A stretch of 64,000 bases of DNA from Luteipulveratus mongoliensis (lineage in GTDB: Bacteria > Actinomycetota > Actinomycetes > Actinomycetales > Dermatophilaceae): assembly GCF_001190945.1 (NCBI RefSeq), contig NZ_CP011112.1:1426001-1490000 (forward strand), read 5' to 3'. This document shows, piece by piece, positions 1-64,000 of this stretch; the first letter of the stretch is position 1, and the number at the start of each line of letters is the position of its first letter. The position numbers and the translations under genes were made by a program. The notes beneath the pieces are model-generated. The model worked only from the letters and a program-made list of their open reading frames with translations, did no database searches and had not been told where the DNA came from.

Positions 1-1991
1 GTATGGGCAAGTCGACGCTGGCGTTGCGGGCCGCGCGACATCTGGCTGATGCGGATGTCTTCCCGGACGGGCAGCTGTACCTCGACCTCGCCGGGACCTC
101 CGACCCGCCACGCGGGGCCCCGGCCCTGCTCGCCGAGATCCTCGGCTCACTCGGCGTCATCGGCCGCGCCCTGCCCGACGAGTCCGCGTCCCGATCCTCC
201 TTGCTGCGCTCCATCCTGGCCGAACGTCGCATCCTCGTCGTGCTCGACGACGCGGCCTCGGCCGAGCAGGTACGACCGCTCCTGCCGCCCAACGGTGGCA
301 GCGCACTGATCGTGACCAGCCGCAGGCTGCTGACCGGGATCCCGGGAGCGCGCCACGTCCAGCTCGACCCGCTCGACGCGACATCGGCGTACGAGCTCCT
401 CGGCCGGATCGTCGGGCCCGAGCGGGTGGCTCGGGAGGAGGAGACCGCGCACGACATCAGTCGCGCGTGCGGCTACCTGCCGCTGTCGATCCGGATCGCC
501 GGCGGCAAGCTGCTCGGTCGGCCGGGCTGGTCCCTCGCGGTGCTGCGCTCGAGGCTCGCGGACGAGTCGCGGCGGCTCAGCGAGCTGCGGCTGGGAGACC
601 TCGATGTGCGATCCAGCGTGGACCTGTCGCTGCGGTTGCTGCCCGACGACGCGCGACGGGCGTTCGGGTTGCTGGGTCTGCTCGGGCCGTGTGACGTGCC
701 GGGTTGGGTCGTCGCGCCGCTGCTCGACCGCGACGAGGCCGACGACATGCTCGACGCCCTCGTCGATGCCAACCTCGTGTCGCTCGCCTCGACCGATGCG
801 CACGGTCAGCCGCGCTACCGGCTGCACGACCTGCTCCGCGTACGCGCCGTGGAGTCGTGCGATGACCTCGACCTCTCGGAGCGGCGGGCTGCCGTCGAAC
901 GTGTCGTAGCGACCTGGCTGCACCTGGTCGAAGAGGCGCAACGGCGGCTGCCGCCGAGCCCGCTCGACCCGCCTCGGGGCAACGCCCCTCGTCGGCCGCT
1001 TCCCGAGCCGGTGGTGGCGGTGCAGGTCGCGGATCCGTTCTCCTGGCTCGACGCCGAGCGAGGCACGTTGCTCGCGATGGTGCAGCTCGCGGCTGACTGG
1101 GGTCTGGTCGAGCTGTGCTGGGAGCTCGCGGCCGGGATGTCGGCCTACTTCGACGACCGAGCGCTGCTGGATGAGTGGCGACGCAACCACGAGACCGCGC
1201 TCGATTCGGCCACCGAGGACCGTCTCGGTCAGGCCGTGCTGCTGCGCGGCCTGGCGCAGATCCACCTCTACCGCTCCGAGCTCGATGAGGCGGCGCAGCT
1301 GTCCGAGCGCTCCCTGGCACTCTTCCGCGGACTCGGTCACCGCCGTGGCCAAGCCATGGCGCTGACCGGCCTGGTCTCCTCGCACCGGCTGACGGGGCGG
1401 TTCAGCACGGCGTTCGACCTGATCAAGCAGGCTCTTGAGCAGGTCGAAGATCTGGACGACCGGGCGTTCGAGGCGCACCTGCGGTGCTCGGCCGGGATGA
1501 TCCGCGTCGCCCAGGGGCGGCTGCCCGATGCGCGCCGGTGGTTCCGGCAGTCGCTGGCAATGGCGAGAGAAGAGAGCGACGTCCACCGCGAGGCCGTTGT
1601 CCTGCGCGAGCTCAGTGAGCTGCAGCACCGGTCCGGTGAGTCGGCCGAGGCGTTGACGGGGCTCCGCGACGCGACCGCGATTCTGGCCGAGCTGCAGGAC
1701 GAGCGCTGCCTGGCGTTCACTCTCACTCGGCGCGCGCAGATCCACTCTGAGCTCGGCTGCCCGGAGGAGGCGTGCGCTGACCTCTCCCAGGCGGCCGCGA
1801 CCTTCCGCCGCAACGGCACGTGGGCGGACGAGGCGAGCTGCTACCACGCGATGGCCCAGCTCGAGGTCGCGCGCGGCGACGTCATCACGGCCCGGGAGCA
1901 CCTACGTCGGTCGACCGAGCTGTGGCGCGCGACCGGTCACACAGAAGAAGCCGAGGCCTCGGCCTCGGCGCTGCAACAGCTCACCGCGTGA
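1..1991 (+). CDS. AfsR-like NB-ARC/TPR regulator, 5' end missing
   Basis: STAND-type ATPase regulator, cut by the left window edge. The visible protein begins inside the P-loop (MGKSTLALRAA), followed by a kinase-2 strand (RRILVVLDDAA) near residue 75, a GxP-like motif (GYLPLSIRIAG) near 157, a winged-helix region around 200-290 and a C-terminal half of TPR-like helices (about 390-660). This order matches the NB-ARC plus TPR part of actinobacterial AfsR/SARP-like regulators, so the missing N-terminus may carry a DNA-binding and BTAD domain; that is inference. In such proteins NTP binding and TPR contacts switch transcription activation. It is convergent with the next gene, and a 12-bp perfect stem-loop follows the stop directly. 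The target is unknown. Confidence 0.85.
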   Translation, partial: MGKSTLALRAARHLADADVFPDGQLYLDLAGTSDPPRGAPALLAEILGSLGVIGRALPDESASRSSLLRSILAERRILVVLDDAASAEQVRPLLPPNGGSALIVTSRRLLTGIPGARHVQLDPLDATSAYELLGRIVGPERVAREEETAHDISRACGYLPLSIRIAGGKLLGRPGWSLAVLRSRLADESRRLSELRLGDLDVRSSVDLSLRLLPDDARRAFGLLGLLGPCDVPGWVVAPLLDRDEADDMLDALVDANLVSLASTDAHGQPRYRLHDLLRVRAVESCDDLDLSERRAAVERVVATWLHLVEEAQRRLPPSPLDPPRGNAPRRPLPEPVVAVQVADPFSWLDAERGTLLAMVQLAADWGLVELCWELAAGMSAYFDDRALLDEWRRNHETALDSATEDRLGQAVLLRGLAQIHLYRSELDEAAQLSERSLALFRGLGHRRGQAMALTGLVSSHRLTGRFSTAFDLIKQALEQVEDLDDRAFEAHLRCSAGMIRVAQGRLPDARRWFRQSLAMAREESDVHREAVVLRELSELQHRSGESAEALTGLRDATAILAELQDERCLAFTLTRRAQIHSELGCPEEACADLSQAAATFRRNGTWADEASCYHAMAQLEVARGDVITAREHLRRSTELWRATGHTEEAEASASALQQLTA

Positions 1992-2028
1992 CCGGTGGGT
2001 CGGCGCTGGGGAGCGGCCGACCCACCGG
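1992..2028. terminator. Bidirectional stem-loop between convergent genes
   Basis: Perfect 12-bp inverted repeat: CCGGTGGGTCGG at 1992-2003 and CCGACCCACCGG at 2017-2028, with a 13-nt loop. It starts on the base after the NB-ARC gene's stop codon and lies 28 nt beyond the end of the minus-strand lysozyme gene. It can therefore serve both transcripts. There is no U-tract, which is common for high-GC actinobacterial terminators. Confidence 0.7.
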
Positions 2029-2055
2029 GGATCTCACGGGTTGTGCGTCACGGGT

Positions 2056-2913
2056 TTACGCGTAGTTGTCGTAGACCTGGTGGGCGTACGTCTTGCGGGC
2101 GGCGGTGTTGCAGGTGCCGCATCGCTCGAAGTAGTCCTGGAAGACCACCACGGCCGTGTCGACCGTCGTGGACGCCACGAGCGGACCCTTGCCGTAGGTA
2201 CTGAACGTATTCAGCTCGTACTGAATGAATTTCAGCTGCAACGTCAGTGACCAGGGCGACATGCCGAGCTTGTTGGCGTACCAGACGACGTTGTCGTTGG
2301 CGGAGGTGTCCCAACGCCCGCCGGTGCTCCACTGGGCGATGCCGCGACCGGCTCCGCCCGACTGGTTGGCGTTCGGGTTGACGCTCGTGCCGGACTCCTG
2401 CATCAGGTTGCCCACCACGCCGGCAGCCTGCTTCTTGGTGTAGCCGATGCCCACGAAGAAGTTGAACGCGGCCAGCTGGTTGTTCGAGTAGGACCGGTGA
2501 GAGGCGTTGTTGTTCTTCAGGGTGGAGTTCAGGTTGGCCTTGGTGCCGGCCGCGATCGTCTGGCTGGAGCCGCCGTAGTCGCTGTTGAAGTACACCGTGA
2601 CCGGCTTGCTGGACTTGTTCCAGACCGAGGCCGCGTTGTTCTTGACGCAGAGGCCCTTGCCGGCGCCGGCACCCTTGAAGTCGTAACAGCTGGGCTGGGT
2701 GGCGCCGTAGTCAGCAATGTCGCCGGTGAAGTCGGAGATCGAGCCGGCCTGATTGCTGTTGTAGTAGTAGCAGAACTCGCCGCTGTCGCAGACTCCGTCA
2801 CGCCCGGCGGCTTGCGCCGCCGACGGTGCGATGATGCCGGCCCCCACGATCCCGAGGGTCGCGAGTGGAGCAAGGGCCAAGGTCGTACGGCGAGTCAGTG
2901 AACTTAATCTCAT
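2056..2913 (-). CDS. Secreted I36-domain / phage-tail-type lysozyme fusion
   Basis: 285-aa secreted protein. Residues 1-36 are a signal peptide ending near AAQAAG. Residues about 37-130 form a peptidase-inhibitor-I36-like, Cys-rich domain (GVCDSGEFCYYYNSNQAGS). Residues about 145-285 resemble the phage tail lysozyme domain (GYTKKQAAGVVGNLMQESG, then GRGIAQWS), with the Glu of MQESG as the probable catalytic acid. Predicted role: cleavage of peptidoglycan glycan strands outside the membrane, with the I36 module acting as wall-binding or protective domain (inference). The start is set by AAGGAGAG upstream of ATG at 2913. The N-terminal domain is nearly the same as in the next gene, whereas the catalytic domains are unrelated, so the genes arose by domain shuffling. 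Confidence 0.8.
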   Translation of the reverse strand: MRLSSLTRRTTLALAPLATLGIVGAGIIAPSAAQAAGRDGVCDSGEFCYYYNSNQAGSISDFTGDIADYGATQPSCYDFKGAGAGKGLCVKNNAASVWNKSSKPVTVYFNSDYGGSSQTIAAGTKANLNSTLKNNNASHRSYSNNQLAAFNFFVGIGYTKKQAAGVVGNLMQESGTSVNPNANQSGGAGRGIAQWSTGGRWDTSANDNVVWYANKLGMSPWSLTLQLKFIQYELNTFSTYGKGPLVASTTVDTAVVVFQDYFERCGTCNTAARKTYAHQVYDNYA

Positions 2914-3010
2914 CGGAGCTCTCCTTGAGGGAAGGAAGCGATGCCGTACGCCACTGCGTGCGACGTCGTCGTTCGAATCGAACTGGTACTGCGAGAAATT
3001 GGAGCTGCGA

Positions 3011-3042
3011 GGTCCGGCCTGGCCTGTCCTACAGGCCGGACC
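3011..3042. terminator. Stem-loop after the M23 endopeptidase gene
   Basis: Perfect 11-bp inverted repeat GGTCCGGCCTG (3011-3021) / CAGGCCGGACC (3032-3042) with a 10-nt loop. It lies 22 nt downstream of the minus-strand M23 gene and upstream of the lysozyme gene, so the two are probably transcribed separately. Confidence 0.65.
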
Positions 3043-3064
3043 CCGCAGAGTGTGGGGGAGGGGC

Positions 3065-3964
3065 TCAGTCGGCGGAGATGTTGTAGCCGCGGGACTCCCA
3101 GAACGCGGTCGGGTTCTGGTTGGTCAGGTCGGGGTCGCCGACACTGACGGCTGCCGCGGTCTGACGGCCCAGTCGCATCTCGACGTGGGTGTGTGCGCCG
3201 CTCGCGGCGGAGATACCGCGCCAGTCCTCGACCGCGATCTGCTGACCCTGACTGATCGACTGGCCCACGCTCAGCGCGAGCGGGTCGGTGTGCAGGTAGA
3301 CGATGGTCTTGTCCAAGGAGGCGTTGTAGATGGCGATCGTCGACAGTCCGTCGCCGCCGCGTGCGCCCTGGCTGACGCGGGTGACCGTGCCGGGCACCAT
3401 CGCGTAGACCGGGACGCCGACGGCGCGGGCGATGTCGATGCCCTCGTGACGGCCGCTCTGGCTGAGGTAGCCGTCGAAGTAGCACGAGATGTGGCCGGCG
3501 GCGCCCTTGTACGGCGCGTTCGACAAAGCCGTGCGGCTGGCGCTGCCGTATCGATGACCGGCATTCTCGTTCTTCAGCTCAGCCTTGAGGTTGGCCTTGC
3601 TGTTGGCAGGGATGGAGTCGATGGCGCCGGCGTACCCGCTCTTGTAGAAGACCGTGACGACAGCGCCCGTGCGGTTCCAGACCGACGCGGCGTTGTTCTT
3701 GACGCAGAGGCCCTTGCCGGCACCGGTGCTCTTGAAGTCGTAGCAGCCCGGCTGGGCTGCACCGTAGTCGGAGATCGACCCGGTGAAGTCGGACAACGAC
3801 CCGGCCTGGTTGCTGTTGTAGTAGAGGCAGAACTCGCCGGCATCGCACACACCGTCGCGAGCTGCTGCGTGCGCCGGTGACGCGGCGAACGCGGCTACTC
3901 CTGCGGTGAGGGTTGTTGCGGCGACAAGAGTGAGTGATGCAAGACGCTTGCTGACCTTGGGCAT
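3065..3964 (-). CDS. Secreted I36-domain / M23 endopeptidase fusion
   Basis: 299-aa secreted protein with a signal peptide (1-33, cleavage near AHAAA), an I36-like domain (about 35-130, GVCDAGEFCLYYNSNQAGS) and a LytM/M23 metallopeptidase domain (about 160-285). The M23 zinc ligands are visible as HEGID (HxxxD) and HTHVE (HxH). M23 enzymes cut peptide cross-bridges of peptidoglycan. GAGGAGGAAG lies just before the ATG. The I36 module is closely similar to that of the neighbouring lysozyme, including CVKNNAASVWN-type segments. It could be a lytic enzyme for self-remodelling or for attacking competitors; the sequence does not decide. Confidence 0.85.
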   Translation of the reverse strand: MPKVSKRLASLTLVAATTLTAGVAAFAASPAHAAARDGVCDAGEFCLYYNSNQAGSLSDFTGSISDYGAAQPGCYDFKSTGAGKGLCVKNNAASVWNRTGAVVTVFYKSGYAGAIDSIPANSKANLKAELKNENAGHRYGSASRTALSNAPYKGAAGHISCYFDGYLSQSGRHEGIDIARAVGVPVYAMVPGTVTRVSQGARGGDGLSTIAIYNASLDKTIVYLHTDPLALSVGQSISQGQQIAVEDWRGISAASGAHTHVEMRLGRQTAAAVSVGDPDLTNQNPTAFWESRGYNISAD

Positions 3965-3997
3965 GACTTCCTCCTCATTGAAGTGGTGCAGGTTGCC

Positions 3998-4025
3998 CCT
4001 GGGCCGGACGGGGACCCGGCCCAGG
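3998..4025. terminator. Stem-loop after the M15-like peptidase gene
   Basis: Perfect 10-bp inverted repeat CCTGGGCCGG (3998-4007) / CCGGCCCAGG (4016-4025) with an 8-nt loop, immediately downstream of the minus-strand M15-like gene that ends at 4034. It separates that gene from the M23 gene. Confidence 0.65.
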
Positions 4026-4033
4026 AAGATCGA

Positions 4034-4873
4034 TCAGGCGTGCGCGCGGAGGTAGTCCTCCCACGTCACCTTGGTCACCTTCGGCCCGTTGTCCGGGCCG
4101 TTGTTGGCCAGGCCGTTGAGGCCGAGGTAGTACTGGCCGACCTGCTTCTGCGCAGAAGGCGACAGGTCCGTGTCGTTCACCGCGATGCCGTGGATGTGCA
4201 TCGGCCAGTCACCTTCGGAGGGCAGTCGGAGCCACGCTGCGAAACCGACCTGGCGCAGCGCAGTGACGAGCGCCGTCCGCTGCCCCGAGGTCAGTGCCTC
4301 GGCGTCGATGTCGACCGCGCCGCCACCGTCGTGCGTGCCAGCGGAGGTCGGGTCCTCTCCAGGTGAGTACGACCCCTGCTCCACCACGAGCGCCGCACCG
4401 GACAGCTGCTTGGCCTTGTTGAGCATGGCCACGGTGCGGGTGTTGAACGGGAAGCCCTGCAGCGTCGTACGCGCACCGATGGAGACCGGGCGGGTGACCG
4501 AGAACCGTTGTGCACCAAGGGCGGCCAGCGATGCCTTGCCCGGGAGCCCGTTGGCGGCGAGGCCGGTGTAGCCGAGCGACTTCTGCCACTTGATGTACGC
4601 CGTGCGCGTCACGGTGCCGAAGTGGCCGTCGACGTACTGGCTGGCCAGGAGACCCTGGGCGACCAGCGCGTCCTCGACGAGCGTCACGCTCGGGCCGGCG
4701 CCGGGAGTGACCGCCTCATCGGGCTTCACCGGGTCGCGCTGAGCAGCGAGCAGCGCCATCTCCATGTTGACCACGGGCAGGGCGGCGTGGGCGGCACCGG
4801 GGCGGAGGACCATCGCGGCGCCGACAGCGGCACCGGAGGCGATGAAAGTGCGGCGGCCGAGCGAGGGGACCAT
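4034..4873 (-). CDS. Tat-exported peptidoglycan-binding / M15-like peptidase
   Basis: 279 aa. The N-terminus carries a twin-arginine signal (GRRTFIASG, cleavage near AHAAL). Residues about 60-120 resemble a PG_binding_1 module (VDGHFGTVTRTAYIKWQ). The C-terminal part contains the metal-binding pattern of D-Ala-D-Ala carboxypeptidase-like M15 enzymes: THDGGGAVDID and WPMHIHGI supply His, Asp and His. Predicted to trim peptidoglycan stem peptides outside the cell. AAGGAGAGAG precedes the ATG at 4873. It is the third wall hydrolase in a row but does not share the I36 domain. The exact M15 subfamily is uncertain. Confidence 0.75.
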   Translation of the reverse strand: MVPSLGRRTFIASGAAVGAAMVLRPGAAHAALPVVNMEMALLAAQRDPVKPDEAVTPGAGPSVTLVEDALVAQGLLASQYVDGHFGTVTRTAYIKWQKSLGYTGLAANGLPGKASLAALGAQRFSVTRPVSIGARTTLQGFPFNTRTVAMLNKAKQLSGAALVVEQGSYSPGEDPTSAGTHDGGGAVDIDAEALTSGQRTALVTALRQVGFAAWLRLPSEGDWPMHIHGIAVNDTDLSPSAQKQVGQYYLGLNGLANNGPDNGPKVTKVTWEDYLRAHA

Positions 4874-5106
4874 GGGCTCTCTCCTTGGGAAGTCGAGCTG
4901 ATGGCTTCACCGTGGACCTGCTCGCTACTGCCCGGCTACGACCTCGCTACGGTCTCGCTGTAGTCGGCGCTGAATCGGCTGCGGCGCCAGTCATTTCTGC
5001 CTGTTCTGTCCGGAGGACGGACAGGGTCTGGCGAGGGGTGGTGGGGGCGGCTGTAGCGTTATCTGAAGCGGCCACCGGCGCGCGGTGGTCGGCCCCGGAG
5101 GCGACT

Positions 5107-5607
5107 GTGCGAGCACGGATCGTGGGCTATCTGGTCATCGCTGCGGTGGTGATCGCAGTCGGCTTTGCCGGCCGCGCGCTCTCCCAGGCCAGCGAGTCCG
5201 ATCACACCCCCAAGCTCGACCAGACGCAGGCCATGGATCAGCTCGGTCTCGCCGGCGTCACCTGGAGCGCCACGGGCGGCTGCAACGACTGGTACGGCTC
5301 GTCATGCACCTCGCTCGAGCAGATCAATCAGTCCACCGTCGTCGGGCTGATCGGCCTCAGGCGGGCCAGCGGGTGCCCCGTGACGATCACGGCTGGCACT
5401 GAGGTTGGGCACACCGACGACGGCGGCGCGCACTGGGCGGGCGCCCAGGTCACGTTGGCCAAGAACACGTGTCTCGTGCAGTACTTCACCCGCGTGTACG
5501 ACGGTGCGGACCCCGCGGGCGTCGACCGCCCCCAGTGGAAGACGTCCGCCGGCGTCACCTACCAGGACACGGGCAAGCACTGGGAAGTGCACTTCCCGTT
5601 GAGGTAG
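5107..5607 (+). CDS. Membrane-anchored hypothetical protein
   Basis: I do not recognise the family. I chose the GTG at 5107 because the protein then opens with a short basic stretch and one hydrophobic segment (VGYLVIAAVVIAVGFAG), typical of an N-terminal anchor or uncleaved signal. The upstream in-frame extension looks non-coding. The remaining ~140 aa are predicted extracytoplasmic and contain four Cys (GGCNDWYGSSC, SGCPV, KNTCLV), possibly two disulfides. The segment DQLGLAGVTWSATGGC recalls small cell-wall-associated proteins, but no function can be assigned. It stands alone between divergent and co-directional neighbours. Confidence 0.55.
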   Translation: MRARIVGYLVIAAVVIAVGFAGRALSQASESDHTPKLDQTQAMDQLGLAGVTWSATGGCNDWYGSSCTSLEQINQSTVVGLIGLRRASGCPVTITAGTEVGHTDDGGAHWAGAQVTLAKNTCLVQYFTRVYDGADPAGVDRPQWKTSAGVTYQDTGKHWEVHFPLR

Positions 5608-5661
5608 ATCGGCACGGCCGCGCTACCGCCATCCGAGGCCCGCGCACGGCATGATCTCGCT

Positions 5662-6768
5662 GTGACCCTCGGATTCAGCGCTTCAGACTTCCGGCTCATT
5701 GGCATCTGCCTGGCGGCCGCGATCGCGACCTTCCTGACCGTCGAGGCGTTCCATCCCGGCGACGTCGTGCCGTTCGTCATCGCGGCGATCGCCCTGGGTC
5801 TGTTGGCGACCCTGGTCGGCCGGAGCGTCGAGGCGCTCGGCGACCAGCTCGGCGCGGGCGCGACCGGAGTCGTACAGAGTGCGCTGGGCAACCTGCCGGA
5901 GCTGTTCGTCGCGATCTTCGCGCTGCGAGCCGGCCTGACCGAGGTCGTACAGGCAGCAATTGTCGGCTCGATCCTGGCGAACGTGCTGATGGTGCTCGGC
6001 CTGGCGTTCATTGTCGGCGGTCTCAAGAACGGCACCCAGAAGTTCGGCACCGACGCCGCCAAGCGGATCGCGCTGATGCTGCTGCTCTCGGTGGCGGCAC
6101 TGCTCATCCCGGCGCTCACCGCCGCGCTGCACACACCGGCCGCCGGGCACGAGACGGCCCTGTCCCGGGTGGTCGCGGTCGCTCTCCTCGTGCTGTTCGC
6201 GCTCTCCCTGCCGGCCGCGCTCCGACGTACGGGCGGGTCGTCGGGCGGGTCCTCGGGCGGCGAGACCGCCGGCGCTGCCGATGCGGAGGGTGAGGGTGAG
6301 GCTCCGGCGTGGCCGCTCCCAGTGGCGATCGGCATGCTGGCCGCCACGGCCGTTGCTGCGGCGTTCGTGTCGGACTGGTTCGTCACAGCGCTCCAGCCGG
6401 CGATCCACACGTTGCACATCAGTGAGGCGTTCGCCGGTCTGGTGATCGTCGCGATCGCCGGCAACGCGGTCGAGAACGTCGTGGGCATCCAGCTGGCCGC
6501 GCGCAACAAGACCGACTACGCGCTGTCGGTGATCCTGCAGAGCCCGGTCCAGATCGCTCAGGTTCTCGCGCCGGTCCTGGTGCTGATCGCGCCCGTGCTC
6601 GGTGCGGGCGCGTTCACGCTGGTCCTGCCGCCGCTGCTGATTGCGGCGTTGGTCCTCTCGGTCATCGTCACGATCGTGGTCGTGCTGGACGGTGAGTCGA
6701 ACTGGTACGAGGGCGCTTGCCTGGTCGGGCTGTACGCCGTCATCGCCGCCGCGTTCTGGTGGGGCTGA
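5662..6768 (+). CDS. CaCA-family cation/proton exchanger (CAX type)
   Basis: 368-aa polytopic membrane protein with about 11 hydrophobic segments. Both alpha-repeats of the calcium/cation antiporter family are visible: GNLPELFVAIFALRAG followed by GSILANVLMVLG (about 74-120), and GNAVENVVGIQLAARNK (about 267-290). The acidic residues in GNLPEL and GNAVEN are the family's ion-binding positions. A Gly/Ser/Glu-rich acidic loop (GGSSGGSSGGETAG) links the halves. Predicted to export Ca2+ or a similar cation in exchange for H+. The start is the GTG at 5662; no strong Shine-Dalgarno is evident. Confidence 0.85.
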   Translation: MTLGFSASDFRLIGICLAAAIATFLTVEAFHPGDVVPFVIAAIALGLLATLVGRSVEALGDQLGAGATGVVQSALGNLPELFVAIFALRAGLTEVVQAAIVGSILANVLMVLGLAFIVGGLKNGTQKFGTDAAKRIALMLLLSVAALLIPALTAALHTPAAGHETALSRVVAVALLVLFALSLPAALRRTGGSSGGSSGGETAGAADAEGEGEAPAWPLPVAIGMLAATAVAAAFVSDWFVTALQPAIHTLHISEAFAGLVIVAIAGNAVENVVGIQLAARNKTDYALSVILQSPVQIAQVLAPVLVLIAPVLGAGAFTLVLPPLLIAALVLSVIVTIVVVLDGESNWYEGACLVGLYAVIAAAFWWG

Positions 6769-6854
6769 GCTCACCCTTCGGCCCTCGCTGAATGGTGGTG
6801 ACCTGACGACCGTCGTGTGCTCGGATATCGGCGTACGGACGATCGGGGGAGCCG

Positions 6855-8078
6855 GTGGACGCGTCGAGACCGACGATGACCGCATCGCTGCGCGTGACCG
6901 AGTTCCGCGCGCTCTGGCTGGCCGAGGCCCAGTCGGTCGCAGGTGACCAGCTGGCGAAGGTCGCGATGGCGATCCTGGTCTACGACCGCACCCACTCCGC
7001 GCTGTGGTCGGCCGGCGTCTATGCGCTGACCTTCCTCCCTGCGCTCATCGGTGGGCTCGGGCTGTCGCACCTCGCGGACCGCTACCCACGCAAACAGCTC
7101 ATGGTCGTGTGCACCGTGACGCAGGCGGTGCTGGCGGGGCTGATGACGTTCACGTCGGCGCCGCTCGTGCTGCTGTGCGCGCTGCTCGTGCTCACCCAGC
7201 TGGTGCAGTCGCCGTTCTTCGCCGCCCAGAACGCCCTGACCCGAGAGGTGTTCGTCGACGACGAGGACCTCTACCTGCGTAGTCAGGACCTGCGTGGTGT
7301 CACCACGAACACGATGATGCTGCTCGGCCTCGCCGGCGGAGGCGCGATCGTCGCGCTGATCGGTACGTCCTGGGCGCTGGCCGTCGACGCCATCACCTAT
7401 GCGATCGCGGCCGTGGTGATCCACCGCTGGGTGAAGGACCGGCCCGCAGCGGGTGGGCGAGCGGGACGTGCGCTGGACGGGGCGCGCTGGTTGTTCGGAC
7501 GGCACGACATGCGCGTGCTGTTCACGCTGTCCTGGCTGGTGGGCCTGGCAGTCGTACCCGAAGGCATCGTGGCCCCGCTCGCTGACGAGATGGGCGCCGG
7601 CCGCTCGGCGGTCGGATGGTTGCTCGCGGCGGACCCGGCCGGCTACATCGTCGGCACGTTCGTGCTGTCGAGGTACGTCGCCGCTGAGCGTCGCAGGCGC
7701 CTCGCCGGGCCGCTGACGGTCGTCTCCCTGCTGCTGCTCGTCGGTTTCGTGATCGAGCCGAGCATGCCGGTTGCGCTGGCACTGCTGGCGGCCTCCGGTG
7801 CTGTTGGGGCGTACCAGATCACCGTGATGGCGACGTTCAACTCGTGGGTTCCCAACGAGATTCGCGGAGGCGCTATCGGTGTCGCGCGGACGGGGCTACG
7901 AGTCTCGCAGGGTGTCGGAGTCGCGTTGGGCGGCGTACTCGCTCAGCAGATCGGGCCGCAGTCGACGATCGCGGTGGCGGGTGTGCTGGGCGTGGTGATC
8001 GCCGTGCCGGCGGCGGTGGCGTGGTCGAAGGTTCTCGACCGGCACGCCGAGTCCGAAGCGGCCTCGTCCGAGGCCTGA
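6855..8078 (+). CDS. MFS transporter
   Basis: 407 aa with about 12 transmembrane segments and MFS character: a conserved helix-1 segment (SVAGDQLAKVAMAILVYD), a loop-2 motif (LSHLADRYPRKQ) near residues 70-85 and a repeated C-terminal half. It belongs to the broad drug/solute efflux group with no recognisable substrate signature. The GTG start at 6855 follows GGGGGA closely; an ATG at 6879 is an alternative. It is convergent with the response regulator, with only 4 nt between the two ends. Confidence 0.85.
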   Translation: MDASRPTMTASLRVTEFRALWLAEAQSVAGDQLAKVAMAILVYDRTHSALWSAGVYALTFLPALIGGLGLSHLADRYPRKQLMVVCTVTQAVLAGLMTFTSAPLVLLCALLVLTQLVQSPFFAAQNALTREVFVDDEDLYLRSQDLRGVTTNTMMLLGLAGGGAIVALIGTSWALAVDAITYAIAAVVIHRWVKDRPAAGGRAGRALDGARWLFGRHDMRVLFTLSWLVGLAVVPEGIVAPLADEMGAGRSAVGWLLAADPAGYIVGTFVLSRYVAAERRRRLAGPLTVVSLLLLVGFVIEPSMPVALALLAASGAVGAYQITVMATFNSWVPNEIRGGAIGVARTGLRVSQGVGVALGGVLAQQIGPQSTIAVAGVLGVVIAVPAAVAWSKVLDRHAESEAASSEA

Positions 8079-8082
8079 CACG

Positions 8083-8706
8083 TCAGGGCTGAGCGTCGAA
8101 CAGGTCGCGTCGTGACTCCATCCCGAGCTTGCGCAGCAGGCTGCGGACGTGCGACTTGACCGTCGTGATCTCGACCGTCAGCGCCTCGGCGATCTGTTGG
8201 TTGGTCAGCCGGTCCAGCATCAGCCGCAGCACCTCGCGCTCGCGCTCAGTGAGTCGAGGGTGGTCCAGCAGCGCCGCGCCTGCTCGCTGGTCCGCGCGCG
8301 GGCCAGGCAGCCAGATGCGTTGTCCTCGCCGGATGGAGCGGATCGCGGACAGCAGGTCCTCCGGGGTGGCTGCCTTGCCCACGAGACCGTCGGCGCCTGC
8401 CAGCACTGCCGCTTGCACGTCCTCCGGGTCGGTGAACGAGGTGTAGACCAGGGCCTTCGCAGTCGTACTCGACTTGAGGTGGCGGCACAGCTCGATGCCG
8501 GCGACGCGGTCGCCGAGTCGTACAGGCAGCACGATCAGGTCGGGGTCGGTCGTCTGCACCAGGCGCCGCGCGACGTCAGCCGTCGTGGCCTGCCCGACGA
8601 CGTCGAGGTCCGGCTCTGCCTGCAGCAGGTGAGCCAGCCCGAACAGGATCATCGGGTGGTCCTCCACCAGCATGATCCGGTACGCGTCTCCAGGCACGAG
8701 AGCCAT
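8083..8706 (-). CDS. NarL/LuxR-type response regulator with a degenerate receiver
   Basis: 207 aa. The receiver domain spans about 10-125 and a LuxR-type HTH about 145-205 (LTEREREVLRLMLDRLTNQQ). Most receiver hallmarks are present: the acidic pair E15-D16 (LVEDHP), T89/S90 (YTSF) and K111 (VGKAA). The strand-3 phospho-acceptor is replaced: DPDLIVLPVRL has Pro61 where NarL relatives have Asp. The DNA codon is unambiguous (CCT). The protein therefore cannot be phosphorylated at the usual site and probably works by another switch. No histidine kinase gene adjoins it. Its divergent neighbour is the DadA-like oxidase, a possible target (inference). Confidence 0.85.
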   Translation of the reverse strand: MALVPGDAYRIMLVEDHPMILFGLAHLLQAEPDLDVVGQATTADVARRLVQTTDPDLIVLPVRLGDRVAGIELCRHLKSSTTAKALVYTSFTDPEDVQAAVLAGADGLVGKAATPEDLLSAIRSIRRGQRIWLPGPRADQRAGAALLDHPRLTEREREVLRLMLDRLTNQQIAEALTVEITTVKSHVRSLLRKLGMESRRDLFDAQP

Positions 8707-8775
8707 TGTGCCGGTAGGGAGATCCTCCCTGAGGGATGAGGCGGCCGGCCGCGGCGGCTCGTAACGTCGCCAGCC

Positions 8776-10002
8776 GTGCTGGATACATATGACGTAATCG
8801 TGGTCGGTGCCGGAGTGGTCGGAGCGACCACGGCGTACGAGCTGGCGCGCGCCGGCGCGTCCGTCGCCTTGCTCGACGCTGCGTCAGACGTGGGCGGCGG
8901 GTGCTCCTACGCCAACGCCGGGGTCATCGCGCCCTCGCACGTCGGGCCGCTCGCAACACCTTCGCTGGTCGCTGAGGGCGCACACCAGATGTTCACGAAT
9001 CCGCCTGCAGTCCGGGTCAATCCGCAGCCATCACTGGTGCCGTGGCTGGCCCGCCTCGTCGTGTCGGCGCGTCAGCGGCGGGTCGACGTCGTCACCGCCA
9101 GGCTGCAGGAGCTGGCCTACCGCAGCGCGGACCTGCACCGGGCGTACGCCGAAGCAGGCCTGAGCGAGACCTACCGAACGACCGGCGCGTTGGAGATCTA
9201 CCTGTCGGAGGACGGGCCGAGCGGTGGGCTGACGGAGGCCGAGGCGCGCGAGCTGGTGCCCGCGCTGGGCCCGGTGCGGTCGGCGTACTTCCAGCCTGAC
9301 GAGGCCGTGGTCGAGAGCCGCGCCTACGTGCGGTCCATGGTGACCGCGGCCGAGAAGGCGGGCGCCCTGGTCCGGTTCGGTACGCCGGTCGAGCGGGTTC
9401 TCATGGACGGCGATCGGGTACGCGGGGTGGTCACCTCCGCGGGCGTGCTCCGCTCTGAATCCGTCGTGCTGGCAACGGGGCTCGAGACATCGGCGCTCGC
9501 GGCGACAGCCGGTCTACGAGTGCCGCTGCGTGGTGGTCGGGGCTATGTCATCGACCTTGAGGTTGATGGCGCACCGACGCTGCCCGTGCGGTTCAAGGAG
9601 CGGCGGATGGTGGTGTCGCCGATGCCGGGGTTCATGCGCGTGTGCGGCCTGATGGAGTTCGGCGCGGAGGGGCGTCCGGTCGATGCTCGACGAGCGGACG
9701 CGATGGTGGACGTGGTGACCAAGGCGCTCCCCGGCGTACAGGTCCGTCAGGTTCTGGACGTCTGGGCGGGAGAGCGCCCGTGTGCGCCCGATGGGGTGCC
9801 GGTGATCGGCAGCAGCAGTCGAGCGCGTGGTCTGACGATCGCCGCCGGGCACGGGATGTGGGGCCTCGTGCTGGCGCCCGTGACCGCGCAGATGGTGACG
9901 ACCGGTCTGCTCGACGGAGCGCCCACGCTGCACGACCCGATGCTGACCCCCGACCGCTTCAGCCCGCTCCGCCGCCGTCGAGAAGCATCCGCTGCCGCCT
10001 GA
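8776..10002 (+). CDS. DadA-like FAD-dependent amino-acid dehydrogenase
   Basis: 408-aa DAO-superfamily flavoenzyme. An N-terminal FAD-binding Rossmann motif (VVGAGVVGATTAYELA, residues 9-24), a GGCSYANAG segment typical of DadA (about 43-51) and a C-terminal GHGMWGLVLAP motif fit D-amino-acid dehydrogenases or related oxidases. Predicted to oxidise a D-amino acid or secondary amine to the oxo acid, passing electrons to quinone or oxygen. The start is a GTG at 8776. It is divergent from the degenerate response regulator (69 nt apart). The substrate cannot be read from the sequence; hydroxyproline or glycine oxidases are alternatives. Confidence 0.8.
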   Translation: MLDTYDVIVVGAGVVGATTAYELARAGASVALLDAASDVGGGCSYANAGVIAPSHVGPLATPSLVAEGAHQMFTNPPAVRVNPQPSLVPWLARLVVSARQRRVDVVTARLQELAYRSADLHRAYAEAGLSETYRTTGALEIYLSEDGPSGGLTEAEARELVPALGPVRSAYFQPDEAVVESRAYVRSMVTAAEKAGALVRFGTPVERVLMDGDRVRGVVTSAGVLRSESVVLATGLETSALAATAGLRVPLRGGRGYVIDLEVDGAPTLPVRFKERRMVVSPMPGFMRVCGLMEFGAEGRPVDARRADAMVDVVTKALPGVQVRQVLDVWAGERPCAPDGVPVIGSSSRARGLTIAAGHGMWGLVLAPVTAQMVTTGLLDGAPTLHDPMLTPDRFSPLRRRREASAAA

Positions 10003-10019
10003 CCCCAACGCCGCTTCCT

Positions 10020-10128
10020 CGCTGGTCGAGTAGCCGGAGCGCTAGCGGAGGCGTATCGAGGCCAGGTGCAGACGCGCACCTGGTCTCGATACGAGTTCGC
10101 CCAGGGGCTCGCCCTACTCGACGAGCGG
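10020..10128. repeat. CTGGTCGAGTAG palindromic repeat, copy 1
   Basis: Imperfect long palindrome filling the junction between two convergent genes. Outer arms are CGCTGGTCGAGTAG (10020-10033) and CTACTCGACGAGCGG (10114-10128). Inner arms GTATCGAGGCCAGGTG (10053-10068) and CACCTGGTCTCGATAC (10077-10092) form a hairpin with an 8-nt loop. The same two sequence blocks recur near 19.3, 37.2, 51.1, 51.4 and 57.4 kb. It may act as a bidirectional terminator or REP-like element. Confidence 0.85.
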
Positions 10129-10138
10129 TGGGCGGCGC

Positions 10139-10594
10139 TCAGGCCCAGGTGCCGGCGACCTGGCGGACGCTGACGTTGAGTCGGTTCCAGACGTTGGTCA
10201 TCGCGACGTGCATCACGAGAGCCGCGAGTCCTTCCTCGTCGTAGTGCTTGGCCGCTTCCTCCCAGATGTGGTCCGGTACGGCGTCGCTCGTGTCAGCAAT
10301 CCGGGTGATCGACTCGGCCAGCGCGAGGGCGGCTCGTTCGGCGTCGTCGAAGTACGGTGCCTCGCGCCAGGCCGCGACCGTTGAGAGGCGCTCGTCGGTC
10401 TCGCCCGCCTTCTTCGCCAGCCGGTGCCCATACTCGAGGCACCACGCGCACCCGTTGATCTGGCTGGCGCGCAGGTGCACCAGCTCGAGAGTCGCGTCGG
10501 GTACGCCGTGCCCGTGGGGCATGGCTGCGATCGACTGCAGGGCCTCGACCGAGCCCTCGATGTAGGCGGCCGGGTTCTTCATACGCTGTTCCAT
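10139..10594 (-). CDS. AhpD/carboxymuconolactone-decarboxylase-like protein
   Basis: 151 aa with the AhpD-type redox motif CAWC (C49, C52) followed by H57 (CAWCLEYGH) in an all-helical carboxymuconolactone decarboxylase fold. Such proteins act as alkylhydroperoxidases or peroxidase-linked reductants. ATG at 10594 is preceded by GGAGGAG, which excludes the much longer upstream frame. The 80-bp upstream region holds a good ECF41-type promoter (10635-10661) matching that before the ECF41 gene at 50.1 kb. ECF41 sigma factors are usually encoded next to exactly this protein class, so this is probably the cognate target, separated here by 40 kb. Confidence 0.85.
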   Translation of the reverse strand: MEQRMKNPAAYIEGSVEALQSIAAMPHGHGVPDATLELVHLRASQINGCAWCLEYGHRLAKKAGETDERLSTVAAWREAPYFDDAERAALALAESITRIADTSDAVPDHIWEEAAKHYDEEGLAALVMHVAMTNVWNRLNVSVRQVAGTWA

Positions 10595-10634
10595 CGTGCT
10601 GCTCCTCCGTGAGTCAGTGGCTTGATATCTCCCT

Positions 10635-10661
10635 GACGGAGCGCACGGCAGAAGTGTGACG
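10635..10661 (-). promoter_or_regulatory. ECF41-type promoter of the ahpD-like gene
   Basis: Read on the minus strand: -35 CGTCACA (10661-10655), a 16-nt spacer, -10 CGTC (10638-10635). The known ECF41 consensus is TGTCACA-N16-CGTC. The -10 continues as CGTCAGGGAGAT, a 12-mer shared exactly with the promoter of the ECF41 gene at 50099-50133; TCTGCCG in the spacer is also shared. Confidence 0.75.
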
Positions 10662-10674
10662 GGCAAGCCAGCAG

Positions 10675-11802
10675 CTAGCTGTACGAGCCTGATTCGCGGC
10701 CGATCCGCGCGCCGACCTGGGTGAGCAGGTCGGCCGCGTCCGACATCGCCTGCTGCTGATCGGCACACAGGTCCGTGAGGGCGTACGTCGCCGCGAGACC
10801 CAGCGTGCGTGCTTCGGTCTGGCGCAGATCGACGCGGCCGGCGACCGCCACGACGGGTACGCCGGCGGCACGGGCGTGTGCAGCCACGCCGGCCGGCGCC
10901 TTGCCGCGCAACGACTGGGTGTCCAGCCGCCCCTCGCCGGTCACCACGAGCGAAGCCGTTTCGAGCGCGCGGTCGAAGTCGAGGAGCTCCAGCACCAGGT
11001 CGATGCCTCGGGCGATCGTGGCGCCGCATCCGGCGAGCGCTCCGAACGCGGTCCCACCCGCCGCGCCCGCTCCCGGTCGCTCGGCCAGGGCCCCAGCGAC
11101 GGGGTGTGCGGTCTCGCAGCACTCGACCCACTGGTGAAGGCCGGCCTCGAGCGCCCTGATGTCGTCGCGGCTGGCGCCCTTCTGCGGGCCGAACACCGTT
11201 GCTGCGCCTGTTGGTCCGAACAATGGGTTGTCGACGTCGCAGGCGAGGACGACCTCGACGCCGTCGCACAAGCGGAGGCACGGTCGGAGGTCCACCGAAC
11301 TGAGTACGCGCAGCACTCCGCCGCCGCGGCCGAGTTGCCCCCCGTTGAGGTCACGGAGCTCGGCTCCCAAGCCTTCGAGCAGACCGGCGCCGCCGTCCGT
11401 ACAGGCGGAGCCACCCAGGCCGAGCACGATGCGGCGTGCGCCGCGCTCGATCGCGTCGCGCATCAGCACACCCGTGCCGTACGACGTCGCGTCCAACGGT
11501 GCGAGGTGCCCGGCAGGGAGTTGGTTGAGTCCGCTCGCCGCGGCCAGCTCGACGACCGCAGTGTCGCCGCGGACGGCGTACGACGTGTCCAGGGGAGCGC
11601 CGATGGGGCCGGAAGTCTCTATGGTCACCGGTCGGAAGCCCGCTGGCTCCAGGACTTCCAGCAACGAGTCGCCGCCGTCGGAGACGGGCATCTCGAGCAC
11701 CTCGACATCCGGACTTGCCTGACGGATGCCGCGTGCGATCGCCGCCGCAGCTGCGGGTGCCGACAGCGATCCTTTGAACGAGTCCGGGGCGACGATGATC
11801 AC
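10675..11802 (-). CDS. Glycerate 2-kinase (GlxK/GarK family)
   Basis: 375 aa with the family's opening IIVAPDSFKGSLSA and internal GGSACTDGGAGLLEGLGAEL and GEGRLDTQSLRGKAP segments. It phosphorylates D-glycerate to 2-phosphoglycerate with ATP, feeding lower glycolysis. Last gene of a minus-strand operon: its GTG start overlaps the DUF2264 stop by 4 nt (GTGA), a sign of translational coupling. Its presence suggests that the operon's substrate ends in glycerate, via hydroxypyruvate or tartronate semialdehyde reduced by the 2-hydroxyacid dehydrogenase at 18.3 kb (inference). Confidence 0.92.
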   Translation of the reverse strand: MIIVAPDSFKGSLSAPAAAAAIARGIRQASPDVEVLEMPVSDGGDSLLEVLEPAGFRPVTIETSGPIGAPLDTSYAVRGDTAVVELAAASGLNQLPAGHLAPLDATSYGTGVLMRDAIERGARRIVLGLGGSACTDGGAGLLEGLGAELRDLNGGQLGRGGGVLRVLSSVDLRPCLRLCDGVEVVLACDVDNPLFGPTGAATVFGPQKGASRDDIRALEAGLHQWVECCETAHPVAGALAERPGAGAAGGTAFGALAGCGATIARGIDLVLELLDFDRALETASLVVTGEGRLDTQSLRGKAPAGVAAHARAAGVPVVAVAGRVDLRQTEARTLGLAATYALTDLCADQQQAMSDAADLLTQVGARIGRESGSYS

Positions 11803-13670
11803 AGGAGCACATCCTGGTGCTTGAACTCCACCCGGACGGGTCTGCCGTCCGGCAGGGTCGCCTCGATCCTGCCGTCAACGACCTCCGCGGCGGCTTTGCC
11901 GCGGTCGAGATCGGCGCCGAGCCCGACCAGAGCTGCGCTGTAGGTGACAGGGGCACCGCGGACCGACCGGATGAGCGGGGTCGCGGCATACCTGCCGAAC
12001 GCGCTCGTCGACTCGGTCTGTACGACCTGGGCCGAGCCGTCGTGCCCGGCCAGCGGGAGGAGGGCGCTGGTCAGCCCTGCAGCTCGTACGACCGCGTCAT
12101 CGATCTTTGGTGGAGGGTCGTCGGACGCGAGCTGCCAACCACTCTCGAAGACGTCCAGCTCGGCGGGTGCCTCGATCCGGTGACAACGCAGCTCCCAGGG
12201 GCCGGCCGAGACCACCACCGTGTCGATCCGCCCCGGTCCGGTCGAGCCGTCCGGCCACATCGGCTCGTGCCAGGACGCCGCGAACGAACCCGACACGGAT
12301 GTGCGATGGATGCGGCTCCGTCGAGAGAGTGCGCCCGCTGAGTCGATGAGCCCAATGTGGTTGTCCGCCAACGACATCGAGTCGTGCACGCCGAGCATCG
12401 GGGCAGTCGCTGACGAGTAGGCCAGGCGGGAGTAGTGCGGGTCGTCGAGGCTGGACAAGGTCGCATGGTTGTCGCTGCCGTGGTTGCTCAATCGGACCAC
12501 GCCGTCGCTGCGGGTCGCGCTGATCGTGAAGCCAGGAGCAGCGAAGGACGCCTGCTGGTCGGCGCGCTCGACGGGCAGATCAGCCTCGCGGTCGACCCAG
12601 CACGGGTGGTCCGCGGGCAGCAGCAGACCGATGAACCCCTTGGCCAGCCAGTAGGGCGAGGCGGGGGCAGAGTAGCTCTGAACCATGGGCGAGAACGGTT
12701 GGTACCAGCCAAGACTCGGCACTCCGTCGGGCGTGGTGAAGCCGCGGTCGACGAAGTGCCGCAGCATGCCGCTCGCCAGTCGACGGGTCAGCCCGGGCTC
12801 CAGCGGCGTTGCCCCGACCAGCGCACCCGTCCACGGAGCGGCAGCGGCCGCGAATCGGTAGATCAGCGAACGCCCCTGGTGCATAGGTGCGCCGTCAGCG
12901 CCGACCAGATGGACGTAGTCCTCCAGGAACCGGCGAAGTCGCGGACGCGTCTCGGGGAACTGGCCGATGTCGCCGAACAGGTGGTCCAGCAACGCCGGGT
13001 AGGTGTGCATCGCCCAGCCGCAGTAGTGGTCGAAACGATCACTGGTCTGCGCGTCACCCCCGTCGCGGAACCAGCCGTCTCCGACGTAGAACTCCTCGAT
13101 CCGTGCGACATCGCGCTCGATCTCGGCGGCGCCCAGAGGCGCGCCAACGCTGCGCAGGAACCGATCGACGGCCACCCGGAAGAGGTGCCAGTTGTTGTCC
13201 GGGATCTCCAGCCCGCTCGCTCCCGTCAGCCAGGCCACCGCCTGCTCCTGGGTGCGGCTCGAGAGCCCGTCCCAGAGCCACGGCCGGGTCAGCTGGAGCC
13301 CGAGGACGATCGAGCAGGCCTCGACGATCGTCTGCCGGCAGTCGGCGTCGATCCGGGGCCACGCCTCCGGGTGCGCCGCGTCGACCCCGTGAGCCAGGCC
13401 GTCGGCGTACGCCTGAAGCAGTCCCGCCGGATCCTCACCGTCCGCGCCGCGCACCCTCAGGGAGAGGAGGAGGAACGTACGCGCGAAGCCCTCCAGTCCG
13501 TCGGACCTCGGTCCGGACTGGGATGGTCGGCCGGGCAGCGAGATCAGCGCGTGTCCTGGGCTCGCGAACGGCTGCGCTGGTGCGAGCAGTCCGTCGGCGG
13601 CCGCGAGCCAGTGTGCTCGGGTGTAGCCGGTCCGCGGGCTGACTGCGAGGTCGAGCGGTGGCAGTAGCAC
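11799..13670 (-). CDS. DUF2264 protein (possible glycosidase), operon copy
   Basis: 623 aa and unmistakably the same family as the protein at 20.6-22.6 kb: shared ALISLPGRPSQSGPRSDGLE-type N-terminus, VDRFLRSVGAPL, YVGDGWFRDGG, DHYCGWAMHTYP and SPYWLAKGFIGLLLPADHP. The N-terminal ~400 aa look like an (alpha/alpha)-barrel, the C-terminus like a beta-sandwich, a plan found in several glycoside hydrolases and lyases. As I recall, characterised relatives include exo-beta-glucuronidases (GH154), but I cannot verify that. There is no signal peptide, so it acts in the cytoplasm on an imported glycan or glycoside. GTG start with GGAGGT; 14-nt gap after the TIM-barrel gene. Confidence 0.8.
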   Translation of the reverse strand: MLLPPLDLAVSPRTGYTRAHWLAAADGLLAPAQPFASPGHALISLPGRPSQSGPRSDGLEGFARTFLLLSLRVRGADGEDPAGLLQAYADGLAHGVDAAHPEAWPRIDADCRQTIVEACSIVLGLQLTRPWLWDGLSSRTQEQAVAWLTGASGLEIPDNNWHLFRVAVDRFLRSVGAPLGAAEIERDVARIEEFYVGDGWFRDGGDAQTSDRFDHYCGWAMHTYPALLDHLFGDIGQFPETRPRLRRFLEDYVHLVGADGAPMHQGRSLIYRFAAAAAPWTGALVGATPLEPGLTRRLASGMLRHFVDRGFTTPDGVPSLGWYQPFSPMVQSYSAPASPYWLAKGFIGLLLPADHPCWVDREADLPVERADQQASFAAPGFTISATRSDGVVRLSNHGSDNHATLSSLDDPHYSRLAYSSATAPMLGVHDSMSLADNHIGLIDSAGALSRRSRIHRTSVSGSFAASWHEPMWPDGSTGPGRIDTVVVSAGPWELRCHRIEAPAELDVFESGWQLASDDPPPKIDDAVVRAAGLTSALLPLAGHDGSAQVVQTESTSAFGRYAATPLIRSVRGAPVTYSAALVGLGADLDRGKAAAEVVDGRIEATLPDGRPVRVEFKHQDVLL

Positions 13671-13684
13671 TTCTGACCTCCGGG

Positions 13685-14578
13685 TCAGCTCAGGGAGGGC
13701 TGGACGTGCTGCACGTAGCGACGTGCGACAGTCTCGACGACCTCGACCGGATCCGCCTGCCAGACGGCCTCATTGAAGATCTCGACCTCGACGGGACCGT
13801 CGTAGCCCGCGTCGGAGACCCAGCGTGTGATCGACGCGAAGTCGGCGTAGCCGTCGCCCATCATGCCGCGGCTGAGCAGCACGTCCTGCTGCAACGGGAG
13901 CACCCACTCGGCCAGCTGGTAGGACGCGATCCGGTCGCCGGCGCGACGGATCTGCCGCTCGAGATCCGGGTCCCACCAGACGTGGAACGTGTCGACCACG
14001 ACGCCGACGTCCTCCGACGGGAAGGGCTCAGCGAGGTCGATCGCCTGGCCGAGAGTGGAGAGCACTGCGCGGTCGGCGCAGTACATCGGGTGCAGCGGCT
14101 CGAGCGCGAGACGTACGCCGTGGCGGTGCGCGACGGGGACCAGCTCGGCCAGGCGGTCGGCGACTCTCTTACGCGCCTCAGCGACGTCGAGTCGAGGCTG
14201 GTCGGCGCGGTCCATGCCGCCGACCACGAGGACGAGGCAGTCCGCCTCGAGCTCGGCGGCCTCCTCGATGGCTGCGACGTTGTCGGCATGCGCCTGCACT
14301 GAGTCGTCACCGGTGAGGAAGCCGCCGCGGCACAGGGACGAGACGTGCAACCCGGCGCGCTGCACGAGGGCCGCGGACTCCGCGATGCCGTACGCCTGCA
14401 CGGGTTCTCGCCAGAGTCCGACGTGGCCGATCCCAGCTCTCCCGAGGCCGGCGACCAGGTCCGGCAGTGACCAGTGCCGGGTCGTCCACTGGTTGAGTGA
14501 GAGCCGCGCCAGCCTGATGTCGCCTGCGGTCGGCGTGGCGATGGCGGCCGGCGCGCCGGACGGGATGTCGACCGGCAT
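13685..14578 (-). CDS. Sugar phosphate isomerase/epimerase-like TIM-barrel protein
   Basis: 297 aa of the xylose-isomerase-like TIM-barrel family (AP_endonuc_2). Likely metal ligands are visible in order: Glu in RLALEPLHPMY, Asp and His in VVVDTFHVWWDP, and Glu in PVEVEIFNE. Members isomerise or epimerise keto-sugars, and some eliminate 3-keto-glycosides. The ATG at 14578 overlaps the preceding gene's TGA by 1 nt (TGATG), so I prefer it over longer upstream starts. It sits between DUF993 and DUF2264 in the operon; the substrate is unknown. Confidence 0.85.
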   Translation of the reverse strand: MPVDIPSGAPAAIATPTAGDIRLARLSLNQWTTRHWSLPDLVAGLGRAGIGHVGLWREPVQAYGIAESAALVQRAGLHVSSLCRGGFLTGDDSVQAHADNVAAIEEAAELEADCLVLVVGGMDRADQPRLDVAEARKRVADRLAELVPVAHRHGVRLALEPLHPMYCADRAVLSTLGQAIDLAEPFPSEDVGVVVDTFHVWWDPDLERQIRRAGDRIASYQLAEWVLPLQQDVLLSRGMMGDGYADFASITRWVSDAGYDGPVEVEIFNEAVWQADPVEVVETVARRYVQHVQPSLS

Positions 14579-15735
14579 CAGACGAGCCCGTTGACGGCGA
14601 GGAACTGACCCATCCGCTCCGCGGCCAGATCCGGGTCGGGCAGCAGCCCGGCGGCATCGGCGAGCCGGAACGTGTCGATCAGGTGCATCGGGCTCCGCCC
14701 GGACTGCAGCCCGCCCACCATGAGGAACCCGGGCTGATGACCGGACAGCCAAGCCAGGAAAGCGATTCCGGTCTTGTAGTAGTAGGTCGGCTCGCTGAAC
14801 AGGTGCCGGGCCAGCGGCACGGTCGCCGCAAAGGCCTCGTCGTACGCCGCGTGATCGCCCTGATCGAGTGCGGCCAGTGCCGTGGCCGCCGCCGGGGCGA
14901 TGGCAGCGAAGATCCCGAGCAGCGCGTCGCTGTGATGGGTGCCGTCGCCCTTGATCAGCTCGGGGTAGTTGAAGTCGTCGCCTGTGTAGAGACGTACGCC
15001 GTCCGGCAGGCGCGAACGCAGGCCCTGCTCGTGCGCGGCGTCCAGCAAGGACACCTTGATCCCGTCGATGCGATCGGTGTGCGCCGCGATGATCTCCAGG
15101 ACGACATCCGTTGCTGCTGCAACGTCTTCGTGGCCCCAGTAGCCGGCCAGGGCGGGATCGAACATCGGGCCGAGCCAGTGCAGGATCACCGGCGAGGCGA
15201 CCTGACCGAGGAGCTTGTCGTAGACCGCGAGGTAGTCCTGCGGGCCGTCGGCCGCGGCAGCCAGATGACGGCTGGCCATCAGGATCGGCGTGGCGCCCGC
15301 ATCCTCGACGACCGCGAGCTGCTCGGTGTATCCGGCGATGACCGCGTCGAGCGAATTGGCCGATGGCAGTAGGTGATCGGTGCCCGCACCGCAGGAGATC
15401 TGACCGCCGACCGAGCGTGCCTCGGCCGCGCTTCGCCGGATCAGCTCCTGGGTCGACTCCCAGTCCAGACCCATGCCTCGCTGTGCGGTGTCCATGGCGT
15501 CAGCCACACCGAGCCCCCATGACCACAGATGGCGACGGAAGGCGAGCGTGGAGTCCCAGTCGATGCCGGCGGGAGCGCCCGGGCGGTTGTCCAGGCGCGG
15601 TTCTGCGACGACGTGCGCGGCAGCGTACGCCCGGCGACCAGCAGGTGGCCCGGAAACCGTTGCCCAAGAGGCAGGTTCGCGCAGTTGGTACGTGCTCCAT
15701 CCGCCGTCGGCAGATGGCAGTCGGACGCTGGTCAC
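14578..15735 (-). CDS. DUF993 / dihydrodipicolinate-synthase-like protein
   Basis: 385 aa of the DUF993 family, related to DHDPS/NAL-type TIM-barrel aldolases. Conserved segments include SCGAGTDHLLPSANSLDAV, DGIKVSLLDAAHEQGL, YTGDDFNYPELIKGDG and EPTYYYKTGIAFLAW. The Lys in GIKVSLLD is a plausible Schiff-base lysine (inference from the superfamily). No firm reaction is established to my knowledge. The GTG start at 15735 overlaps the upstream oxidoreductase stop by 4 nt, and its own stop overlaps the next gene, so it is co-translated with a Gfo/Idh oxidoreductase and a TIM-barrel isomerase. An aldol or retro-aldol step on an oxidised sugar is the simplest guess. Confidence 0.82.
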   Translation of the reverse strand: MTSVRLPSADGGWSTYQLREPASWATVSGPPAGRRAYAAAHVVAEPRLDNRPGAPAGIDWDSTLAFRRHLWSWGLGVADAMDTAQRGMGLDWESTQELIRRSAAEARSVGGQISCGAGTDHLLPSANSLDAVIAGYTEQLAVVEDAGATPILMASRHLAAAADGPQDYLAVYDKLLGQVASPVILHWLGPMFDPALAGYWGHEDVAAATDVVLEIIAAHTDRIDGIKVSLLDAAHEQGLRSRLPDGVRLYTGDDFNYPELIKGDGTHHSDALLGIFAAIAPAAATALAALDQGDHAAYDEAFAATVPLARHLFSEPTYYYKTGIAFLAWLSGHQPGFLMVGGLQSGRSPMHLIDTFRLADAAGLLPDPDLAAERMGQFLAVNGLV

Positions 15736-16880
15736 AGCGCGATCTCCGGGACCTCAAGACGACGGCCCTCGGCCGAGCTGCGCAGTCCCAGCTCCGCCAG
15801 CTGGATGCCACGTGCGCCGGCGAGCAGGTCGTACGGGTGATCGCCCTCGCCGAGCACGGACTTGATGAACTGCTCCCACTGCGCCTTGAACCCGTTGTCC
15901 AGGTCGGCGTTGTCGGGGACAGCCGACCACTGGTCGCGGAACGGCTCCGTGACAGGAAGGTCCGGGTTCCACACGGGCTTGGGCGTATTCGCGCGGTGCT
16001 GAGTCACGCAGTTGCGCAAGCCGGCGACCGCGCTGCCGTGGGTGCCGTCGACCTGGAACTCCACCAGCTCGTCGCGGAAGACCCGCACAGCCCACGAGGA
16101 GTTCACCTGGGCGATCACGCCGCCCTCCAGCTCGAAGATCGCGTACGCCGCGTCGTCGGCCGTTGCCTTGTACGTCCGGCCCTGCTCGTCCGCGCGCTCC
16201 GGGATGTGGGTGACAGCCTTTGCCGTCACGCCGGTCACGCGGCCGAGGATGTTCTCCAGGACGTACGACCAGTGGCAGAACATGTCGACCACGATGCCGC
16301 CGCCGTCCTCGGCGCGGTAGTTCCAGCTCGGACGCTGCGCCTGCTGCCAGTCTCCCTCAAAGACCCAGTAGCCGAACTCGCCTCGTACCGAAAGGATCTC
16401 GCCGAAGAACCCGGAGTCGACGAGACGCTTGAGCTTGACGAGTCCAGGCAGGTAGAGCTTGTCGTGCACGACACCGACCTGAACCCCTGCGTCGCGCGCG
16501 AGGCGAGAGAGCTCGATGCCTTCGTCAAGGGTCTCGGCGGTCGGCTTCTCCGTGTAGACGTGGATGCCGGCGGCGATCGCCTGCTTGATCGCGGTGTAGC
16601 GCTGCGAGGTGACCTGCGCGTCGAAGTAGATGTCCGGCGAGGAGGCGAGTGCCTTGGTCAGGTCGGTCGTCCACTCGTTGACCTGGTGCTCCTTGGCAAT
16701 CGCAGCGAGCTTGTCCTCGTTGCGCCCGACCAGCACGGGCTCGACCTGCACGCGTCGACCGTCTCCGAGGTCGACGCCGCCCGCATCACGGATCGCGAGG
16801 ATCGAGCGGACCAGGTGCTGTCGGTAGCCCATGCGTCCGGTGACGCCGTTCATCACGATGCGCAGGGTTTGCGGTGACAT
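15732..16880 (-). CDS. Gfo/Idh/MocA-family oxidoreductase
   Basis: 382 aa. N-terminal NAD(P)-binding domain (IVMNGVTGRMGYRQHLVRS), the family's EKP motif (VYTEKPTAETLDEG) near residue 120 and a C-terminal alpha/beta domain with GGGIVVDMFCHWSYVLEN. Such enzymes oxidise ring hydroxyls of sugars, inositols or glycosides. First gene of a five-gene minus-strand operon running to 10675. GAGGAG precedes the ATG at 16880, and the upstream extension of the frame runs into the divergent regulator's promoter region, so it is rejected. Predicted to catalyse the entry oxidation of the operon's pathway. Confidence 0.87.
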   Translation of the reverse strand: MSPQTLRIVMNGVTGRMGYRQHLVRSILAIRDAGGVDLGDGRRVQVEPVLVGRNEDKLAAIAKEHQVNEWTTDLTKALASSPDIYFDAQVTSQRYTAIKQAIAAGIHVYTEKPTAETLDEGIELSRLARDAGVQVGVVHDKLYLPGLVKLKRLVDSGFFGEILSVRGEFGYWVFEGDWQQAQRPSWNYRAEDGGGIVVDMFCHWSYVLENILGRVTGVTAKAVTHIPERADEQGRTYKATADDAAYAIFELEGGVIAQVNSSWAVRVFRDELVEFQVDGTHGSAVAGLRNCVTQHRANTPKPVWNPDLPVTEPFRDQWSAVPDNADLDNGFKAQWEQFIKSVLGEGDHPYDLLAGARGIQLAELGLRSSAEGRRLEVPEIAL

Positions 16881-16980
16881 GTCACTCCTCAGGACGACGA
16901 GAGGGCCACGGACACGTGGCACCCACCGCCGGCACGGGCGGTGTGACCACCATCGAGAACTGGCGCGGTCGAAGCAAGGG

Positions 16981-16998
16981 GATCGAACACAATCGAAA
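16981..16998. promoter_or_regulatory. Candidate DeoR-type operator in a divergent region
   Basis: GATCGAACACAATCGAAA contains two ATCGA direct repeats exactly 10 bp apart (16982 and 16992), one helical turn, as in many DeoR-family operators. It lies in the 184-bp region between the Gfo/Idh operon (start 16880, minus) and the DeoR/LacI hybrid regulator (start 17065, plus). A comparable ATCGA cluster precedes the 2-hydroxyacid dehydrogenase at 18149-18171. Confidence 0.4.
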
Positions 16999-17064
16999 GA
17001 GATCCTTCCAAATCGTTCAGATGCGGCCGTAGAGTGGGCCCGCCCACGAGCAGAAGGACGTCTG

Positions 17065-18156
17065 ATGAGGCTGGCAGCCGAACGCCGGGCGGCGATCCTG
17101 CGGACCGCACGCCTGCGCGGATCCGTGCGCGTGACGGAGGTCGCCGAGGCGCTCGGTGTCTCCACCGTGACGATCCGGCGGGACGTCACGGCCTTGGTCG
17201 ACGAGGGCGTCCTCGAGCGGGTGCACGGTGGTGCGACGCTCGCCCCGGACCCCGACCAGCCGGCCGCCGGTCCGCGTCGAGCGCTGCGCGCGACGATCGG
17301 GCTGGTGGTGCCGTCCGCGACGTACTACTACCCCGCGGTGATCCGCGGCGCGGAAGCAGCGGCAGCAGCCCAGGGCGTACGACTCGTGCTAGCCATCTCG
17401 AACTACTACGAGTCCGAGGAGCGCCGGCAGGTGTCCCGGCTGATCGAGATCGGTGTCGACGGCATCCTTCTGGCCACGAGCAAGGCACCGGACGACGATG
17501 CCGAGCTGACCCGCTGGGTCGGGTCCGTCCCGGTCCCGACCGTGCTGATCGAGCGCCAGGCTGACGTGGATGCCGGCGTGGATGTGGAGCACGTCCGCAG
17601 CGATCACGCCGCCGGCGCTCGGCTGGCGATCCGGCACCTGGTCGAGCTCGGTCACTCCGCCGTGGCACTGGCCTCGCAGGAAGGCACGCCGACGGCGCGG
17701 TGGCTCTTTGAGGGCTATCGCCAGGCGGTCGCCCGCGGAATGATCGCCGACGGGATCGACCCGATCCTTCTACCGCCGGCGGATGCTGTCCCCGAGCTCC
17801 GGGCCGCGGCTCTGACCGAGGTCCTGGACCGGTGCGAGCAGCACGGCATCCGCGCGGTGCTCGTCCACAACGACAAGGACGCGATGGACCTGGTCCGGAT
17901 CGCGGCGGCGCGTGGTCTGCGGGTGCCCGACGACCTGGCGATCGTGGCGTACGACGACGAGGTGGCCGCGCTCTGCGACGTCCCGCTCACCGCGGTCGCC
18001 CCGCCCAAACGGGAGGTGGGGCGTCTCGGTGTCGAGCTGATGATGCAACGCCTCACGCAGGCTGATCACTCGGTGTCGCAGCGCATCTCCTTGCTGCCGC
18101 GCCTCATCGTGCGATCGTCGTGCGGCGGCGACGCATCGTCCTCTTCTGATCGATAA
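17065..18156 (+). CDS. DeoR-HTH / LacI-type sensor hybrid regulator
   Basis: 363 aa. Residues 1-57 are a DeoR-type winged helix (ERRAAILRTARLRGSVRVTE, then VSTVTIRRDVTALVDEGVLE and HGGAT). Residues about 73-350 are a LacI/ribose-binding-protein sensor domain (RATIGLVVPSATYYYP ... DDLAIVAYDDEVAALCDVPL). The fusion replaces the sugar-phosphate SIS-like sensor of classic DeoR proteins with one that binds free sugars. It is divergent from the Gfo/DUF993/DUF2264 operon and upstream of a 2-hydroxyacid dehydrogenase, so it probably controls both. ATG at 17065 sits after AGAAGGA, which rejects a long upstream extension. Confidence 0.85.
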   Translation: MRLAAERRAAILRTARLRGSVRVTEVAEALGVSTVTIRRDVTALVDEGVLERVHGGATLAPDPDQPAAGPRRALRATIGLVVPSATYYYPAVIRGAEAAAAAQGVRLVLAISNYYESEERRQVSRLIEIGVDGILLATSKAPDDDAELTRWVGSVPVPTVLIERQADVDAGVDVEHVRSDHAAGARLAIRHLVELGHSAVALASQEGTPTARWLFEGYRQAVARGMIADGIDPILLPPADAVPELRAAALTEVLDRCEQHGIRAVLVHNDKDAMDLVRIAAARGLRVPDDLAIVAYDDEVAALCDVPLTAVAPPKREVGRLGVELMMQRLTQADHSVSQRISLLPRLIVRSSCGGDASSSSDR

Positions 18157-18173
18157 CGATCGATTGATCGAAT
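18149..18173. promoter_or_regulatory. ATCGA repeat cluster before the hydroxyacid dehydrogenase
   Basis: Three ATCGA copies at 18149, 18159 and 18167 (spacings 10 and 8), overlapping the stop codon of the hybrid regulator and lying 107-131 bp before the next ATG. It shares the repeat unit and one-turn spacing with 16981-16998. Candidate operator for the hybrid regulator. Confidence 0.35.
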
Positions 18174-18279
18174 GAGACTTGACCTGCTTCGGCGTCGGCT
18201 GCGTTACTGAGCGCACTCGCGTCGTCAAAGGCGTACGCCATGCAGCTGGGCCTGCATCCTGAGTGCAGGGGAGCGTGAC

Positions 18280-19287
18280 ATGACTGAACGGCTTGTTCTC
18301 GGGCTCGCGATGCGACCCGGTTTGCAGCACCGGCTCTTCACGGAGGATGCCTGGGTACGGCTGGCCGCTGTCGCGACCGTCGATCCCAACGAGACGGTGA
18401 CCTCTTTCGATCCCGACGTGCAGCAGGGGATCGCGGACATCGACGTGCTCGTGACGGGATGGGGTAGCCCCGCCCTCACCGCGAGTGCGCTCAGCGCGAT
18501 GCCGCGGCTTCGTGCTGTCGTACATGCCGCCGGATCGGTGAAACCCCATCTGCCAGAAGACTTCTGGAGACACCACATCCCGGTCAGCTCGGCCGCTGAT
18601 GCCAATGCGATCCCGGTGGCGGAGTACACCTTGGCGACGATCATCCTCGCCAACAAGGCCATCCTGCCGATCGCGGACCGTTATCGGCAGGAGCGCGCCC
18701 ATCGCGACTGGGACGCGCTCTATCCGCGAATGGGCAACTACCGCAAGCGTGTTGGGGTCGTCGGCGCATCGAAGATCGGACGGCGTGTGCTGGCCCTGCT
18801 GCAGCAGCTGTCGGTCGAGGTGGTGGTCGCTGATCCCTACCTCGACCCCGATGCCGCTCGTGCGATGGGCGCCGAGCTCATGGATCTCGACGACCTGGTC
18901 GCCTCGAGCGATGTCGTCAGCCTCCACGCGCCCGACATCCCCGAGACGCAGCATCTGATGAACGCCCGGCGCCTCGCCTCCATGAGGGCCGGAGCCACAT
19001 TGATCAACACTGCGCGTGGCGCGCTCGTGGACCACGACGCGTTGGTCGAGGAGCTCCAGACGGGTCGGATCAACGCCGTGCTGGACGTGACGACGCCGGA
19101 GGTGCTCGCCGCCGACTCTCCGCTGTACGACCTCCCGAACGTCCTGCTCACACCTCACGTCGCGGGGTCCTTGGGCACCGAGCTCGCCCGTCTGGGTGAC
19201 TCTGCGGTCGTGGAGGTCGAGCGCCTGGCGCACGGCCTGCCGATGCTGACCGAGGTCGACGCAGACCAGCTCGGACGCAGCGCCTGA
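18280..19287 (+). CDS. D-2-hydroxyacid dehydrogenase, copy A
   Basis: 335 aa of the D-isomer-specific 2-hydroxyacid dehydrogenase family. The NAD-binding motif is VGVVGASKIGRRVL, with Ala-Ser in place of the usual second Gly. Catalytic Arg lies in INTARGALVDHD, Glu in DVTTPE and His in LLTPHVAGS. Predicted to reduce a 2-oxo acid such as hydroxypyruvate or glyoxylate with NAD(P)H. GCAGGGGAG precedes the ATG. It follows the hybrid regulator and is a paralogue of the enzyme at 22.6-23.7 kb. Both lie beside a DUF2264 gene, which implies one shared pathway step; glycerate kinase nearby makes hydroxypyruvate reduction attractive. Confidence 0.87.
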   Translation: MTERLVLGLAMRPGLQHRLFTEDAWVRLAAVATVDPNETVTSFDPDVQQGIADIDVLVTGWGSPALTASALSAMPRLRAVVHAAGSVKPHLPEDFWRHHIPVSSAADANAIPVAEYTLATIILANKAILPIADRYRQERAHRDWDALYPRMGNYRKRVGVVGASKIGRRVLALLQQLSVEVVVADPYLDPDAARAMGAELMDLDDLVASSDVVSLHAPDIPETQHLMNARRLASMRAGATLINTARGALVDHDALVEELQTGRINAVLDVTTPEVLAADSPLYDLPNVLLTPHVAGSLGTELARLGDSAVVEVERLAHGLPMLTEVDADQLGRSA

Positions 19288-19298
19288 CCCGCAATCGT

Positions 19299-19508
19299 TG
19301 GTCGAGTAGGCGAGCCCGACCCCGCCGGTCGAGTAGGCGAGCCCGACCCCGCCGGTCGAGTAGGCGAGCCCGACCCCGCCGGTCGAGTAGGCGAGCCCCC
19401 AGGGCGAGCCGTATCGAGACCACCGCAAGCGCGGACGCTGAGTCTCCCAAGACCTCACCGGGTCTCGATACGCCCTCGGCTAGCGCCTCGGGCTACTCGA
19501 CCAGCGGT
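19299..19508. repeat. CTGGTCGAGTAG repeat, copy 2, with a 4 x 27-bp tandem array
   Basis: Fills the 242-bp junction between convergent genes. GGTCGAGTAG recurs at 19300, 19327, 19354 and 19381, an exact 27-bp period (GGTCGAGTAGGCGAGCCCGA plus CCCCGCC). The inverted counterpart follows (GGCTACTCGACCAGCGG, ending about 19507), with GTATCGAGAC and GTCTCGATAC inner arms. It resembles the larger array at 37.2 kb. No gene is seen here. Confidence 0.9.
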
Positions 19509-19529
19509 GGCGACCAGCGAGGGGTCCGC

Positions 19530-20633
19530 TCAGCCGGCGTTGCGGGGAGGGCCGACCGAGTCGCGTACGACGACGTGGGTGCCCAACGTGTCCTTGTCTC
19601 GGGATCGGACCATCGGGTCGTCCTCCCTCAGACTGTCCAGGGCGGCGCGTACGGCGGATCGTCCCAGCTCTTCGAGGGGGACTCGGACCGTGGTGAGCGC
19701 GGGCGTGAGCTCCACGGAGACCGGCATGTCGTCGTACCCGATGATCGACAGGTCCTGCGGGATCTGGAGCCCGGCCTCGCGGACGGCCTGGTAGACGCCG
19801 GCGGCCAGCAAGTCGTTGGCCGCGAAGACGGCAGTGAAGTCCAGCCCGGCGTCTAAGGCCTCATGGAGATGCTCCTGCCCCCACCGACGTCCGAACGCAC
19901 CCGTGCGGATCAGCTCGGGATCGGGCGTGATGCCCCGTGCCTCGAGCGCTCGTCGATGGCCCGCGACCCGGTGCCTGGTCGTGGACAGCTCGGTCGGCCC
20001 ACCGAGGTAGAGGATGCGGCGATGGCCGGCGTTCAGGAGGTGGTCCGTCGCTGCGAAGGCGCCACCCTCGTTGTCGTAGTCGACGGACACGACGGGCGCG
20101 TCCGTCCCCAGCGACGGTCGACCGCACAAGGTCAGCACGGAGCCGAGAGACGCCAGCGACCGCGCGTGCCGGGCCATCTTGGCCACGTAGTCGGCGTCGT
20201 CGTACGACCCGCCGACGAGTACGACGACATCGGCGCGCTGCTGGATCAGCAGCTCGACATAGGCGAGCTCACGCTCCGGACGACCCTGCGAGCTGCACAC
20301 CAGGCACAGGAGATTGCGCTCGGCGGACTCCTGCTGGACGCCACGCGTGATGTATCCGAAGAACGGGTCGACGACGTCGTTGACCACGATGCCGACGATG
20401 CGGCTGCTCGACCCGGCGAGGGCACGGGCGTGGGCGTTGACGGTGTAGCCGAGGCTGTGCATCGCGGACTCGATGCGTTCGCGCGTCGCTGCTGCCACTG
20501 GGTAGTTGCCGTTGACAGTCCGGGACACGGTGGCGGCTGAGACGCCGGCCTCGCGGGCGACGTCGGCGATCGTGACAGGACCGTCGGCGGTGCCCCGCCC
20601 AGCGGAGCGTCGGCGGCCGGGCCGTGTCGTCAT
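19530..20633 (-). CDS. LacI-family transcriptional regulator (DUF2264/importer locus)
   Basis: 367 aa. LacI HTH near residues 20-70 (VTIADVAREAGVSAATVSRT, with the hinge helix region ARALAGSS) and a periplasmic-binding-like sensor to about 345 (SIIGYDDMPVSVELTPALTT). ATG at 20633 overlaps the DUF2264 stop by 4 nt (ATGA), so the regulator is the last gene of a three-gene minus operon starting at 23658. Two matching 13-bp sites in the divergent region (23725-23737 and 23836-23848) have the AANCGNTT core of LacI operators and are its likely targets, giving autoregulation plus control of the divergent importer operon. Confidence 0.88.
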   Translation of the reverse strand: MTTRPGRRRSAGRGTADGPVTIADVAREAGVSAATVSRTVNGNYPVAAATRERIESAMHSLGYTVNAHARALAGSSSRIVGIVVNDVVDPFFGYITRGVQQESAERNLLCLVCSSQGRPERELAYVELLIQQRADVVVLVGGSYDDADYVAKMARHARSLASLGSVLTLCGRPSLGTDAPVVSVDYDNEGGAFAATDHLLNAGHRRILYLGGPTELSTTRHRVAGHRRALEARGITPDPELIRTGAFGRRWGQEHLHEALDAGLDFTAVFAANDLLAAGVYQAVREAGLQIPQDLSIIGYDDMPVSVELTPALTTVRVPLEELGRSAVRAALDSLREDDPMVRSRDKDTLGTHVVVRDSVGPPRNAG

Positions 20634-22606
20634 CGCTGCACCTCCGGGCCGTCCGGTGAGAGCCAGACGCACGTCATGTCGTGATCCTCCGAGCCCACCG
20701 CGAGGATCACCTCCCTGTCATCGGGGAAGCGTATCCGCACCTGGTCGCCCTGGACGCGGGCGGAGATGGACCGTGCGAGTGCGTCGGGCCAGCAGGCATC
20801 GCCGGTCAGGACGACGGCGGCGACGGTCGTGGTGGGCGTGTCCGGGCCAGGTGCGGACTGGAGGTACGGCGTGGCTGAGTGCGGACCAAAAGCGTTGGTG
20901 CCCATGGAGTTTCGGATAGATGCGGTGTCCCAGCCATGCAGGCCGATGACAAGGGATGTGAGGCCGTCCGCCCGCCGGGCGAGCGCCCACGGAAGCCCTG
21001 CGGCGCTGTGGCCCGTCTCCAGCGGAGAGTGCGACGCGATGGCGTACCCGCCCGCGAGTGTCGTACAGCCGGCGGGCGCATCGACGCGATGGACGCGTAC
21101 CTCGATCGACCCGTGCACGACGCTGGCGGTCTCCAGCCGGCAGAGCCGATCGGTGTCGATGGGGTGGGGCGCCTGCTGGCAGGAGCGGGCGTAGCGCTCG
21201 CCAGTGCCGAGCCGTCGGATCTGCGTCGGGGCCGTACGCGCTCCGTCCGGCGCGCGCAGGATCAGCTGGTTGTCCAGCGCCTCATGAGCATCGGTCTCCG
21301 GGCCCGTACGACTGGAGAAGGCCAGGCGTCCGTAGTGCGGATCCGCTTCTGGTGGTTGAAGACTCGTGGTTTCGTCAGGTAGTGGAAGGTGATCCGATCC
21401 ATGGTTGAGGAGCCGGACGATGCCGTCGTGGTGGGTCGCCTGGACCAGCTGGCCGGGTGCGGTGAGGGTGACCTGCTGGTCGGCGAGGTCGAGTGGCACT
21501 GCGCGTTCGGGCGCGGTCCAGACCGGGTGGTCCGGTGGGAGAAGTAGGCCGAGGAAGCCTTTGCTGGCCCAGTAGGGCGAGCCCGGGCCGGAGTACGGCT
21601 GGGTCGCGGGCAAGAACGTGTCGTACCAACCCAGGGTGAGCAGGCCGCGGTGGTCGGGCACGCCACGCTCGACGAAGTGCCGCGCCGCGCCTGATGCCAG
21701 CCGTCGGGTCGCGCCGGGTTCGAGCGGTGAGCAGCCTTCGAGCTCGCCGAGCCAGAACGGTGCGAGACACCCGATCCGGTAGGCCAGTGACCGTCCGAAG
21801 TGCACGGGCGCGCCGTCGGTCCCGAACAGATGCACCGCGTCCTGAAGGTGCCGTTTGAGCCGCTCTTGGTACGCGCCCCGGCGAGTCGCCGTGTCGACGT
21901 CGCCGGTCGCATCGGCGATTCGTGCCCACAGCAGCGGATAGAGGTGCAGCGCCCAGCCGTTGTAGTTGTCGAAGTTCTGCCCGGGGCCGTCGGTGTACCA
22001 GCCGTCGCCGACATACCAGTTCTCGATGCGGTCCAGTCCGCTGTCGATCTCACCGCGGTCGAACGGGCCGCCGACGGAGGCTAGGAATTCCTCGACGACG
22101 ACCTGGAAGAGCACCCAGTTGTTGTCCCAGGTGCGTGCGCCGACGAAGCCGGCCAACCAGTCGACCACCAGAGCACGTTCGCGGTCATCAAGCTGGTCCC
22201 AGATGCGAGCACGGCTCTCGTGCAAGCCGATTGCGACCGCGGCCGCCTCGACGAGCTGCTGGGAGCAGTCGGTCAGGCGTGGCCAGGCATCCGGATGGTC
22301 GGGGTCCGCGCCGGCGACGAGACCGGCGGCGTACCGCTCGGCCAGCTCATCGGAGCCACCGTGCGCGAGCCGGAACGAGGCCAGCATGAACGATCGGGCG
22401 AAGCCTTCGAGCCCGTCGCTGCGCAGCCCGGACCAGCTGGCGCGGCCGGGTGGACTGATCAGTGCACCGCTCGGACTGGCCCAGGGCGCCAGGGAGTTCA
22501 GCAGGTGATCGGCCAGCGCCTCCCAATGGTCCCTGGTCCACCCGGTGCGCGAGGACTGCACCCGGTTGGTCGGTGGCAGGAAGGGTGTGGCGGGCGGATG
22601 GTTCAT
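20630..22606 (-). CDS. DUF2264 protein (possible glycosidase), importer-locus copy
   Basis: 658 aa, paralogous along its length to the protein at 11.8-13.7 kb: SGALISPPGRASWSGLRSDG, WLAGFVGARTWDNNWVLFQV, NWYVGDGWYTDG, FDNYNGWALHLYPLLWAR and SPYWASKGFLGLLLPPDHP. No signal peptide. Its ATG overlaps the preceding dehydrogenase stop and its stop overlaps the LacI start (both ATGA), so all three are translationally coupled. Lying divergent from an oligosaccharide importer and a cytoplasmic fucosidase, it probably removes a terminal residue (possibly a uronic acid) from imported oligosaccharides; the specificity is inference. Confidence 0.8.
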   Translation of the reverse strand: MNHPPATPFLPPTNRVQSSRTGWTRDHWEALADHLLNSLAPWASPSGALISPPGRASWSGLRSDGLEGFARSFMLASFRLAHGGSDELAERYAAGLVAGADPDHPDAWPRLTDCSQQLVEAAAVAIGLHESRARIWDQLDDRERALVVDWLAGFVGARTWDNNWVLFQVVVEEFLASVGGPFDRGEIDSGLDRIENWYVGDGWYTDGPGQNFDNYNGWALHLYPLLWARIADATGDVDTATRRGAYQERLKRHLQDAVHLFGTDGAPVHFGRSLAYRIGCLAPFWLGELEGCSPLEPGATRRLASGAARHFVERGVPDHRGLLTLGWYDTFLPATQPYSGPGSPYWASKGFLGLLLPPDHPVWTAPERAVPLDLADQQVTLTAPGQLVQATHHDGIVRLLNHGSDHLPLPDETTSLQPPEADPHYGRLAFSSRTGPETDAHEALDNQLILRAPDGARTAPTQIRRLGTGERYARSCQQAPHPIDTDRLCRLETASVVHGSIEVRVHRVDAPAGCTTLAGGYAIASHSPLETGHSAAGLPWALARRADGLTSLVIGLHGWDTASIRNSMGTNAFGPHSATPYLQSAPGPDTPTTTVAAVVLTGDACWPDALARSISARVQGDQVRIRFPDDREVILAVGSEDHDMTCVWLSPDGPEVQR

Positions 22607-23658
22607 GCGATGCGGCTCAAGTCGTCGAGGTGCACGAGATGCTGCATGGGAAGTCCGGCGACCAGGCGCTCGATCTCGGCGACCGCGGCCTCCCCGAGGC
22701 GGGCGCGCTCGTTGCCGAGTGCGCCCGAGATGTGTGGAGTGAGAACCACATTCGGCAGATCGTAGTACGGAGATGTCGGCGGTAGGGGTTCCGGATCGGT
22801 GACGTCAAGGACCGCGTCGAGGCGGCCCGAGGTGACTTCGGGCAGCAACGCGTCGTGGTCGACCAGTGACCCTCTCGCGGTGTTGATGAGGACGCCGCGG
22901 TCCGGCATCAGCGCCAGCCGCGCAGCGTTGACCAGGTGATGGGTCTCGGGCAGTGCCGGGGCGTGGAGCGTGACGACCTCGCTGCGGCCGAACAGCTCAT
23001 CGAGCTCCACCCGGCGCGCACCGAGACGACTCGCTTCCTCAGCGCTCACGTGCGGATCGAACAGCAGGACCGTGGCATCGAGGGTGGCCAGGCGCTGCAG
23101 GACCAGGCGCCCGATGCGGGAGGCGCCGACGACGCCGACGGTGATCCCGTGCGTACCGAGGTCGCCGACCGGCTCCAGGTCGCGCAGGGCGTGCTGCTGG
23201 TAGTGCCCGTCCAGCTGGAAGGCCCGTTTGCGGGCGAGAACGATTGATGCGAAAGCGAATTCGGCCACTGGTACGGCGTTGGCGGCTGCGGCGGTCGAGA
23301 CCTGGAGACCGGACGCGAGCACCTCGGGACTGACGAGCCCTTTCACCGTGCCAGCCGCGTGCACCACGGCCTGCAGGCGTGGCGCCGCGGCCAGAACCTC
23401 ACCGGTGATGGGCGGGCAGCCCCAGCCGGACAGGAGGACGTCGCTCTCACCCAGGGTCGCGGCGAGGTCCGGGGCCAGCAGGTCTCGTACGGGCCGGATC
23501 GGGAGGACGTGCGCGACCTGAGCCAGGCGCCGACGGCTCGATGCGGTCAGTACGTCGTCAAGGACCCGCGGGCTCATGGCCACGAGCACGTTGGGCACGT
23601 CTCCGGATGCGGGCGAGTGCATCGCTCTGGACGAGGCATCGATGGATCTGTGCGTCAC
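22603..23658 (-). CDS. D-2-hydroxyacid dehydrogenase, copy B
   Basis: 351 aa, same clade as the enzyme at 18.3 kb: GVVGASRIGRLVLQRL nucleotide motif, LINTARGSLVDHDAL (Arg), DVTDPEPLPP (Glu) and VVLTPHISGALG (His). Predicted NAD(P)H-dependent 2-oxo acid reductase. GTG start at 23658 after GGGGGA. First gene of the minus-strand operon with DUF2264 and LacI. The duplicated pairing of this clade with DUF2264 in one window argues that the dehydrogenase acts on a product of the DUF2264 reaction pathway, not on a housekeeping metabolite. Confidence 0.87.
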   Translation of the reverse strand: MTHRSIDASSRAMHSPASGDVPNVLVAMSPRVLDDVLTASSRRRLAQVAHVLPIRPVRDLLAPDLAATLGESDVLLSGWGCPPITGEVLAAAPRLQAVVHAAGTVKGLVSPEVLASGLQVSTAAAANAVPVAEFAFASIVLARKRAFQLDGHYQQHALRDLEPVGDLGTHGITVGVVGASRIGRLVLQRLATLDATVLLFDPHVSAEEASRLGARRVELDELFGRSEVVTLHAPALPETHHLVNAARLALMPDRGVLINTARGSLVDHDALLPEVTSGRLDAVLDVTDPEPLPPTSPYYDLPNVVLTPHISGALGNERARLGEAAVAEIERLVAGLPMQHLVHLDDLSRIA

Positions 23659-23724
23659 GTCCGTCCCCCTTCGCCTGGTTGGTGGCGCTCGGTGTCGAGC
23701 GCGATCAGCAGAAGCAGCAGCATA

Positions 23725-23737
23725 GTAAGCGTTTTCT
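23725..23737 (-). promoter_or_regulatory. LacI-type operator, minus-strand side
   Basis: Minus-strand AGAAAACGCTTAC, overlapping a possible -10 (TACTAT, 23727-23722) for the dehydrogenase/DUF2264/lacI operon. It matches the site at 23836-23848 at 10 of 13 positions (pattern AGAAARCGSTTRC) and has the AANCGNTT core of LacI-family operators. Confidence 0.6.
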
Positions 23738-23794
23738 GATCTGCACAGTACGGCCGCCTCATCAGCCCCGTCAATCTCAGAATTCGCGTATCCC

Positions 23795-23823
23795 TTGACA
23801 GGAAATCAGGGCCTCCCTAAGGT
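23795..23823 (+). promoter_or_regulatory. Promoter of the importer/fucosidase operon
   Basis: Perfect -35 TTGACA (23795-23800), 17-bp spacer, -10 TAAGGT (23818-23823, fitting the actinobacterial TAnnnT). Transcription would begin near 23830, just before the LacI-type operator at 23836-23848, a standard repression layout. Confidence 0.65.
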
Positions 23824-23835
23824 CCGATGTCTAAT

Positions 23836-23848
23836 AGAAAGCGGTTGC
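23836..23848 (+). promoter_or_regulatory. LacI-type operator, plus-strand side
   Basis: AGAAAGCGGTTGC, a near copy of the opposing site 111 bp upstream. It lies between the predicted transcription start and the Shine-Dalgarno GGAGGTG of the permease gene at 23861. Confidence 0.6.
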
Positions 23849-23860
23849 TACGGAGGTGTC

Positions 23861-24886
23861 ATGAGATCGACTTTGTCGCCGCCGGTCGACGCCTCTGGGC
23901 GGTCGGCCGGAGACCAGGTGGAGGACGGGCAGAACGCCGGGAAGGACCGTTCCGGTGCAGTTGACCTGACCATCGCCCGGCACGTCCCGTGGTCCAAGCG
24001 GCTGCGGCGCGACCGGACGATGCTGCTGCTCGTCCTGCCCGGGTTCTTGTACTTCGTGGTCTTCCACTACGTGCCGCTACTGGGCAACGTCATCGTCTTC
24101 AAGGACTACCAGCCCTATCTCGGCATCCAGGGCAGCCCGTGGGTCGGCCTCGACAACTTCCAGATCTTCAAGGACCCGGAGTTCCTGTCGGCGCTGGGCA
24201 ATACGGTGAAGTTCGCACTGATCCAGCTGGTGCTGTTCTTCCCGGCACCGATCGGGCTCGCGCTGATGCTCAACAGCCTGGTCGGCACCAAGGTGCGCCG
24301 GTTCGTGCAGTCGGTGGTCTATCTACCGCACTTCATCGGGTGGGTGATCCTCGTGTCGATCGCCCAGCAGCTGCTCGGGGGTGCGGGGCTGGTCCCGCAC
24401 CTGCTCGGCTCGCTCGGGCTGCCGCAGGTCGACGTGATGTCGTCCGAAGGCTTCTTCCCCTGGCTGCTCGCGCTCCAGGTGATCTGGAAGGACGCCGGCT
24501 GGGGCACGATCATCTACCTCGCCGCGATCCTGAACATCGATCAGGAGCAGTACGAAGCCGCCGCGATCGACGGCGCGAACCGGTGGCGACGCCTCTGGCA
24601 CGTCACGCTGCCTGGGCTGATGCCGGTCACGATCCTGCTGTTCATCCTCAACCTCGGCACGATCCTGTCGGTCGGGTTCGAGCAGATCCTGCTCCAGCGG
24701 GACGCCGTCGGCGCCGGCGCCTCAGAGGTGCTGGACACGTACGTCTACATCCACGGCGTGGTCGACGGCGACTGGGGTACGAGCGCGGCTGTCGGTCTCG
24801 CCAAGGGTGTCGTCGGCCTCGCCATGATCCTCGGCGCCAACAAGCTCGCCCACCGACTCGGACACGACGGGGTGTACCAACGATGA
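23861..24886 (+). CDS. LplB/YtcP-type sugar ABC permease
   Basis: 341-aa membrane protein with six predicted helices, an N-terminal soluble tail and the EAA loop (QYEAAAIDGANRWRRLWHVT) near residues 225-245. VPLLGNVIVFKDYQPYLGI and LPHFIGWVILVS-like segments place it with LplB/YesP-type permeases for complex carbohydrates such as pectic or aldouronic oligosaccharides. The ATG at 23861 follows CGGAGGTG; an upstream TTG lies within the -35 box and cannot be the start. The stop overlaps the next ATG (ATGA). No ATPase gene is in this operon, as usual for this class, which borrows a shared MsiK-like ATPase. Confidence 0.88.
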   Translation: MRSTLSPPVDASGRSAGDQVEDGQNAGKDRSGAVDLTIARHVPWSKRLRRDRTMLLLVLPGFLYFVVFHYVPLLGNVIVFKDYQPYLGIQGSPWVGLDNFQIFKDPEFLSALGNTVKFALIQLVLFFPAPIGLALMLNSLVGTKVRRFVQSVVYLPHFIGWVILVSIAQQLLGGAGLVPHLLGSLGLPQVDVMSSEGFFPWLLALQVIWKDAGWGTIIYLAAILNIDQEQYEAAAIDGANRWRRLWHVTLPGLMPVTILLFILNLGTILSVGFEQILLQRDAVGAGASEVLDTYVYIHGVVDGDWGTSAAVGLAKGVVGLAMILGANKLAHRLGHDGVYQR

Positions 24887-25815
24887 CGACCAGCACCCGA
24901 CCGGTCACGCCGGTCACTCTGCGCAAGTCGACCGGACGTCCGCCGTGGATGGAGCGACCGAGCCGAATCGGCCTGGCCTTCAAGGTGATTGCTCTGGTGG
25001 TCGTCTGTTTCCTGGTGATCTATCCGTTCCTCAACATCGTCGCCACCAGCTTCGCGACGGAGCAGGAGATCACGCGCTCAGACGGTGTCATCACGCTCTT
25101 CCCGCATCACCCGACGCTCGAGGCGTACCGCGCGATCTTCGAGGGCGGTGTCGTCACCCGCGCGCTCATGGTGAGCATCGGCGTGACCGTCATCGGCACG
25201 GCGCTCAACATGATCTTCACAGTGACGATGGCCTGGGGCTTGTCCCGGCCGATCGTCGCGGGCCGATTTGTCCTGACCACGGTGCTGCTGACCATGCTGT
25301 TCGGGGCCGGGATCATCCCGAACTTCCTGCTGGTCAAGGCGCTCGGTCTCTACGACAGCTACGCGGCTCTCGTCCTGCCGGGCCTCATCAGCGCGTTCAA
25401 CTTCCTGGTCCTGCGCAACTTCTTCATGAACATCCCCCAGGAGCTCATCGACAGCGCTCGCATCGACGGAGCAGGGGAGTTCTCGATCCTGATCCGCATC
25501 GTGCTGCCGCTGTCGAAGGCCGTGCTCGCGGTGGTCGCGCTGTTCTACGCGGTCAGTCACTGGAACGCCTTCTTCAACGCGATGCTCTACCTCAGCGACA
25601 CCGAGAAGTGGCCACTGCCACTGGTGTTGCGCCTCTACGTCCTGCAGGGGCAGCAGGTGGGTGTCGACAGCGGCGGTGTCGCCGAGGCAGTTCCGTCCAT
25701 CCAGGCGATCCAGATGGCCGTGGTCGTCGTCGCCCTGGTCCCGATCCTGCTGGTCTACCCGTTCTTGCAGCGCTACTTCACCAAGGGCGTTCTCACCGGC
25801 GCCATCAAGGGCTGA
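24883..25815 (+). CDS. LplC/YtcP-type sugar ABC permease
   Basis: 310 aa with about six helices; opens VIALVVVCFLVIYPFLNIVA and carries the EAA loop PQELIDSARIDGAGEFSILI near residues 185-205. It pairs with the upstream LplB-like permease to form the transmembrane channel. The ATG at 24883 overlaps the LplB-like stop by 4 nt. The C-terminus QRYFTKGVLTGAIKG is characteristic of the LplC group. Confidence 0.88.
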   Translation: MTTSTRPVTPVTLRKSTGRPPWMERPSRIGLAFKVIALVVVCFLVIYPFLNIVATSFATEQEITRSDGVITLFPHHPTLEAYRAIFEGGVVTRALMVSIGVTVIGTALNMIFTVTMAWGLSRPIVAGRFVLTTVLLTMLFGAGIIPNFLLVKALGLYDSYAALVLPGLISAFNFLVLRNFFMNIPQELIDSARIDGAGEFSILIRIVLPLSKAVLAVVALFYAVSHWNAFFNAMLYLSDTEKWPLPLVLRLYVLQGQQVGVDSGGVAEAVPSIQAIQMAVVVVALVPILLVYPFLQRYFTKGVLTGAIKG

Positions 25816-25859
25816 CCGGGCCCGCCCCTGCCCATCACTCATCCGAGGAGATCGCTCCC

Positions 25860-27530
25860 ATGGCACCACTCCAGAACGTGCATCCCGCTCGCCGCGACGT
25901 GCTCCGCGCCGGCATCAGCACCGCGGCCCTGGTCGCGCTGGGTTCGCCGCTGCTCGCCGCATGCGGTGGCTCCGACAGCGCCGCGGCCGGCAAGGCGCGC
26001 GCCAGCACGGTCAAGCCACCGACGTACGTCCCGTTTGCCGGGCCGAAGCCGGACCTGGCGGGTACGTCCCAAGGTGTACCCCCGGCGTACCTCACGTATC
26101 CGAAGGACCTGGTCCGTAGCGTCCCGAAGCCGCCCCTCTCGGGCGGCACGGTGAAAGTCCTGACCACGACATTCACGCCACTGCCCACGCCGCGCGGCGG
26201 CAACGCCGCATGGAAGGAGGTCGAGAAGCGGCTCGGCGGGACCCTCGACCTGACGATCGTGTCGGACTCCGACTACCTGACGAAGTTCCCGACGACGGTC
26301 GCGGCCGGCGATCTGCCCGACGTCTTCCTCTATGAGGGCGGCCTCAAGAACCTGCCGCAGTTCCTCAAGGCCAGCTGCGCCGACCTCACGCCGCACCTGA
26401 GTGGTGACGCCGTGAAGGCGTACCCCAATCTGGCGCACATCCCGACGGTCGCGTGGGAGACCTGCATCATCGACGACAAGATCTACGGTCTGCCGATCCC
26501 GCGTGACATCGTCGGAGGATCCGGGTTCTACAACGCCAAGCACTTCGCCGACGCAGGGGTCGAGTTCCCCACGAACGCAACAGAGTTCATGGCCGCGATG
26601 AAGAAGCTGACCAATGCTAAAAAGGGACGCTGGGGCATCGTCAACGCCAAGGGCAACACGATCATGACTCCTGTGAGCCACATGTTCGGCGTCCCCAACG
26701 TCTGGCGCGTCGAGGGCGGCAAGCTGGTCCGCAGCTTCGAGACGCCGGAGTACAAGGAGGCGATCGCCTTCGCTCGTCAGCTCGTGCAGGCCGGCGTGAC
26801 CGTGCCCGGCTCGGACGCGTTCACCACGATCCAGCGGAAGAACGCGTTCAACGCGGGCAAGGGGTCGTTCGTCTACGACGGCCTTCCTGCCTACCGGGAG
26901 TACGCGATCGCCGCCAAGCACGTGGACCCGAAGGCTGACATCCGGCCGGCGCTCATGCCCGGCGCCAAGGGCGGCACTGCCAAGGTCTGGGCCGACAACA
27001 TCGTGCTGGCCTACTCGTTGGTCAAGAAGGGCTCGCCCGAACGGATCAAGGAGATCCTCAAGGTCGCCGACTTCCTGGCGGCGCCCGTGGGCAGCGAGGA
27101 GTCGCAGCTGCTCGTGTTCGGCGTCGAGGGCGTCGACTTCACCAGGGATGCCAAGGGCAACCCGTCCCTCACCAAGAAGGGTGAGGCGGACATGACGGTG
27201 CCGTGGAAGAACGTCGTCGCCGGCCCACGAGCGGTCTTCTTCGACAACGACCCGGAGCTCGCACGGCGAGTCCACCAGACCCTGTCGACGCAGATCCCGA
27301 CGGCCGTGGCGGACCCCACCGCCGCGCTCATCTCGCCGACTTACGACAAGAAGAACGAGTCGCTGACCTCCGACTTCAATGACACGAAGAACGACATCAT
27401 CGCCGGTCGCAAGCCGCTGTCGGCGCTCGACGGCGCCATCAAGAAGTGGCGCAACGGTGGTGGGGACAAGATTCGCGCGGAGTTCGAGAAGGCGCTGTCG
27501 GCCGGCTCCTCTCCCAGTGCGACGTCATGA
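25860..27530 (+). CDS. Tat/lipoprotein sugar-binding protein (LplA/LipO type)
   Basis: 556-aa solute-binding lipoprotein for the LplB/LplC importer. The N-terminus combines a twin-arginine motif (ARRDVLRAG) with a lipobox (LLAAC), so it is probably exported folded and lipid-anchored. Length and segments such as GDLPDVFLYEGG, DKIYGLPIPRDI and VWADNIVLAYS fit the large LipO-like substrate-binding proteins of complex-carbohydrate importers. GAGGAG precedes the ATG at 25860. The stop overlaps the fucosidase start (ATGA), tying uptake to cytoplasmic hydrolysis. Likely ligands are fucose-containing oligosaccharides (inference). Confidence 0.86.
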   Translation: MAPLQNVHPARRDVLRAGISTAALVALGSPLLAACGGSDSAAAGKARASTVKPPTYVPFAGPKPDLAGTSQGVPPAYLTYPKDLVRSVPKPPLSGGTVKVLTTTFTPLPTPRGGNAAWKEVEKRLGGTLDLTIVSDSDYLTKFPTTVAAGDLPDVFLYEGGLKNLPQFLKASCADLTPHLSGDAVKAYPNLAHIPTVAWETCIIDDKIYGLPIPRDIVGGSGFYNAKHFADAGVEFPTNATEFMAAMKKLTNAKKGRWGIVNAKGNTIMTPVSHMFGVPNVWRVEGGKLVRSFETPEYKEAIAFARQLVQAGVTVPGSDAFTTIQRKNAFNAGKGSFVYDGLPAYREYAIAAKHVDPKADIRPALMPGAKGGTAKVWADNIVLAYSLVKKGSPERIKEILKVADFLAAPVGSEESQLLVFGVEGVDFTRDAKGNPSLTKKGEADMTVPWKNVVAGPRAVFFDNDPELARRVHQTLSTQIPTAVADPTAALISPTYDKKNESLTSDFNDTKNDIIAGRKPLSALDGAIKKWRNGGGDKIRAEFEKALSAGSSPSATS

Positions 27531-28801
27531 GCGAATCGCCTGCCGACACAGAGTGGTTCACCCACGACCGGTTCGGCATGTTCATCCACTGGGGTGCGTA
27601 CGCCCTCGCGGCACGCCACGAGTGGGTGCGGGCGTACGAACGCCTCACCGATGAGGAGTACCAGCACTACGTCGACCACTTCGACCCGGACCTGTTCGAC
27701 CCGGTCCAGTGGGCTGACGAGGCCTGGAACGCCGGCATGCGGTACGTCGTCGTCACGACCAAGCACCACGACGGCTTCTGCCTGTGGGACTCAGCGGAGG
27801 GCGACTACACCGTGGCGAGCACGCCATGGGGCAACGACCTGATCGGGCCGATTGTCGAGGCGTTCCGTGCCCGCGGCATGAAGATCGGTCTCTACTACTC
27901 GCTGCTGGACTGGCACCATCCCGAGTTTCCCCTGGACCTGTATCACCCGGAGGGCAAGGACGAGGCAGCCGTCGCAGCGGCGACCGACCGGGACATGACG
28001 AAGTACACCGAGTACCTCCATGCGCAGGTCCGGGAGCTGCTCACCCGGTACGGCAAGATCGACCTGATGTGGTTCGACTTCTCTTACGAGGGAAGGGGAT
28101 TCGGCGCAAAGGGGCCGAAGGAGTGGCAGTCCGAACGACTCGTGGAGATGGCGCGCGAGCTGCAACCCGAGATCCTCATCAACAACCGGCTCGGTCTGGG
28201 ATCGGGCGACTTCACGACTCCCGAGCAGGTGCAGCCGCCCGGTCACCAGCTCGACGGTGAGGCGGCTGCGCCGTGGGAGGCGTGCCAGACGCTCAACGGC
28301 AGCTGGGGCTACCACCGCGACAACCTGGACTGGAAGTCCAGCGAGCTGATGCTGCGGATGCTCGTGGACGGGGTGTCCAAGGGCGGCAACATGATCCTCA
28401 ACGTCGGGCCCAACGGCCGCGGTGACTTCGAGCCCAGAGCCGTCGAACGCCTGCGCGAGATCGGCGCGTGGATGCGCCTCAACGAGCGCTCCGTACGCGG
28501 CTGTGGGCCGAGCGAGTACGTCCCGCCGGTCGACGCCCGCTACACGCAGAACGGCAATCGCCTTTATCTGCACCTGTTCTCGTGGCCGATGCGCTTCGTC
28601 CATCTGCCCGGTCTTGGTGGCCGGATCCAGTACGCCCAGCTGCTGCACGACGCCTCCGAGGTGCGGCAGATGGTGATCGATCCGCACGAGCCGGCGCACA
28701 TCTATCTGCGTGGACTCCCTGCCGATACCGCGACCCTCCAGCTGCCGGTGACGCCGCCGGACATCACCAACCCCGTCATCGAGATCTTCCTCGCTGACTG
28801 A
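27527..28801 (+). CDS. GH29 alpha-L-fucosidase
   Basis: 424 aa of the GH29 family: WFTHDRFGMFIHWGAYAL at the N-terminus, VVTTKHHDGFCLWDS, and the nucleophile region DLMWFDFSYEG with Asp184 as probable catalytic nucleophile; GGNMILNVGPNGRGDF lies further on. It has no signal peptide, so it acts in the cytoplasm, releasing L-fucose from imported oligosaccharides. The ATG overlaps the binding-protein stop by 4 nt. L-fucose would then enter the oxidative pathway encoded at 44.8-50.1 kb. Confidence 0.9.
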   Translation: MSESPADTEWFTHDRFGMFIHWGAYALAARHEWVRAYERLTDEEYQHYVDHFDPDLFDPVQWADEAWNAGMRYVVVTTKHHDGFCLWDSAEGDYTVASTPWGNDLIGPIVEAFRARGMKIGLYYSLLDWHHPEFPLDLYHPEGKDEAAVAAATDRDMTKYTEYLHAQVRELLTRYGKIDLMWFDFSYEGRGFGAKGPKEWQSERLVEMARELQPEILINNRLGLGSGDFTTPEQVQPPGHQLDGEAAAPWEACQTLNGSWGYHRDNLDWKSSELMLRMLVDGVSKGGNMILNVGPNGRGDFEPRAVERLREIGAWMRLNERSVRGCGPSEYVPPVDARYTQNGNRLYLHLFSWPMRFVHLPGLGGRIQYAQLLHDASEVRQMVIDPHEPAHIYLRGLPADTATLQLPVTPPDITNPVIEIFLAD

Positions 28802-28840
28802 GCAGATCCCGTCAGTCGCTCCGACCCCGAAGGAACAGCG

Positions 28841-30277
28841 ATGAGAGCACGGATTGTCTGTAGTGCCTTGGCCCTGGCCGTGATTGCCGGCGGGAGCATC
28901 GGAGTGCAACCGGCTGCCCACGCCGCCTCGGACGAGCCGTCACCGGGTTCGTCCGGCCTCGGCGACCCGCTCTTCCCGTTGCTGGGCAACGGCGGCTACG
29001 ACGCGCTGCACTACGCGTTGACCTTCGACTACGCGCCGAGCACGCGCACCTTCGCCGCAGCCAGCGTGATGACCGCCCGGGCGACGCAGAGCCTGTCCCG
29101 GTTCAACCTCGACTTCGACGGGCACACGCTGCGTTCGGTGAAGGTCAACGGCCGGATGGCGACGTGGGTCCGCGACGGCGGCGAGCTGGTGATCACGCCC
29201 GGACGGCCGCTGCACCGTGGCGAGAAGTTCACGGTCGAGACGGCGTACGACGGCACACCCACTGATCCGTACGTCGGCCTCACCGGCTGGGTGCTTGCAC
29301 CGGACGGCGGGTTCGCCTCGGCGGTGCAGGCTTCTCGAGCGGACACCTTCCTGCCGGTCAACGACCATCCGTCCGACAAGGCGACGTGGTCTCTGCACGT
29401 AGGCGCACCAAAGGGATTCGTCGGCGTGGGCAACGGCATCCTCGACTCGGTGCGCCCGCGTGCGGACGGCGGCAACGTGTGGTCGTTCACGGAGCGGGAG
29501 CCGATGGCGTCCGAGCTGCTCGGTGTGAGTGTCACGAGCGGCACCTACCTGCGCGCCAAAGGACCGCACAACCTGCCGCTGAGGCACGTCGTCCCGGTCG
29601 GCCAGGAGGCGACGTACGCGCCGGTGGTCGCGCAGACATCGCGTCAGATTGCTTGGGCCGAAAAGCGATTCGGCCGCTACCCCTTCTCGACGTATGGCGT
29701 GCACATCTTTCCGGGCTACCGCGATGCGCTGGAGAACCAGACGATGTCGCTCTTCGGCCCCAACTGGTTCACCAACGCATCGACGTCCACGAGCTACACC
29801 AACGTGATGGTCCACGAGCTGGTTCATCAGTGGTTCGGCGACTCGGTGACGCCCGCGACCTGGCAGGACGCGTGGCTCAACGAGGGGCCTGCTGTGTTCT
29901 ACGCGGCGCTCTGGGACGAGGAGGAGGGCCGGAGCACGCTCGAGGGCAAGATGCGGACGGCGTACACCAAACTCGATGCTGTCCGTAAGACCGACGGCCC
30001 ACCCGGAAAGCCGCATGGGCTGGGCGGATTCAACATCTACGACGGCGGCGCAGTGGTCCTCTACGCAGTCCGTCAGCAGATCGGTACGACCGCTTTCGAC
30101 CGAGTGATGCGCACGTGGGTGCAGAAGCACCGGCACGACAACGCCTCGACCGAGGACTTCATCGAGCACGTCACCACGGTCGCGCCCCAGCCCGGGCTCG
30201 ACGCCTTCTTGAGGGACTGGCTCTACGGCCTGTCCAACCCGGCGATGCCCGGACATCCCGAATGGAGCCAGTCATGA
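28841..30277 (+). CDS. Secreted M1-family metallopeptidase
   Basis: 478 aa with a signal peptide (1-29, ending AAHAAS) and the M1 zinc site H325-E326-x2-H329 ... E348 in HELVHQWFGDSVTP and WLNEGP. The GAMEN-like substrate loop reads DALENQTMS (about 296). At under 500 aa it is a short M1 member lacking the C-terminal helical domain of full aminopeptidases. Predicted to trim peptides outside the cell, complementing the M60 peptidase downstream. A strong AAGGAA precedes the ATG. Its stop overlaps the next ATG, placing it in the same transcriptional unit. Confidence 0.88.
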   Translation: MRARIVCSALALAVIAGGSIGVQPAAHAASDEPSPGSSGLGDPLFPLLGNGGYDALHYALTFDYAPSTRTFAAASVMTARATQSLSRFNLDFDGHTLRSVKVNGRMATWVRDGGELVITPGRPLHRGEKFTVETAYDGTPTDPYVGLTGWVLAPDGGFASAVQASRADTFLPVNDHPSDKATWSLHVGAPKGFVGVGNGILDSVRPRADGGNVWSFTEREPMASELLGVSVTSGTYLRAKGPHNLPLRHVVPVGQEATYAPVVAQTSRQIAWAEKRFGRYPFSTYGVHIFPGYRDALENQTMSLFGPNWFTNASTSTSYTNVMVHELVHQWFGDSVTPATWQDAWLNEGPAVFYAALWDEEEGRSTLEGKMRTAYTKLDAVRKTDGPPGKPHGLGGFNIYDGGAVVLYAVRQQIGTTAFDRVMRTWVQKHRHDNASTEDFIEHVTTVAPQPGLDAFLRDWLYGLSNPAMPGHPEWSQS

Positions 30278-32505
30278 CCTCGACCGCTTCTCGCGTCCTC
30301 CTGGCCGCGACCCTCGCCGTGGCCGGCGCTGTCCCGGCCGCCACCGCGCACGCGGCACCCGGACCGAAGACGTTCTACGCCTCGGCCGACGGGCGCGGTT
30401 CGGCGTGCAACCAGGTGCGACCGTGCTCGGTCTCGTCGGCCAAGGCCAAGGTCGCCGGTGCGATCGCGGACGGTATGACCCGCGACATCCGGGTCGTCAT
30501 GGCAGGCGGCCGCTACACCACGCCGCTCACGCTGGGATCCGCCGACTCCGGACGCGGGAAGCAGCGCGTGACCTGGGCCGCGGCAACCGGTGCGCGGCCG
30601 GTCTTCGACGGGGGCGCCCGGCTGACTGGGTGGCAGCCGGGATCCGACGGCCGATGGGTGGCGAAGGTCCCCGCCGGCGTCACGCCGCGACAGCTCTTCG
30701 TCAACGACGTGCGCGCCGAGCGCGCTCGCGGGGATGCGTGTGCCAAGACCGTGTGCGACGCGACCAAGGACGGCATGACCGGAGCGGTCGCGTCCGGCGT
30801 CGCTGGGTGGTCGCGACCGACCGACGCGGAGGCGGTCATCAAGGTGAGGTGGCGCAACTACCACTGCCGCATCGCCGGTGTGACGGGCGACGTACTGACC
30901 TTTGCGCAGCCGTGCTGGACGAACTCCAGCAGCGGCACCAACCGCACCGGACCCGCCTGGGACTCGACCACCGTCGACTCCACGCGGTACGACGGGGTCG
31001 CCTTCTTCGAGAACGCACCCGAGCTGCTCAACAAACCAGGCGAGTTCGTCTGGAACTCCGCGAGTCGTACCATCACCTACCTGCCGCGACAGGGCGAAGA
31101 CCTGCGCCACGCAACGGTTGTCGCGCCACAGCAGGAGTCGATGATCGTCCTCGACGGTGCGCGCAACGTCACTCTTGAGGGCCTCGCGATCCGGCACACG
31201 GCGTACGACCAGCCGAGCACGGACGAGGGGTACGCCGGGATGCAGGCGGGTCTGACCCTCACCGGTGCGACGGGTCCGGTTGATCACGCGGGTCGCTACT
31301 ACACCAAGCCGGCTGCGGCGATCCGTGTCTCTGGTGGGCGTGGAATCTCGTTGACTGGTCTCGATGTTCGGCATCTCGGTGGCGCGGGAGCGATCCTGGA
31401 GAAGGGCACTCAGCAGTCGACGATCACACGGTCGACGTTCGATGACCTGTCCTCGGGCGCGGTCTATGTGGGAGACACCGAGCCGAACCCGGCAACCGAC
31501 CTGCAAAGCATCGGCAACACGGTGTCGTACAACACGATTCGCGACATCGGTGTCGACTACACCGATGCGGTGGGGATCTGGGGCGGCTACGAGATCGGGC
31601 TGAAGGTCGAGCACAACAGCCTGGAACACCTGCCGTACAGCGGCATCTCGGTCGGCTGGGGCTGGAACCAGCCGGAGGCCCAGAAGCCCGTCTCACGGGA
31701 CAACATCATTCGCGCCAACCGCATCCTCGACGTGATGCGCGTCGAGGACGGACAGCACGACGGCGGTGCGATCTACACGCAGGGCCCGCAGCCCGGCACG
31801 GTGATCAGCGAGAACTACATCAACCGTTCGGCGTACGGCAACACCGAGCGTGACGGCAACGGGATCTACCTGGACGAGCAGTCGTCGTACATCACGGTGG
31901 AGCGCAACGTGATCACCCGCGCCGCATACAAGTGGGTCTCGAACTGGGCCGGCTACGGCATCGAGAACATCGCGCGGCACAACTGGGTGGACACGGATGC
32001 ACCCGCGCTGTCGGGCCGCGGGTCGCAGCTGGTGGACAACCTCACCAAGCTGGAGACGCTGCCTGCCGATGCGGTGGCCGTGGCGCGTGCCGCGGGTGCG
32101 CGGCCGGACGCGGTCGAGCAGCTCAAGCCCAACCTGGCCCGCCACGGCGTCGCATCACAGTCGTCGAACGAAGGCTCCGCCACGGCTGCTGCGGCCGTCG
32201 ACGGCAGCACGGTGACCGATAGCCGAACGCAGTCAGCAGCAAGCTCCTGGTGGCAGGTCGACCTGGGCAGCGAGCAGTCGATCAAGCAGGTCGTGCTGTG
32301 GAACGACGCCGGCATGACGACCCAGAACGTCGACGTGCTGGTGTCCAGTAATCCTGACTTCGCCGGCGCGACTCGCGTCCACCTCGACGGCAAGGCACTC
32401 CGACCGACCGAGGTCGACCTGTCGACCACGGGTCGATACGTGCGAGTGCAGGGTTCGGCGTCGGTGGGCCGAATTGGTCTCTCGGAGGTGCAGATTCACC
32501 CTTGA
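30274..32505 (+). CDS. Secreted right-handed beta-helix protein with F5/8C (CBM32-like) domain
   Basis: 743 aa: signal peptide (1-28), a right-handed parallel beta-helix region (about 150-600) with short repeated turns such as NVTLEGLAIRHTAYD and NNTIRDIG-like motifs, and a C-terminal discoidin/CBM32-like domain (about 615-743, ASSWWQVDLGSEQSIKQVVL). Beta-helix proteins of this design are polysaccharide lyases or glycosidases (PL or GH28/GH141-like), but I cannot place it in one family. ATG at 30274 overlaps the M1 stop. Position between M1 and PL8 genes supports extracellular glycan attack. Confidence 0.78.
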   Translation: MTSTASRVLLAATLAVAGAVPAATAHAAPGPKTFYASADGRGSACNQVRPCSVSSAKAKVAGAIADGMTRDIRVVMAGGRYTTPLTLGSADSGRGKQRVTWAAATGARPVFDGGARLTGWQPGSDGRWVAKVPAGVTPRQLFVNDVRAERARGDACAKTVCDATKDGMTGAVASGVAGWSRPTDAEAVIKVRWRNYHCRIAGVTGDVLTFAQPCWTNSSSGTNRTGPAWDSTTVDSTRYDGVAFFENAPELLNKPGEFVWNSASRTITYLPRQGEDLRHATVVAPQQESMIVLDGARNVTLEGLAIRHTAYDQPSTDEGYAGMQAGLTLTGATGPVDHAGRYYTKPAAAIRVSGGRGISLTGLDVRHLGGAGAILEKGTQQSTITRSTFDDLSSGAVYVGDTEPNPATDLQSIGNTVSYNTIRDIGVDYTDAVGIWGGYEIGLKVEHNSLEHLPYSGISVGWGWNQPEAQKPVSRDNIIRANRILDVMRVEDGQHDGGAIYTQGPQPGTVISENYINRSAYGNTERDGNGIYLDEQSSYITVERNVITRAAYKWVSNWAGYGIENIARHNWVDTDAPALSGRGSQLVDNLTKLETLPADAVAVARAAGARPDAVEQLKPNLARHGVASQSSNEGSATAAAAVDGSTVTDSRTQSAASSWWQVDLGSEQSIKQVVLWNDAGMTTQNVDVLVSSNPDFAGATRVHLDGKALRPTEVDLSTTGRYVRVQGSASVGRIGLSEVQIHP

Positions 32506-32559
32506 TCGGCAGGAGCCTGGGGGAGTGACAGAGCCATCCACAGCTAGTGAGGACTTCTC

Positions 32560-34986
32560 ATGGACCACAACACGACCCCCGGTGTGCGACGGCGCACGGT
32601 GCTGCAGCTCGGCGCTGCTGGAGCGCTTGGCCTCACCCTGGCCACCCGCGGCGTCCCGAGCGCGGCAGCGGACACCGCGAGTGAGCTCGCCACGCTGCGC
32701 GCCCGTCGCCGCGACATGCTGACGGGCGGCGTTCTGGACACCACCCACCCGGCGGTTCGCAAGGGACTCGCCACCCTTGCGGACGACGTGACCGAGGTGA
32801 GCTCCGCACTGCTGCGCGCCACCGATCGCACCAGTCTGTTCGCGGACCTTCCGTTCGCTGGTCAGACGTCGACGGTTCGTACGGCCAACATCGGCACCAG
32901 CTATCGGCGTCTGACCACTCTCGCGCTCGGTTGGGCGACACCGGGACTGACGACGTCAGGGAGCGAGTCGATCAAGGCTGACCTGGTCGCTGCGCTGAGG
33001 TTCCTGCACGACGTCGGATATCGCGCGGGCCTGAGTCCCGTTGGCAACTGGTGGTTCTGGGAGATCGGCAACCCGGCCGAGATCGCGAGCATCCTTGCGC
33101 TCGCGTACGACATCGTGCCGGCCGCGGACCGGACGGCCTACCTCGCCGACGTGCGGTACTTCGCACCGAATCCCAACCGCCGGGGGCGTGGCGGCAGCAT
33201 GGCCGAGACCGGGGCGAACCGCAGCGACAAGGCGCTGGCGTGCGTGGTGCGTGGCATCCTGGACGAGCGGCCTGACGAAGTCGTCCTCGGCCGCGACGCT
33301 CTCAGCGACGTGGCGGACGGCGGGCGCAACAGCCTCTTCCGGTACGTCACCAGCGGCGACGGCTTCTACCGCGACGGGTCGTTCATCCAGCACGACAAGC
33401 TGCCCTACGTCGGGACGTACGGCAACGTGGCCCTGGCCGGTTCGGGCCAGCTGATGTCGCTGCTCAGCGGCACGACCTGGGCGGTCACCGACCCGCAGAG
33501 GTCTGTCCTGCTGGACGCCGTCGAGTCGAGCTTTGCGCCGTTCGTCCGCAGCGGTCGAATGATGGAAACCGTTCGTGGACGGGCAGTCTCACGCCAGAAG
33601 GAGTCGGACGCGGTCGACGGGTTCGGTGCCGCGATCAACTCCCTGATGCTGGCGACGACCACCGGCGAGCCGTACGAGCGCCGCTTCAAGAGTCTCGCGA
33701 AGGGCTGGATCGAACGATGCTCCGCCGACTCCCTCGGCACCGCGACGCTCCCGCAGCTGCGGCTGGCGCTGCCGGTCCTGGACCAGTCGAGGGTGAAGCC
33801 GACGCCTGAGTGGGTCGGCCATCGTCAGTTCGCCGCTCAAGAGCGATCGGTGCACCACCGACCCGGCTGGGCGTTCACGGTCAGCACTTCGTCCTCGCGC
33901 ATCGGCCGTTACGAGTGGGGCAACCGGGAGAACAACGAGGGCTGGTACCAGGGCGACGGGATGACGTACCTGCACCTGGACTCCGACCAGGACCACTACG
34001 CCGACGACTACTGGCCGACCGTCGATCCCTACCGGCTGCCCGGTGTGACCAACGGTGACGAGCCACGAGCCAACGGAGCGACCGACGGCACGGGGATCCC
34101 GTCCGCGTACCGCCCGTTCGCCGGAGGTGGATCGATCGATGACCGCTACGGCCTGATCGCGATGGATCACGAGGGCTACGACCACAACGTGCGCGCACGC
34201 AAGTCGTGGTTCTGCCTCGACGACATGGTCATCGCGCTCGGCTCGGGCGTGACAGCAACCGGCGGCCGTCATGTGTGGACCACGGTCGAGCAACGCAACC
34301 TCGGCGCAAGCGGCAGCAACGCCGTGCAGCTGGACGGCGCGATGGCTGTGACGAAGGCCGGCGACACCACGGCGGGGCGGCCGTCGTGGGTCCACCTCGA
34401 CGGAGTCGGCGGCTACGTCCTGTTGGGCGACAACAGGATTCAGCTGACTCGGCGGGAGCGGTCGGGCACGTGGCGCAACATCAACTCGGGTGGCGACACG
34501 GCCGGAGACGACGTCAGCCGCACCCGCTCGTACGTCTCGCTGGCCATCGACCACGGGACGGACCCGACCGACGACACGTACGCGTACGCCCTCCTCCCCG
34601 GGGCGTCCGTCCGGACCACCCGCCGGCTTGCGGCCAACCTGGGAGCCAGGGTCCTCACGAACACACCCGACGCCCACGTGCTCGAGGTGCGACGACCGAA
34701 GCTCCTCCTGGCGAGCTGTTTCGCGGCGGCGAACACCCCTGACCTCGTCACAAGTGCGAGCTGCGTCGTCCTCGCACGCGAGACCGGCCCGCGGACCCGC
34801 ATCGTGATCGGCGACCCGAGCCGTACCACTCAGACCGTGACCGTCACGTTGCCGAAAGTCAACAGCCGCAGGGTCGTTCGCGCCGACTCAGGAATTCGGC
34901 TGATAGCCACCAAGCACGGCACGACGATCGAGGCCGACCTCGGCGGTCGGGCTGGAGCGACCCTGTCCATCGACCTGTCCCACTGA
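32560..34986 (+). CDS. Secreted PL8-family polysaccharide lyase
   Basis: 808 aa with a Tat-like signal (RRRTVLQLGAAGALG, cleavage near SAAADT). The N-terminal alpha-toroid contains NWWFWEIGNP (Asn163) and the catalytic DGSFIQHDKLPYVGTYGNV (His278, Tyr287 the likely base and acid); C-terminal beta-sandwich domains follow. This is the PL8 pattern shared by hyaluronate, chondroitin AC and xanthan lyases, which cleave uronate-containing chains by beta-elimination. The exact polymer cannot be read. The products carry an unsaturated uronate, possibly relevant to the DUF2264 and 2-hydroxyacid dehydrogenase genes nearby. Confidence 0.9.
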   Translation: MDHNTTPGVRRRTVLQLGAAGALGLTLATRGVPSAAADTASELATLRARRRDMLTGGVLDTTHPAVRKGLATLADDVTEVSSALLRATDRTSLFADLPFAGQTSTVRTANIGTSYRRLTTLALGWATPGLTTSGSESIKADLVAALRFLHDVGYRAGLSPVGNWWFWEIGNPAEIASILALAYDIVPAADRTAYLADVRYFAPNPNRRGRGGSMAETGANRSDKALACVVRGILDERPDEVVLGRDALSDVADGGRNSLFRYVTSGDGFYRDGSFIQHDKLPYVGTYGNVALAGSGQLMSLLSGTTWAVTDPQRSVLLDAVESSFAPFVRSGRMMETVRGRAVSRQKESDAVDGFGAAINSLMLATTTGEPYERRFKSLAKGWIERCSADSLGTATLPQLRLALPVLDQSRVKPTPEWVGHRQFAAQERSVHHRPGWAFTVSTSSSRIGRYEWGNRENNEGWYQGDGMTYLHLDSDQDHYADDYWPTVDPYRLPGVTNGDEPRANGATDGTGIPSAYRPFAGGGSIDDRYGLIAMDHEGYDHNVRARKSWFCLDDMVIALGSGVTATGGRHVWTTVEQRNLGASGSNAVQLDGAMAVTKAGDTTAGRPSWVHLDGVGGYVLLGDNRIQLTRRERSGTWRNINSGGDTAGDDVSRTRSYVSLAIDHGTDPTDDTYAYALLPGASVRTTRRLAANLGARVLTNTPDAHVLEVRRPKLLLASCFAAANTPDLVTSASCVVLARETGPRTRIVIGDPSRTTQTVTVTLPKVNSRRVVRADSGIRLIATKHGTTIEADLGGRAGATLSIDLSH

Positions 34987-35031
34987 CTTGACCCGCTGAC
35001 CGACCCGTCAAATCCCAACCCTGGAGGAACG

Positions 35032-36423
35032 ATGATTCGTCATGCCCTGAACCGATCCGTCCGCCCCGGTGTCGCGGTGAGCGCGGCCGCCGCGCTCACC
35101 GCGCTCGGGCTCGTCGCTGCACCAGCAGTCTCGGCAGCACCGGTCGCCGAGAGCCACACATCGTGCAGCACCTGCGTGGCCAAGCGGTCGCATACCTTCA
35201 CGATCCCCGCGCTCGAGAGTGCCCGGGACACCGAGCTGCTCCGCACGCAAGACTCGCTCAGCGCCAGTGACCTGCGCTCGACGGGGTTCTACCTCCCCGC
35301 GGGCACCGCCCTCAACGTCGTCGTGCACAGAGGCAGCACCCCACCCACCCTGGTGGTCGGCGCGCCGGACGCTGACGCGCGGACGGAGTACAAGGCGCCG
35401 CGCGAGTACCCGCTCGCCGTCGGTCGCAACACCGTCACCGACCCGGGTGGTGGTGTGGTCTACCTCAAGCTCGTCGGATCCGCAGGCGGCGCGAAGGTCA
35501 GCATCGGCGACGCGGCCCAGCCGATGCCGTACTTCAAGCTCGGCTCGACGACCGAGGCCGACTTCCAGCGTCAGCTCGACACCCAGCTCACGCCGTACGT
35601 CGAGCTCAAGAGTCCGCACGCGACGGTGACAGTCGAGCGGGCGTCCGCGTTGACGTACCGAAACGAGAACCACGCCGCTCTGATGTCGACGTTCGAGGAC
35701 ATCATCGGCATCGAGGACGCGACCAGCGGCTACGGCACGGGCAAGCCCCAGGATGCGCGACTCGTGCACCCCTACCATTTCGTCGGCTTCCCCTCGGCGA
35801 TTCCGAACGTCGGTGCATACGCGACGCACGGCCACATGTCGTTCCCCCCGCCGATCCAGGACCGGCTGCTCACGGTCGAGGGACTGCGTACTCGTGGCTG
35901 GGGGATCTATCACGAGCTGGGGCACCAGCATCAGCAGATCACCTACAAACCGGACTCGCTCACCGAGGTGACGGTCAACATCTACTCGCTCGCCGTGAAC
36001 GCGTCCTTCGCCAAGAAGTACGGCCAGGTGCCGCGTCTGCACGTGGCCGACGCCAAGACGGGAAAGACGCCGTGGGAGAGCGCGATTCCCAAGTTGCGCT
36101 CTGCCGGAGTGAGCTACAAGACCACCTTCGACCCGTACGAGAAGCTGGTCATGTTCGAGCAGCTGCGCCTGACCTTCGGTGACGACTTCTGGCCGCGGCT
36201 GCATCAGCTGGTCCGGCAGGAGAAGCCTGCGGCCGGCACCTACACCGACGAGGCTCTGCGCCTGCGCAACTTCGTCGTCCTCACCAGCCGCGTCGTCGGC
36301 TACGACCTGAGCGACTTCTACCGGGCCTGGGGCTTCCCCGTCGATGCAGATGCAACCGCACAGCTCGCAGCACTTGGCCTCGGCACCTCGCCGATCGATC
36401 CAACAACCACTACCGAGAGCTGA
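35032..36423 (+). CDS. Secreted M60-family (enhancin-like) metallopeptidase
   Basis: 463 aa with a signal peptide (about 1-37, ending VSAAPV). The zinc motif YHELGHQHQQ (His294, Glu295, His298) is the HExGHxxQ signature of M60/enhancin peptidases, with TEVTVNIYSL downstream. Relatives degrade mucins and O-glycoproteins. An N-terminal region (about 60-200) looks beta-rich. GGAGGAACG precedes the ATG. Together with PL8 and fucosidase genes it suggests that the target includes fucosylated glycoprotein or proteoglycan; plant or fungal polymers are not excluded. Confidence 0.85.
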   Translation: MIRHALNRSVRPGVAVSAAAALTALGLVAAPAVSAAPVAESHTSCSTCVAKRSHTFTIPALESARDTELLRTQDSLSASDLRSTGFYLPAGTALNVVVHRGSTPPTLVVGAPDADARTEYKAPREYPLAVGRNTVTDPGGGVVYLKLVGSAGGAKVSIGDAAQPMPYFKLGSTTEADFQRQLDTQLTPYVELKSPHATVTVERASALTYRNENHAALMSTFEDIIGIEDATSGYGTGKPQDARLVHPYHFVGFPSAIPNVGAYATHGHMSFPPPIQDRLLTVEGLRTRGWGIYHELGHQHQQITYKPDSLTEVTVNIYSLAVNASFAKKYGQVPRLHVADAKTGKTPWESAIPKLRSAGVSYKTTFDPYEKLVMFEQLRLTFGDDFWPRLHQLVRQEKPAAGTYTDEALRLRNFVVLTSRVVGYDLSDFYRAWGFPVDADATAQLAALGLGTSPIDPTTTTES

Positions 36424-36452
36424 ATCCATCTGGAACTGAAGGGAATGCAACG

Positions 36453-37217
36453 ATGATTTCCACACTTCGCAAGGCTGTCCTGGTGCTGTCCGTCCTCATG
36501 GTCGCAACGGTGTTCAACGGGCCGAAAGCCCTCGCATCGCCGACCGGCACACTCGACTGGTCGATACCGAACGCACCGACCAGCGGGTTCAAGCAGATCA
36601 ACTACTACCTGACCGTGCAGGGCATGTCCGACCAGAGCGGTTGGTACTTCGCCTACCAGTTCACCACTCTGGCTGGGCAGGGTGGCTACATCGGCCTGCA
36701 GCCCAAATCTCGTGATGCCAATGGCAATCAGGTCCTGCAGGCGGTGTTCAGCAACTTCTCGTCGGGCTCGACCGAGAACGACGCCAACTGCGTGCCCGGC
36801 GCCGACGGTGGAGCGGGCGTCAGCTGCTCGACACGGTTCACGCCGACGATGGGGCACACCTATCGGATGCAGGTACTTAATCGCGGCGGCGGCACCTGGG
36901 AAGGTGTCGTCTCCGACATGACGTCGGGCGGCCCGTTCATCCACATCGGCACCTGGACCCTCACGGACCCGGCGCTGATGCGGGCATCGCAGGTCTCGTG
37001 GGCCGAGCGCTACATCGACGGGTACAACTGCAATCTCGCGGACATCCCGTACTTCAAGGTCACCTACCGGTCGCCGATCGGCTGGGGCACAGACAACGTG
37101 CAGCGCGACGGCACGCTGTCGTCGGCTCGTGAGGGTGGCCCGTGCACCGGTTCGCAGGGTTTCTCAGCCAGCGGCTCCGGCACCGCCGTCACCGTCCAAG
37201 GAGGCTCCACCGGCTGA
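36453..37217 (+). CDS. Secreted beta-rich protein, DUF3472-like
   Basis: 254 aa with a signal peptide (1-29, ending ALASP). The body has regular aromatic/Gly strands: GWYFAYQFTTLAGQGGYIGL, then GGGTWEGVVSDM and ERYIDGYNCNLADIPYFKVT, resembling DUF3472-type jelly-roll proteins often found with polysaccharide lyases. Five Cys, most of which could pair. No catalytic motif is evident; it may bind glycan. It is the last gene of the foraging locus and its stop lies 9 nt before the 27-bp tandem array. GAAGGGAA precedes the ATG. Confidence 0.65.
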   Translation: MISTLRKAVLVLSVLMVATVFNGPKALASPTGTLDWSIPNAPTSGFKQINYYLTVQGMSDQSGWYFAYQFTTLAGQGGYIGLQPKSRDANGNQVLQAVFSNFSSGSTENDANCVPGADGGAGVSCSTRFTPTMGHTYRMQVLNRGGGTWEGVVSDMTSGGPFIHIGTWTLTDPALMRASQVSWAERYIDGYNCNLADIPYFKVTYRSPIGWGTDNVQRDGTLSSAREGGPCTGSQGFSASGSGTAVTVQGGSTG

Positions 37218-37225
37218 TCCTCCCG

Positions 37226-37575
37226 CTGGTCGAGTAGGCGAGCCCGACCCCGCTGGTCGAGTAGGCGAGCCCGACCCCGCTGGTCGAGTAGGCGAGCCCG
37301 ACCCCGCTGGTCGAGTAGGCGAGCCCGACCCCGCTGGTCGAGTAGGCGAGCCAGACCCCGCTGGTCGAGTAGGCGAGCCCGACCCCGCTGGTCGAGTAGG
37401 CGAGCCCGACCCCGCTGGTCGAGTAGGCGAGCCAGACCCCGCTGGTCGAGTAGGCGAGCGCCCTGGCGCGAGCCGTATCGAGACCCGGTGAACGCGTGCA
37501 CCGGGTCTCGATACGTCTCGGCTAGCGCCTCGTCTACTCGACCAGCGGTGGGCGCGCTCCGGCTACTCGACCAGC
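37226..37575. repeat. CTGGTCGAGTAG repeat, copy 3, with a 9 x 27-bp tandem array
   Basis: Occupies the 371-bp junction of two convergent genes. CTGGTCGAGTAGGCGAGC starts at 37226, 37253, 37280, 37307, 37334, 37361, 37388, 37415 and 37442, an exact 27-bp period with a few C/A changes. A 16-bp perfect hairpin follows: GTATCGAGACCCGGTG (37475-37490), 8-nt loop, CACCGGGTCTCGATAC (37499-37514). Then come two inverted copies of CTACTCGACCAGCGG (about 37534 and 37564). There are no unique spacers, so it is not a CRISPR. No gene is credible here. Confidence 0.95.
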
Positions 37576-37588
37576 GGTTTCGGGCCGG

Positions 37589-38179
37589 CTACTCGTCGAT
37601 CAGGACGACGTGCAGCGTGCGGGGGCCGTGCACGCCCTCGACGCGCTGCAGCTCGATGTCACTGGTCGCGCTGCCGCCGCTGATCCAGGTCTGAGGACGC
37701 GTGGGGTCGAGCACGCTGGTCGCGTCGGGCACATCGGCAACGATCTGGTCCGCGCGGACGATGCACACGTGCAGGTCCGGCAGTAGCGAGATCGCCCGAC
37801 GCCCTTGTCCCGCACCGTGATCCAGCACGAGCGTGCCGGTCTCGGCGATGGCGACCGTGGCGGTGGTCACCACCGCCCTCACCTGATCGAGGGCTGCCCA
37901 GCTGAGGTCGTCATCCGGTACGCCGTCCGGGAGATCCCACGGCAACCCCGCGGGGACGACGTACGACTCTTCGGCGGGCAGCGCGGCCCGGATCGTGTCG
38001 ACCACCTCGTCGGCAGCGCATCGAGTGACCGTTGCGCCGTAGTCCTCGACTCGCTCGACGAAGAGGGCACTCGCATCGCCTTGGTCACGAGTTCGCTTGC
38101 GCAGCAACGGTGCCGGTGCCTCGACCGCATCGGTGAGCGCACGTCGTACGGCGCCGAGGACGCCCTCGCGACTGGTCAT
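37589..38179 (-). CDS. lutC: LutC-like LUD-domain protein
   Basis: 196 aa, LUD domain (ATVAIAETGTLVLDHGAGQG, then DLHVCIVRADQIVADVPDA). Third component of the LutABC system that oxidises L-lactate to pyruvate. The ATG at 38179 overlaps the lutB stop by 4 nt, supporting this start over a longer in-frame one. Last gene of the lut operon and convergent with the foraging locus across the 27-bp repeat array. Confidence 0.9.
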   Translation of the reverse strand: MTSREGVLGAVRRALTDAVEAPAPLLRKRTRDQGDASALFVERVEDYGATVTRCAADEVVDTIRAALPAEESYVVPAGLPWDLPDGVPDDDLSWAALDQVRAVVTTATVAIAETGTLVLDHGAGQGRRAISLLPDLHVCIVRADQIVADVPDATSVLDPTRPQTWISGGSATSDIELQRVEGVHGPRTLHVVLIDE

Positions 38180-39639
38180 GACTCGCTCCCGGACTGCTTG
38201 CGCCACCACGAGCGGAACGGCTCCCGCGCGGGCAGCGGCAGGTCGCGCGCGCGTGTCCACGCCGCTGCACCTGGAAGCGGCACGGTCTGAGAGACGCGAT
38301 CTCGCGAGCGACCGAGAGCAGCCCGCGCGACCCCCGACGTACGGAGTGCTCGGTCAAGTCGGCGCGAGTCGGACAGCGTCCAACTGGCGGCCTTCATGGC
38401 GAGCGCCTCAGCCTTCGGACGCCGGTCACCGCGATGCCCGTCGACCACCTTGCTGCGTAGGTGCACCAAGACCTCCGGGATGTCGATCCGCACCGGGCAC
38501 GCCTCGAAGCAGGCGCCGCACAGCGTGGATGCATAAGGGAGAGAGTCGGTTTGGGCGTCCACCCCGGTGCCCTTGAGCAGCGGGTTGAGGATGGCACCGA
38601 TCGGGCCGGGATAGACCGAGCCGTACGCGTGCCCGCCGGTCCGTTCGTAGACCGGGCACACGTTGAGGCAGGCCGAGCACCGGATGCAGCGCAGCGCCTG
38701 CCGGCCGACCTCGTCGGCGAGCGCGCGGCTGCGTCCGTTGTCGAGCAGGACGACGTGCACTTCCTGCGGCCCATCGCCGGGCGTGACGCCGGTCCACATG
38801 GACGTGTAGGGGTTCATCCGCTCGCCGGTGCTGGACCGGGGGAGGAGCTGGAGGAAGACCTGGAGGTCGTCGTACGTCGGCACGATCTTCTCGATGCCGA
38901 CGACGCTGATGAGCACCTCGGGCAGCGTCAGGCACATCCGGCCGTTGCCCTCCGACTCGACGACCACGAGCGTGCCGCTGTCCGCGACGGCGAAGTTGGC
39001 GCCCGAGACCGCGACCTTGGCGCGCAGGAATTTCTCGCGCAGGTGCAGCCTCGCGGCGGCCGCGAGATCGGCGGGAGCATCGGACAGATCCGGTGGCGCG
39101 GCCCGGCCCGAGTCGCCCATCCGAGCGGCGAAGATCTCGCGAATCTCCGCGCGGTTGCGATGAATTGCGGGCACGAGGATGTGTGAGGGGAGGTCATCGC
39201 CGAGCTGGACGATCAGCTCGGCGAGGTCGGTCTCCCAGGCGGCGATGCCTTCCTCGGCGAGCGCTTCGTTGAGGCCGATCTCCTGAGTGGCCATCGACTT
39301 CACCTTGACGACCTCGTCGGCGTCGTGCGCGTGAGCGATGGTCGCCACGATGGCGTTGGCCTCGGCGGCGTCGCGCGCCCAGTGCACAGTCGCCCCGGCT
39401 CGCGTCAAGGACTCCTCGAGCTCGACGAGGTAGTGATCGAGGCGGGACAGCACGTGATCCTTGATGGCAGCGCCGTCGACGCGCAGCTGCTCCCAGTCGT
39501 CGACCTCGGCGACCACGCCGGCCCGCTTGTCGCGGATCGTGCCGGTCGCGTGGGCGAGGTTGCGGCGCAGCTGGGTGTCGCGCAGCGCGTGCGCGGCGGC
39601 GGTCGGGAACGGCGGCATCCCGACAAAGGTGCGGCTCAT
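38176..39639 (-). CDS. lutB: LutB-like iron-sulfur L-lactate oxidation protein
   Basis: 487 aa. An N-terminal LUD domain (KVKSMATQEIGLNEAL, GANFAVADSGTLVVVESEGN) is followed by two [4Fe-4S] ferredoxin-like clusters, CIRCSACLNVCP and CGACFEACP (about 355-425), and a C-terminal LutB tail. Carries electrons from L-lactate oxidation in LutABC. ATG at 39639 overlaps the lutA stop (ATGA). The operon would consume the L-lactate produced by the fucose pathway at 44.8-50.1 kb. Confidence 0.93.
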   Translation of the reverse strand: MSRTFVGMPPFPTAAAHALRDTQLRRNLAHATGTIRDKRAGVVAEVDDWEQLRVDGAAIKDHVLSRLDHYLVELEESLTRAGATVHWARDAAEANAIVATIAHAHDADEVVKVKSMATQEIGLNEALAEEGIAAWETDLAELIVQLGDDLPSHILVPAIHRNRAEIREIFAARMGDSGRAAPPDLSDAPADLAAAARLHLREKFLRAKVAVSGANFAVADSGTLVVVESEGNGRMCLTLPEVLISVVGIEKIVPTYDDLQVFLQLLPRSSTGERMNPYTSMWTGVTPGDGPQEVHVVLLDNGRSRALADEVGRQALRCIRCSACLNVCPVYERTGGHAYGSVYPGPIGAILNPLLKGTGVDAQTDSLPYASTLCGACFEACPVRIDIPEVLVHLRSKVVDGHRGDRRPKAEALAMKAASWTLSDSRRLDRALRTSGVARAALGRSRDRVSQTVPLPGAAAWTRARDLPLPAREPFRSWWRKQSGSES

Positions 39640-40373
39640 GATCCGACCTGCGTGCTGGCGAGGACCTCGGCCAGGTGCATGGTGCGTACGCCGGCCTGCT
39701 GGCGGGAGAGCAGCCCACCGATGTGCATGAGGCACGAGCTGTCGCCGGCCACGAGGACCTCCGCGTCGGTGTCGCGCACGTGGCGCGCCTTGTCCGAGCC
39801 CATGGCAACGGAGGTGTCGGAGTTCTTGACCGCGAATGTGCCTCCAAAGCCACAGCATTCGGTCGCCTGAGGCAGCTCGACGAGGTCGATCCCGCGTACA
39901 GCCTCCAGAAGTCGGCTCGGCCGGTCACCGACGCCAACCATCCGCAGAGAGTGACACGTCGGGTGGTAGGTCACGCGGTGCGGGAAGTACGCGCCCACGT
40001 CGGTGACACCCAGGACGTCGACCAAGAACTCGGACAGCTCGTAAACCGTTGGTGCCGTTGAGCTCACAGCGGCCACGAGGGCTGCGTCACCGGATCGCCT
40101 TGCGACGATGGCGTGTTGATGACGAGCGCAGCCCGTGCACGAGCCGGACGGCGTGACGACGGCGTCGTAGCCCTCGAAGACATCGACGAAGTTGCGGACG
40201 ACGGGCACCGCCTCGTCGAGGTAGCCGGTGTTGATCATCGGCTGCGCGCAGCAGGTCTGACCGAGCGGAACCTCGACATTGACGCCGAGTCTGCGCAGGA
40301 GCGTGAGGGTCGCGCGTGCGGTATCAGGGAAGAGGCTGTCGTTGAGACAGGTCACCTGCAGGGCGACGTTCAC
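39636..40373 (-). CDS. lutA: LutA-like CCG-domain L-lactate oxidation protein
   Basis: 245 aa with two CCG-type iron-sulfur/heterodisulfide-reductase motifs: GQTCCAQPM with SGSCTGCARHQH, and TYHPTCHSLRM with ECCGFGGTFAVKN. First gene of lutABC. I place the start at the GTG at 40373 because AAAGGAGG lies 7 nt before it; the longer frame upstream has no ribosome site and collides with the divergent regulator. Only 35 nt separate this start codon from that of the regulator. Confidence 0.92.
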   Translation of the reverse strand: MNVALQVTCLNDSLFPDTARATLTLLRRLGVNVEVPLGQTCCAQPMINTGYLDEAVPVVRNFVDVFEGYDAVVTPSGSCTGCARHQHAIVARRSGDAALVAAVSSTAPTVYELSEFLVDVLGVTDVGAYFPHRVTYHPTCHSLRMVGVGDRPSRLLEAVRGIDLVELPQATECCGFGGTFAVKNSDTSVAMGSDKARHVRDTDAEVLVAGDSSCLMHIGGLLSRQQAGVRTMHLAEVLASTQVGS

Positions 40374-40408
40374 CGGCGTTCCTCCTTTGTCCTCGTAGGA
40401 TCGCACTC

Positions 40409-41095
40409 ATGGCCGTGACGGATGAAGCCATTCTGAGCATCAAGGGCATGCTCCTCAGTGGCGAGCTCAAACCGGGAGACCGGCTGCCCCCGGAGAAAGA
40501 GCTGAGCGATCGGCTTGGGTTGTCCCGCAACTCGCTGCGCGAAGCAGTCCGAGCGCTCGAGCTGATCAAGGTGCTGGACGTCCGTCGTGGCGACGGCACC
40601 TACGTGACCAGCCTGGAGCCCCGGCTCCTGCTCGAAGCGATGACCTTCGTCGTGGACCTGCATCAGGACGCCTCCGTGCTGGAGCTGTTCGAGGTGCGCC
40701 GGATCCTCGAGCCCGCTGCAGCCGCGCTGGCCGCGCGACACGCGACTCGTGAGGACACCCAGGCCCTGCGGGCGATGCTGAGCGAGGTCACTGAGCAGAC
40801 GCCCATCGAGGATCTCGTCGCGCACGACATGGCGTTCCACCGGCTCATCAACGGCCTGTCCGGCAACGTCTCGCTGAGCAGCATCTTGGAGGGGCTGTCC
40901 GGAAGCACGCTGCGAGCCCGAATCTGGCGCGGCTTGACCCAGGACAACGCGGTGGCCCGGACACTGGCCGAGCACCACGCCATCGTGGACGCGATCGAGT
41001 CCGGGGACGCCGACCTGGTGCGTTCGTGCGTCACGGTCCACATCAGTGGCGTGGAGCGGTGGCTGCAACAGCAGGCCGGCCCGAACCCGAGTTGA
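40409..41095 (+). CDS. FadR-type GntR regulator (LldR/LutR-like)
   Basis: 228 aa. GntR winged helix (LKPGDRLPPEKELSDRLGLS, RNSLREAVRALELI, GDGTYVT) and a C-terminal FCD ligand domain with the metal-binding pattern Asp/His (DMAFHRLI), His (AEHHAIVDAI) and His (VHISGVERWL). It is divergent from lutABC, so lactate-responsive control is the first hypothesis. It could also respond to a fucose intermediate, since the fucose importer operon ends 97 nt beyond it. The short divergent gap means that its binding site must overlap coding DNA or both ribosome sites. Confidence 0.85.
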   Translation: MAVTDEAILSIKGMLLSGELKPGDRLPPEKELSDRLGLSRNSLREAVRALELIKVLDVRRGDGTYVTSLEPRLLLEAMTFVVDLHQDASVLELFEVRRILEPAAAALAARHATREDTQALRAMLSEVTEQTPIEDLVAHDMAFHRLINGLSGNVSLSSILEGLSGSTLRARIWRGLTQDNAVARTLAEHHAIVDAIESGDADLVRSCVTVHISGVERWLQQQAGPNPS

Positions 41096-41134
41096 TTGGC
41101 GCGGCTCCTCCTCCGGTCGCGGTCGCAGGCTCCC

Positions 41135-41185
41135 GCGCGCCGGCATCGTCGCAGCTTGCTGGATGCGGACGACGAGCCGGCGCGC
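41135..41185. terminator. Bidirectional stem-loop between gntR and the sugar-binding protein gene
   Basis: Arms GCGCGCCGGC (41135-41144) and GCCGGCGCGC (41176-41185) pair perfectly. After a single bulged A (41145), TCGTC (41146-41150) and GACGA (41171-41175) extend the stem by 5 bp around a 20-nt loop. It lies between two convergent genes, so it probably ends both transcripts. Confidence 0.65.
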
Positions 41186-41191
41186 TGAGCA

Positions 41192-42193
41192 TCACTTGTA
41201 GAGGACGGCCTGGATCTTCGGGTCGGTGATGTTGGTCTTGTCGTACCAGTAGTAGCCCGTGTCGATCGTCTTGGGCAGGGTCTCGCCCTTGATGGCCTTC
41301 ATGGCCGCGCGGACGACCTGCTGGCCGATGCCGACCGGGTTCTGCGTGATGGCACCGGCCTCGGTCCCGTTGCCGATGGCCGTGAGTTGCGCCTGACCAG
41401 AGTCGAACCCGACCACCTTGATGTTCTTCTTGCCGCTCTCCTGTACGCCCTTGATCACGCCGACGGCAGAGCCCTCGTTGGCGCCGTAGATGCCGGCGAT
41501 GTCGGGGTGGGAGGAGATGATCGACTTGGTGATGTCGGCGGACTTCGCCGGGTCACCGGCGCCGTACTGCACCGGAAGCACCTTGATGCCAGGGGCATTG
41601 GCCTTCATCCAGTCCAGGAAGCCGTCCCGGCGGTCCTGACCGGTCACGCTCGTCTGGTCGTGCACGACCAGGCCTACGGTGCCCTTGTTGCCGATCAGTG
41701 CGGCCATCCGCTTGGCGGCCTCGGCTGCCGCAGCCTTGTTGTTGGTCGCGGCGGTGGTCAGGGGGATGTCGCCCTCCACGCCCGAGTCGAAGGCGATGAC
41801 GGGGATGTTCTTGGCCTTGGCGTCCTTGAGTGCGCCGGCGGCCGCCTTGCTGTCGAGCGCGGCGAAGCCGAGCGCGGCCGGCTTCTTGGCGAGCGCGTTG
41901 GTCAGCATCGTCATCTGACCCTCGACGTCCTGCTCGGTCGGCGGGCCCTCGAAGGTGATCCGCGCGCCCTGCTTGGCCGCCTCGGTCTCCGCGCCCTTCT
42001 TGACGGCCTGCCAGAACTGGTGCTGGAAGCCCTTGGACACGATGGCGATGTACGGCTTCTCGCCGGCGGCAGGCTTGGACGTGCCACCTCCTGCCGAGCT
42101 CGTCGACGAGTCGTCGCTCTCGAATCCGCACGCGGCGGTCAGACTGACGGCGGCGACAATGGCGACGGCTGCGCCGAAACGACTGCTACGCAT
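41192..42193 (-). CDS. Sugar ABC transporter substrate-binding lipoprotein (RbsB-like)
   Basis: 333 aa with lipobox SLTAAC and a periplasmic-binding-protein fold (KPYIAIVSKGFQHQFWQAVK; HPDIAGIYGANEGSAVGVIK; VGFDSGQAQLTAI). Last gene of the minus operon fucD-ATPase-permease-SBP, so L-fucose or a related deoxy sugar is the probable ligand (inference). The ATG at 42193 is chosen because the signal peptide starts there (MRSSRFGAAVAIVAAVSL). A GAGAGAG ribosome site precedes it. Confidence 0.88.
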   Translation of the reverse strand: MRSSRFGAAVAIVAAVSLTAACGFESDDSSTSSAGGGTSKPAAGEKPYIAIVSKGFQHQFWQAVKKGAETEAAKQGARITFEGPPTEQDVEGQMTMLTNALAKKPAALGFAALDSKAAAGALKDAKAKNIPVIAFDSGVEGDIPLTTAATNNKAAAAEAAKRMAALIGNKGTVGLVVHDQTSVTGQDRRDGFLDWMKANAPGIKVLPVQYGAGDPAKSADITKSIISSHPDIAGIYGANEGSAVGVIKGVQESGKKNIKVVGFDSGQAQLTAIGNGTEAGAITQNPVGIGQQVVRAAMKAIKGETLPKTIDTGYYWYDKTNITDPKIQAVLYK

Positions 42194-42252
42194 GGTGACT
42201 CGCTCTCTCTGGGTTAGGGATGTCGTACGAGCGTGGTGGGCCTGGCGGGCCC

Positions 42253-43251
42253 TCACGCTTCCTTCTTGCGGACCATGTCCGCATACACGGCGGCGATGAT
42301 CACAGCGCCGAGGATGACGCTCTGCCACTCCTGGGGGATGGACATGATCTGCAGCCCGTTGTTGAGCACCGAGATGATCAGTGCGCCGATGACGGTGCCG
42401 ACGATCGAGCCCTTGCCGCCGGCCAGCGAGGTGCCGCCGATGACGACGGCCGCGATCGCCTGCAGCTCGTAGCCGCTGCCCGTGGCGGGCTGGGCCGAGC
42501 CCAGTCGGGCTGAGATCATCACGCCGGCCAGACCGGTGAACAGGCCGGCGAGGGTGTAGATGATCAGCTTCCACTTGCGGACGTTGATCCCGGACAGCGC
42601 GGTCGCGTCCTCGTTGCTGCCGATCGAGTAGGTGTAGCGACCGAGGACGGTCTTGCTCAGCACTACTCCGGCGACCACGGCGGCTATCAGGAGCACCACG
42701 ACCGCGTTGGGGAAGTTGACTCCGGGGAGCACGTCGCCGGTCGAAAGGCGTTGGTACGCCGGGTCATCGGTGAAGTAGATCGGTCGGCTGTCGGCGATGA
42801 CGAGGGCCAGCCCCTGGGCCACGAGCATCATGGCGAGGGTCGCGATGAACGGCGGCAGCTTGAGCACCGCGACGTTGAACCCGTTGACGAGACCGATCAG
42901 TCCACCGAACAGCACCGCGCACAGCACGCCCAGGGGGACCGGCAGGCCCCAGTTGACGATGAACACACCGGACATCACGGCACACAGGGCCATCCCCGTC
43001 CCGATGGACAGGTCGATCCCGGCGGTGATGATGACGAACGTCGTGCCGAGCGCGAGGAGTCCGATCACCACCGTCGCGAACAGGATGCTGGTGATGTTGT
43101 CGTAGGTGAAGAAGTTGTCGCCGGCGATTGAGAAGAACGCGAAGATCACGATCAGGCTCGCGAACGCAAGGAGCTGCTGGAGCCTGTCCTTCACCGCCTG
43201 GCTCAGGCCGGTAGCCGGCGCGGCCTCGTCGGGCTGGAGCACGGTCGTCAT
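42253..43251 (-). CDS. Sugar ABC transporter permease (RbsC-like)
   Basis: 332 aa, about ten hydrophobic segments, BPD_transp_2 family: TFVIITAGIDLSIGTGMALC, GLVNGFNVAVLKLPPFIATL and AIAAVVIGGTSLAGGKGSI are the usual RbsC blocks. Its ATG overlaps the ATPase stop by 4 nt. Encoded with fucD, so most likely the membrane channel for L-fucose import. Confidence 0.9.
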   Translation of the reverse strand: MTTVLQPDEAAPATGLSQAVKDRLQQLLAFASLIVIFAFFSIAGDNFFTYDNITSILFATVVIGLLALGTTFVIITAGIDLSIGTGMALCAVMSGVFIVNWGLPVPLGVLCAVLFGGLIGLVNGFNVAVLKLPPFIATLAMMLVAQGLALVIADSRPIYFTDDPAYQRLSTGDVLPGVNFPNAVVVLLIAAVVAGVVLSKTVLGRYTYSIGSNEDATALSGINVRKWKLIIYTLAGLFTGLAGVMISARLGSAQPATGSGYELQAIAAVVIGGTSLAGGKGSIVGTVIGALIISVLNNGLQIMSIPQEWQSVILGAVIIAAVYADMVRKKEA

Positions 43252-44843
43252 CGGTCGGTCCTGTCCTGGTCGGTGCTCGGGTCGGTGCTCTCATCAGATG
43301 CGGGCGGGGCCACGAGTCCCAGCTCGACGGCGTCCTCGACGTGCTCTGCCGGTCTCAAGGTGGCGAGGTGCATGACGGCCTCCGGAGTGGCCTCGTCGTG
43401 GCTGAGGATCCCGCTGACCCGGCCCTCGGTCATGACCACCACACGGTGCGACATGCGCAGGACCTCTGGTAGGTCTGAGCTGATCATGATGATCGACTTG
43501 CCTTGTGCTGCAAGGTCGTTCAGCAGGTTGTAGATCTCGGACTTTGCTCCGACGTCGATGCCACGAGTGGGTTCGTCGAAGATCAGCACGTCGCAGTCCT
43601 TGACGAGCCACTTCGCGATGACAACCTTCTGCTGGTTGCCGCCGGAGAGGTTCTTGGTCGTCTGGCGCACGGACGGTGTCTTGACGCCCAGCCGCGTGAC
43701 CATGTCCTGCGCAGTCGACTGTGCGGCCTTCGCTCGCACCAGGCCCCAACGGCTGAACTGGTCCTGCAGCGAGGTCAGCACGATGTTGCTGGTGACCGTC
43801 TGATTGAGCAGCAGGCCCAGCTGTTTGCGGTCCTCGGACAGATAGCCGATGCGGAGATTGGCCGCCTCAGCAGGGTTGGAGATGCGTACGTCCTTGCCGC
43901 GCAAGCAAATTCGCCCGCCGCTCATGCGGTCTGCGCCGACAACGGCCCGGGCGACCTCGGTCCGGCCGGCACCCATGAGTCCGGCGAAACCGAGGATCTC
44001 GCCCTCGCGCAGGTCGAAGGAGACGTCTCGCAGCAGATCGCGGGTGCTCAGGCCGTCGACCTCGAGCACGACGGGTCGGTCCGGCTGGATGCCGACCGGC
44101 GTTGCGGAGGTGTCGACCGCGCGCCCGACCATCAGCGAGATGACCTGGTCCAGCTCGGCATCGGCGGTGTCGACGGTGTCGACGTAGTGGCCGTCCCGGA
44201 TGACGGTGATGCGATCGCTGATGGCCTTGAGCTCGTCCATCCGGTGGGAGATGTAGATGATGCTCGTGCCCGCGTCGCGGTAGCGGCGGATGAGGTCGTG
44301 CAGGGTGGCGACCTCCGCGTCGTTGAGCGCCGCAGTCGGCTCGTCCATGATCAGCACGCGCGTCTCGTGCGACAGCGCCTTGGCGATCTCGACCATCTGC
44401 TGCTTGGCGACGGTCAGGTTGCTGACGAGGGCGGTGACGTCCAGCGGCAGGTCCAACCGCTCGACGATCTCGCGCGCCTCACGGTTGAGCTGTCGCTCCG
44501 AGATCAGCACCCGCCCCTGCCGGGGCTCGCGTCCGATGAGGATGTTCTGGGCCACCGTGAGGTGCGGCATCAGGTTGAGCTCCTGATGGATGATGCCGAT
44601 GCCCAGGTCCATCGCGTGCTTCGGGCTGGTCGGCGCGTAGTCCTGCCCGTCGAGCACGAAGCGTCCGGAGTCGGGGGTGTAGATCCCGGACAGCAGCTTC
44701 ATCAGTGTGGACTTGCCGGCTCCGTTCTCGCCGACCACGGCCAGCACCTCTCCGTGGCGGAGATTGAGGTGCATGTCCTCCAGCGCACGGACTCCGGGAA
44801 ATCCTTTACTCACATGCTCGACCTCGAGCAGGAACTCAGACAT
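43248..44843 (-). CDS. Sugar ABC transporter ATPase with two NBDs (RbsA-like)
   Basis: 531 aa, duplicated nucleotide-binding domains. N-terminal NBD: Walker [15 protein letters not shown], modified signature [15 protein letters not shown], Walker [13 protein letters not shown]-terminal NBD: degenerate Walker A ([16 protein letters not shown]), signature [15 protein letters not shown], Walker [14 protein letters not shown]. This pattern is normal for RbsA/MglA. The start at 44843 ([15 protein letters not shown]) overlaps the end of fucD; an in-frame ATG at 44852 is an alternative. Drives the importer with the next two genes. Confidence 0.9.
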
Positions 44844-46116
44844 CAGTGGCATACCTGTGGGCTTCGATGGACGTGGCCAGCATCTCGGCGCCCGCACCGG
44901 CGGCCCGCGGTGCTTCGTAGCATCCCGCACGAATGACCACCGGTGTGACGAAGTGCTCATGCAGATGGTCGACGTACTCGATCATCCGGCCATCCGTCGT
45001 GCCGGAGACCGCGACGAAGTCGAACATCGACAGGTGCTGCACGGCCTCACACAGCCCAACACCCCCGGCGTGCGGGCAGACTCGCACGCCGAACCTCGCC
45101 GCGAGCAGCAGGTTGGCGATGTTCTCGTTGACGCCGGCCACGCGGGTCGCATCGATCTGGAGGACCTGCAGTGCGTCGGCCTGGAGGAACTGCTTGGCCA
45201 TCACGCGGTTGGCCATGTGCTCGCCCGTGGCGACCGGGATCGGAGCGACACCGCGGGCGATGGTCGCGTGGCCGAGCACGTCGTCAGGGTTGGTCGGCTC
45301 CTCGACCCAGGCGATGTCGTACGCCGCCAGGTCCTTCATCCAGTCGATGGCTTCCTGGATCTCCCAGCGCTGGTTGGCATCGACCGCGATGGCGATGTCC
45401 GGACCGACGACCGAGCGGGCGATCTCGAGCCGGCGGAGGTCCTCGGACCGGTCGCCGCCGACCTTCAGCTTGATCTGCCGGAAGCCCTCGTCGACGGCCT
45501 CCTTGCACAGCCGGGCGAGCTTGGCGTCGTCGTAGCCGAGCCATCCGGGAGTCGTGGTGTACGCCGGGTAGCCGTCCGCGAGCAGCTGCGCCGTACGCGC
45601 CTCCCGGCCGGGCGCCGCGCGGCGCAGGATGTCCAGCGCGTCCTGCGGGGTGAGGGCGTCGGTGAGGTAGCGGAAGTCGACGAGGTCGACGATGTCCTCG
45701 GGCGTCATCGAGCTGAGCAGCTGCCACAGGGGGAGGCCCGCGCGCTTGGCTTTGAGGTCCCACAGCGCGTTGACGGCGGCGCCGATGGCCATGTGCATGA
45801 CGCCCTTCTCGGGCCCGAGCCAGCGCAGCTGGGAGTCGTGCACGAGGCGGCGCCAGGTGGTTCCCATGTCGTCCAGCAGCGGCTCGACCTCCTGCCCGAC
45901 GAGGTAGGGCGCGAGGCTGCGGATGGCGGCCACCTGGACGTCGTTGCCACGTCCGATGGTGAAGACGAACCCGTGCCCGGAGGCGTCGTCGTCGGTGCGG
46001 ATGCGGACGTAGGCCGCGGAGTAGTCCGGGTCCGGGTTCATCGCGTCCGAACCATCCAGCGACACCGACGTCGCGAAGCGGATGTCGTCGGTGTCGAGCG
46101 CCACGATGCGGCTCAA
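44836..46116 (-). CDS. fucD: L-fuconate dehydratase (enolase superfamily)
   Basis: 426 aa. Enolase-superfamily active-site residues are all present: K216 and K218 (QIKLKVGG), D247 (VDANQRW), E273 ([12 protein letters not shown]), E299 (ATGEHM) and H349 (CPHAGG). The TTTPGWLGY segment and overall length match L-fuconate dehydratases. It dehydrates L-fuconate to 2-keto-3-deoxy-L-fuconate. I place the start at the TTG at 46116, preceded by GAGGAG at 7 nt and beginning [10 protein letters not shown]; longer frames run through the promoter. First gene of the fucose importer operon, divergent from the remaining pathway genes. Confidence 0.92.
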
Positions 46117-46165
46117 GCCAGGCTCCTCTGGGTCGCGGGTACGGTGATGGGGCTCACAACAGCCG

Positions 46166-46194
46166 ACACTAAACATCGGATGTCTGTGTGTCAA
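46166..46194 (-). promoter_or_regulatory. Promoter and operator of the fucD-importer operon
   Basis: Minus strand: -35 TTGACA (46194-46189), 17-bp spacer, -10 TAGTGT (46171-46166). The spacer holds a perfect 11-bp palindrome ACATCGGATGT (46173-46183), placed so that a bound repressor would block polymerase. The 9-mer ATCCGATGT (minus strand) recurs on the plus strand at 46261-46269. Confidence 0.65.
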
Positions 46195-46248
46195 TCGATC
46201 TCAGGAAGTCCGAGATCTGCTCGACAATCCGCATCTCCCATGGCACGT

Positions 46249-46277
46249 TTGACTCCTCAGATCCGATGTCTGCGGAT
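46249..46277 (+). promoter_or_regulatory. Promoter and operator of the plus-strand fucose operon
   Basis: -35 TTGACT (46249-46254) is followed after 6 nt by ATCCGATGT (46261-46269), the same 9-mer that sits 7 nt after the -35 of the opposing promoter. The -10 (about GCGGAT, 46272-46277) is poor, so this promoter may be weak or activated. The flanks CAGA and TCTG around the 9-mer form an extra dyad. Confidence 0.5.
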
Positions 46278-46304
46278 CGCGTGTCGCCAAGGAGGCGGTC
46301 CCTT

Positions 46305-47180
46305 GTGAAGCTCGCTCGTCTCGGCCCACCCGGAGCCGAGCAACCCGTGCTGGTGGACGGGGACCGGACGTACGCCCTCGCCGGGATCGTGGATGACATC
46401 GACGGCGCGTTCTTCGAGAACGGCGGGATCGAGCAGGTGCGTCGCGCCCTGGCGGACGGTGATCTTCCGCTCCTCGAGCGAGCCGAGTCGCTGCGGATCG
46501 GCCCGCCGATCGCCCGGCCCAGCGCCGTGATCTGCATCGGGATGAACTACGCCGCGCACGCCGCCGAGTCGGGAGCACAGCCGCCCGAGGTGCCGATCAT
46601 CTTCCTCAAGACACCCAACACCGTGGTCGGACCGTACGACGAGGTCACGATCCCGCGCGGCAGCACCCAGACCGACTGGGAGGTCGAGCTCGGCGTGGTG
46701 ATCGGGCGGCGAGCCTCCTACCTCAGCTCGCCGGAGGCGGCGCTCGAGCACGTCGCCGGGTACGTCGCGGCCAATGACCTGTCCGAGCGGCAGTTCCAGC
46801 TGCAGGAGTCCGGTGGCCAGTGGAGCAAGGGCAAGTGCGCGCCCGGTTTCAACCCGCTCGGCCCATGGCTCGCGACCGCGGACGAGGTCGACCACGGCAA
46901 CCTAGCGCTGCGCAGCTGGGTCAACGGCGAGCCTCGCCAGGACTCCAGCACGGCGGACATGATCTTCGACGTGGGCTTCGTCATTCACCACCTCAGCCAG
47001 TACCTCACGCTCGAGCCGGGCGACCTCGTCCTGACCGGGACGCCCCAGGGTGTCGCACTGTCCGGGCGCTTCCCCTACCTGCGTCCCGAGGACGTCGTCG
47101 AGGTCGAGATCGACGGACTCGGGCGACAACGACAGGTCATGCGCGCCTTCCAGGACGCGGAGGTACTGGCACATGGCTGA
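46305..47180 (+). CDS. FAH-family 2,4-diketo-3-deoxy-L-fuconate hydrolase
   Basis: 291 aa of the fumarylacetoacetate-hydrolase fold: CIGMNYAAHAAESG, FLKTPNTVVGPYDEVTIP, metal-binding WEVELGVVIG, ANDLSERQFQ, and LVLTGTPQGVAL near the C-terminus. In the oxidative L-fucose and L-rhamnose pathways this family cleaves 2,4-diketo-3-deoxy-L-fuconate (or rhamnonate) to pyruvate and L-lactate. GTG at 46305 follows GGAGG; the longer upstream frame overlaps the divergent promoter. The SDR start lies 8 nt inside its 3' end. Next to fucD and an SDR, the diketo-fuconate assignment is strong but indirect. Confidence 0.85.
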   Translation: MKLARLGPPGAEQPVLVDGDRTYALAGIVDDIDGAFFENGGIEQVRRALADGDLPLLERAESLRIGPPIARPSAVICIGMNYAAHAAESGAQPPEVPIIFLKTPNTVVGPYDEVTIPRGSTQTDWEVELGVVIGRRASYLSSPEAALEHVAGYVAANDLSERQFQLQESGGQWSKGKCAPGFNPLGPWLATADEVDHGNLALRSWVNGEPRQDSSTADMIFDVGFVIHHLSQYLTLEPGDLVLTGTPQGVALSGRFPYLRPEDVVEVEIDGLGRQRQVMRAFQDAEVLAHG

Positions 47181-47925
47181 GTACGACGGCGTCCGGGCTC
47201 TCGTGACCGGCGGCGCCTCGGGCATCGGCCGCGCCACCGCCCTCGCACTGATGGAGCGGGGCGCGACCGTTGCTGTCCTCGACCTTCAGCCCGACCAGGC
47301 CCCACCGGGCTCCGTCGGTGTGCTGTGCGATGTCGCCGATGCCGCCAGCGTTGACTCTGCCGTCGCGACCGCGGTGTCTGAGCTGGGCGGTCTCGATGTC
47401 GTGGTCAACAACGCCGGCATCGGGGCCCAGGGCACCGTGGCGGACAACCCCGATGACGAGTGGCTGCGGGTCCTCAACATCAATGTCATTGGTATTGCTC
47501 GTGTCTCGCGCGCGGCGCTCCCGTCGCTGCGAGATTCCGAGCACGCCGCGATCGTCAACACCTGCTCGATTGCCGCGACTGCTGGCCTGCCTCAGCGGGC
47601 GCTGTACAGCGCGAGCAAGGGCGCCGTGCAGTCACTCACCTTGGCGATGGCTGCCGATCATGTCCGCGAAGGGATCCGGGTTTGCTGCGTCAACCCGGGC
47701 ACGGTCGACACCCCCTGGGTGGGGCGGCTACTCGACAGCGCAGCGGATCCGGCGGCTGAACGAGCTGCTCTGGAGGCGCGCCAGCCGACCGGGCGCCTGG
47801 TGTCAGCGGACGATGTCGCCCGCGCGATTCTCTACCTCGCCAGTCCGTTGAACGCGAGCACGACGGGCACTGCCCTCGCGGTCGACGGTGGGATGCAGGG
47901 TCTGCGGCTGCGGCCGCGCACCTGA
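47173..47925 (+). CDS. SDR, probable 2-keto-3-deoxy-L-fuconate dehydrogenase
   Basis: 250-aa classical short-chain dehydrogenase: cofactor motif VTGGASGIG (residues 11-19), NNAG (79-82) and catalytic S132, Y145 and K149 (YSASK), with a C-terminal TGTALAVDGGMQG. In the fucose pathway an SDR oxidises 2-keto-3-deoxy-L-fuconate at C4 to give the 2,4-diketo acid cleaved by the FAH enzyme encoded just upstream, with which it overlaps by 8 nt. An L-fucose dehydrogenase role is the alternative, but the aldo/keto reductase downstream fits that better. Confidence 0.85.
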   Translation: MAEYDGVRALVTGGASGIGRATALALMERGATVAVLDLQPDQAPPGSVGVLCDVADAASVDSAVATAVSELGGLDVVVNNAGIGAQGTVADNPDDEWLRVLNINVIGIARVSRAALPSLRDSEHAAIVNTCSIAATAGLPQRALYSASKGAVQSLTLAMAADHVREGIRVCCVNPGTVDTPWVGRLLDSAADPAAERAALEARQPTGRLVSADDVARAILYLASPLNASTTGTALAVDGGMQGLRLRPRT

Positions 47926-47934
47926 GGCGACCTG

Positions 47935-48258
47935 ATGGACGTCATTGCGCTCCACACGGTGCTGCGCGCTGGTCGCGAGCAGGACTACGACCGCATCCAC
48001 GCACAGATCCCGGCCGCCCTCGACGGTGCCCTGCGCGAGGCCGGCGTACGGTCCTGGCGCATCTTTCGCGACGGACGGGACCTGTTCCACCTGGTCGAGT
48101 GCGACGACTACGCCGCCATGCGCGCAGCGCTGCGGGATCTCCCGGTCAATGTCGAGTGGCAGGCTCAGATGGCTGAGCTGCTCGACGTGCAGGACGACTA
48201 CTCCGGCCAGGACCGTGGCATCCCGATGGTGTGGCAGCTGCCGGAGGGCGCGCCGTGA
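47935..48258 (+). CDS. RhaM-family sugar mutarotase
   Basis: 107 aa, small dimeric alpha/beta-barrel of the L-rhamnose mutarotase family: VIALHTVLRAGREQDYDRIH at the N-terminus, RSWRIFRDGRDLFHLVECDD in the middle and a Trp-rich C-terminus (GIPMVWQLPEG). It interconverts sugar anomers, here probably supplying the anomer of L-fucose used by the dehydrogenase. It starts 9 nt after the SDR and its stop overlaps the next ATG by 1 nt. Confidence 0.85.
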   Translation: MDVIALHTVLRAGREQDYDRIHAQIPAALDGALREAGVRSWRIFRDGRDLFHLVECDDYAAMRAALRDLPVNVEWQAQMAELLDVQDDYSGQDRGIPMVWQLPEGAP

Positions 48259-49250
48259 TGGATCAGGTCGGTCTGCCTCATCGGACGCGAGTTCGGCTGT
48301 CGCGCTTGGGCTTTGGTGCTGCGATGCTCGGCAACCTCTACCGAGCGATGGACGACGAGACAGCTCGGGAGACGGTGGCGGCGGCGTACGACAGTGGTGT
48401 GCGTTACTTCGACACCGCACCGCACTACGGCCTCGGTCTCGCAGAGCGGCGGCTGGGAGACGCGCTCTCGGCGTACCCACGCTCAGACTATGTCGTCTCC
48501 ACCAAGGTGGGACGGCTGCTCGTGCCGCGGGACGTCGCACCCGGCGAGCGTGACGCCGAAGGCTTTGATGTGCCGGCCACGCACGACCGGGTTCGCGACT
48601 ACAGCCGTGATGGCGTGCGGCGGTCCTTGGACTCGAGTCTCGAGCGAATGGCCTTGGACCACATAGACATCGCACTCGTCCACGACCCCGACGAGCACTG
48701 GGAGCAGGCGAGTCGCGAGGCAGTGCCCGCACTGTGCGAGCTGCGCGATGAAGGCGTCATCGGCGCGGTCGGGATCGGGATGAACCAGTCGGCCATGCTG
48801 ACTCGCTTCGTCGACGAGACCGACGTCGATGTCGTGATGTGTGCTGGACGCTTCACTCTGCTGGAGCAGCCGGCTCTCGCTGATCTGCTACCTGCCGCGC
48901 TGGCCCGCGGGGTGGGCGTTGTTGCGGTGGGAGTGTTCAACTCCGGTGTCCTGGCTGCGGATTCGGTGCCGGACGACGCGACGTACGACTACGTCCAGGC
49001 CGACCGTGAGGTTCTCGACCGCGCCCGCCGCATCCGAGACATCTGCCACAGCCACGGAGTCGAGCTGCCCCGCGCTGCAGTGCAGTTCGCGTTGTCGCAT
49101 CCCGCCGTCGTGAGTGCAACCGTCGGTATCGGCACTCCGGAGATGGCCCGTCAGGACGCAGCGCTCCTCGAACCGTTCGACACCACGGCCCTGTGGTCGG
49201 ACCTGGCTGCGAGCGGTTTGATCGACGCCCGGATCCTGGAGGCCGTATGA
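48258..49250 (+). CDS. Aldo/keto reductase, probable L-fucose dehydrogenase
   Basis: 330 aa with the AKR catalytic tetrad D52 and Y57 (FDTAPHYG), K83 (VSTKVGR) and H142 (LVHDPDEHW). It resembles D-threo-aldose 1-dehydrogenases, which oxidise L-fucose to L-fuconolactone with NAD(P)+. The ATG at 48258 shares one base with the mutarotase stop (TGATG). Sitting between mutarotase and lactonase genes, it is the best candidate for the first oxidation. Some relatives are pyridoxal dehydrogenases, but the context disfavours that. Confidence 0.85.
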   Translation: MDQVGLPHRTRVRLSRLGFGAAMLGNLYRAMDDETARETVAAAYDSGVRYFDTAPHYGLGLAERRLGDALSAYPRSDYVVSTKVGRLLVPRDVAPGERDAEGFDVPATHDRVRDYSRDGVRRSLDSSLERMALDHIDIALVHDPDEHWEQASREAVPALCELRDEGVIGAVGIGMNQSAMLTRFVDETDVDVVMCAGRFTLLEQPALADLLPAALARGVGVVAVGVFNSGVLAADSVPDDATYDYVQADREVLDRARRIRDICHSHGVELPRAAVQFALSHPAVVSATVGIGTPEMARQDAALLEPFDTTALWSDLAASGLIDARILEAV

Positions 49251-50095
49251 CGCTCCGAGTCGACGCTCACCACCACCTCTGGGATCCCGCGCGACGGGCC
49301 TATCCATGGCTCGACGGCGCCGCCATGACCCCGATCCGCAGGCCGTTCGAGGTGGCCGACCTGGGTGCCATGGCGGACGAGATCGGTGTGACACGAACGG
49401 TTCTCGTGCAGACGGTGCCGGACGTCGGTGAGACTAGGCAGTTCCTGCTCGACGCGGACGACAGCGACGGGCTGATCGCGGGCGTGGTCGGTTGGGTCGA
49501 TCTGACGGCGGACGATGTTGCGGACTCGGTCGAACGGCTGCGCAGCGGTCCGGGCGGTCGCCATCTGGTCGGTCTGCGGCACCAGGCGCAGGATGAGCCG
49601 GACCCGACCTGGCTGACGAGACCGGACGTCGTACGCGGCCTCCGCGCCGCCACGGCGCTCGACCTGGCGTACGACATCCTGGTCACTCCGCCCCACTGGG
49701 AGGCGGCGCTCACGGCGGCTCGATCACTGCCACAAGCGAGGCTGGTCCTCGACCACGCCGGCAAGCCGCCCATCGCGTCGGGTGACCTCGAGCCGTGGCG
49801 TCGATGGATCGCCGAGCTGGCCAGAGAGCCGCAGGTGGCGGTCAAGCTGTCCGGGCTGGTGACCGAGGCTGACTGGCATTCGTGGGTGCCCTCGGACCTG
49901 CGACCGGTGGTCGACCATGTGCTGGAGTGCTTCGGCCCGGACCGGGTCATGCTCGGGTCCGACTGGCCGGTCTGCGAGCTGGCTGGTCCCGTTACGGTGT
50001 CCTGGCGTACGACCGTCGATCTGCTCCCGGTCGAGGTGCACGATCGGGTGCTCGGCCAGAACGCCGCTGAGTGGTACGCACTCTCGGCCACCTGA
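49247..50095 (+). CDS. Amidohydrolase-family L-fuconolactonase
   Basis: 282-aa TIM-barrel amidohydrolase of the lactonase branch (COG3618-like): HxH at H8/H10 (VDAHHHLWDP), LVGLRHQAQDEPDPTWL, LVLDHAGKPPI and MLGSDWPVCEL near the C-terminus. It hydrolyses L-fucono-1,5-lactone to L-fuconate, the FucD substrate. The ATG at 49247 overlaps the preceding stop (ATGA). Last gene of the plus-strand fucose operon, completing the route from L-fucose to pyruvate and L-lactate. Confidence 0.87.
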   Translation: MTLRVDAHHHLWDPARRAYPWLDGAAMTPIRRPFEVADLGAMADEIGVTRTVLVQTVPDVGETRQFLLDADDSDGLIAGVVGWVDLTADDVADSVERLRSGPGGRHLVGLRHQAQDEPDPTWLTRPDVVRGLRAATALDLAYDILVTPPHWEAALTAARSLPQARLVLDHAGKPPIASGDLEPWRRWIAELAREPQVAVKLSGLVTEADWHSWVPSDLRPVVDHVLECFGPDRVMLGSDWPVCELAGPVTVSWRTTVDLLPVEVHDRVLGQNAAEWYALSAT

Positions 50096-50098
50096 GCC

Positions 50099-50125
50099 GG
50101 GCACATCTGCCGCGTGCCGTTCGTC
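50099..50125 (+). promoter_or_regulatory. ECF41-type promoter of the sigma factor gene
   Basis: -35 GGGCACA (50099-50105), 16-nt spacer, -10 CGTC (50122-50125), continuing as CGTCAGGGAGAT exactly as in front of the ahpD-like gene at 10.6 kb. The -35 is weaker than the consensus TGTCACA. Implies autoregulation. Confidence 0.65.
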
Positions 50126-50157
50126 AGGGAGATGACGGCACTTCGGAAGGGTGAGGC

Positions 50158-51069
50158 ATGAACGACAACGACCTGTTGGCGGCGCAGTTCGAGGAGCACC
50201 GGCTGCACCTGCGAGCGGTCGCGTACCGCATCCTCGGGACCTACGGCGACGCTGACGATGCGGTGCAGGAGGCCTGGCTGCGGCTCAGTCGCTCGGACGC
50301 CACCGCGATCGACAACCTCGGCGGCTGGCTGACGACGGTCGTGTCCCGCATCTGTCTCGACATGCTGCGCTCACGGTCGACGCGCCGCGAGGACCCGCTC
50401 GATGAACGTCCGGTCGAGACGGCTGGCGCGGACGACGGTGCGGACCCGGAAACCGAGGCAGTGCAAGCGGATTCACTCGGGGCGGCGCTGCTGGTCGTCC
50501 TCGACACCCTTGCCCCTGCCGAGCGTCTGGCGTTCGTGCTGCACGACCTGTTCGGGATGCCGTTCGACGAGATCGCACCCATCGTGGACCGTACGCCGGC
50601 TGCCGCGCGTCAGCTCGCGTCGCGGGCTCGGCGTCGGGTGCAGGGAGCATCGACCGAAGCCGACCAGGCGCGCCAGCGGGAGGTGGTCGAGGCGTTCCTC
50701 GAGGCATCTCGCAACGGTGAGTTCCAGCGGCTGCTCTCCCTGCTCGACCCCGACGTGGTCCTGCGTGCCGACCAGATCGCCGTCGAGACCGCTGCAGCTG
50801 CAGTCGCACAGGGTGGACCGGCGGCCCAGGGTGCACCGCTGCTCGCGCGCTTGGTCCGCGGTCAGAACGCGGTGGCCGAGGCTTTCTCCGGTCGCGCGAA
50901 GGCGGCGCAGGTGGCGCTCATCGATGGTTCGTTCGGTGCGGTCTGGGCAGTGGAGGGCGTCGTGCGCTCGGTGTTCATGGTGTCCCTCCGCGACGGACGA
51001 GTGGCTTCGCTGGATGTCGTGGTCGACCCCGAGCACATCGCCGACCTCGACATCCAGATCCTCGCCTGA
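50158..51069 (+). CDS. ECF41-type (SigJ-like) sigma factor with SnoaL-like C-terminus
   Basis: 303 aa. Sigma-2 region (about 8-75: FEEHRLHLRAVAYRILGTYG, DDAVQEAWLRL, GWLTTVVSRICLDMLRSR), sigma-4 (about 110-165: LAPAERLAFVLHDLFGMPFD) and a C-terminal NTF2/SnoaL-like domain (about 175-303) typical of ECF41. No anti-sigma factor gene adjoins it; in ECF41 the C-terminal domain itself modulates activity. Usually a carboxymuconolactone-decarboxylase-like gene is adjacent; here the matching gene and promoter lie at 10.1-10.7 kb. GAAGGGTGAG precedes the ATG. Confidence 0.9.
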   Translation: MNDNDLLAAQFEEHRLHLRAVAYRILGTYGDADDAVQEAWLRLSRSDATAIDNLGGWLTTVVSRICLDMLRSRSTRREDPLDERPVETAGADDGADPETEAVQADSLGAALLVVLDTLAPAERLAFVLHDLFGMPFDEIAPIVDRTPAAARQLASRARRRVQGASTEADQARQREVVEAFLEASRNGEFQRLLSLLDPDVVLRADQIAVETAAAAVAQGGPAAQGAPLLARLVRGQNAVAEAFSGRAKAAQVALIDGSFGAVWAVEGVVRSVFMVSLRDGRVASLDVVVDPEHIADLDIQILA

Positions 51070-51088
51070 CCCACCACCCCGTCATCCC

Positions 51089-51181
51089 GCTGGTCGAGTA
51101 GGCGAGGCGGGTCTCGATACGGCTCGTTCCTCGCCTACTCGACCCAAGTAGCCGAGCCGTATCGAGACCTGGTGACCGTGT
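51089..51181. repeat. CTGGTCGAGTAG repeat, copy 4a
   Basis: CGCTGGTCGAGTAGGCGAG (from 51089), GTCTCGATAC, then CCTACTCGACC and GTATCGAGACCTGGTGACCG. The blocks match the other copies but are rearranged. Its partner blocks lie at 51361-51429 on the other side of about 180 bp in which I see no gene. Together they fill most of the 322-bp gap 51070-51391 between convergent genes. Confidence 0.8.
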
Positions 51182-51358
51182 GGCCGAGTCTCCATGCGGC
51201 TCACCAGGTTTCGACTCGGGCTCGTATGCGCCGTTCGGTCGAACGTGCATTGGCCGTCGAGCGCGCCTCGCGCTCGGCGGGGAACCGTGCGCCGATGGCG
51301 ATGCGTAGACAGCCTTTGCACGTCGGACCGGACATCGCAACCGCCTCCCAGCAACTCA

Positions 51359-51429
51359 CCGGGTCTCGATACGCCTCCGCTGGCGCTCCGGCTACTCGAC
51401 CAGCGGGTGGTCGGCTACTCGACCAGCGG
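51359..51429. repeat. CTGGTCGAGTAG repeat, copy 4b
   Basis: CACCGGGTCTCGATACGCC (51358 on) followed by two CTACTCGACCAGCGG units at 51392-51406 and 51415-51429. The last ~38 bp lie inside the Pr6Pr gene and encode its C-terminus and TAG stop. Confidence 0.8.
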
Positions 51430-52051
51430 GGGCGGGGAGGCGGCGGTCGGCGTACCAGGCGATGGCCGAGACGCCGAGCAGAAGCGCAGTGATGCCGAGG
51501 CAGTTGACGGTCACCAAGCCGTATCCCTGGTCGTCGGCGTCGAGGAACGGGTATGGGTACCAGCCCGTGATAGCGCCGCGGATCAGCGTGTAGGCCAGCC
51601 AGACGATCGGGTAGATCAACGATGGCAGCAGATCCGACGCCTGCACCCGCCCGCGCGGCCCGAACACCACCCAGCCGATCACCGCGAGCAACGGGACCAC
51701 CACGTGGAGCAGCTTGTCCGCGACATACGACGAACCCTCCAGGTCGAGCAGCGGCCGCAGGAAGAACCAGTGGATGATCCCGGTGACCGTGATGCCGACG
51801 ATCCCGCTGAGGCGTACGACGTTCCAGACTCGTCCCGAGCGCTGCGGGTCGCGAGTCAGCGTGGCTGACGCGTAGGCGATGAGCGCGTTGCTGAGCACGG
51901 TGAAGTAGCTGACGAACCGCACCAGCCGCTCGGTCATGGACGCCGGCTCGAGCTGGTTGAGGACCGACTCGCCGCGCACGATCAGGACGAGCTGGAAGAC
52001 CAGCGCGAAGGTGGCCACTGCGGCGACGAGTCCGTGCCATGCGCGCGTCAT
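51392..52051 (-). CDS. Pr6Pr-family membrane protein
   Basis: 219 aa with about six hydrophobic segments: VAAVATFALVFQLVLIVRG, VSYFTVLSNALIAYASATL, TGIIHWFFLRPLLD, LLHVVVPLLAVIGWVVFGPRG and a YPIVWLAYTLIRGAITGWYPYP block typical of Pr6Pr/FAR-17a-like proteins. Function in bacteria is unknown. The final residues (PAGRVADHPLVE and the TAG stop) are encoded by two units of the dispersed CTGGTCGAGTAG repeat, so the ancestral stop has been replaced by repeat sequence. Its 5' end lies 4 nt inside the ABC ATPase 3' end. Confidence 0.82.
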   Translation of the reverse strand: MTRAWHGLVAAVATFALVFQLVLIVRGESVLNQLEPASMTERLVRFVSYFTVLSNALIAYASATLTRDPQRSGRVWNVVRLSGIVGITVTGIIHWFFLRPLLDLEGSSYVADKLLHVVVPLLAVIGWVVFGPRGRVQASDLLPSLIYPIVWLAYTLIRGAITGWYPYPFLDADDQGYGLVTVNCLGITALLLGVSAIAWYADRRLPAPAGRVADHPLVE

Positions 52052-53685
52052 GTGAGCAGTGTGGCGCGTTCCTCGCGTCGACGGCGTTGTACGACCGGGT
52101 CTGGCACCGGCGCGGCGGCGAGCAGCCGTCGGGTGTAGTCCTCGGTCGGATCGGTCAGTACCTCCGAGGTCGGGCCCTTCTCGACGATCTGGCCATGGCG
52201 GAGCACGGCCACGTCGTGAGCGACCGCCTGCACCACGGCCAGGTCGTGACTGATGAGCAACGCGGCGAAGCCTTGCTCGTCCTGGAGGGCCACGAGGAGG
52301 TCGAGGACGGTCGCCTGCACCGACACGTCGAGGGCGCTGGTGGGCTCGTCGGCGATGAGCAGCCGTGGGCGCAGGGCGAGCGCCCTCGCGATCGCCACGC
52401 GCTGGCGCTGGCCACCGGACAGCTGGTGCGGGTAGCGCTCGGCGAGAGCCGGATCCAGGCGTACGGAGGTCAGCAGCTCGGCGACTCGTTCCTCGATCGC
52501 CTGCCGCGACCAGGATGCCAACCTCAGCGGTTCGGCGATCGAACGCCCCACTGGATGCTTGGGATTCAGCGATGACGCCGGATCCTGGAACACGATCCCG
52601 ACATCACGCTGGATCGCGCGCAGCCCTCGTCGAGAAGCGCGCGTGACGGACTCTCCGCCGATCTCCACATCACCCGAGGTCGCCGGCGTCAGGCCGGCGA
52701 GCGCCCGCCCGATGGTCGACTTGCCCGAGCCCGACTCGCCGACCAGACCTAGCGTGCGGCCGGCGTACAGCGTGAGGTCGACGCCGTCGACGGCGACGAG
52801 GTCCTGGCCGCGTCGCCGCTGCGAGTCGTAGCGAACGGTCAGATCCCGGACGGCCGCCGCCTCCGAGTTCGCCTCTGCCTCAACAGGTCTCGAGGACCCA
52901 TCGAGGCGCGGCACGGCGGCGAGCAACGAGCGGGTGTACGTCTCCTGCGGGTCTCCCAAGACGTCGTCGACCGAGCCGCTCTCCACGACCGTGCCGTCGC
53001 GCAGGACGATCACGTGGTCGGCCAGGTCGGCGATGACGCCCATGTCGTGGGTGATGAGCAGGATCGCCGTGCCACGATCACGCAACGACCGCAGCAGGTC
53101 GAGCACACCCGCCTGCACGGTCACGTCGAGCGCGGTCGTCGGTTCATCGGCGATGAGCACAGCGGGGTCCTTGCTCATCCCCATCGCGATCATGGCGCGC
53201 TGCAGCTGACCACCGGAGAGCTGGTGCGGGTAGGACGCCGCGATGCGTTCCGGGTCGTCGATACCGGCCTCTGCGAGCAGCTCCTCGACTCGACCAGCCG
53301 GCACCGAGTCTCCATGTGCTGCAAGGGCTTCGGCGATCTGGTCGCCGATCGTAAAGACAGGGTTCCAAGCCGCCATCGGCTCCTGGAAGACCGCACCGAT
53401 CTGGCGGCCGCGGATGCCACGGATGGTCTCCGCGTCGGCCGTCAGCAGCTCCAAGCCGTCGAGCTGGATGGAGCCCTCGACAGACGTGTCCGGTTCGAGC
53501 AGACGCAGGATCGACATCGCCATCACGGACTTGCCCGAGCCGGACTCGCCGACCAGGCCCAGCACCTGCCCCGGGCGCAGCGTGAGGTCAACGCCGTGCA
53601 CGACCTCACGCTGCGTCTGCCGACCGTCCGGGAACGCGATACGCAGTCCCCGGACGGTCAGCACCGGCGTACTCATCAATGTCAC
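52048..53685 (-). CDS. Peptide-type ABC transporter ATPase, fused DppD-DppF
   Basis: 545 aa with two complete oligopeptide-type NBDs: first Walker [19 protein letters not shown], signature [15 protein letters not shown], Walker [13 protein letters not shown]; second Walker [18 protein letters not shown], signature [16 protein letters not shown], Walker [13 protein letters not shown]. The tandem equals DppD plus DppF fused into one chain, common in Actinobacteria and Rhizobiales. I use the GTG at 53685 because it overlaps the binding-protein stop (GTGA); ATG at 53676 is an alternative. Energises the importer encoded upstream. Confidence 0.92.
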
Positions 53686-55361
53686 TTCGTCAGCGAGACG
53701 CGCAGGTAGTTCGGGTAGTTCGGGAAGCCCGAGACGTCGAAGTTGCTGACGCCCGACCCGCGCAGGAACGCGTTGCGGGTGTAGATCAGTGGCACGACCG
53801 GGGCGTCCTGCAGGATCAGCTTGTCCGCCTTGGCCCAGATCGCGCCGGCCTTGGCGGGGTCGATCTCGCCCGTGGCCTGCTTGATGAGCGCGTCGACCGC
53901 CGGGTTGGAGTAGCGCGACAGGTTGTAGTTGCCGCCACCGATCTGCGAGCTGTCGAACAGCGGCTGGATGTTGCCGTTGGCGCTGGGGAAGTCCGGCTGC
54001 CAGCTGCCGACGGTCAGGTCGTAGTCACCCTTGTCGTCGGTCTGGGCGTCCGCGGTGTTCTCCTCCTCGAGCGGCTTGATGGTGACGGTGATGCCCGCCC
54101 GCTTGAGGCCCTGCTGGATCGCCTCGGCCTTCGCGACATCGCTGGGCTTGTTGGAGGTGATCAGCTTGAGATTCAGGTTGGTTGCGCCGGCCGACTTCAG
54201 CAGGCCCTTCGCCTTGGTCACGTCACCGGTCTCCGGCGCCGGGTAGAGGTCGTACGCCTGCCGTCCCGGAATGCCCGGCGTGATCAGCGTCGTCGCCGGG
54301 GCGCCACCCTGTGCTCCGCCGACGGCGAGCTGGAAGGCCTTCTTGTCGACGGCGTACGTGATCGCCTGACGCACCCGCTTGTCGGCCAGCTTGCCGTGCT
54401 TGGTGTTGATCGCGAGATAGGCGAGTGCGCCCGGATTCGACAGTGCGAGACGGGATTTCGCGGACGGGTTGCTCGTGATCTGCTTCAGCTGGGCCGGCGG
54501 GACAAAGCCCGACCCGAATGCCGTACGCGCCTCGCCCGAGTCCGCGATCAGCGACTGTGCCGCGACGGACTCGTCCTGGCTGAGCTTGTAGACGATCTTG
54601 TCTGGTCCGCCGAGGCGGACGCTGTCCGTCTTGGTGCTCCACTGCGGGTTGCGCTTGAGAGTCAGCGACGTGCCCTGCTTGTAGTTCTCGACCTCATACG
54701 GACCGGACGCCACCGGCTTGTTGCCGTACGACGCAGGCGTGGTGTCCGCAGCCTTCGGCACCGGCGAGAACGCGCCCATCGACGCGATCCACGGCCAGTC
54801 GCCGTAGGGCACGTTGAGGTGGAAGACGATGGTCTTGGCGTTGGGAGTCGCGATCGAGGGGAGCTGCTGGCCCTTGTAGGGCCCCTTGTACGACGCCGCG
54901 CCCGTGAGCAGCGCCTTGTGGTAGCCGAGGCCACCGGACAGCTCGGGTGCGAACGAGCGCTCGATGCCGTACTTGATATCGGCGCTGGTGATCGGCTGTC
55001 CGTTCGAGAACTTCAGGCCGTCCTTGAGCGTGAACGTCCAGGTCTTGCCGCCGTCGCTGGGCGTGCCCGTCGTGGTTGCGAGGTCCGGGACGACCTTCGG
55101 CTGCTGACCCGGCTTGATGTCCCAGGTCGTCAGTCGGCGGTGCACGAGGCCGAGTGACGTGATCGCCAGACTCTGACTCTTGGCCGGCTCGAAGCTCAGC
55201 TCGCTGGAGGAGTTGTAGATCGTGAGCGTGCCGCCCTTGGCGGTCGCCTCGGGCTTGGAACCGGCCGACGACGAGTCGTCCGATGACGGGTTGGCGTTGC
55301 AGGCGCTGATCGCCAGCGCCGTGCTCAGGGCGACCACCGCGGGGGTGATGGCTCGCTTCAT
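53682..55361 (-). CDS. Peptide-type ABC transporter substrate-binding lipoprotein
   Basis: 559 aa, SBP_bac_5 family: lipobox LAISAC, then YNSSSELSFEPAKSQSLAIT, WTFTLKDGLKFSNGQPITSA and KVRQAITYAVDKKAF-like segments. It binds oligopeptides or other solutes of cluster-C type and delivers them to the DppB/DppC-like permeases encoded just upstream on the same strand. GAAAGGAACC precedes the ATG at 55361. The ligand is unknown. Confidence 0.9.
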   Translation of the reverse strand: MKRAITPAVVALSTALAISACNANPSSDDSSSAGSKPEATAKGGTLTIYNSSSELSFEPAKSQSLAITSLGLVHRRLTTWDIKPGQQPKVVPDLATTTGTPSDGGKTWTFTLKDGLKFSNGQPITSADIKYGIERSFAPELSGGLGYHKALLTGAASYKGPYKGQQLPSIATPNAKTIVFHLNVPYGDWPWIASMGAFSPVPKAADTTPASYGNKPVASGPYEVENYKQGTSLTLKRNPQWSTKTDSVRLGGPDKIVYKLSQDESVAAQSLIADSGEARTAFGSGFVPPAQLKQITSNPSAKSRLALSNPGALAYLAINTKHGKLADKRVRQAITYAVDKKAFQLAVGGAQGGAPATTLITPGIPGRQAYDLYPAPETGDVTKAKGLLKSAGATNLNLKLITSNKPSDVAKAEAIQQGLKRAGITVTIKPLEEENTADAQTDDKGDYDLTVGSWQPDFPSANGNIQPLFDSSQIGGGNYNLSRYSNPAVDALIKQATGEIDPAKAGAIWAKADKLILQDAPVVPLIYTRNAFLRGSGVSNFDVSGFPNYPNYLRVSLTK

Positions 55362-55393
55362 GAGGGTTCCTTTCGACAGGTGCTGGCAGGCGC

Positions 55394-56383
<990 letters not shown>

Positions 56384-56386
56384 GGG

Positions 56387-57328
56387 TCACCTCCTCCTGG
56401 TCAGGCGCGGGTCGAGCGCGTCCCGCAGGCCGTCCCCGAGCAGGTTGAACGCGAGGGTGATGGCGAAGAGCGCGGAGGCGGGCGCGAGGAGGTACCAGGG
56501 GTCCGAGGCGATCCAGCCGATCGCCGTGCCGATCGTGCGGCCCCATGCGGGTGTCGGTGGTGGGACGCCGACGCCGAGGAAGGACAGCGCGGCCTCGGCC
56601 CCGATGCTGCTCGGGATCCGCATCGTCGTGAACACGATGATCGTGCTGCCGAGGTTGGGGAGCAGCTGCTCGCGGAGCACGTGCCACGGGCCGGCGCCCA
56701 TCGCGCGGGAGGCACTGACGAAGTCGCGCCCCATCAGGGCGAGCGACTGCCCTCGGATGACGCGTGCGACCGGCGGCCAGCCGAACAGCCCGATGACGAG
56801 GATGACGAGCAGCCAGCGCGGCACCGAGTCCGGTGCGAGGGCACCGAGCGAGATCATGAAGATCAATGACGGGAAGCCGAAGAGGACGTCGATCACCCGG
56901 CTGGCCACGCGGTCGTACCACCCGCCGAAGAGCGCTGCGGTCGCGCCGACGAGCACGCCGAGCGTCACCGCGATGAAGGTCGCCCCGATGCCGACCAGGA
57001 TCGAGGTCCGCGCGCCGTGGACGACGATCGCGAACAGGTCGCGCCCGGTGAGCGGCTCGACGCCGAACCAGTGCGCACCGCTGACGCCGCCGAACGCACC
57101 GCGCGGTGAGCCGTCCTCACCCAACACTTCGTGATGCCAGGTGGTGGGGTCCTGACCGCTGAGGCCGGCGACGAGAGGAGCGGCCAGGGCAGCCAGCACC
57201 ATCACGACGATCACGATGAGCCCGACCATGGCTGCACGGTCGTGCCGCAGCCGGCCGAGCACGGACGCCGCCTTGGCGCTGGGTGCGTCGATGGCGGCCT
57301 GGTCGGGCGGGCCGGGTGAGAACGTCAC
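56387..57328 (-). CDS. Peptide-type ABC permease (DppC-like)
   Basis: 313 aa with an N-terminal cytosolic tail, helix 1 MVGLIVIVVMVLAALAAPLV and the DppC block GTDPLGRDLF-like HWFGVEPLTGRDLFAIVVHG, followed by an EAA loop (FVSASRAMGAGPWHVLREQL). First gene of the minus operon dppC-dppB-SBP-ATPase. GTG start at 57328. A 17-bp inverted repeat upstream (57362-57378) may be its operator. Confidence 0.9.
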   Translation of the reverse strand: MTFSPGPPDQAAIDAPSAKAASVLGRLRHDRAAMVGLIVIVVMVLAALAAPLVAGLSGQDPTTWHHEVLGEDGSPRGAFGGVSGAHWFGVEPLTGRDLFAIVVHGARTSILVGIGATFIAVTLGVLVGATAALFGGWYDRVASRVIDVLFGFPSLIFMISLGALAPDSVPRWLLVILVIGLFGWPPVARVIRGQSLALMGRDFVSASRAMGAGPWHVLREQLLPNLGSTIIVFTTMRIPSSIGAEAALSFLGVGVPPPTPAWGRTIGTAIGWIASDPWYLLAPASALFAITLAFNLLGDGLRDALDPRLTRRR

Positions 57329-57361
57329 GGTGGTAGGGCTTCCTGGTCAAGTAGTCACATC

Positions 57362-57378
57362 AGCACAGATTATGTGCT
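57362..57378. promoter_or_regulatory. Inverted repeat upstream of the peptide ABC operon
   Basis: AGCACA-GATTA-TGTGCT, a perfect 6-bp dyad with a 5-nt centre, 34 bp upstream of the DppC-like start codon. On the minus strand it includes CATAAT, a possible -10. Candidate operator; no regulator in the window can be tied to it. Confidence 0.4.
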
Positions 57379-57436
57379 CGACAAGGAAACGTTATACGGA
57401 CGGTCAGACAGAGGTCAGCACCGGGTCAGGCTCGGC

Positions 57437-57530
57437 CGCTGGTCGAGTAGCCCGGAGCGGGTCTCGATACGAGGCTCCGCAAGCTCCGCCTCTACTCGAC
57501 CCAAGCACCGGAGGGCGTATCGAGACCCGG
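57437..57530. repeat. CTGGTCGAGTAG repeat, copy 5
   Basis: CGCTGGTCGAGTAG (57437-57450), GGTCTCGATAC, CTACTCGACC and GTATCGAGACCCGG blocks lie between the end of the lacI gene and the dppC promoter region. Unlike the other copies it separates two co-directional minus-strand genes. The remaining bases of 57329-57436 hold only the inverted repeat and probable promoter. Confidence 0.85.
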
Positions 57531-58550
57531 CTACGACTCCTGGGCGCCGGTTGTGCTCTGGCGGGCCTGGAGCACGAACGGCGGCTCGACGACCTCGAAC
57601 CCGGCACCGTCCAGGCGGCTGCCGCGCTCGCTGATCAGGCGTACGGCCCCGGCGGCGATCGCCGTCTTGTCCGGTGCGATGGTGCTCAGCGGCGGCAGGC
57701 TGTAGCGGCTCTCGTCCGAGCCGTCGAAGCCGATGATCGCGATGTCCTCGGGCACCCGCAGCCCCGACCGGACGGCCTCGTGGAGGGCGCCGACAGCCAG
57801 GAGGTCGTTGCAGCAGAACACCGCATCCGGTCGGTCGTCCGCCGGACCGTCGAGCAGCGCGCGCATGGCGAGCATGCCGTCGTGACGGTGAAAGCTCTCG
57901 GCGCCGGCGACCCGGTCGTCCGGAGCGGTCAGCCGCGCGGCCTTCAGCTCTTCGCGGTAGCCCTGCAGTCGCAGCGCAGCGGTCGCGCGACGCGGGTTGT
58001 CACCGATGAACGCGATGCGGGTGCGCCCCAGGTCGATCAGGTGACGGGTGGCGGCACGGGCTGCGGCGACGTTGTCGATCGCCACCCGGTCGAGCGCGAA
58101 GCCGGCGGTCTGCTCGCCCAGGAGTACGACCGGGAATCCGTCCGGCAGGGTGGCCAGGTCGTCTGCGACCAGTGCCTCGGGGCTGACGATCGCGCCGTCG
58201 ACCATGTGCGGGCCGAGAGTGGCGATGCTCTCCAGCTCGCGCTCGCGCTGGCCTTGGGTCTGCTCGATCAGGACGTTCCAGCCGTTCGTCTGCGCGGCCG
58301 TGATGACCAGCCCGGCCAGCTCGCCGAAGTAGGGGATCCCGAGGTCCGGGACGACAAGACCGAGGAATCCCGTACGGCCGCGGCGCAGGTTGCGCGCGCC
58401 GATGTTGGGTCGGTATCCGGTCTGCTCGAGCGCAGCCTCGACCTTGCGGCGGTTGTCCTCGCGGACGAACTCGTAACCGTTCACGACGTTCGAGACGGTC
58501 TTGACCGAGACCCCCGCCAGCTCTGCGACGTCCTTGAGCGTGGCCACCAT
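57531..58550 (-). CDS. LacI-family regulator of the YtfQRT-like importer
   Basis: 339 aa: LacI HTH at the N-terminus (TLKDVAELAGVSVKTVSNVV), linker region NIGARNLRRGRTGFLGLVVP, then the sugar-sensor domain (IIGFDGSDESRYSLPPLSTI). ATG at 58550 follows GGAGGAGCTG, which decides against a longer in-frame start. Divergent from a sugar importer; a long inverted repeat at 58661-58687 in the shared 216-bp region is its likely binding site. The stop codon abuts a copy of the dispersed repeat. Confidence 0.9.
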   Translation of the reverse strand: MVATLKDVAELAGVSVKTVSNVVNGYEFVREDNRRKVEAALEQTGYRPNIGARNLRRGRTGFLGLVVPDLGIPYFGELAGLVITAAQTNGWNVLIEQTQGQRERELESIATLGPHMVDGAIVSPEALVADDLATLPDGFPVVLLGEQTAGFALDRVAIDNVAAARAATRHLIDLGRTRIAFIGDNPRRATAALRLQGYREELKAARLTAPDDRVAGAESFHRHDGMLAMRALLDGPADDRPDAVFCCNDLLAVGALHEAVRSGLRVPEDIAIIGFDGSDESRYSLPPLSTIAPDKTAIAAGAVRLISERGSRLDGAGFEVVEPPFVLQARQSTTGAQES

Positions 58551-58660
58551 CAGCTCCTCCTGCACGACGGGCCCCTGCCGAGGCGTACGCAACGGCCCGA
58601 GGCAACACGCAGCGACCCCACGGGCCGCATCTCGCGGCAGCGTAACAATGGTCCGATCTC

Positions 58661-58687
58661 TTTACAACGTCGTGCCAACGATGTAAA
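58661..58687. promoter_or_regulatory. Probable LacI operator before the YtfQRT-like importer
   Basis: Inverted repeat TTTACAACGT (58661-58670), 7-nt spacer, ACGATGTAAA (58678-58687); 9 of 10 arm positions pair. It lies in the divergent region between lacI (start 58550, minus) and the binding-protein gene (start 58767, plus). The two arms may be half-sites or two separate operator halves. Confidence 0.6.
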
Positions 58688-58766
58688 ACAGTGGCCGAAC
58701 CCGACTGTGTGGCTCAGGTCACATCGGTTGCACGGCCGGGGCCCACCCTGTGTCAAAGGAGTGCTC

Positions 58767-59903
58767 ATGCTCGGCAACCCGTCCTCGCCTCGATCCCCGG
58801 GCCTGCGCACCGTCGCAGTGTCTGCCGCCGTCGCGCTCGCCTGCACCCTGTCAGCGTGCTCCAAGAGCGAGTCCGACTCCGACGCCACCGGCAGCGCCGG
58901 CAGCGGCTCGCCCGCCGCGGCTGCACCGTCCGCCCCGGCCGCGTCGACTGCCACCACTCAGCCGTCCCAGACCGGCACCGGCTGCGCGCTGTCGGCCACC
59001 GGCTATCCCAAGGTCGATCTGAAGACTGCGAAGGTCGGCTTCTCCCAGTCCGAGAAGGAGGGCAACCCGTTCCGGATCGCAGAGACCAAGTCCATCCGCG
59101 ACGAGGCCGCTCGCCTCGGCATCCCCAAGGGCAACCTGCTCACCACCAACGCGCAGAGCGACCTCAACAAGCAGATCAGCGACATCAAGTCGCTGCTGTC
59201 GCAGGGCGTCCAGCTGCTGATCGTGGCGCCGCTGAACTCCGACGGCCTGCAGCCGGCGCTCGATGCGGCCAAGGCCAAGAAGGTGCCGGTCGTGACGATC
59301 GACCGCCAGGTCACCTCCAAGCCGTGCACCGACTACCTGACCTTCATCGGGTCCAACTTCGTCAGCCAGGGCCAGCGCGCGGCCGACGCCATGATCAAGG
59401 AGACCGGTGGCAAGGGCAAGGTCGCGATCCTGCTCGGCGCCTCGGGCAACAACGTCACCACCGACCGGACCAAGGGCTTCAAGGACCAGCTCGCCGCCAA
59501 GGGCCCGGGCCTCAAGATCGTCGCTGAGCAGACCGGTGACTTCGAGCGGTCCAAGGGCCAGTCGGTGATGGAGCAGCTGATCCAGTCCCACCCGGACATC
59601 ACCGCGGTCTACGCGGAGAACGACGAGATGGGTGTCGGCGCTGTGAACGCGCTGCGCTCGGCCGGCAAGACGCCTGGCAAGGACGTCAAGATCGTCTCCG
59701 TGGACGGCACCCGCAACGCGGTCCAGCTCTTGGCGGACGGCAAGTACAACGGCGTGATCGAGTCCAACCCGCGCTTCGGACCGCTGGCGTTCAAGACGCT
59801 GCAGCAGTTCGAGAGTGGCACGGCGATCCCGCCGAGCATCGTCATCACCGACGACGCGTACGACCCGTCCAACGCCAAGCAGAAGATCAACAACGCCTAC
59901 TGA
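58767..59903 (+). CDS. Sugar-binding lipoprotein, YtfQ-like
   Basis: 378 aa: lipobox CTLSAC, a Ser/Ala/Pro-rich linker to about residue 75, then a periplasmic binding domain (AKVGFSQSEKEGNPFRIAET; LLIVAPLNSDGLQPALDA; ITAVYAENDEMGVGAVNAL). The GFSQ..EGNPFRIAETKS start of the domain resembles YtfQ-type galactofuranose-binding proteins. The ATG at 58767 follows AAAGGAG. First gene of a plus-strand importer operon under the divergent LacI. Confidence 0.88.
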   Translation: MLGNPSSPRSPGLRTVAVSAAVALACTLSACSKSESDSDATGSAGSGSPAAAAPSAPAASTATTQPSQTGTGCALSATGYPKVDLKTAKVGFSQSEKEGNPFRIAETKSIRDEAARLGIPKGNLLTTNAQSDLNKQISDIKSLLSQGVQLLIVAPLNSDGLQPALDAAKAKKVPVVTIDRQVTSKPCTDYLTFIGSNFVSQGQRAADAMIKETGGKGKVAILLGASGNNVTTDRTKGFKDQLAAKGPGLKIVAEQTGDFERSKGQSVMEQLIQSHPDITAVYAENDEMGVGAVNALRSAGKTPGKDVKIVSVDGTRNAVQLLADGKYNGVIESNPRFGPLAFKTLQQFESGTAIPPSIVITDDAYDPSNAKQKINNAY

Positions 59904-59904
59904 G

Positions 59905-61470
59905 ATGGCGAGCACCCACGAGGAGCGGCGGGAGGACGTACCCGTCCTCGAAACCGTAGGCGGCACAAAGCGATTCGTCGGCACGCTGGCGCTCAACGAC
60001 GTGTCGTTCCAGCTGCGTCCGGGTGAGGTGCACGCCCTCGTCGGCGAGAACGGCGCCGGCAAGTCGACGTTGATCAAGGTGCTGACCGGCGTCTACCAGC
60101 TCGACGGCGGTGAGCTGCGGCATCGCGGCGAGCCGGTGTCGTTCGGGCGTCCGGTCGATGCGCAGCGGGCGGGGATCTCGACCATCTACCAAGAGGTCAA
60201 TCTCATCCCGCTGCGCAGCGTCGCGGCCAACGTGTTCCTCGGTCGTGAGCCGACGCGATACGGCCTGGTCGACCGCAAGCGGATGCATCGTGAGGCAGCC
60301 GAGCTGCTCGAGCGGTACGGCATTCACGGCGACGTGGGTCGGCCGCTCGGCACGCTCGGTGTCGGTGCCCAGCAGATGGTGGCGCTCGCCCGTGCGGTGC
60401 ACGCGGAGGCGCACGTGGTGATCATGGACGAGCCGACGTCCTCGCTGGAGCCCCGCGAGGTCGAGACGCTCTTCGAGGTGATCGAGCGACTGCACGAGGA
60501 CGGCATCGCGATCCTCTACGTCAGCCACCGGCTCGATGAGCTCTACCGCATCTGCGACCGGGTGACGGTGCTGCGCGACGGGCGGCTGGTCCACACCGGC
60601 GACCTCGCGGACCTGAAGCGCATCGACCTGGTCTCCAAGATGCTCGGCCGCGAGGTGAGCGACATCCGGCGGCACGGCTCGACGACCTTCGGCGAGACCG
60701 ACCACGCAGTCGTCGACGAGGGCCGCGGTGAGCCGCTGCTGCAGGCGCAGCGGCTGGTGAGTGCGCCGAAGGTACGCGATGTGTCGGTCGAGATCCACGC
60801 CGGCGAAGTGGTCGGTCTCGCCGGCCTGCTGGGTGCGGGTCGCAGTGAGACGGCGCGGGCGATCCTCGGAGCGTTGCCGTTGAGCTCGGGCACCGTCCTG
60901 CTCGGCGGCAAGGCGCTGCCCAGCGGCAATGTCGGTGCGGCGACTCGGGCCGGCATCAGCATGCTCGCCGAGGACCGCAAGCTCGACGGGATCATCCCTC
61001 ACCTGTCCATCCGCGAGAACATCGTGCTCGCCGCCCTGCCCCGCCTTTCCCGCTTCGGCGTGGTCGACCGCGCACGCCAGGACGAGGTCGTACAGACCTT
61101 CATGGAGCGACTCCGGATCAAGGCGTCCAGCCCCGACCAGAAGGTCGTCGAGCTCTCCGGCGGCAACCAGCAGAAGGTGCTGCTCGCGCGCTGGCTCTGC
61201 ACGCAGCCGAAGGTCCTGCTGCTCGACGAGCCGACGCGCGGTATCGACATCGGCGCCAAGGCCGAGGTGCAGGCACTCATCGACGAGCTCGCGTCCGATG
61301 GGCTCGGGGTGCTGCTCGTGTCGTCCGAGCTGGACGAGCTGGTCGACGGCTCGGACCGAGTCATGGTGCTGCGCGACGGCGAGGTGGTGGGCGAGCTCAG
61401 CGGCGACGACCTCACCCGTGACCGCATCCTCGACGCGATCGCCGGCGACCACCAGGAGGAGAGCGCATGA
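59905..61470 (+). CDS. Sugar ABC ATPase with two NBDs, YtfR-like
   Basis: 521 aa with duplicated NBDs: Walker [15 protein letters not shown], Walker B VVIMDEPTSSLEP, then degenerate C-terminal Walker A (GLLGAGRSETARAILG), signature [15 protein letters not shown] and [13 protein letters not shown]. Powers the importer made with the two permeases downstream. It begins 1 nt after the binding-protein stop. RbsA/MglA-type domain order, as in the fucose importer at 43.2 kb. Confidence 0.9.
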   Translation: MASTHEERREDVPVLETVGGTKRFVGTLALNDVSFQLRPGEVHALVGENGAGKSTLIKVLTGVYQLDGGELRHRGEPVSFGRPVDAQRAGISTIYQEVNLIPLRSVAANVFLGREPTRYGLVDRKRMHREAAELLERYGIHGDVGRPLGTLGVGAQQMVALARAVHAEAHVVIMDEPTSSLEPREVETLFEVIERLHEDGIAILYVSHRLDELYRICDRVTVLRDGRLVHTGDLADLKRIDLVSKMLGREVSDIRRHGSTTFGETDHAVVDEGRGEPLLQAQRLVSAPKVRDVSVEIHAGEVVGLAGLLGAGRSETARAILGALPLSSGTVLLGGKALPSGNVGAATRAGISMLAEDRKLDGIIPHLSIRENIVLAALPRLSRFGVVDRARQDEVVQTFMERLRIKASSPDQKVVELSGGNQQKVLLARWLCTQPKVLLLDEPTRGIDIGAKAEVQALIDELASDGLGVLLVSSELDELVDGSDRVMVLRDGEVVGELSGDDLTRDRILDAIAGDHQEESA

Positions 61471-61528
61471 GCACCCCACGATGTTTCTCCTCCGCTTTGC
61501 TCCTCCGAATACATCGAGGGGACCCCGC

Positions 61529-62494
61529 ATGACCGACCTCACCGTCCGTGGCCGCTCGCTCGACAAGAGCGCCGTCTCCCGATGGCTGCAGGAGTACGGC
61601 GTCTACGCGGCCGTCGCCGCCCTGCTGGCCTTCAACATCGCCTTCACCGACAACTTCCTGTCTGCTACCAACTTCCGCACCCAGCTCGTCCAAGCAGCGC
61701 CGATCTGCATCGTCGCGCTCGGCATGGCCCTCGTCATCGGCACGGAAGGCGTTGACCTGTCGGTCGGCTCGGTGATGGCGCTGTCGGCCGCGCTCGTCCC
61801 GCTCTACCTCGGCTATGGCCTGGTGCCGGCCGTCCTGGCAGCCCTCGTCGCGGGGCTCGCAGTCGGTGCTCTGAACGGCGCGCTCGTCGCGTACATCGGC
61901 ATCCAACCCATCGTCGCGACCCTCGCCCTCCTGGTCGGCGGGCGCGGGCTCGCTCTCGTCATCGCACACGGGCAGCTCGTCGACGTACACGACGCCAACC
62001 TGCTCTCGCTCGGCTCCGGCGAGCTCCTCGGAATCCCAGTCGTCGTCGTGATCGCCGCAGTTCTCGCCGTCCTGGTCTGGCTGCTCGTCGCCCGCACAAC
62101 CTTCGGTCGACAGCTGGTCGCGATCGGCGACAACCGCACCGCGAGCACCCTCGCGGGCCTGCCCGTACGCCGGGTGCTCGTCGGCGTGTACGCCATCTGC
62201 GGGGTCCTCGCGGCCGTCGCCGGCGTGCTCGCCACGGCTCGCCTCGGAGCGGGCGACCCGGCGAACACCGGTCAGCTGATGGAGCTTTCGGCGATCACCG
62301 CGGTGGTCGTGGGCGGCACCCCGCTCAGCGGCGGCAAGGTGCGCATTCTCGGCACGATCTTCGGCGCACTGCTGATGCAGCTGCTGCGCGCGACGCTGAT
62401 CAAGAACGACCTGCCGGACTCCACGGCGCAGATGGTGCAGGCCGTGGTGATCATCGGCGCGGTCTACGTCGCGCGAGAGCGAGCGACACGATGA
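61529..62494 (+). CDS. Sugar ABC permease, YtfT-like
   Basis: 321 aa, BPD_transp_2 family: CIVALGMALVIGTEGVDLSV, GALNGALVAYIGIQPIVATL and TAVVVGGTPLSGGKVRIL. It forms a heteromeric channel with the next gene. ATG at 61529 after GAGGGGACC; the stop overlaps the next ATG (ATGA). The 58-nt gap after the ATPase gene has no visible gene. Confidence 0.9.
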   Translation: MTDLTVRGRSLDKSAVSRWLQEYGVYAAVAALLAFNIAFTDNFLSATNFRTQLVQAAPICIVALGMALVIGTEGVDLSVGSVMALSAALVPLYLGYGLVPAVLAALVAGLAVGALNGALVAYIGIQPIVATLALLVGGRGLALVIAHGQLVDVHDANLLSLGSGELLGIPVVVVIAAVLAVLVWLLVARTTFGRQLVAIGDNRTASTLAGLPVRRVLVGVYAICGVLAAVAGVLATARLGAGDPANTGQLMELSAITAVVVGGTPLSGGKVRILGTIFGALLMQLLRATLIKNDLPDSTAQMVQAVVIIGAVYVARERATR

Positions 62495-63543
62495 GCGCGC
62501 CCACGCCGACGGATGCGGACACCGACATGACTTCACCGGACGCGCCGGACACGATCGAGGAGCAGCCGGCGAGCTCACCTCAGGTCCGGCAGCAGCTGTT
62601 CGCGAGTCTGCTGCAGCGACAGGGAGCGGCGGCCGCACTGCTCCTCGTTGTGGTGATCTCGTGGATCACGCTGCCGGACTTCGGCTCGACCGACAACCTG
62701 CGCGACATCGCGCTGCAGAGCTCGTTCCTCGCGATCATCGCGCTCGGCATGACGTTCGTGATCATCACCGGCGGCATCGATCTGTCGGTCGGCTCGGTCT
62801 ACGCACTGGGAGGCGTGCTGGCGGCGTACGGCGCGCAGTCCGGTTTCCTGATGGGCCTGCTGCTCCCGCTCGTCGTGTGCGGGGCGATCGGCCTGGTCAA
62901 CGGGCTGCTGGTGGCGCGCCTCGGGCTGCCGCCGTTCATCGTGACGCTCGCGTCGCTGCTGTTCGCGCGCGGGCTGCTGCTCGCGATCACCAACGAGGGC
63001 GCGACGACCCGCAAGATCACCGACTCCACGTTCCTCGCGCTCGGACGCAACTCGTTCCTGGGGCTCGGTCTGCCGGTGTGGTTCGCGATCGGGCTGTGCC
63101 TGGTCGGTGGGCTCGTCCTGCGGCGGACGCGTTTCGGCGAATCGCTTTTCGCGACAGGCGGATCCGAGGGCTCCGCCCTGTTGATGGGCCTTCCAGTCAT
63201 GCGGGTCAAGATCACGGTGTACGCCCTCAGCGGCGCGCTCTCCGGCCTCGCCGGGGCGCTCACTGCGGCCTACCTGCAGTCAGGCGTCACGGTCATCGGT
63301 GTCGGCGTCGAGCTGGACGCGATCGCGGCTGTCGTCATCGGCGGCACGCTGCTCAGCGGCGGTGCCGGCACGGTGCTCGGTACGGCTGTCGGTGTGCTGC
63401 TGCGCAACGTGATTCAGAACGTGATCAACCAGATCGGCGGTCTCGACAGCAACTACCAGTCGGTCATCAGCGGTGCGTTCCTGCTGGTGGTGGTCATCGT
63501 GCAGCGGCTGCTGTCGCAGGCTCGACCGGGACGCCCTCGATGA
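62491..63543 (+). CDS. Sugar ABC permease, YjfF-like
   Basis: 350 aa, second RbsC-type permease: LGMTFVIITGGIDLSVGSVY, GLVNGLLVARLGLPPFIVTL and AAVVIGGTLLSGGAGTVLGT. Two distinct permeases with one binding protein and one duplicated ATPase is the YtfQRT-YjfF arrangement used for galactofuranose and some pentoses. The first ~40 residues are a polar, acidic extension. ATG at 62491 overlaps the YtfT-like stop. Confidence 0.9.
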   Translation: MSAPTPTDADTDMTSPDAPDTIEEQPASSPQVRQQLFASLLQRQGAAAALLLVVVISWITLPDFGSTDNLRDIALQSSFLAIIALGMTFVIITGGIDLSVGSVYALGGVLAAYGAQSGFLMGLLLPLVVCGAIGLVNGLLVARLGLPPFIVTLASLLFARGLLLAITNEGATTRKITDSTFLALGRNSFLGLGLPVWFAIGLCLVGGLVLRRTRFGESLFATGGSEGSALLMGLPVMRVKITVYALSGALSGLAGALTAAYLQSGVTVIGVGVELDAIAAVVIGGTLLSGGAGTVLGTAVGVLLRNVIQNVINQIGGLDSNYQSVISGAFLLVVVIVQRLLSQARPGRPR

Positions 63544-63609
63544 GGGGACGCCGACGATGAGCCGAGCGATCACCCGAGGCGGGCGTACCCCGCGACAAGG
63601 AGCCGCCCT

Positions 63610-64000
63610 GTGCTGCGCTACTCGCTGATCCATCCGCAGATCCTTGGCGCGCTCGCCGCGGCCGGTCACGGGAGCACGGTGCTCGTCGCGGACGCCAACT
63701 ACGCGCACAGCACCGGTACCAACCCGGCCGCGCCCGTCGTACAGCTCAACCTCGCGCCCGGCCTGGTCAGCGTGCAGCAGGTGCTCGGTGCACTGATCGG
63801 AGCGGCGCCGTTCGAGCGCGCGCGGCTGATGGCGCCGGACGACGGGAGCGCGTCACCGTGCGCCCACACGTACGCTGGCATCCTGGGTCCACAGGTGCCG
63901 GTCGAGGTTGTCCCGCGGGAGCAGTTCAAGACCGCCTGTCGCAGCGTCGATCTTGCGCTCACCATCGCCACCGGCGACGACCGCTACTACGCGAACGTGC
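63610..64000 (+). CDS. RbsD/FucU-family sugar mutarotase, 3' end missing
   Basis: The first 130 codons are visible, running off the right edge. GTG start at 63610 after AAGGAG. The protein opens LRYSLIHPQILGALAAAGHG and continues VLVADANYAHST, with the His-Gly and Asp-Ala-Asn motifs of RbsD/FucU mutarotases; NVVPR-like VVPREQFK lies further on. It interconverts pyranose and furanose or alpha/beta forms of the imported sugar. It follows the YtfQRT/YjfF-like operon by 66 nt. FucU (L-fucose mutarotase) is possible, but the context points to the sugar of this importer. Confidence 0.85.
   Translation, partial: MLRYSLIHPQILGALAAAGHGSTVLVADANYAHSTGTNPAAPVVQLNLAPGLVSVQQVLGALIGAAPFERARLMAPDDGSASPCAHTYAGILGPQVPVEVVPREQFKTACRSVDLALTIATGDDRYYANV

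Follow-up and report, generated by a model that had tools for sequence, protein, structure and literature searches.

A Gfo/Idh-DUF993-TIM-barrel gene module shared by several bacterial phyla and its probable role in sugar breakdown

The conserved unit at this locus of Luteipulveratus mongoliensis is a set of three genes, encoding a Gfo/Idh oxidoreductase, a DUF993 protein and a TIM-barrel isomerase, rather than the whole five-gene operon in which they lie, and this module spans several bacterial phyla. It probably cleaves an oxidized sugar into small fragments, with one fragment leaving as glycerate. The window, that is, the whole stretch of DNA analyzed, covers 64,000 nucleotides (NZ_CP011112.1, positions 1,426,001 to 1,490,000). 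A first-pass annotation had described five coupled minus-strand genes with a DeoR/LacI-type regulator and a 2-hydroxyacid dehydrogenase gene in the divergent direction, and re-reading the DNA confirmed this layout. The Gfo/Idh and DUF993 genes overlap through GTGA, DUF993 and the TIM gene join at TGATG, a 14-base gap containing GGAGGT precedes DUF2264, and DUF2264 and the glycerate kinase gene again meet at GTGA. The divergent genes are both present on the plus strand, beyond an intergenic region in which a weak inverted repeat at 16924 (CACCGCC-N6-GGCGGTG) was the sole repeat seen. A second DUF2264 gene is translationally coupled through ATGA to a second dehydrogenase gene. The features of the locus are the following.

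10675-11802, minus strand: glycerate kinase, GK-I type (PF02595, 395.9 bits against a threshold of 23, E 2.2e-118; TIGR00045, 363 bits against 168)
11799-13670, minus strand: DUF2264 copy a (GH154-type), predicted uronate 4,5-dehydratase (PF10022, 351.5 bits, E 6.5e-105)
13685-14578, minus strand: TIM-barrel sugar isomerase/epimerase, 297 aa, module core (AP_endonuc_2, PF01261, 129.8 bits, E 1.9e-37)
14578-15735, minus strand: DUF993, 385 aa, proposed Schiff-base aldolase/lyase, module core (PF06187, 612 bits, E 3.8e-184)
15732-16880, minus strand: Gfo/Idh/MocA oxidoreductase, 382 aa, opens the operon, module core (PF22725, PF02894, PF01408; C-terminal domain E 5.5e-25)
16881-17064: divergent intergenic region between the Gfo/Idh and regulator genes, 184 bases, likely promoter/operator (from reading the DNA)
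17065-18156, plus strand: regulator with DeoR-type HTH and LacI-type ligand-binding domains (HTH_DeoR, PF08220; Peripla_BP_3, PF13377)
18280-19287, plus strand: D-isomer-type 2-hydroxyacid dehydrogenase, copy a (PF02826, 164 bits)
19530-20672, minus strand: LacI-family regulator adjoining DUF2264 copy b (PF00356, PF13377)
20630-22606, minus strand: DUF2264 copy b, predicted uronate dehydratase (PF10022, 376 bits; aligned to 8oi4 and 9o4u)
22603-23658, minus strand: 2-hydroxyacid dehydrogenase, second copy (PF02826, 158.8 bits)
23795-27530, plus strand: ABC importer with two permeases and a solute-binding protein (PF00528 twice, PF13416)
32560-34986, plus strand: polysaccharide lyase family 8 (PF08124, PF02278, and PF02884 slightly below its cut-off)

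Conservation was assessed in a sample of 296 genomes drawn evenly by phylum, 24 of which carry DUF993, the source genome included. Twenty regions from the other 23 were used, the three omitted being G013 (a 6.7-kb contig), G227 (gene cut by the contig end) and G294 (very weak match). Together with the 80 best matches (best matches only, mainly from Actinomycetota), nine relatives and 16 plasmid loci, these make up 125 other loci. The plasmid loci were hand-picked from the 147 plasmid records in which DUF993 was found and are not a random sample. In all, DUF993 loci number at least 588. Neighbor counts come from tblastn maps with a fixed query set, which miss families that lie outside the set or are too distant.

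A Gfo/Idh gene upstream and a TIM gene downstream of DUF993 were found in all 20 draw regions, one of which (L148) has about 0.8 kb between DUF993 and the TIM gene. The three-gene order was likewise kept in 77 of the 80 best-matching loci, the exceptions being L046, L088 (Gfo/Idh 1.5 kb off) and L089. Among the nine relatives, two departed from it (L187 and L189, both short contigs in which the TIM gene was not found). The chosen plasmid loci were more variable: 11 of 16 were exceptions, and in 8 of the 16 a CoA-transferase set takes the place of Gfo/Idh, a finding that a hexuronate substrate leaves unaccounted for. The first-pass annotation had read all five genes as one catabolic pathway and had suggested looking for conserved co-occurrence of the five families. 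Such co-occurrence holds for Gfo/Idh, DUF993 and the TIM enzyme, whereas DUF2264 and the glycerate kinase fall outside the fixed unit. Because just 1 of the 125 other loci has DUF2264 close to DUF993, we rejected the five-gene set as a unit. The reading of the module itself as catabolic is supported.

It is a substantial possibility, somewhat short of an even chance, that the five-gene order reflects a local insertion, with DUF2264 tied to the neighboring uronate genes only and unrelated to the substrate of DUF993. In favor of this reading are the rarity of DUF2264 beside DUF993 and the existence of DUF2264-dehydrogenase pairs elsewhere, in stretches where DUF993 was not found. However, the operon genes are tightly coupled, and a Glaciihabitans plasmid carries the DUF993 and DUF2264 gene sets side by side. 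Hexuronate or aldarate genes near DUF993 also speak against it: the markers uxaC or kdgD were detected in 4 of the 20 draw loci (L134, L141, L142 and L146). In L134, the module is followed by a 2-hydroxyacid dehydrogenase, a second TIM enzyme, a second Gfo/Idh enzyme, glucuronate isomerase (488.8 bits, cut-off 387) and D-mannonate oxidoreductase (359 bits, cut-off 281). In L141 and L142, what follows the module is an epimerase-family SDR, a member of the 5-dehydro-4-deoxyglucarate dehydratase subfamily (270 bits, below the KdgD equivalog cut-off of 374) and an acid-sugar dehydratase of the enolase superfamily; members of the latter two groups also lie nearby in L146. Beyond the draw, uxaC or kdgD was found near DUF993 in 1 of the 80 best contigs, 0 of the 9 relatives and 0 of the 16 plasmid loci (1/105 in all), and UxaC in 1 of the 125 other loci. 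The source genome gave no match to UxaC, and its sole KduI-family gene is iolB.

DUF2264 had been assigned glycoside release and had been counted, with DUF993, among the unknown steps. This description still fits DUF993, for which just an uncharacterized crystal structure (4dnh) was found, but DUF2264 has characterized relatives. Glycoside release is doubtful, and conflicts with the published assignment, because DUF2264 corresponds to the former family GH154 and PMC12269599 reports those members that were tested to be glucuronate 4,5-dehydratases. In that paper, the enzyme on which GH154 was founded and BcGDH are dehydratases, on which ground a glycoside hydrolase role was rejected; it also mentions earlier reports of one member as a glucuronidase and another as a galactosidase. 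Alanine mutants of BcGDH at N176, N177, W178, F181, Y229, R285, Y289 and Y354 are described there as inactive. All eight residues are identical in both window proteins (residue numbers follow the R285A chain 9nwf); the comparison covers 8 of 10 tested residues, E74 and R78 falling outside the HMMER alignments. Copy a also matched the beta-D-glucuronic acid dehydratase 9o4u (E 8.7e-19). From this sequence evidence, both window proteins are predicted to be uronate 4,5-dehydratases resembling BcGDH and BT_3677. They differ from BcGDH in being about 250 residues longer than the part aligned; BT_3677 likewise has a second domain (PMC12269599). The literature searched contained no paper under the name DUF2264.

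Unlike GH154 systems, the source genome has no PF07470 partner (0 matches; 3 of 14 control genomes had matches), a family that we take to cover GH88 and GH105, and 2-hydroxyacid dehydrogenase genes adjoin DUF2264 instead. A GH88-dependent use of the DUF2264 product was therefore rejected. Among ten DUF2264 regions from a draw, a 2-hydroxyacid dehydrogenase gene is adjacent in L181 and 4.4 kb distant in L174, GH88 is nearby in L177, and neither was found in the remaining seven. Further pairs were seen in the hand-picked loci L127 and L128 and in the window. With adjacency in just one of the ten draw regions, we rejected the pair as a firm module.

The AlphaFold2 model of DUF993 (pLDDT 92.6) aligns structurally with 4dnh (VIA-align Z 53.9) and with dihydrodipicolinate synthase 3flu (Z 29.7, 2.3 Å over 285 residues), and Foldseek matched it to 3pb0 (E 7.2e-10). 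DUF993 thus shares the TIM-barrel fold of the DHDPS/NAL superfamily (DapA, YagE, KdgD) over about 285 residues; the initial 33 of its 385 residues lie outside the matched fold. The lysine of GIKVSLLD that had been named as a Schiff-base candidate is Lys227, on strand 223-229 of the model, and it is invariant in 46 sequences, as are Asp82, Thr83 and His186. It would correspond to the sixth-strand lysine of the superfamily, the register coming from a single profile alignment (probability 0.3%, two of five DHDPS rows mis-framed) that places it opposite the DapA GIK lysine. These data agree with the earlier aldolase-like assignment. DUF993 likely belongs to the aldolase class and is very probably a lysine-dependent lyase of DHDPS fold, the fold being shown by the model and the Schiff base and reaction being predicted.

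DUF993 also departs from the superfamily. PF00701 (DHDPS) gave no match at E 0.001, PF06187 alone being matched, and the window protein has no GTTGE/GSTGE-type motif. We take G-S/T-T-G-E after strand 2 to be the carboxylate motif of the DHDPS/NAL superfamily, and a motif of this type is seen for DapA and NanA in the weak profile alignment; after strand 76-79, DUF993 reads AMDTAQ instead, with Asp82-Thr83 invariant in the 46 sequences. The same alignment (probability 0.3%) sets DapA Tyr133 opposite His186. In view of these differences, DUF993 is unlikely to be a conventional aldolase or dehydratase of 2-oxo acids, with pyruvate or hydroxypyruvate as Schiff-base partner, acting for example on a 2-keto-3-deoxy sugar acid from the DUF2264 product. 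The fold and Lys227 would suit such an enzyme, and a KdgD-like superfamily member stands beside DUF993 in L141 and L142, but as a separate gene.

The solved relative 4dnh (SMc04132 of Sinorhizobium meliloti) is 54% identical to the window protein over its whole length. It was deposited as hypothetical/uncharacterized, and no function for it was found in the literature searched, nor any paper naming the DUF993 family or assigning it as an aldolase. SMc04132 and SMc04133 appear together in one gene list in PMC12542648. SMc04130 (3ju2), two locus numbers from SMc04132, is a solved relative of the window TIM enzyme. Among the matches listed, DUF993 proteins are annotated as "dihydrodipicolinate synthase family protein," "DUF993 family protein" or "hypothetical protein."

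An exit of the module through glycerate, as the first-pass annotation had proposed, is on balance probable, since DUF993 has glycerate kinases nearby that come from two separate Pfam families, PF02595 and DUF4147+MOFRL. These kinases were found in 6 of the 20 draw loci and 9 of the 16 chosen plasmid loci; for the draw, the chance is about 4e-9 with two such genes placed at random in 5.4 Mb and phylogeny ignored. In 14 of the 20 draw loci and 75 of the 80 best contigs, no glycerate kinase was found in the stretch (tblastn maps). The other exit enzymes are rare: a tartronate semialdehyde reductase (garR query) and a 2-hydroxyacid dehydrogenase each lie near DUF993 in 2 of the 125 other loci. Dihydroxyacetone kinase was found there in 1 of 125, so that the expectation of finding it near DUF993 failed; the source genome has one elsewhere.

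Aldehyde dehydrogenases, which lie near DUF993 in 5 of the 20 draw loci, would fit another reading, in which DUF993 cleaves an unphosphorylated ketohexose (fructose, tagatose or psicose type) into dihydroxyacetone and glyceraldehyde, the latter being oxidized to glycerate for the kinase. The plasmid pAO1 carries a matching run (GMC oxidoreductase, aldehyde dehydrogenase, Gfo/Idh, DUF993, glycerate kinase), and the TIM enzyme weakly matches ketose-epimerase models. However, the window operon has a 2-hydroxyacid dehydrogenase where this reading calls for an aldehyde dehydrogenase, and hexuronate/aldarate genes accompany the module in 4 of the 20 draw loci; we consider it improbable.

The two partners of DUF993 have well-conserved putative functional residues. 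The closest solved chain to the Gfo/Idh enzyme is 3oqb (E 1e-147), and Glu110-Lys111-Pro112, Asp198 and His202, presumably its catalytic residues, reach 97% conservation or more across 114 sequences. Among solved chains, the TIM enzyme is closest to 7vpf, 3ju2 and 3qc0. Its Glu161, Asp197, Gln222 and Glu265/Glu267, which we take to be putative metal ligands, are conserved in 115 sequences, with position 222 being Gln in 102 and His in 13. The top NCBIfam match, 5-keto-L-gluconate epimerase IolO, points to a likeness with IolO/DTE-type epimerases, but the score of 45.3 bits is well under the equivalog cut-off of 300, and Gln mostly replaces the His that we assume to be the usual metal ligand there. 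Hydroxypyruvate isomerase Hyi scored 26.5 bits against a cut-off of 353. Pairs of Gfo/Idh and AP_endonuc_2 enzymes are typical of levoglucosan and C-glycoside routes, which proceed by keto-sugar elimination, yet redox cleavage of a glycoside or anhydrosugar with DUF993 as hydratase/eliminase rather than C-C lyase is quite improbable, as the Gfo/Idh enzyme reaches 51.1 bits against a levoglucosan dehydrogenase equivalog cut-off of 650 and the glycerate kinases would be left unaccounted for.

We propose the following route. Judging by its family, the Gfo/Idh enzyme would produce a ketone by oxidizing a sugar or sugar acid, and the TIM-barrel enzyme, from its family and kept metal ligands, would epimerize or isomerize the keto compound. 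DUF993 would then form a Schiff base at Lys227 and cleave a C-C bond by retro-aldol chemistry. The gene association suggests that one three-carbon product becomes D-glycerate and, through the adjacent glycerate kinase, 2-phosphoglycerate. As a whole, this route (a portable three-enzyme module, a Schiff-base aldolase and a glycerate exit) is tentative, a little less than evenly probable. The favored candidate substrate is a hexuronate-derived 5-keto-hexonate of the fructuronate, tagaturonate or 5-ketogluconate type, which is a guess and more probably wrong than right. The gene context of L134, L141, L142 and L146 speaks for the proposal, as do the missing PF07470 and UxaC matches in the source genome and its KduI-family complement of iolB alone; the rarity of dihydroxyacetone kinase, tartronate semialdehyde reductase and 2-hydroxyacid dehydrogenase near DUF993, the scarcity of uxaC or kdgD outside the draw and the many loci without a glycerate kinase match speak against it. 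The Schiff base would then form at the C5 ketone adjoining CH2OH, and cleavage of the C3-C4 bond would give tartronate semialdehyde and dihydroxyacetone. The 2-hydroxyacid dehydrogenase could reduce tartronate semialdehyde, or hydroxypyruvate after isomerization, to glycerate. The proposed exit resembles the E. coli glucarate pathway GarL-GarR-GarK, in which an aldolase yields tartronate semialdehyde and a reductase and a glycerate 2-kinase follow. GarL is a metal-dependent aldolase releasing pyruvate and is unrelated to DUF993; no garL match was found beside DUF993 in the 125 other loci.

At its most specific, the proposal makes DUF993 a DHDPS branch whose Schiff base involves a hydroxymethyl ketone rather than a 2-oxo acid, and which forms with the Gfo/Idh and TIM enzymes a further unphosphorylated hexuronate/hexonate route to tartronate semialdehyde and dihydroxyacetone, which in the source genome would replace GH88, KduI and UxaC after the uronate dehydratases. 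This version is speculative and rather unlikely. If the proposed chemistry is true, DUF993 would add both an aldolase of new specificity and a new route for uronates, and would explain how uronates are disposed of in an organism with GH154-type dehydratases and no GH88. The fixed three-gene order across phyla, together with the solved and unexplained 4dnh, makes the function of DUF993 directly testable. In the source genome, the genes interleaved with the module (DUF2264 and 2-hydroxyacid dehydrogenase) would serve uronate 4,5-dehydration, and the locus may act on uronate-containing, fucosylated glycans. The polysaccharide lyase family 8 gene at 32560-34986 is a candidate supplier of uronate-bearing fragments.

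The five minus-strand genes that the first-pass annotation had interpreted as one possible undescribed catabolic route lie on a single 5.42-Mb contig, and the operon layout, the gene overlaps and the 14-base gap were all present as described. Three further genes were located just outside the region covered by that annotation (the last three lines below).

10675-11802, minus strand, glycerate kinase, operon member
11799-13670, minus strand, DUF2264 protein, operon member
13685-14578, minus strand, TIM-barrel isomerase (TIM), operon member
14578-15735, minus strand, DUF993 protein, operon member
15732-16880, minus strand, Gfo/Idh protein, operon member
17065-18156, divergent from the operon, regulator combining a DeoR helix-turn-helix with a LacI-type ligand domain
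18280-19287, divergent from the operon, 2-hydroxyacid dehydrogenase
19530-20672, LacI regulator
20630-22606, second DUF2264 protein
22603-23658, second 2-hydroxyacid dehydrogenase

The genome encodes one copy of DUF993 and two DUF2264 matches, both in the window. Just downstream of the operon and on the same strand is a carboxymuconolactone-decarboxylase-family gene (10139-10588, minus strand), convergent to an FAD-dependent DAO-family gene (8776-10002, plus strand).

We mapped the DUF993 regions of 125 loci (L-numbers denote loci fetched from other genomes or plasmids) in four sets: the best 80 loci of a genome-wide DUF993 scan, 20 regions from 296 genomes drawn evenly from the phylum, nine regions from relatives, and 16 plasmid loci hand-picked from 147 records. 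Counting the L. mongoliensis genome, DUF993 was present in 24 of the 296 draw genomes and in 13 of the relatives' 97, and it was found in neither of the two other members of the genus. Gfo/Idh and TIM were both near DUF993 on the same strand in 77/80 best, 20/20 draw, 7/9 relatives' and 5/16 plasmid loci. Wherever both neighbors were present, the order was Gfo/Idh, DUF993, TIM, with 0.8 kb separating the last two in L148. DUF2264 was found in the fetched stretch of 0/80, 0/20, 0/9 and 1/16 loci, respectively, and 2-hydroxyacid dehydrogenase in 0/80, 1/20, 0/9 and 1/16. Based on these neighbor counts, the conserved unit consists of Gfo/Idh, DUF993 and TIM, and DUF2264, present in 1 of the 125 loci, lies outside it; the unity proposed for all five genes is thus not supported. 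The three-gene unit occurs in more than one phylum, for example in Thermosporothrix (L057), Paenibacillus (L099), Chelatococcus (L031) and Paroceanicella (L122). In L144 and L171 (genome G008), the DUF993 gene is fragmented and contains an internal TGA, which points to either decay of the gene or misassembly.

Glycerate kinase often accompanies this unit. A kinase of either type was found in the fetched stretch of 5/80 best, 6/20 draw, 1/9 relatives' and 9/16 plasmid loci, and it directly follows TIM (overlap or gap of at most 2 bases) in L048, L061, L109, L139, L140 and L185. The chance of 6/20 in the draw is roughly 4e-9, an estimate that places two such genes at random in a genome this size and takes into account neither phylogeny nor the fact that some members have larger genomes. 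The kinase is of the PF02595 type in Actinomycetota loci and pAO1 and of the DUF4147+MOFRL type in the proteobacterial L029, L117, L119, L121 and L123. These two types are unrelated, and the replacement of one by the other beside the same DUF993 gene is the strongest argument that glycerate is a true intermediate. This supports the exit through glycerate suggested initially. The L. mongoliensis genome itself has two glycerate kinase genes.

No publication naming DUF993 was found in the literature searched, and a crystal structure is available (4dnh, SMc04132 of Sinorhizobium meliloti). The window protein was modelled with AlphaFold2 (28 sequences, pLDDT 92.6), and the model matched 4dnh with a Z score of 53.9 and dihydrodipicolinate synthases (DHDPS) and their relatives with a Z score of about 29 (for example 3flu, 2.3 Å over 285 residues). 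Lys227, in GIKVSLLD on strand 223-229 of the model, was invariant in 46 diverse DUF993 sequences. The DHDPS fold of the model and this invariance support the aldolase-like role that the first-pass annotation had suggested for DUF993, with this lysine as a candidate residue. The only DUF993/DHDPS profile alignment aligns Lys227 with the GIK lysine of DapA, the catalytic one, and His186 with Tyr133. Since its probability was 0.3% and 2 of 5 DHDPS rows were mis-framed, the predicted register of Lys227 is supported by fold and strand order, not by statistics. In DapA, a GTTGE-type motif binds the pyruvate carboxylate. Because the window DUF993 has no such motif and an invariant Asp82-Thr83 follows the second strand, DUF993 would be a Lys-dependent lyase, with a ketone partner that is probably not a 2-oxo acid. 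It is predicted to form a functionally new branch within a known superfamily and belongs to a conserved, portable module.

In the route we propose, Gfo/Idh would perform an oxidation, TIM an epimerization or isomerization, and DUF993 a retro-aldol cleavage; 2-hydroxyacid dehydrogenase would reduce tartronate semialdehyde or hydroxypyruvate, and glycerate kinase would carry out the phosphorylation. A 5-keto-hexonate, which would yield tartronate semialdehyde and dihydroxyacetone, is a tentative candidate for the DUF993 substrate, as it is compatible with the absence of the carboxylate motif and with the uronate neighbors. Against it, dihydroxyacetone kinase was near DUF993 in only 1 of the 125 loci, and a class of DUF993 loci, 8 of the 16 on plasmids, carries a CoA-transferase.

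The link between the module and uronates holds at some loci without being a general one, since hexuronate/aldarate markers were near DUF993 in 4/20 draw loci (three genera) but in 1/80 best, 0/9 relatives' and 0/16 plasmid loci. In draw locus L134, the core is followed by a coupled 2-hydroxyacid dehydrogenase, a second TIM, a second Gfo/Idh, glucuronate isomerase (488.8 bits against a cut-off of 387), D-mannonate oxidoreductase (359 bits against 281) and, lastly, an epimerase-family protein. In L141 and L142 (same genus), it is followed by an epimerase-family SDR, a 5-dehydro-4-deoxyglucarate dehydratase subfamily member (375 to 378 bits, above the subfamily cut-off of 278; 270, below the KdgD equivalog cut-off of 374), an enolase-superfamily acid-sugar dehydratase under every equivalog cut-off and, later, glycerate kinase. 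Relatives of both dehydratases are also nearby in L146.

The CoA-transferase loci (L030, L032, L033, L034, L117, L118, L119 and L121) are all proteobacterial, and the core Gfo/Idh was not found in their fetched stretches. Their companions vary among enoyl-CoA hydratase, acyl-CoA dehydrogenase, GMC, aldehyde dehydrogenase, sugar-ABC, AKR, Dabb and MOFRL glycerate kinase genes. The one explanation we can offer, a tentative one, is a related substrate carrying an extra acyl part. The window arrangement recurs on a Glaciihabitans sp. INWT7 plasmid (L028), where DUF993-glycerate kinase genes neighbor a DUF2264/2-hydroxyacid dehydrogenase/LacI/ABC set; there, CaiB-type CoA-transferase and enoyl-CoA hydratase genes separate the two sets. 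On a Streptomyces sp. NBC_00557 plasmid (L124, 9830-21011), a type I polyketide synthase lies immediately downstream of the DUF993 homologue, with AMP-binding, malonyltransferase and SDR genes nearby, making a biosynthetic use of the family possible.

DUF2264 is the former GH154. Compared with the BcGDH and BT_3677 structures, both window proteins were identical at 8 of 10 tested residues, the remaining two falling outside the alignment. These relatives are beta-D-glucuronate 4,5-dehydratases according to PMC12269599, which argues against the glycoside release first suggested for DUF2264. PF07470, the usual partner family of DUF2264, and UxaC had no match in the whole L. mongoliensis genome, whose single KduI-family gene is iolB and scores above the iolB cut-off. 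The second DUF2264 and the second 2-hydroxyacid dehydrogenase are coupled via ATGA. The two families also adjoin directly in Streptomyces fungicidicus (coupled), Chelatococcus and draw locus L181, and are 4.4 kb apart in L174. GH88 replaced the dehydrogenase in 2 of 13 DUF2264 loci examined, and neither was found in 7 of 10 DUF2264 draw loci. The partnership of DUF2264 with the dehydrogenase possibly represents a separate uronate step. L127, L128, L181, L174 and window 20630-23658, a minority of DUF2264 loci, combine DUF2264 and 2-hydroxyacid dehydrogenase with no GH88 found.

Rightward of the second dehydrogenase are an ABC importer, an alpha-L-fucosidase and, consecutively at 28841-36423, an M1 peptidase, a beta-helix/GH141-like protein, a PL8 polysaccharide lyase and an M60 peptidase. 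The lyase-GH154 neighborhood has a known parallel, since PMC13260240 describes haloarchaeal glycosaminoglycan loci in which a lyase and GH154 occur together with GH88 and an ABC importer; unlike these, the window lacks GH88. Together with DUF2264, the 28841-36423 genes also resemble a Bacteroides caccae chondroitin locus, which likewise has M60-like genes (PMC12269599). Finally, genes resembling an oxidative L-fucose route were found at 44836-50095, 37589-40406 and 27446-28801: a GH29 fucosidase, an AKR, an enolase-superfamily dehydratase, an SDR, a fuconolactonase-like protein (189 bits, below the cut-off of 400) and a 2,4-didehydro-3-deoxy-rhamnonate-hydrolase-like protein (260, below the cut-off of 500). 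They are accompanied by a LutB/LldF-type lactate oxidation set, in which LutB scored above its cut-off.
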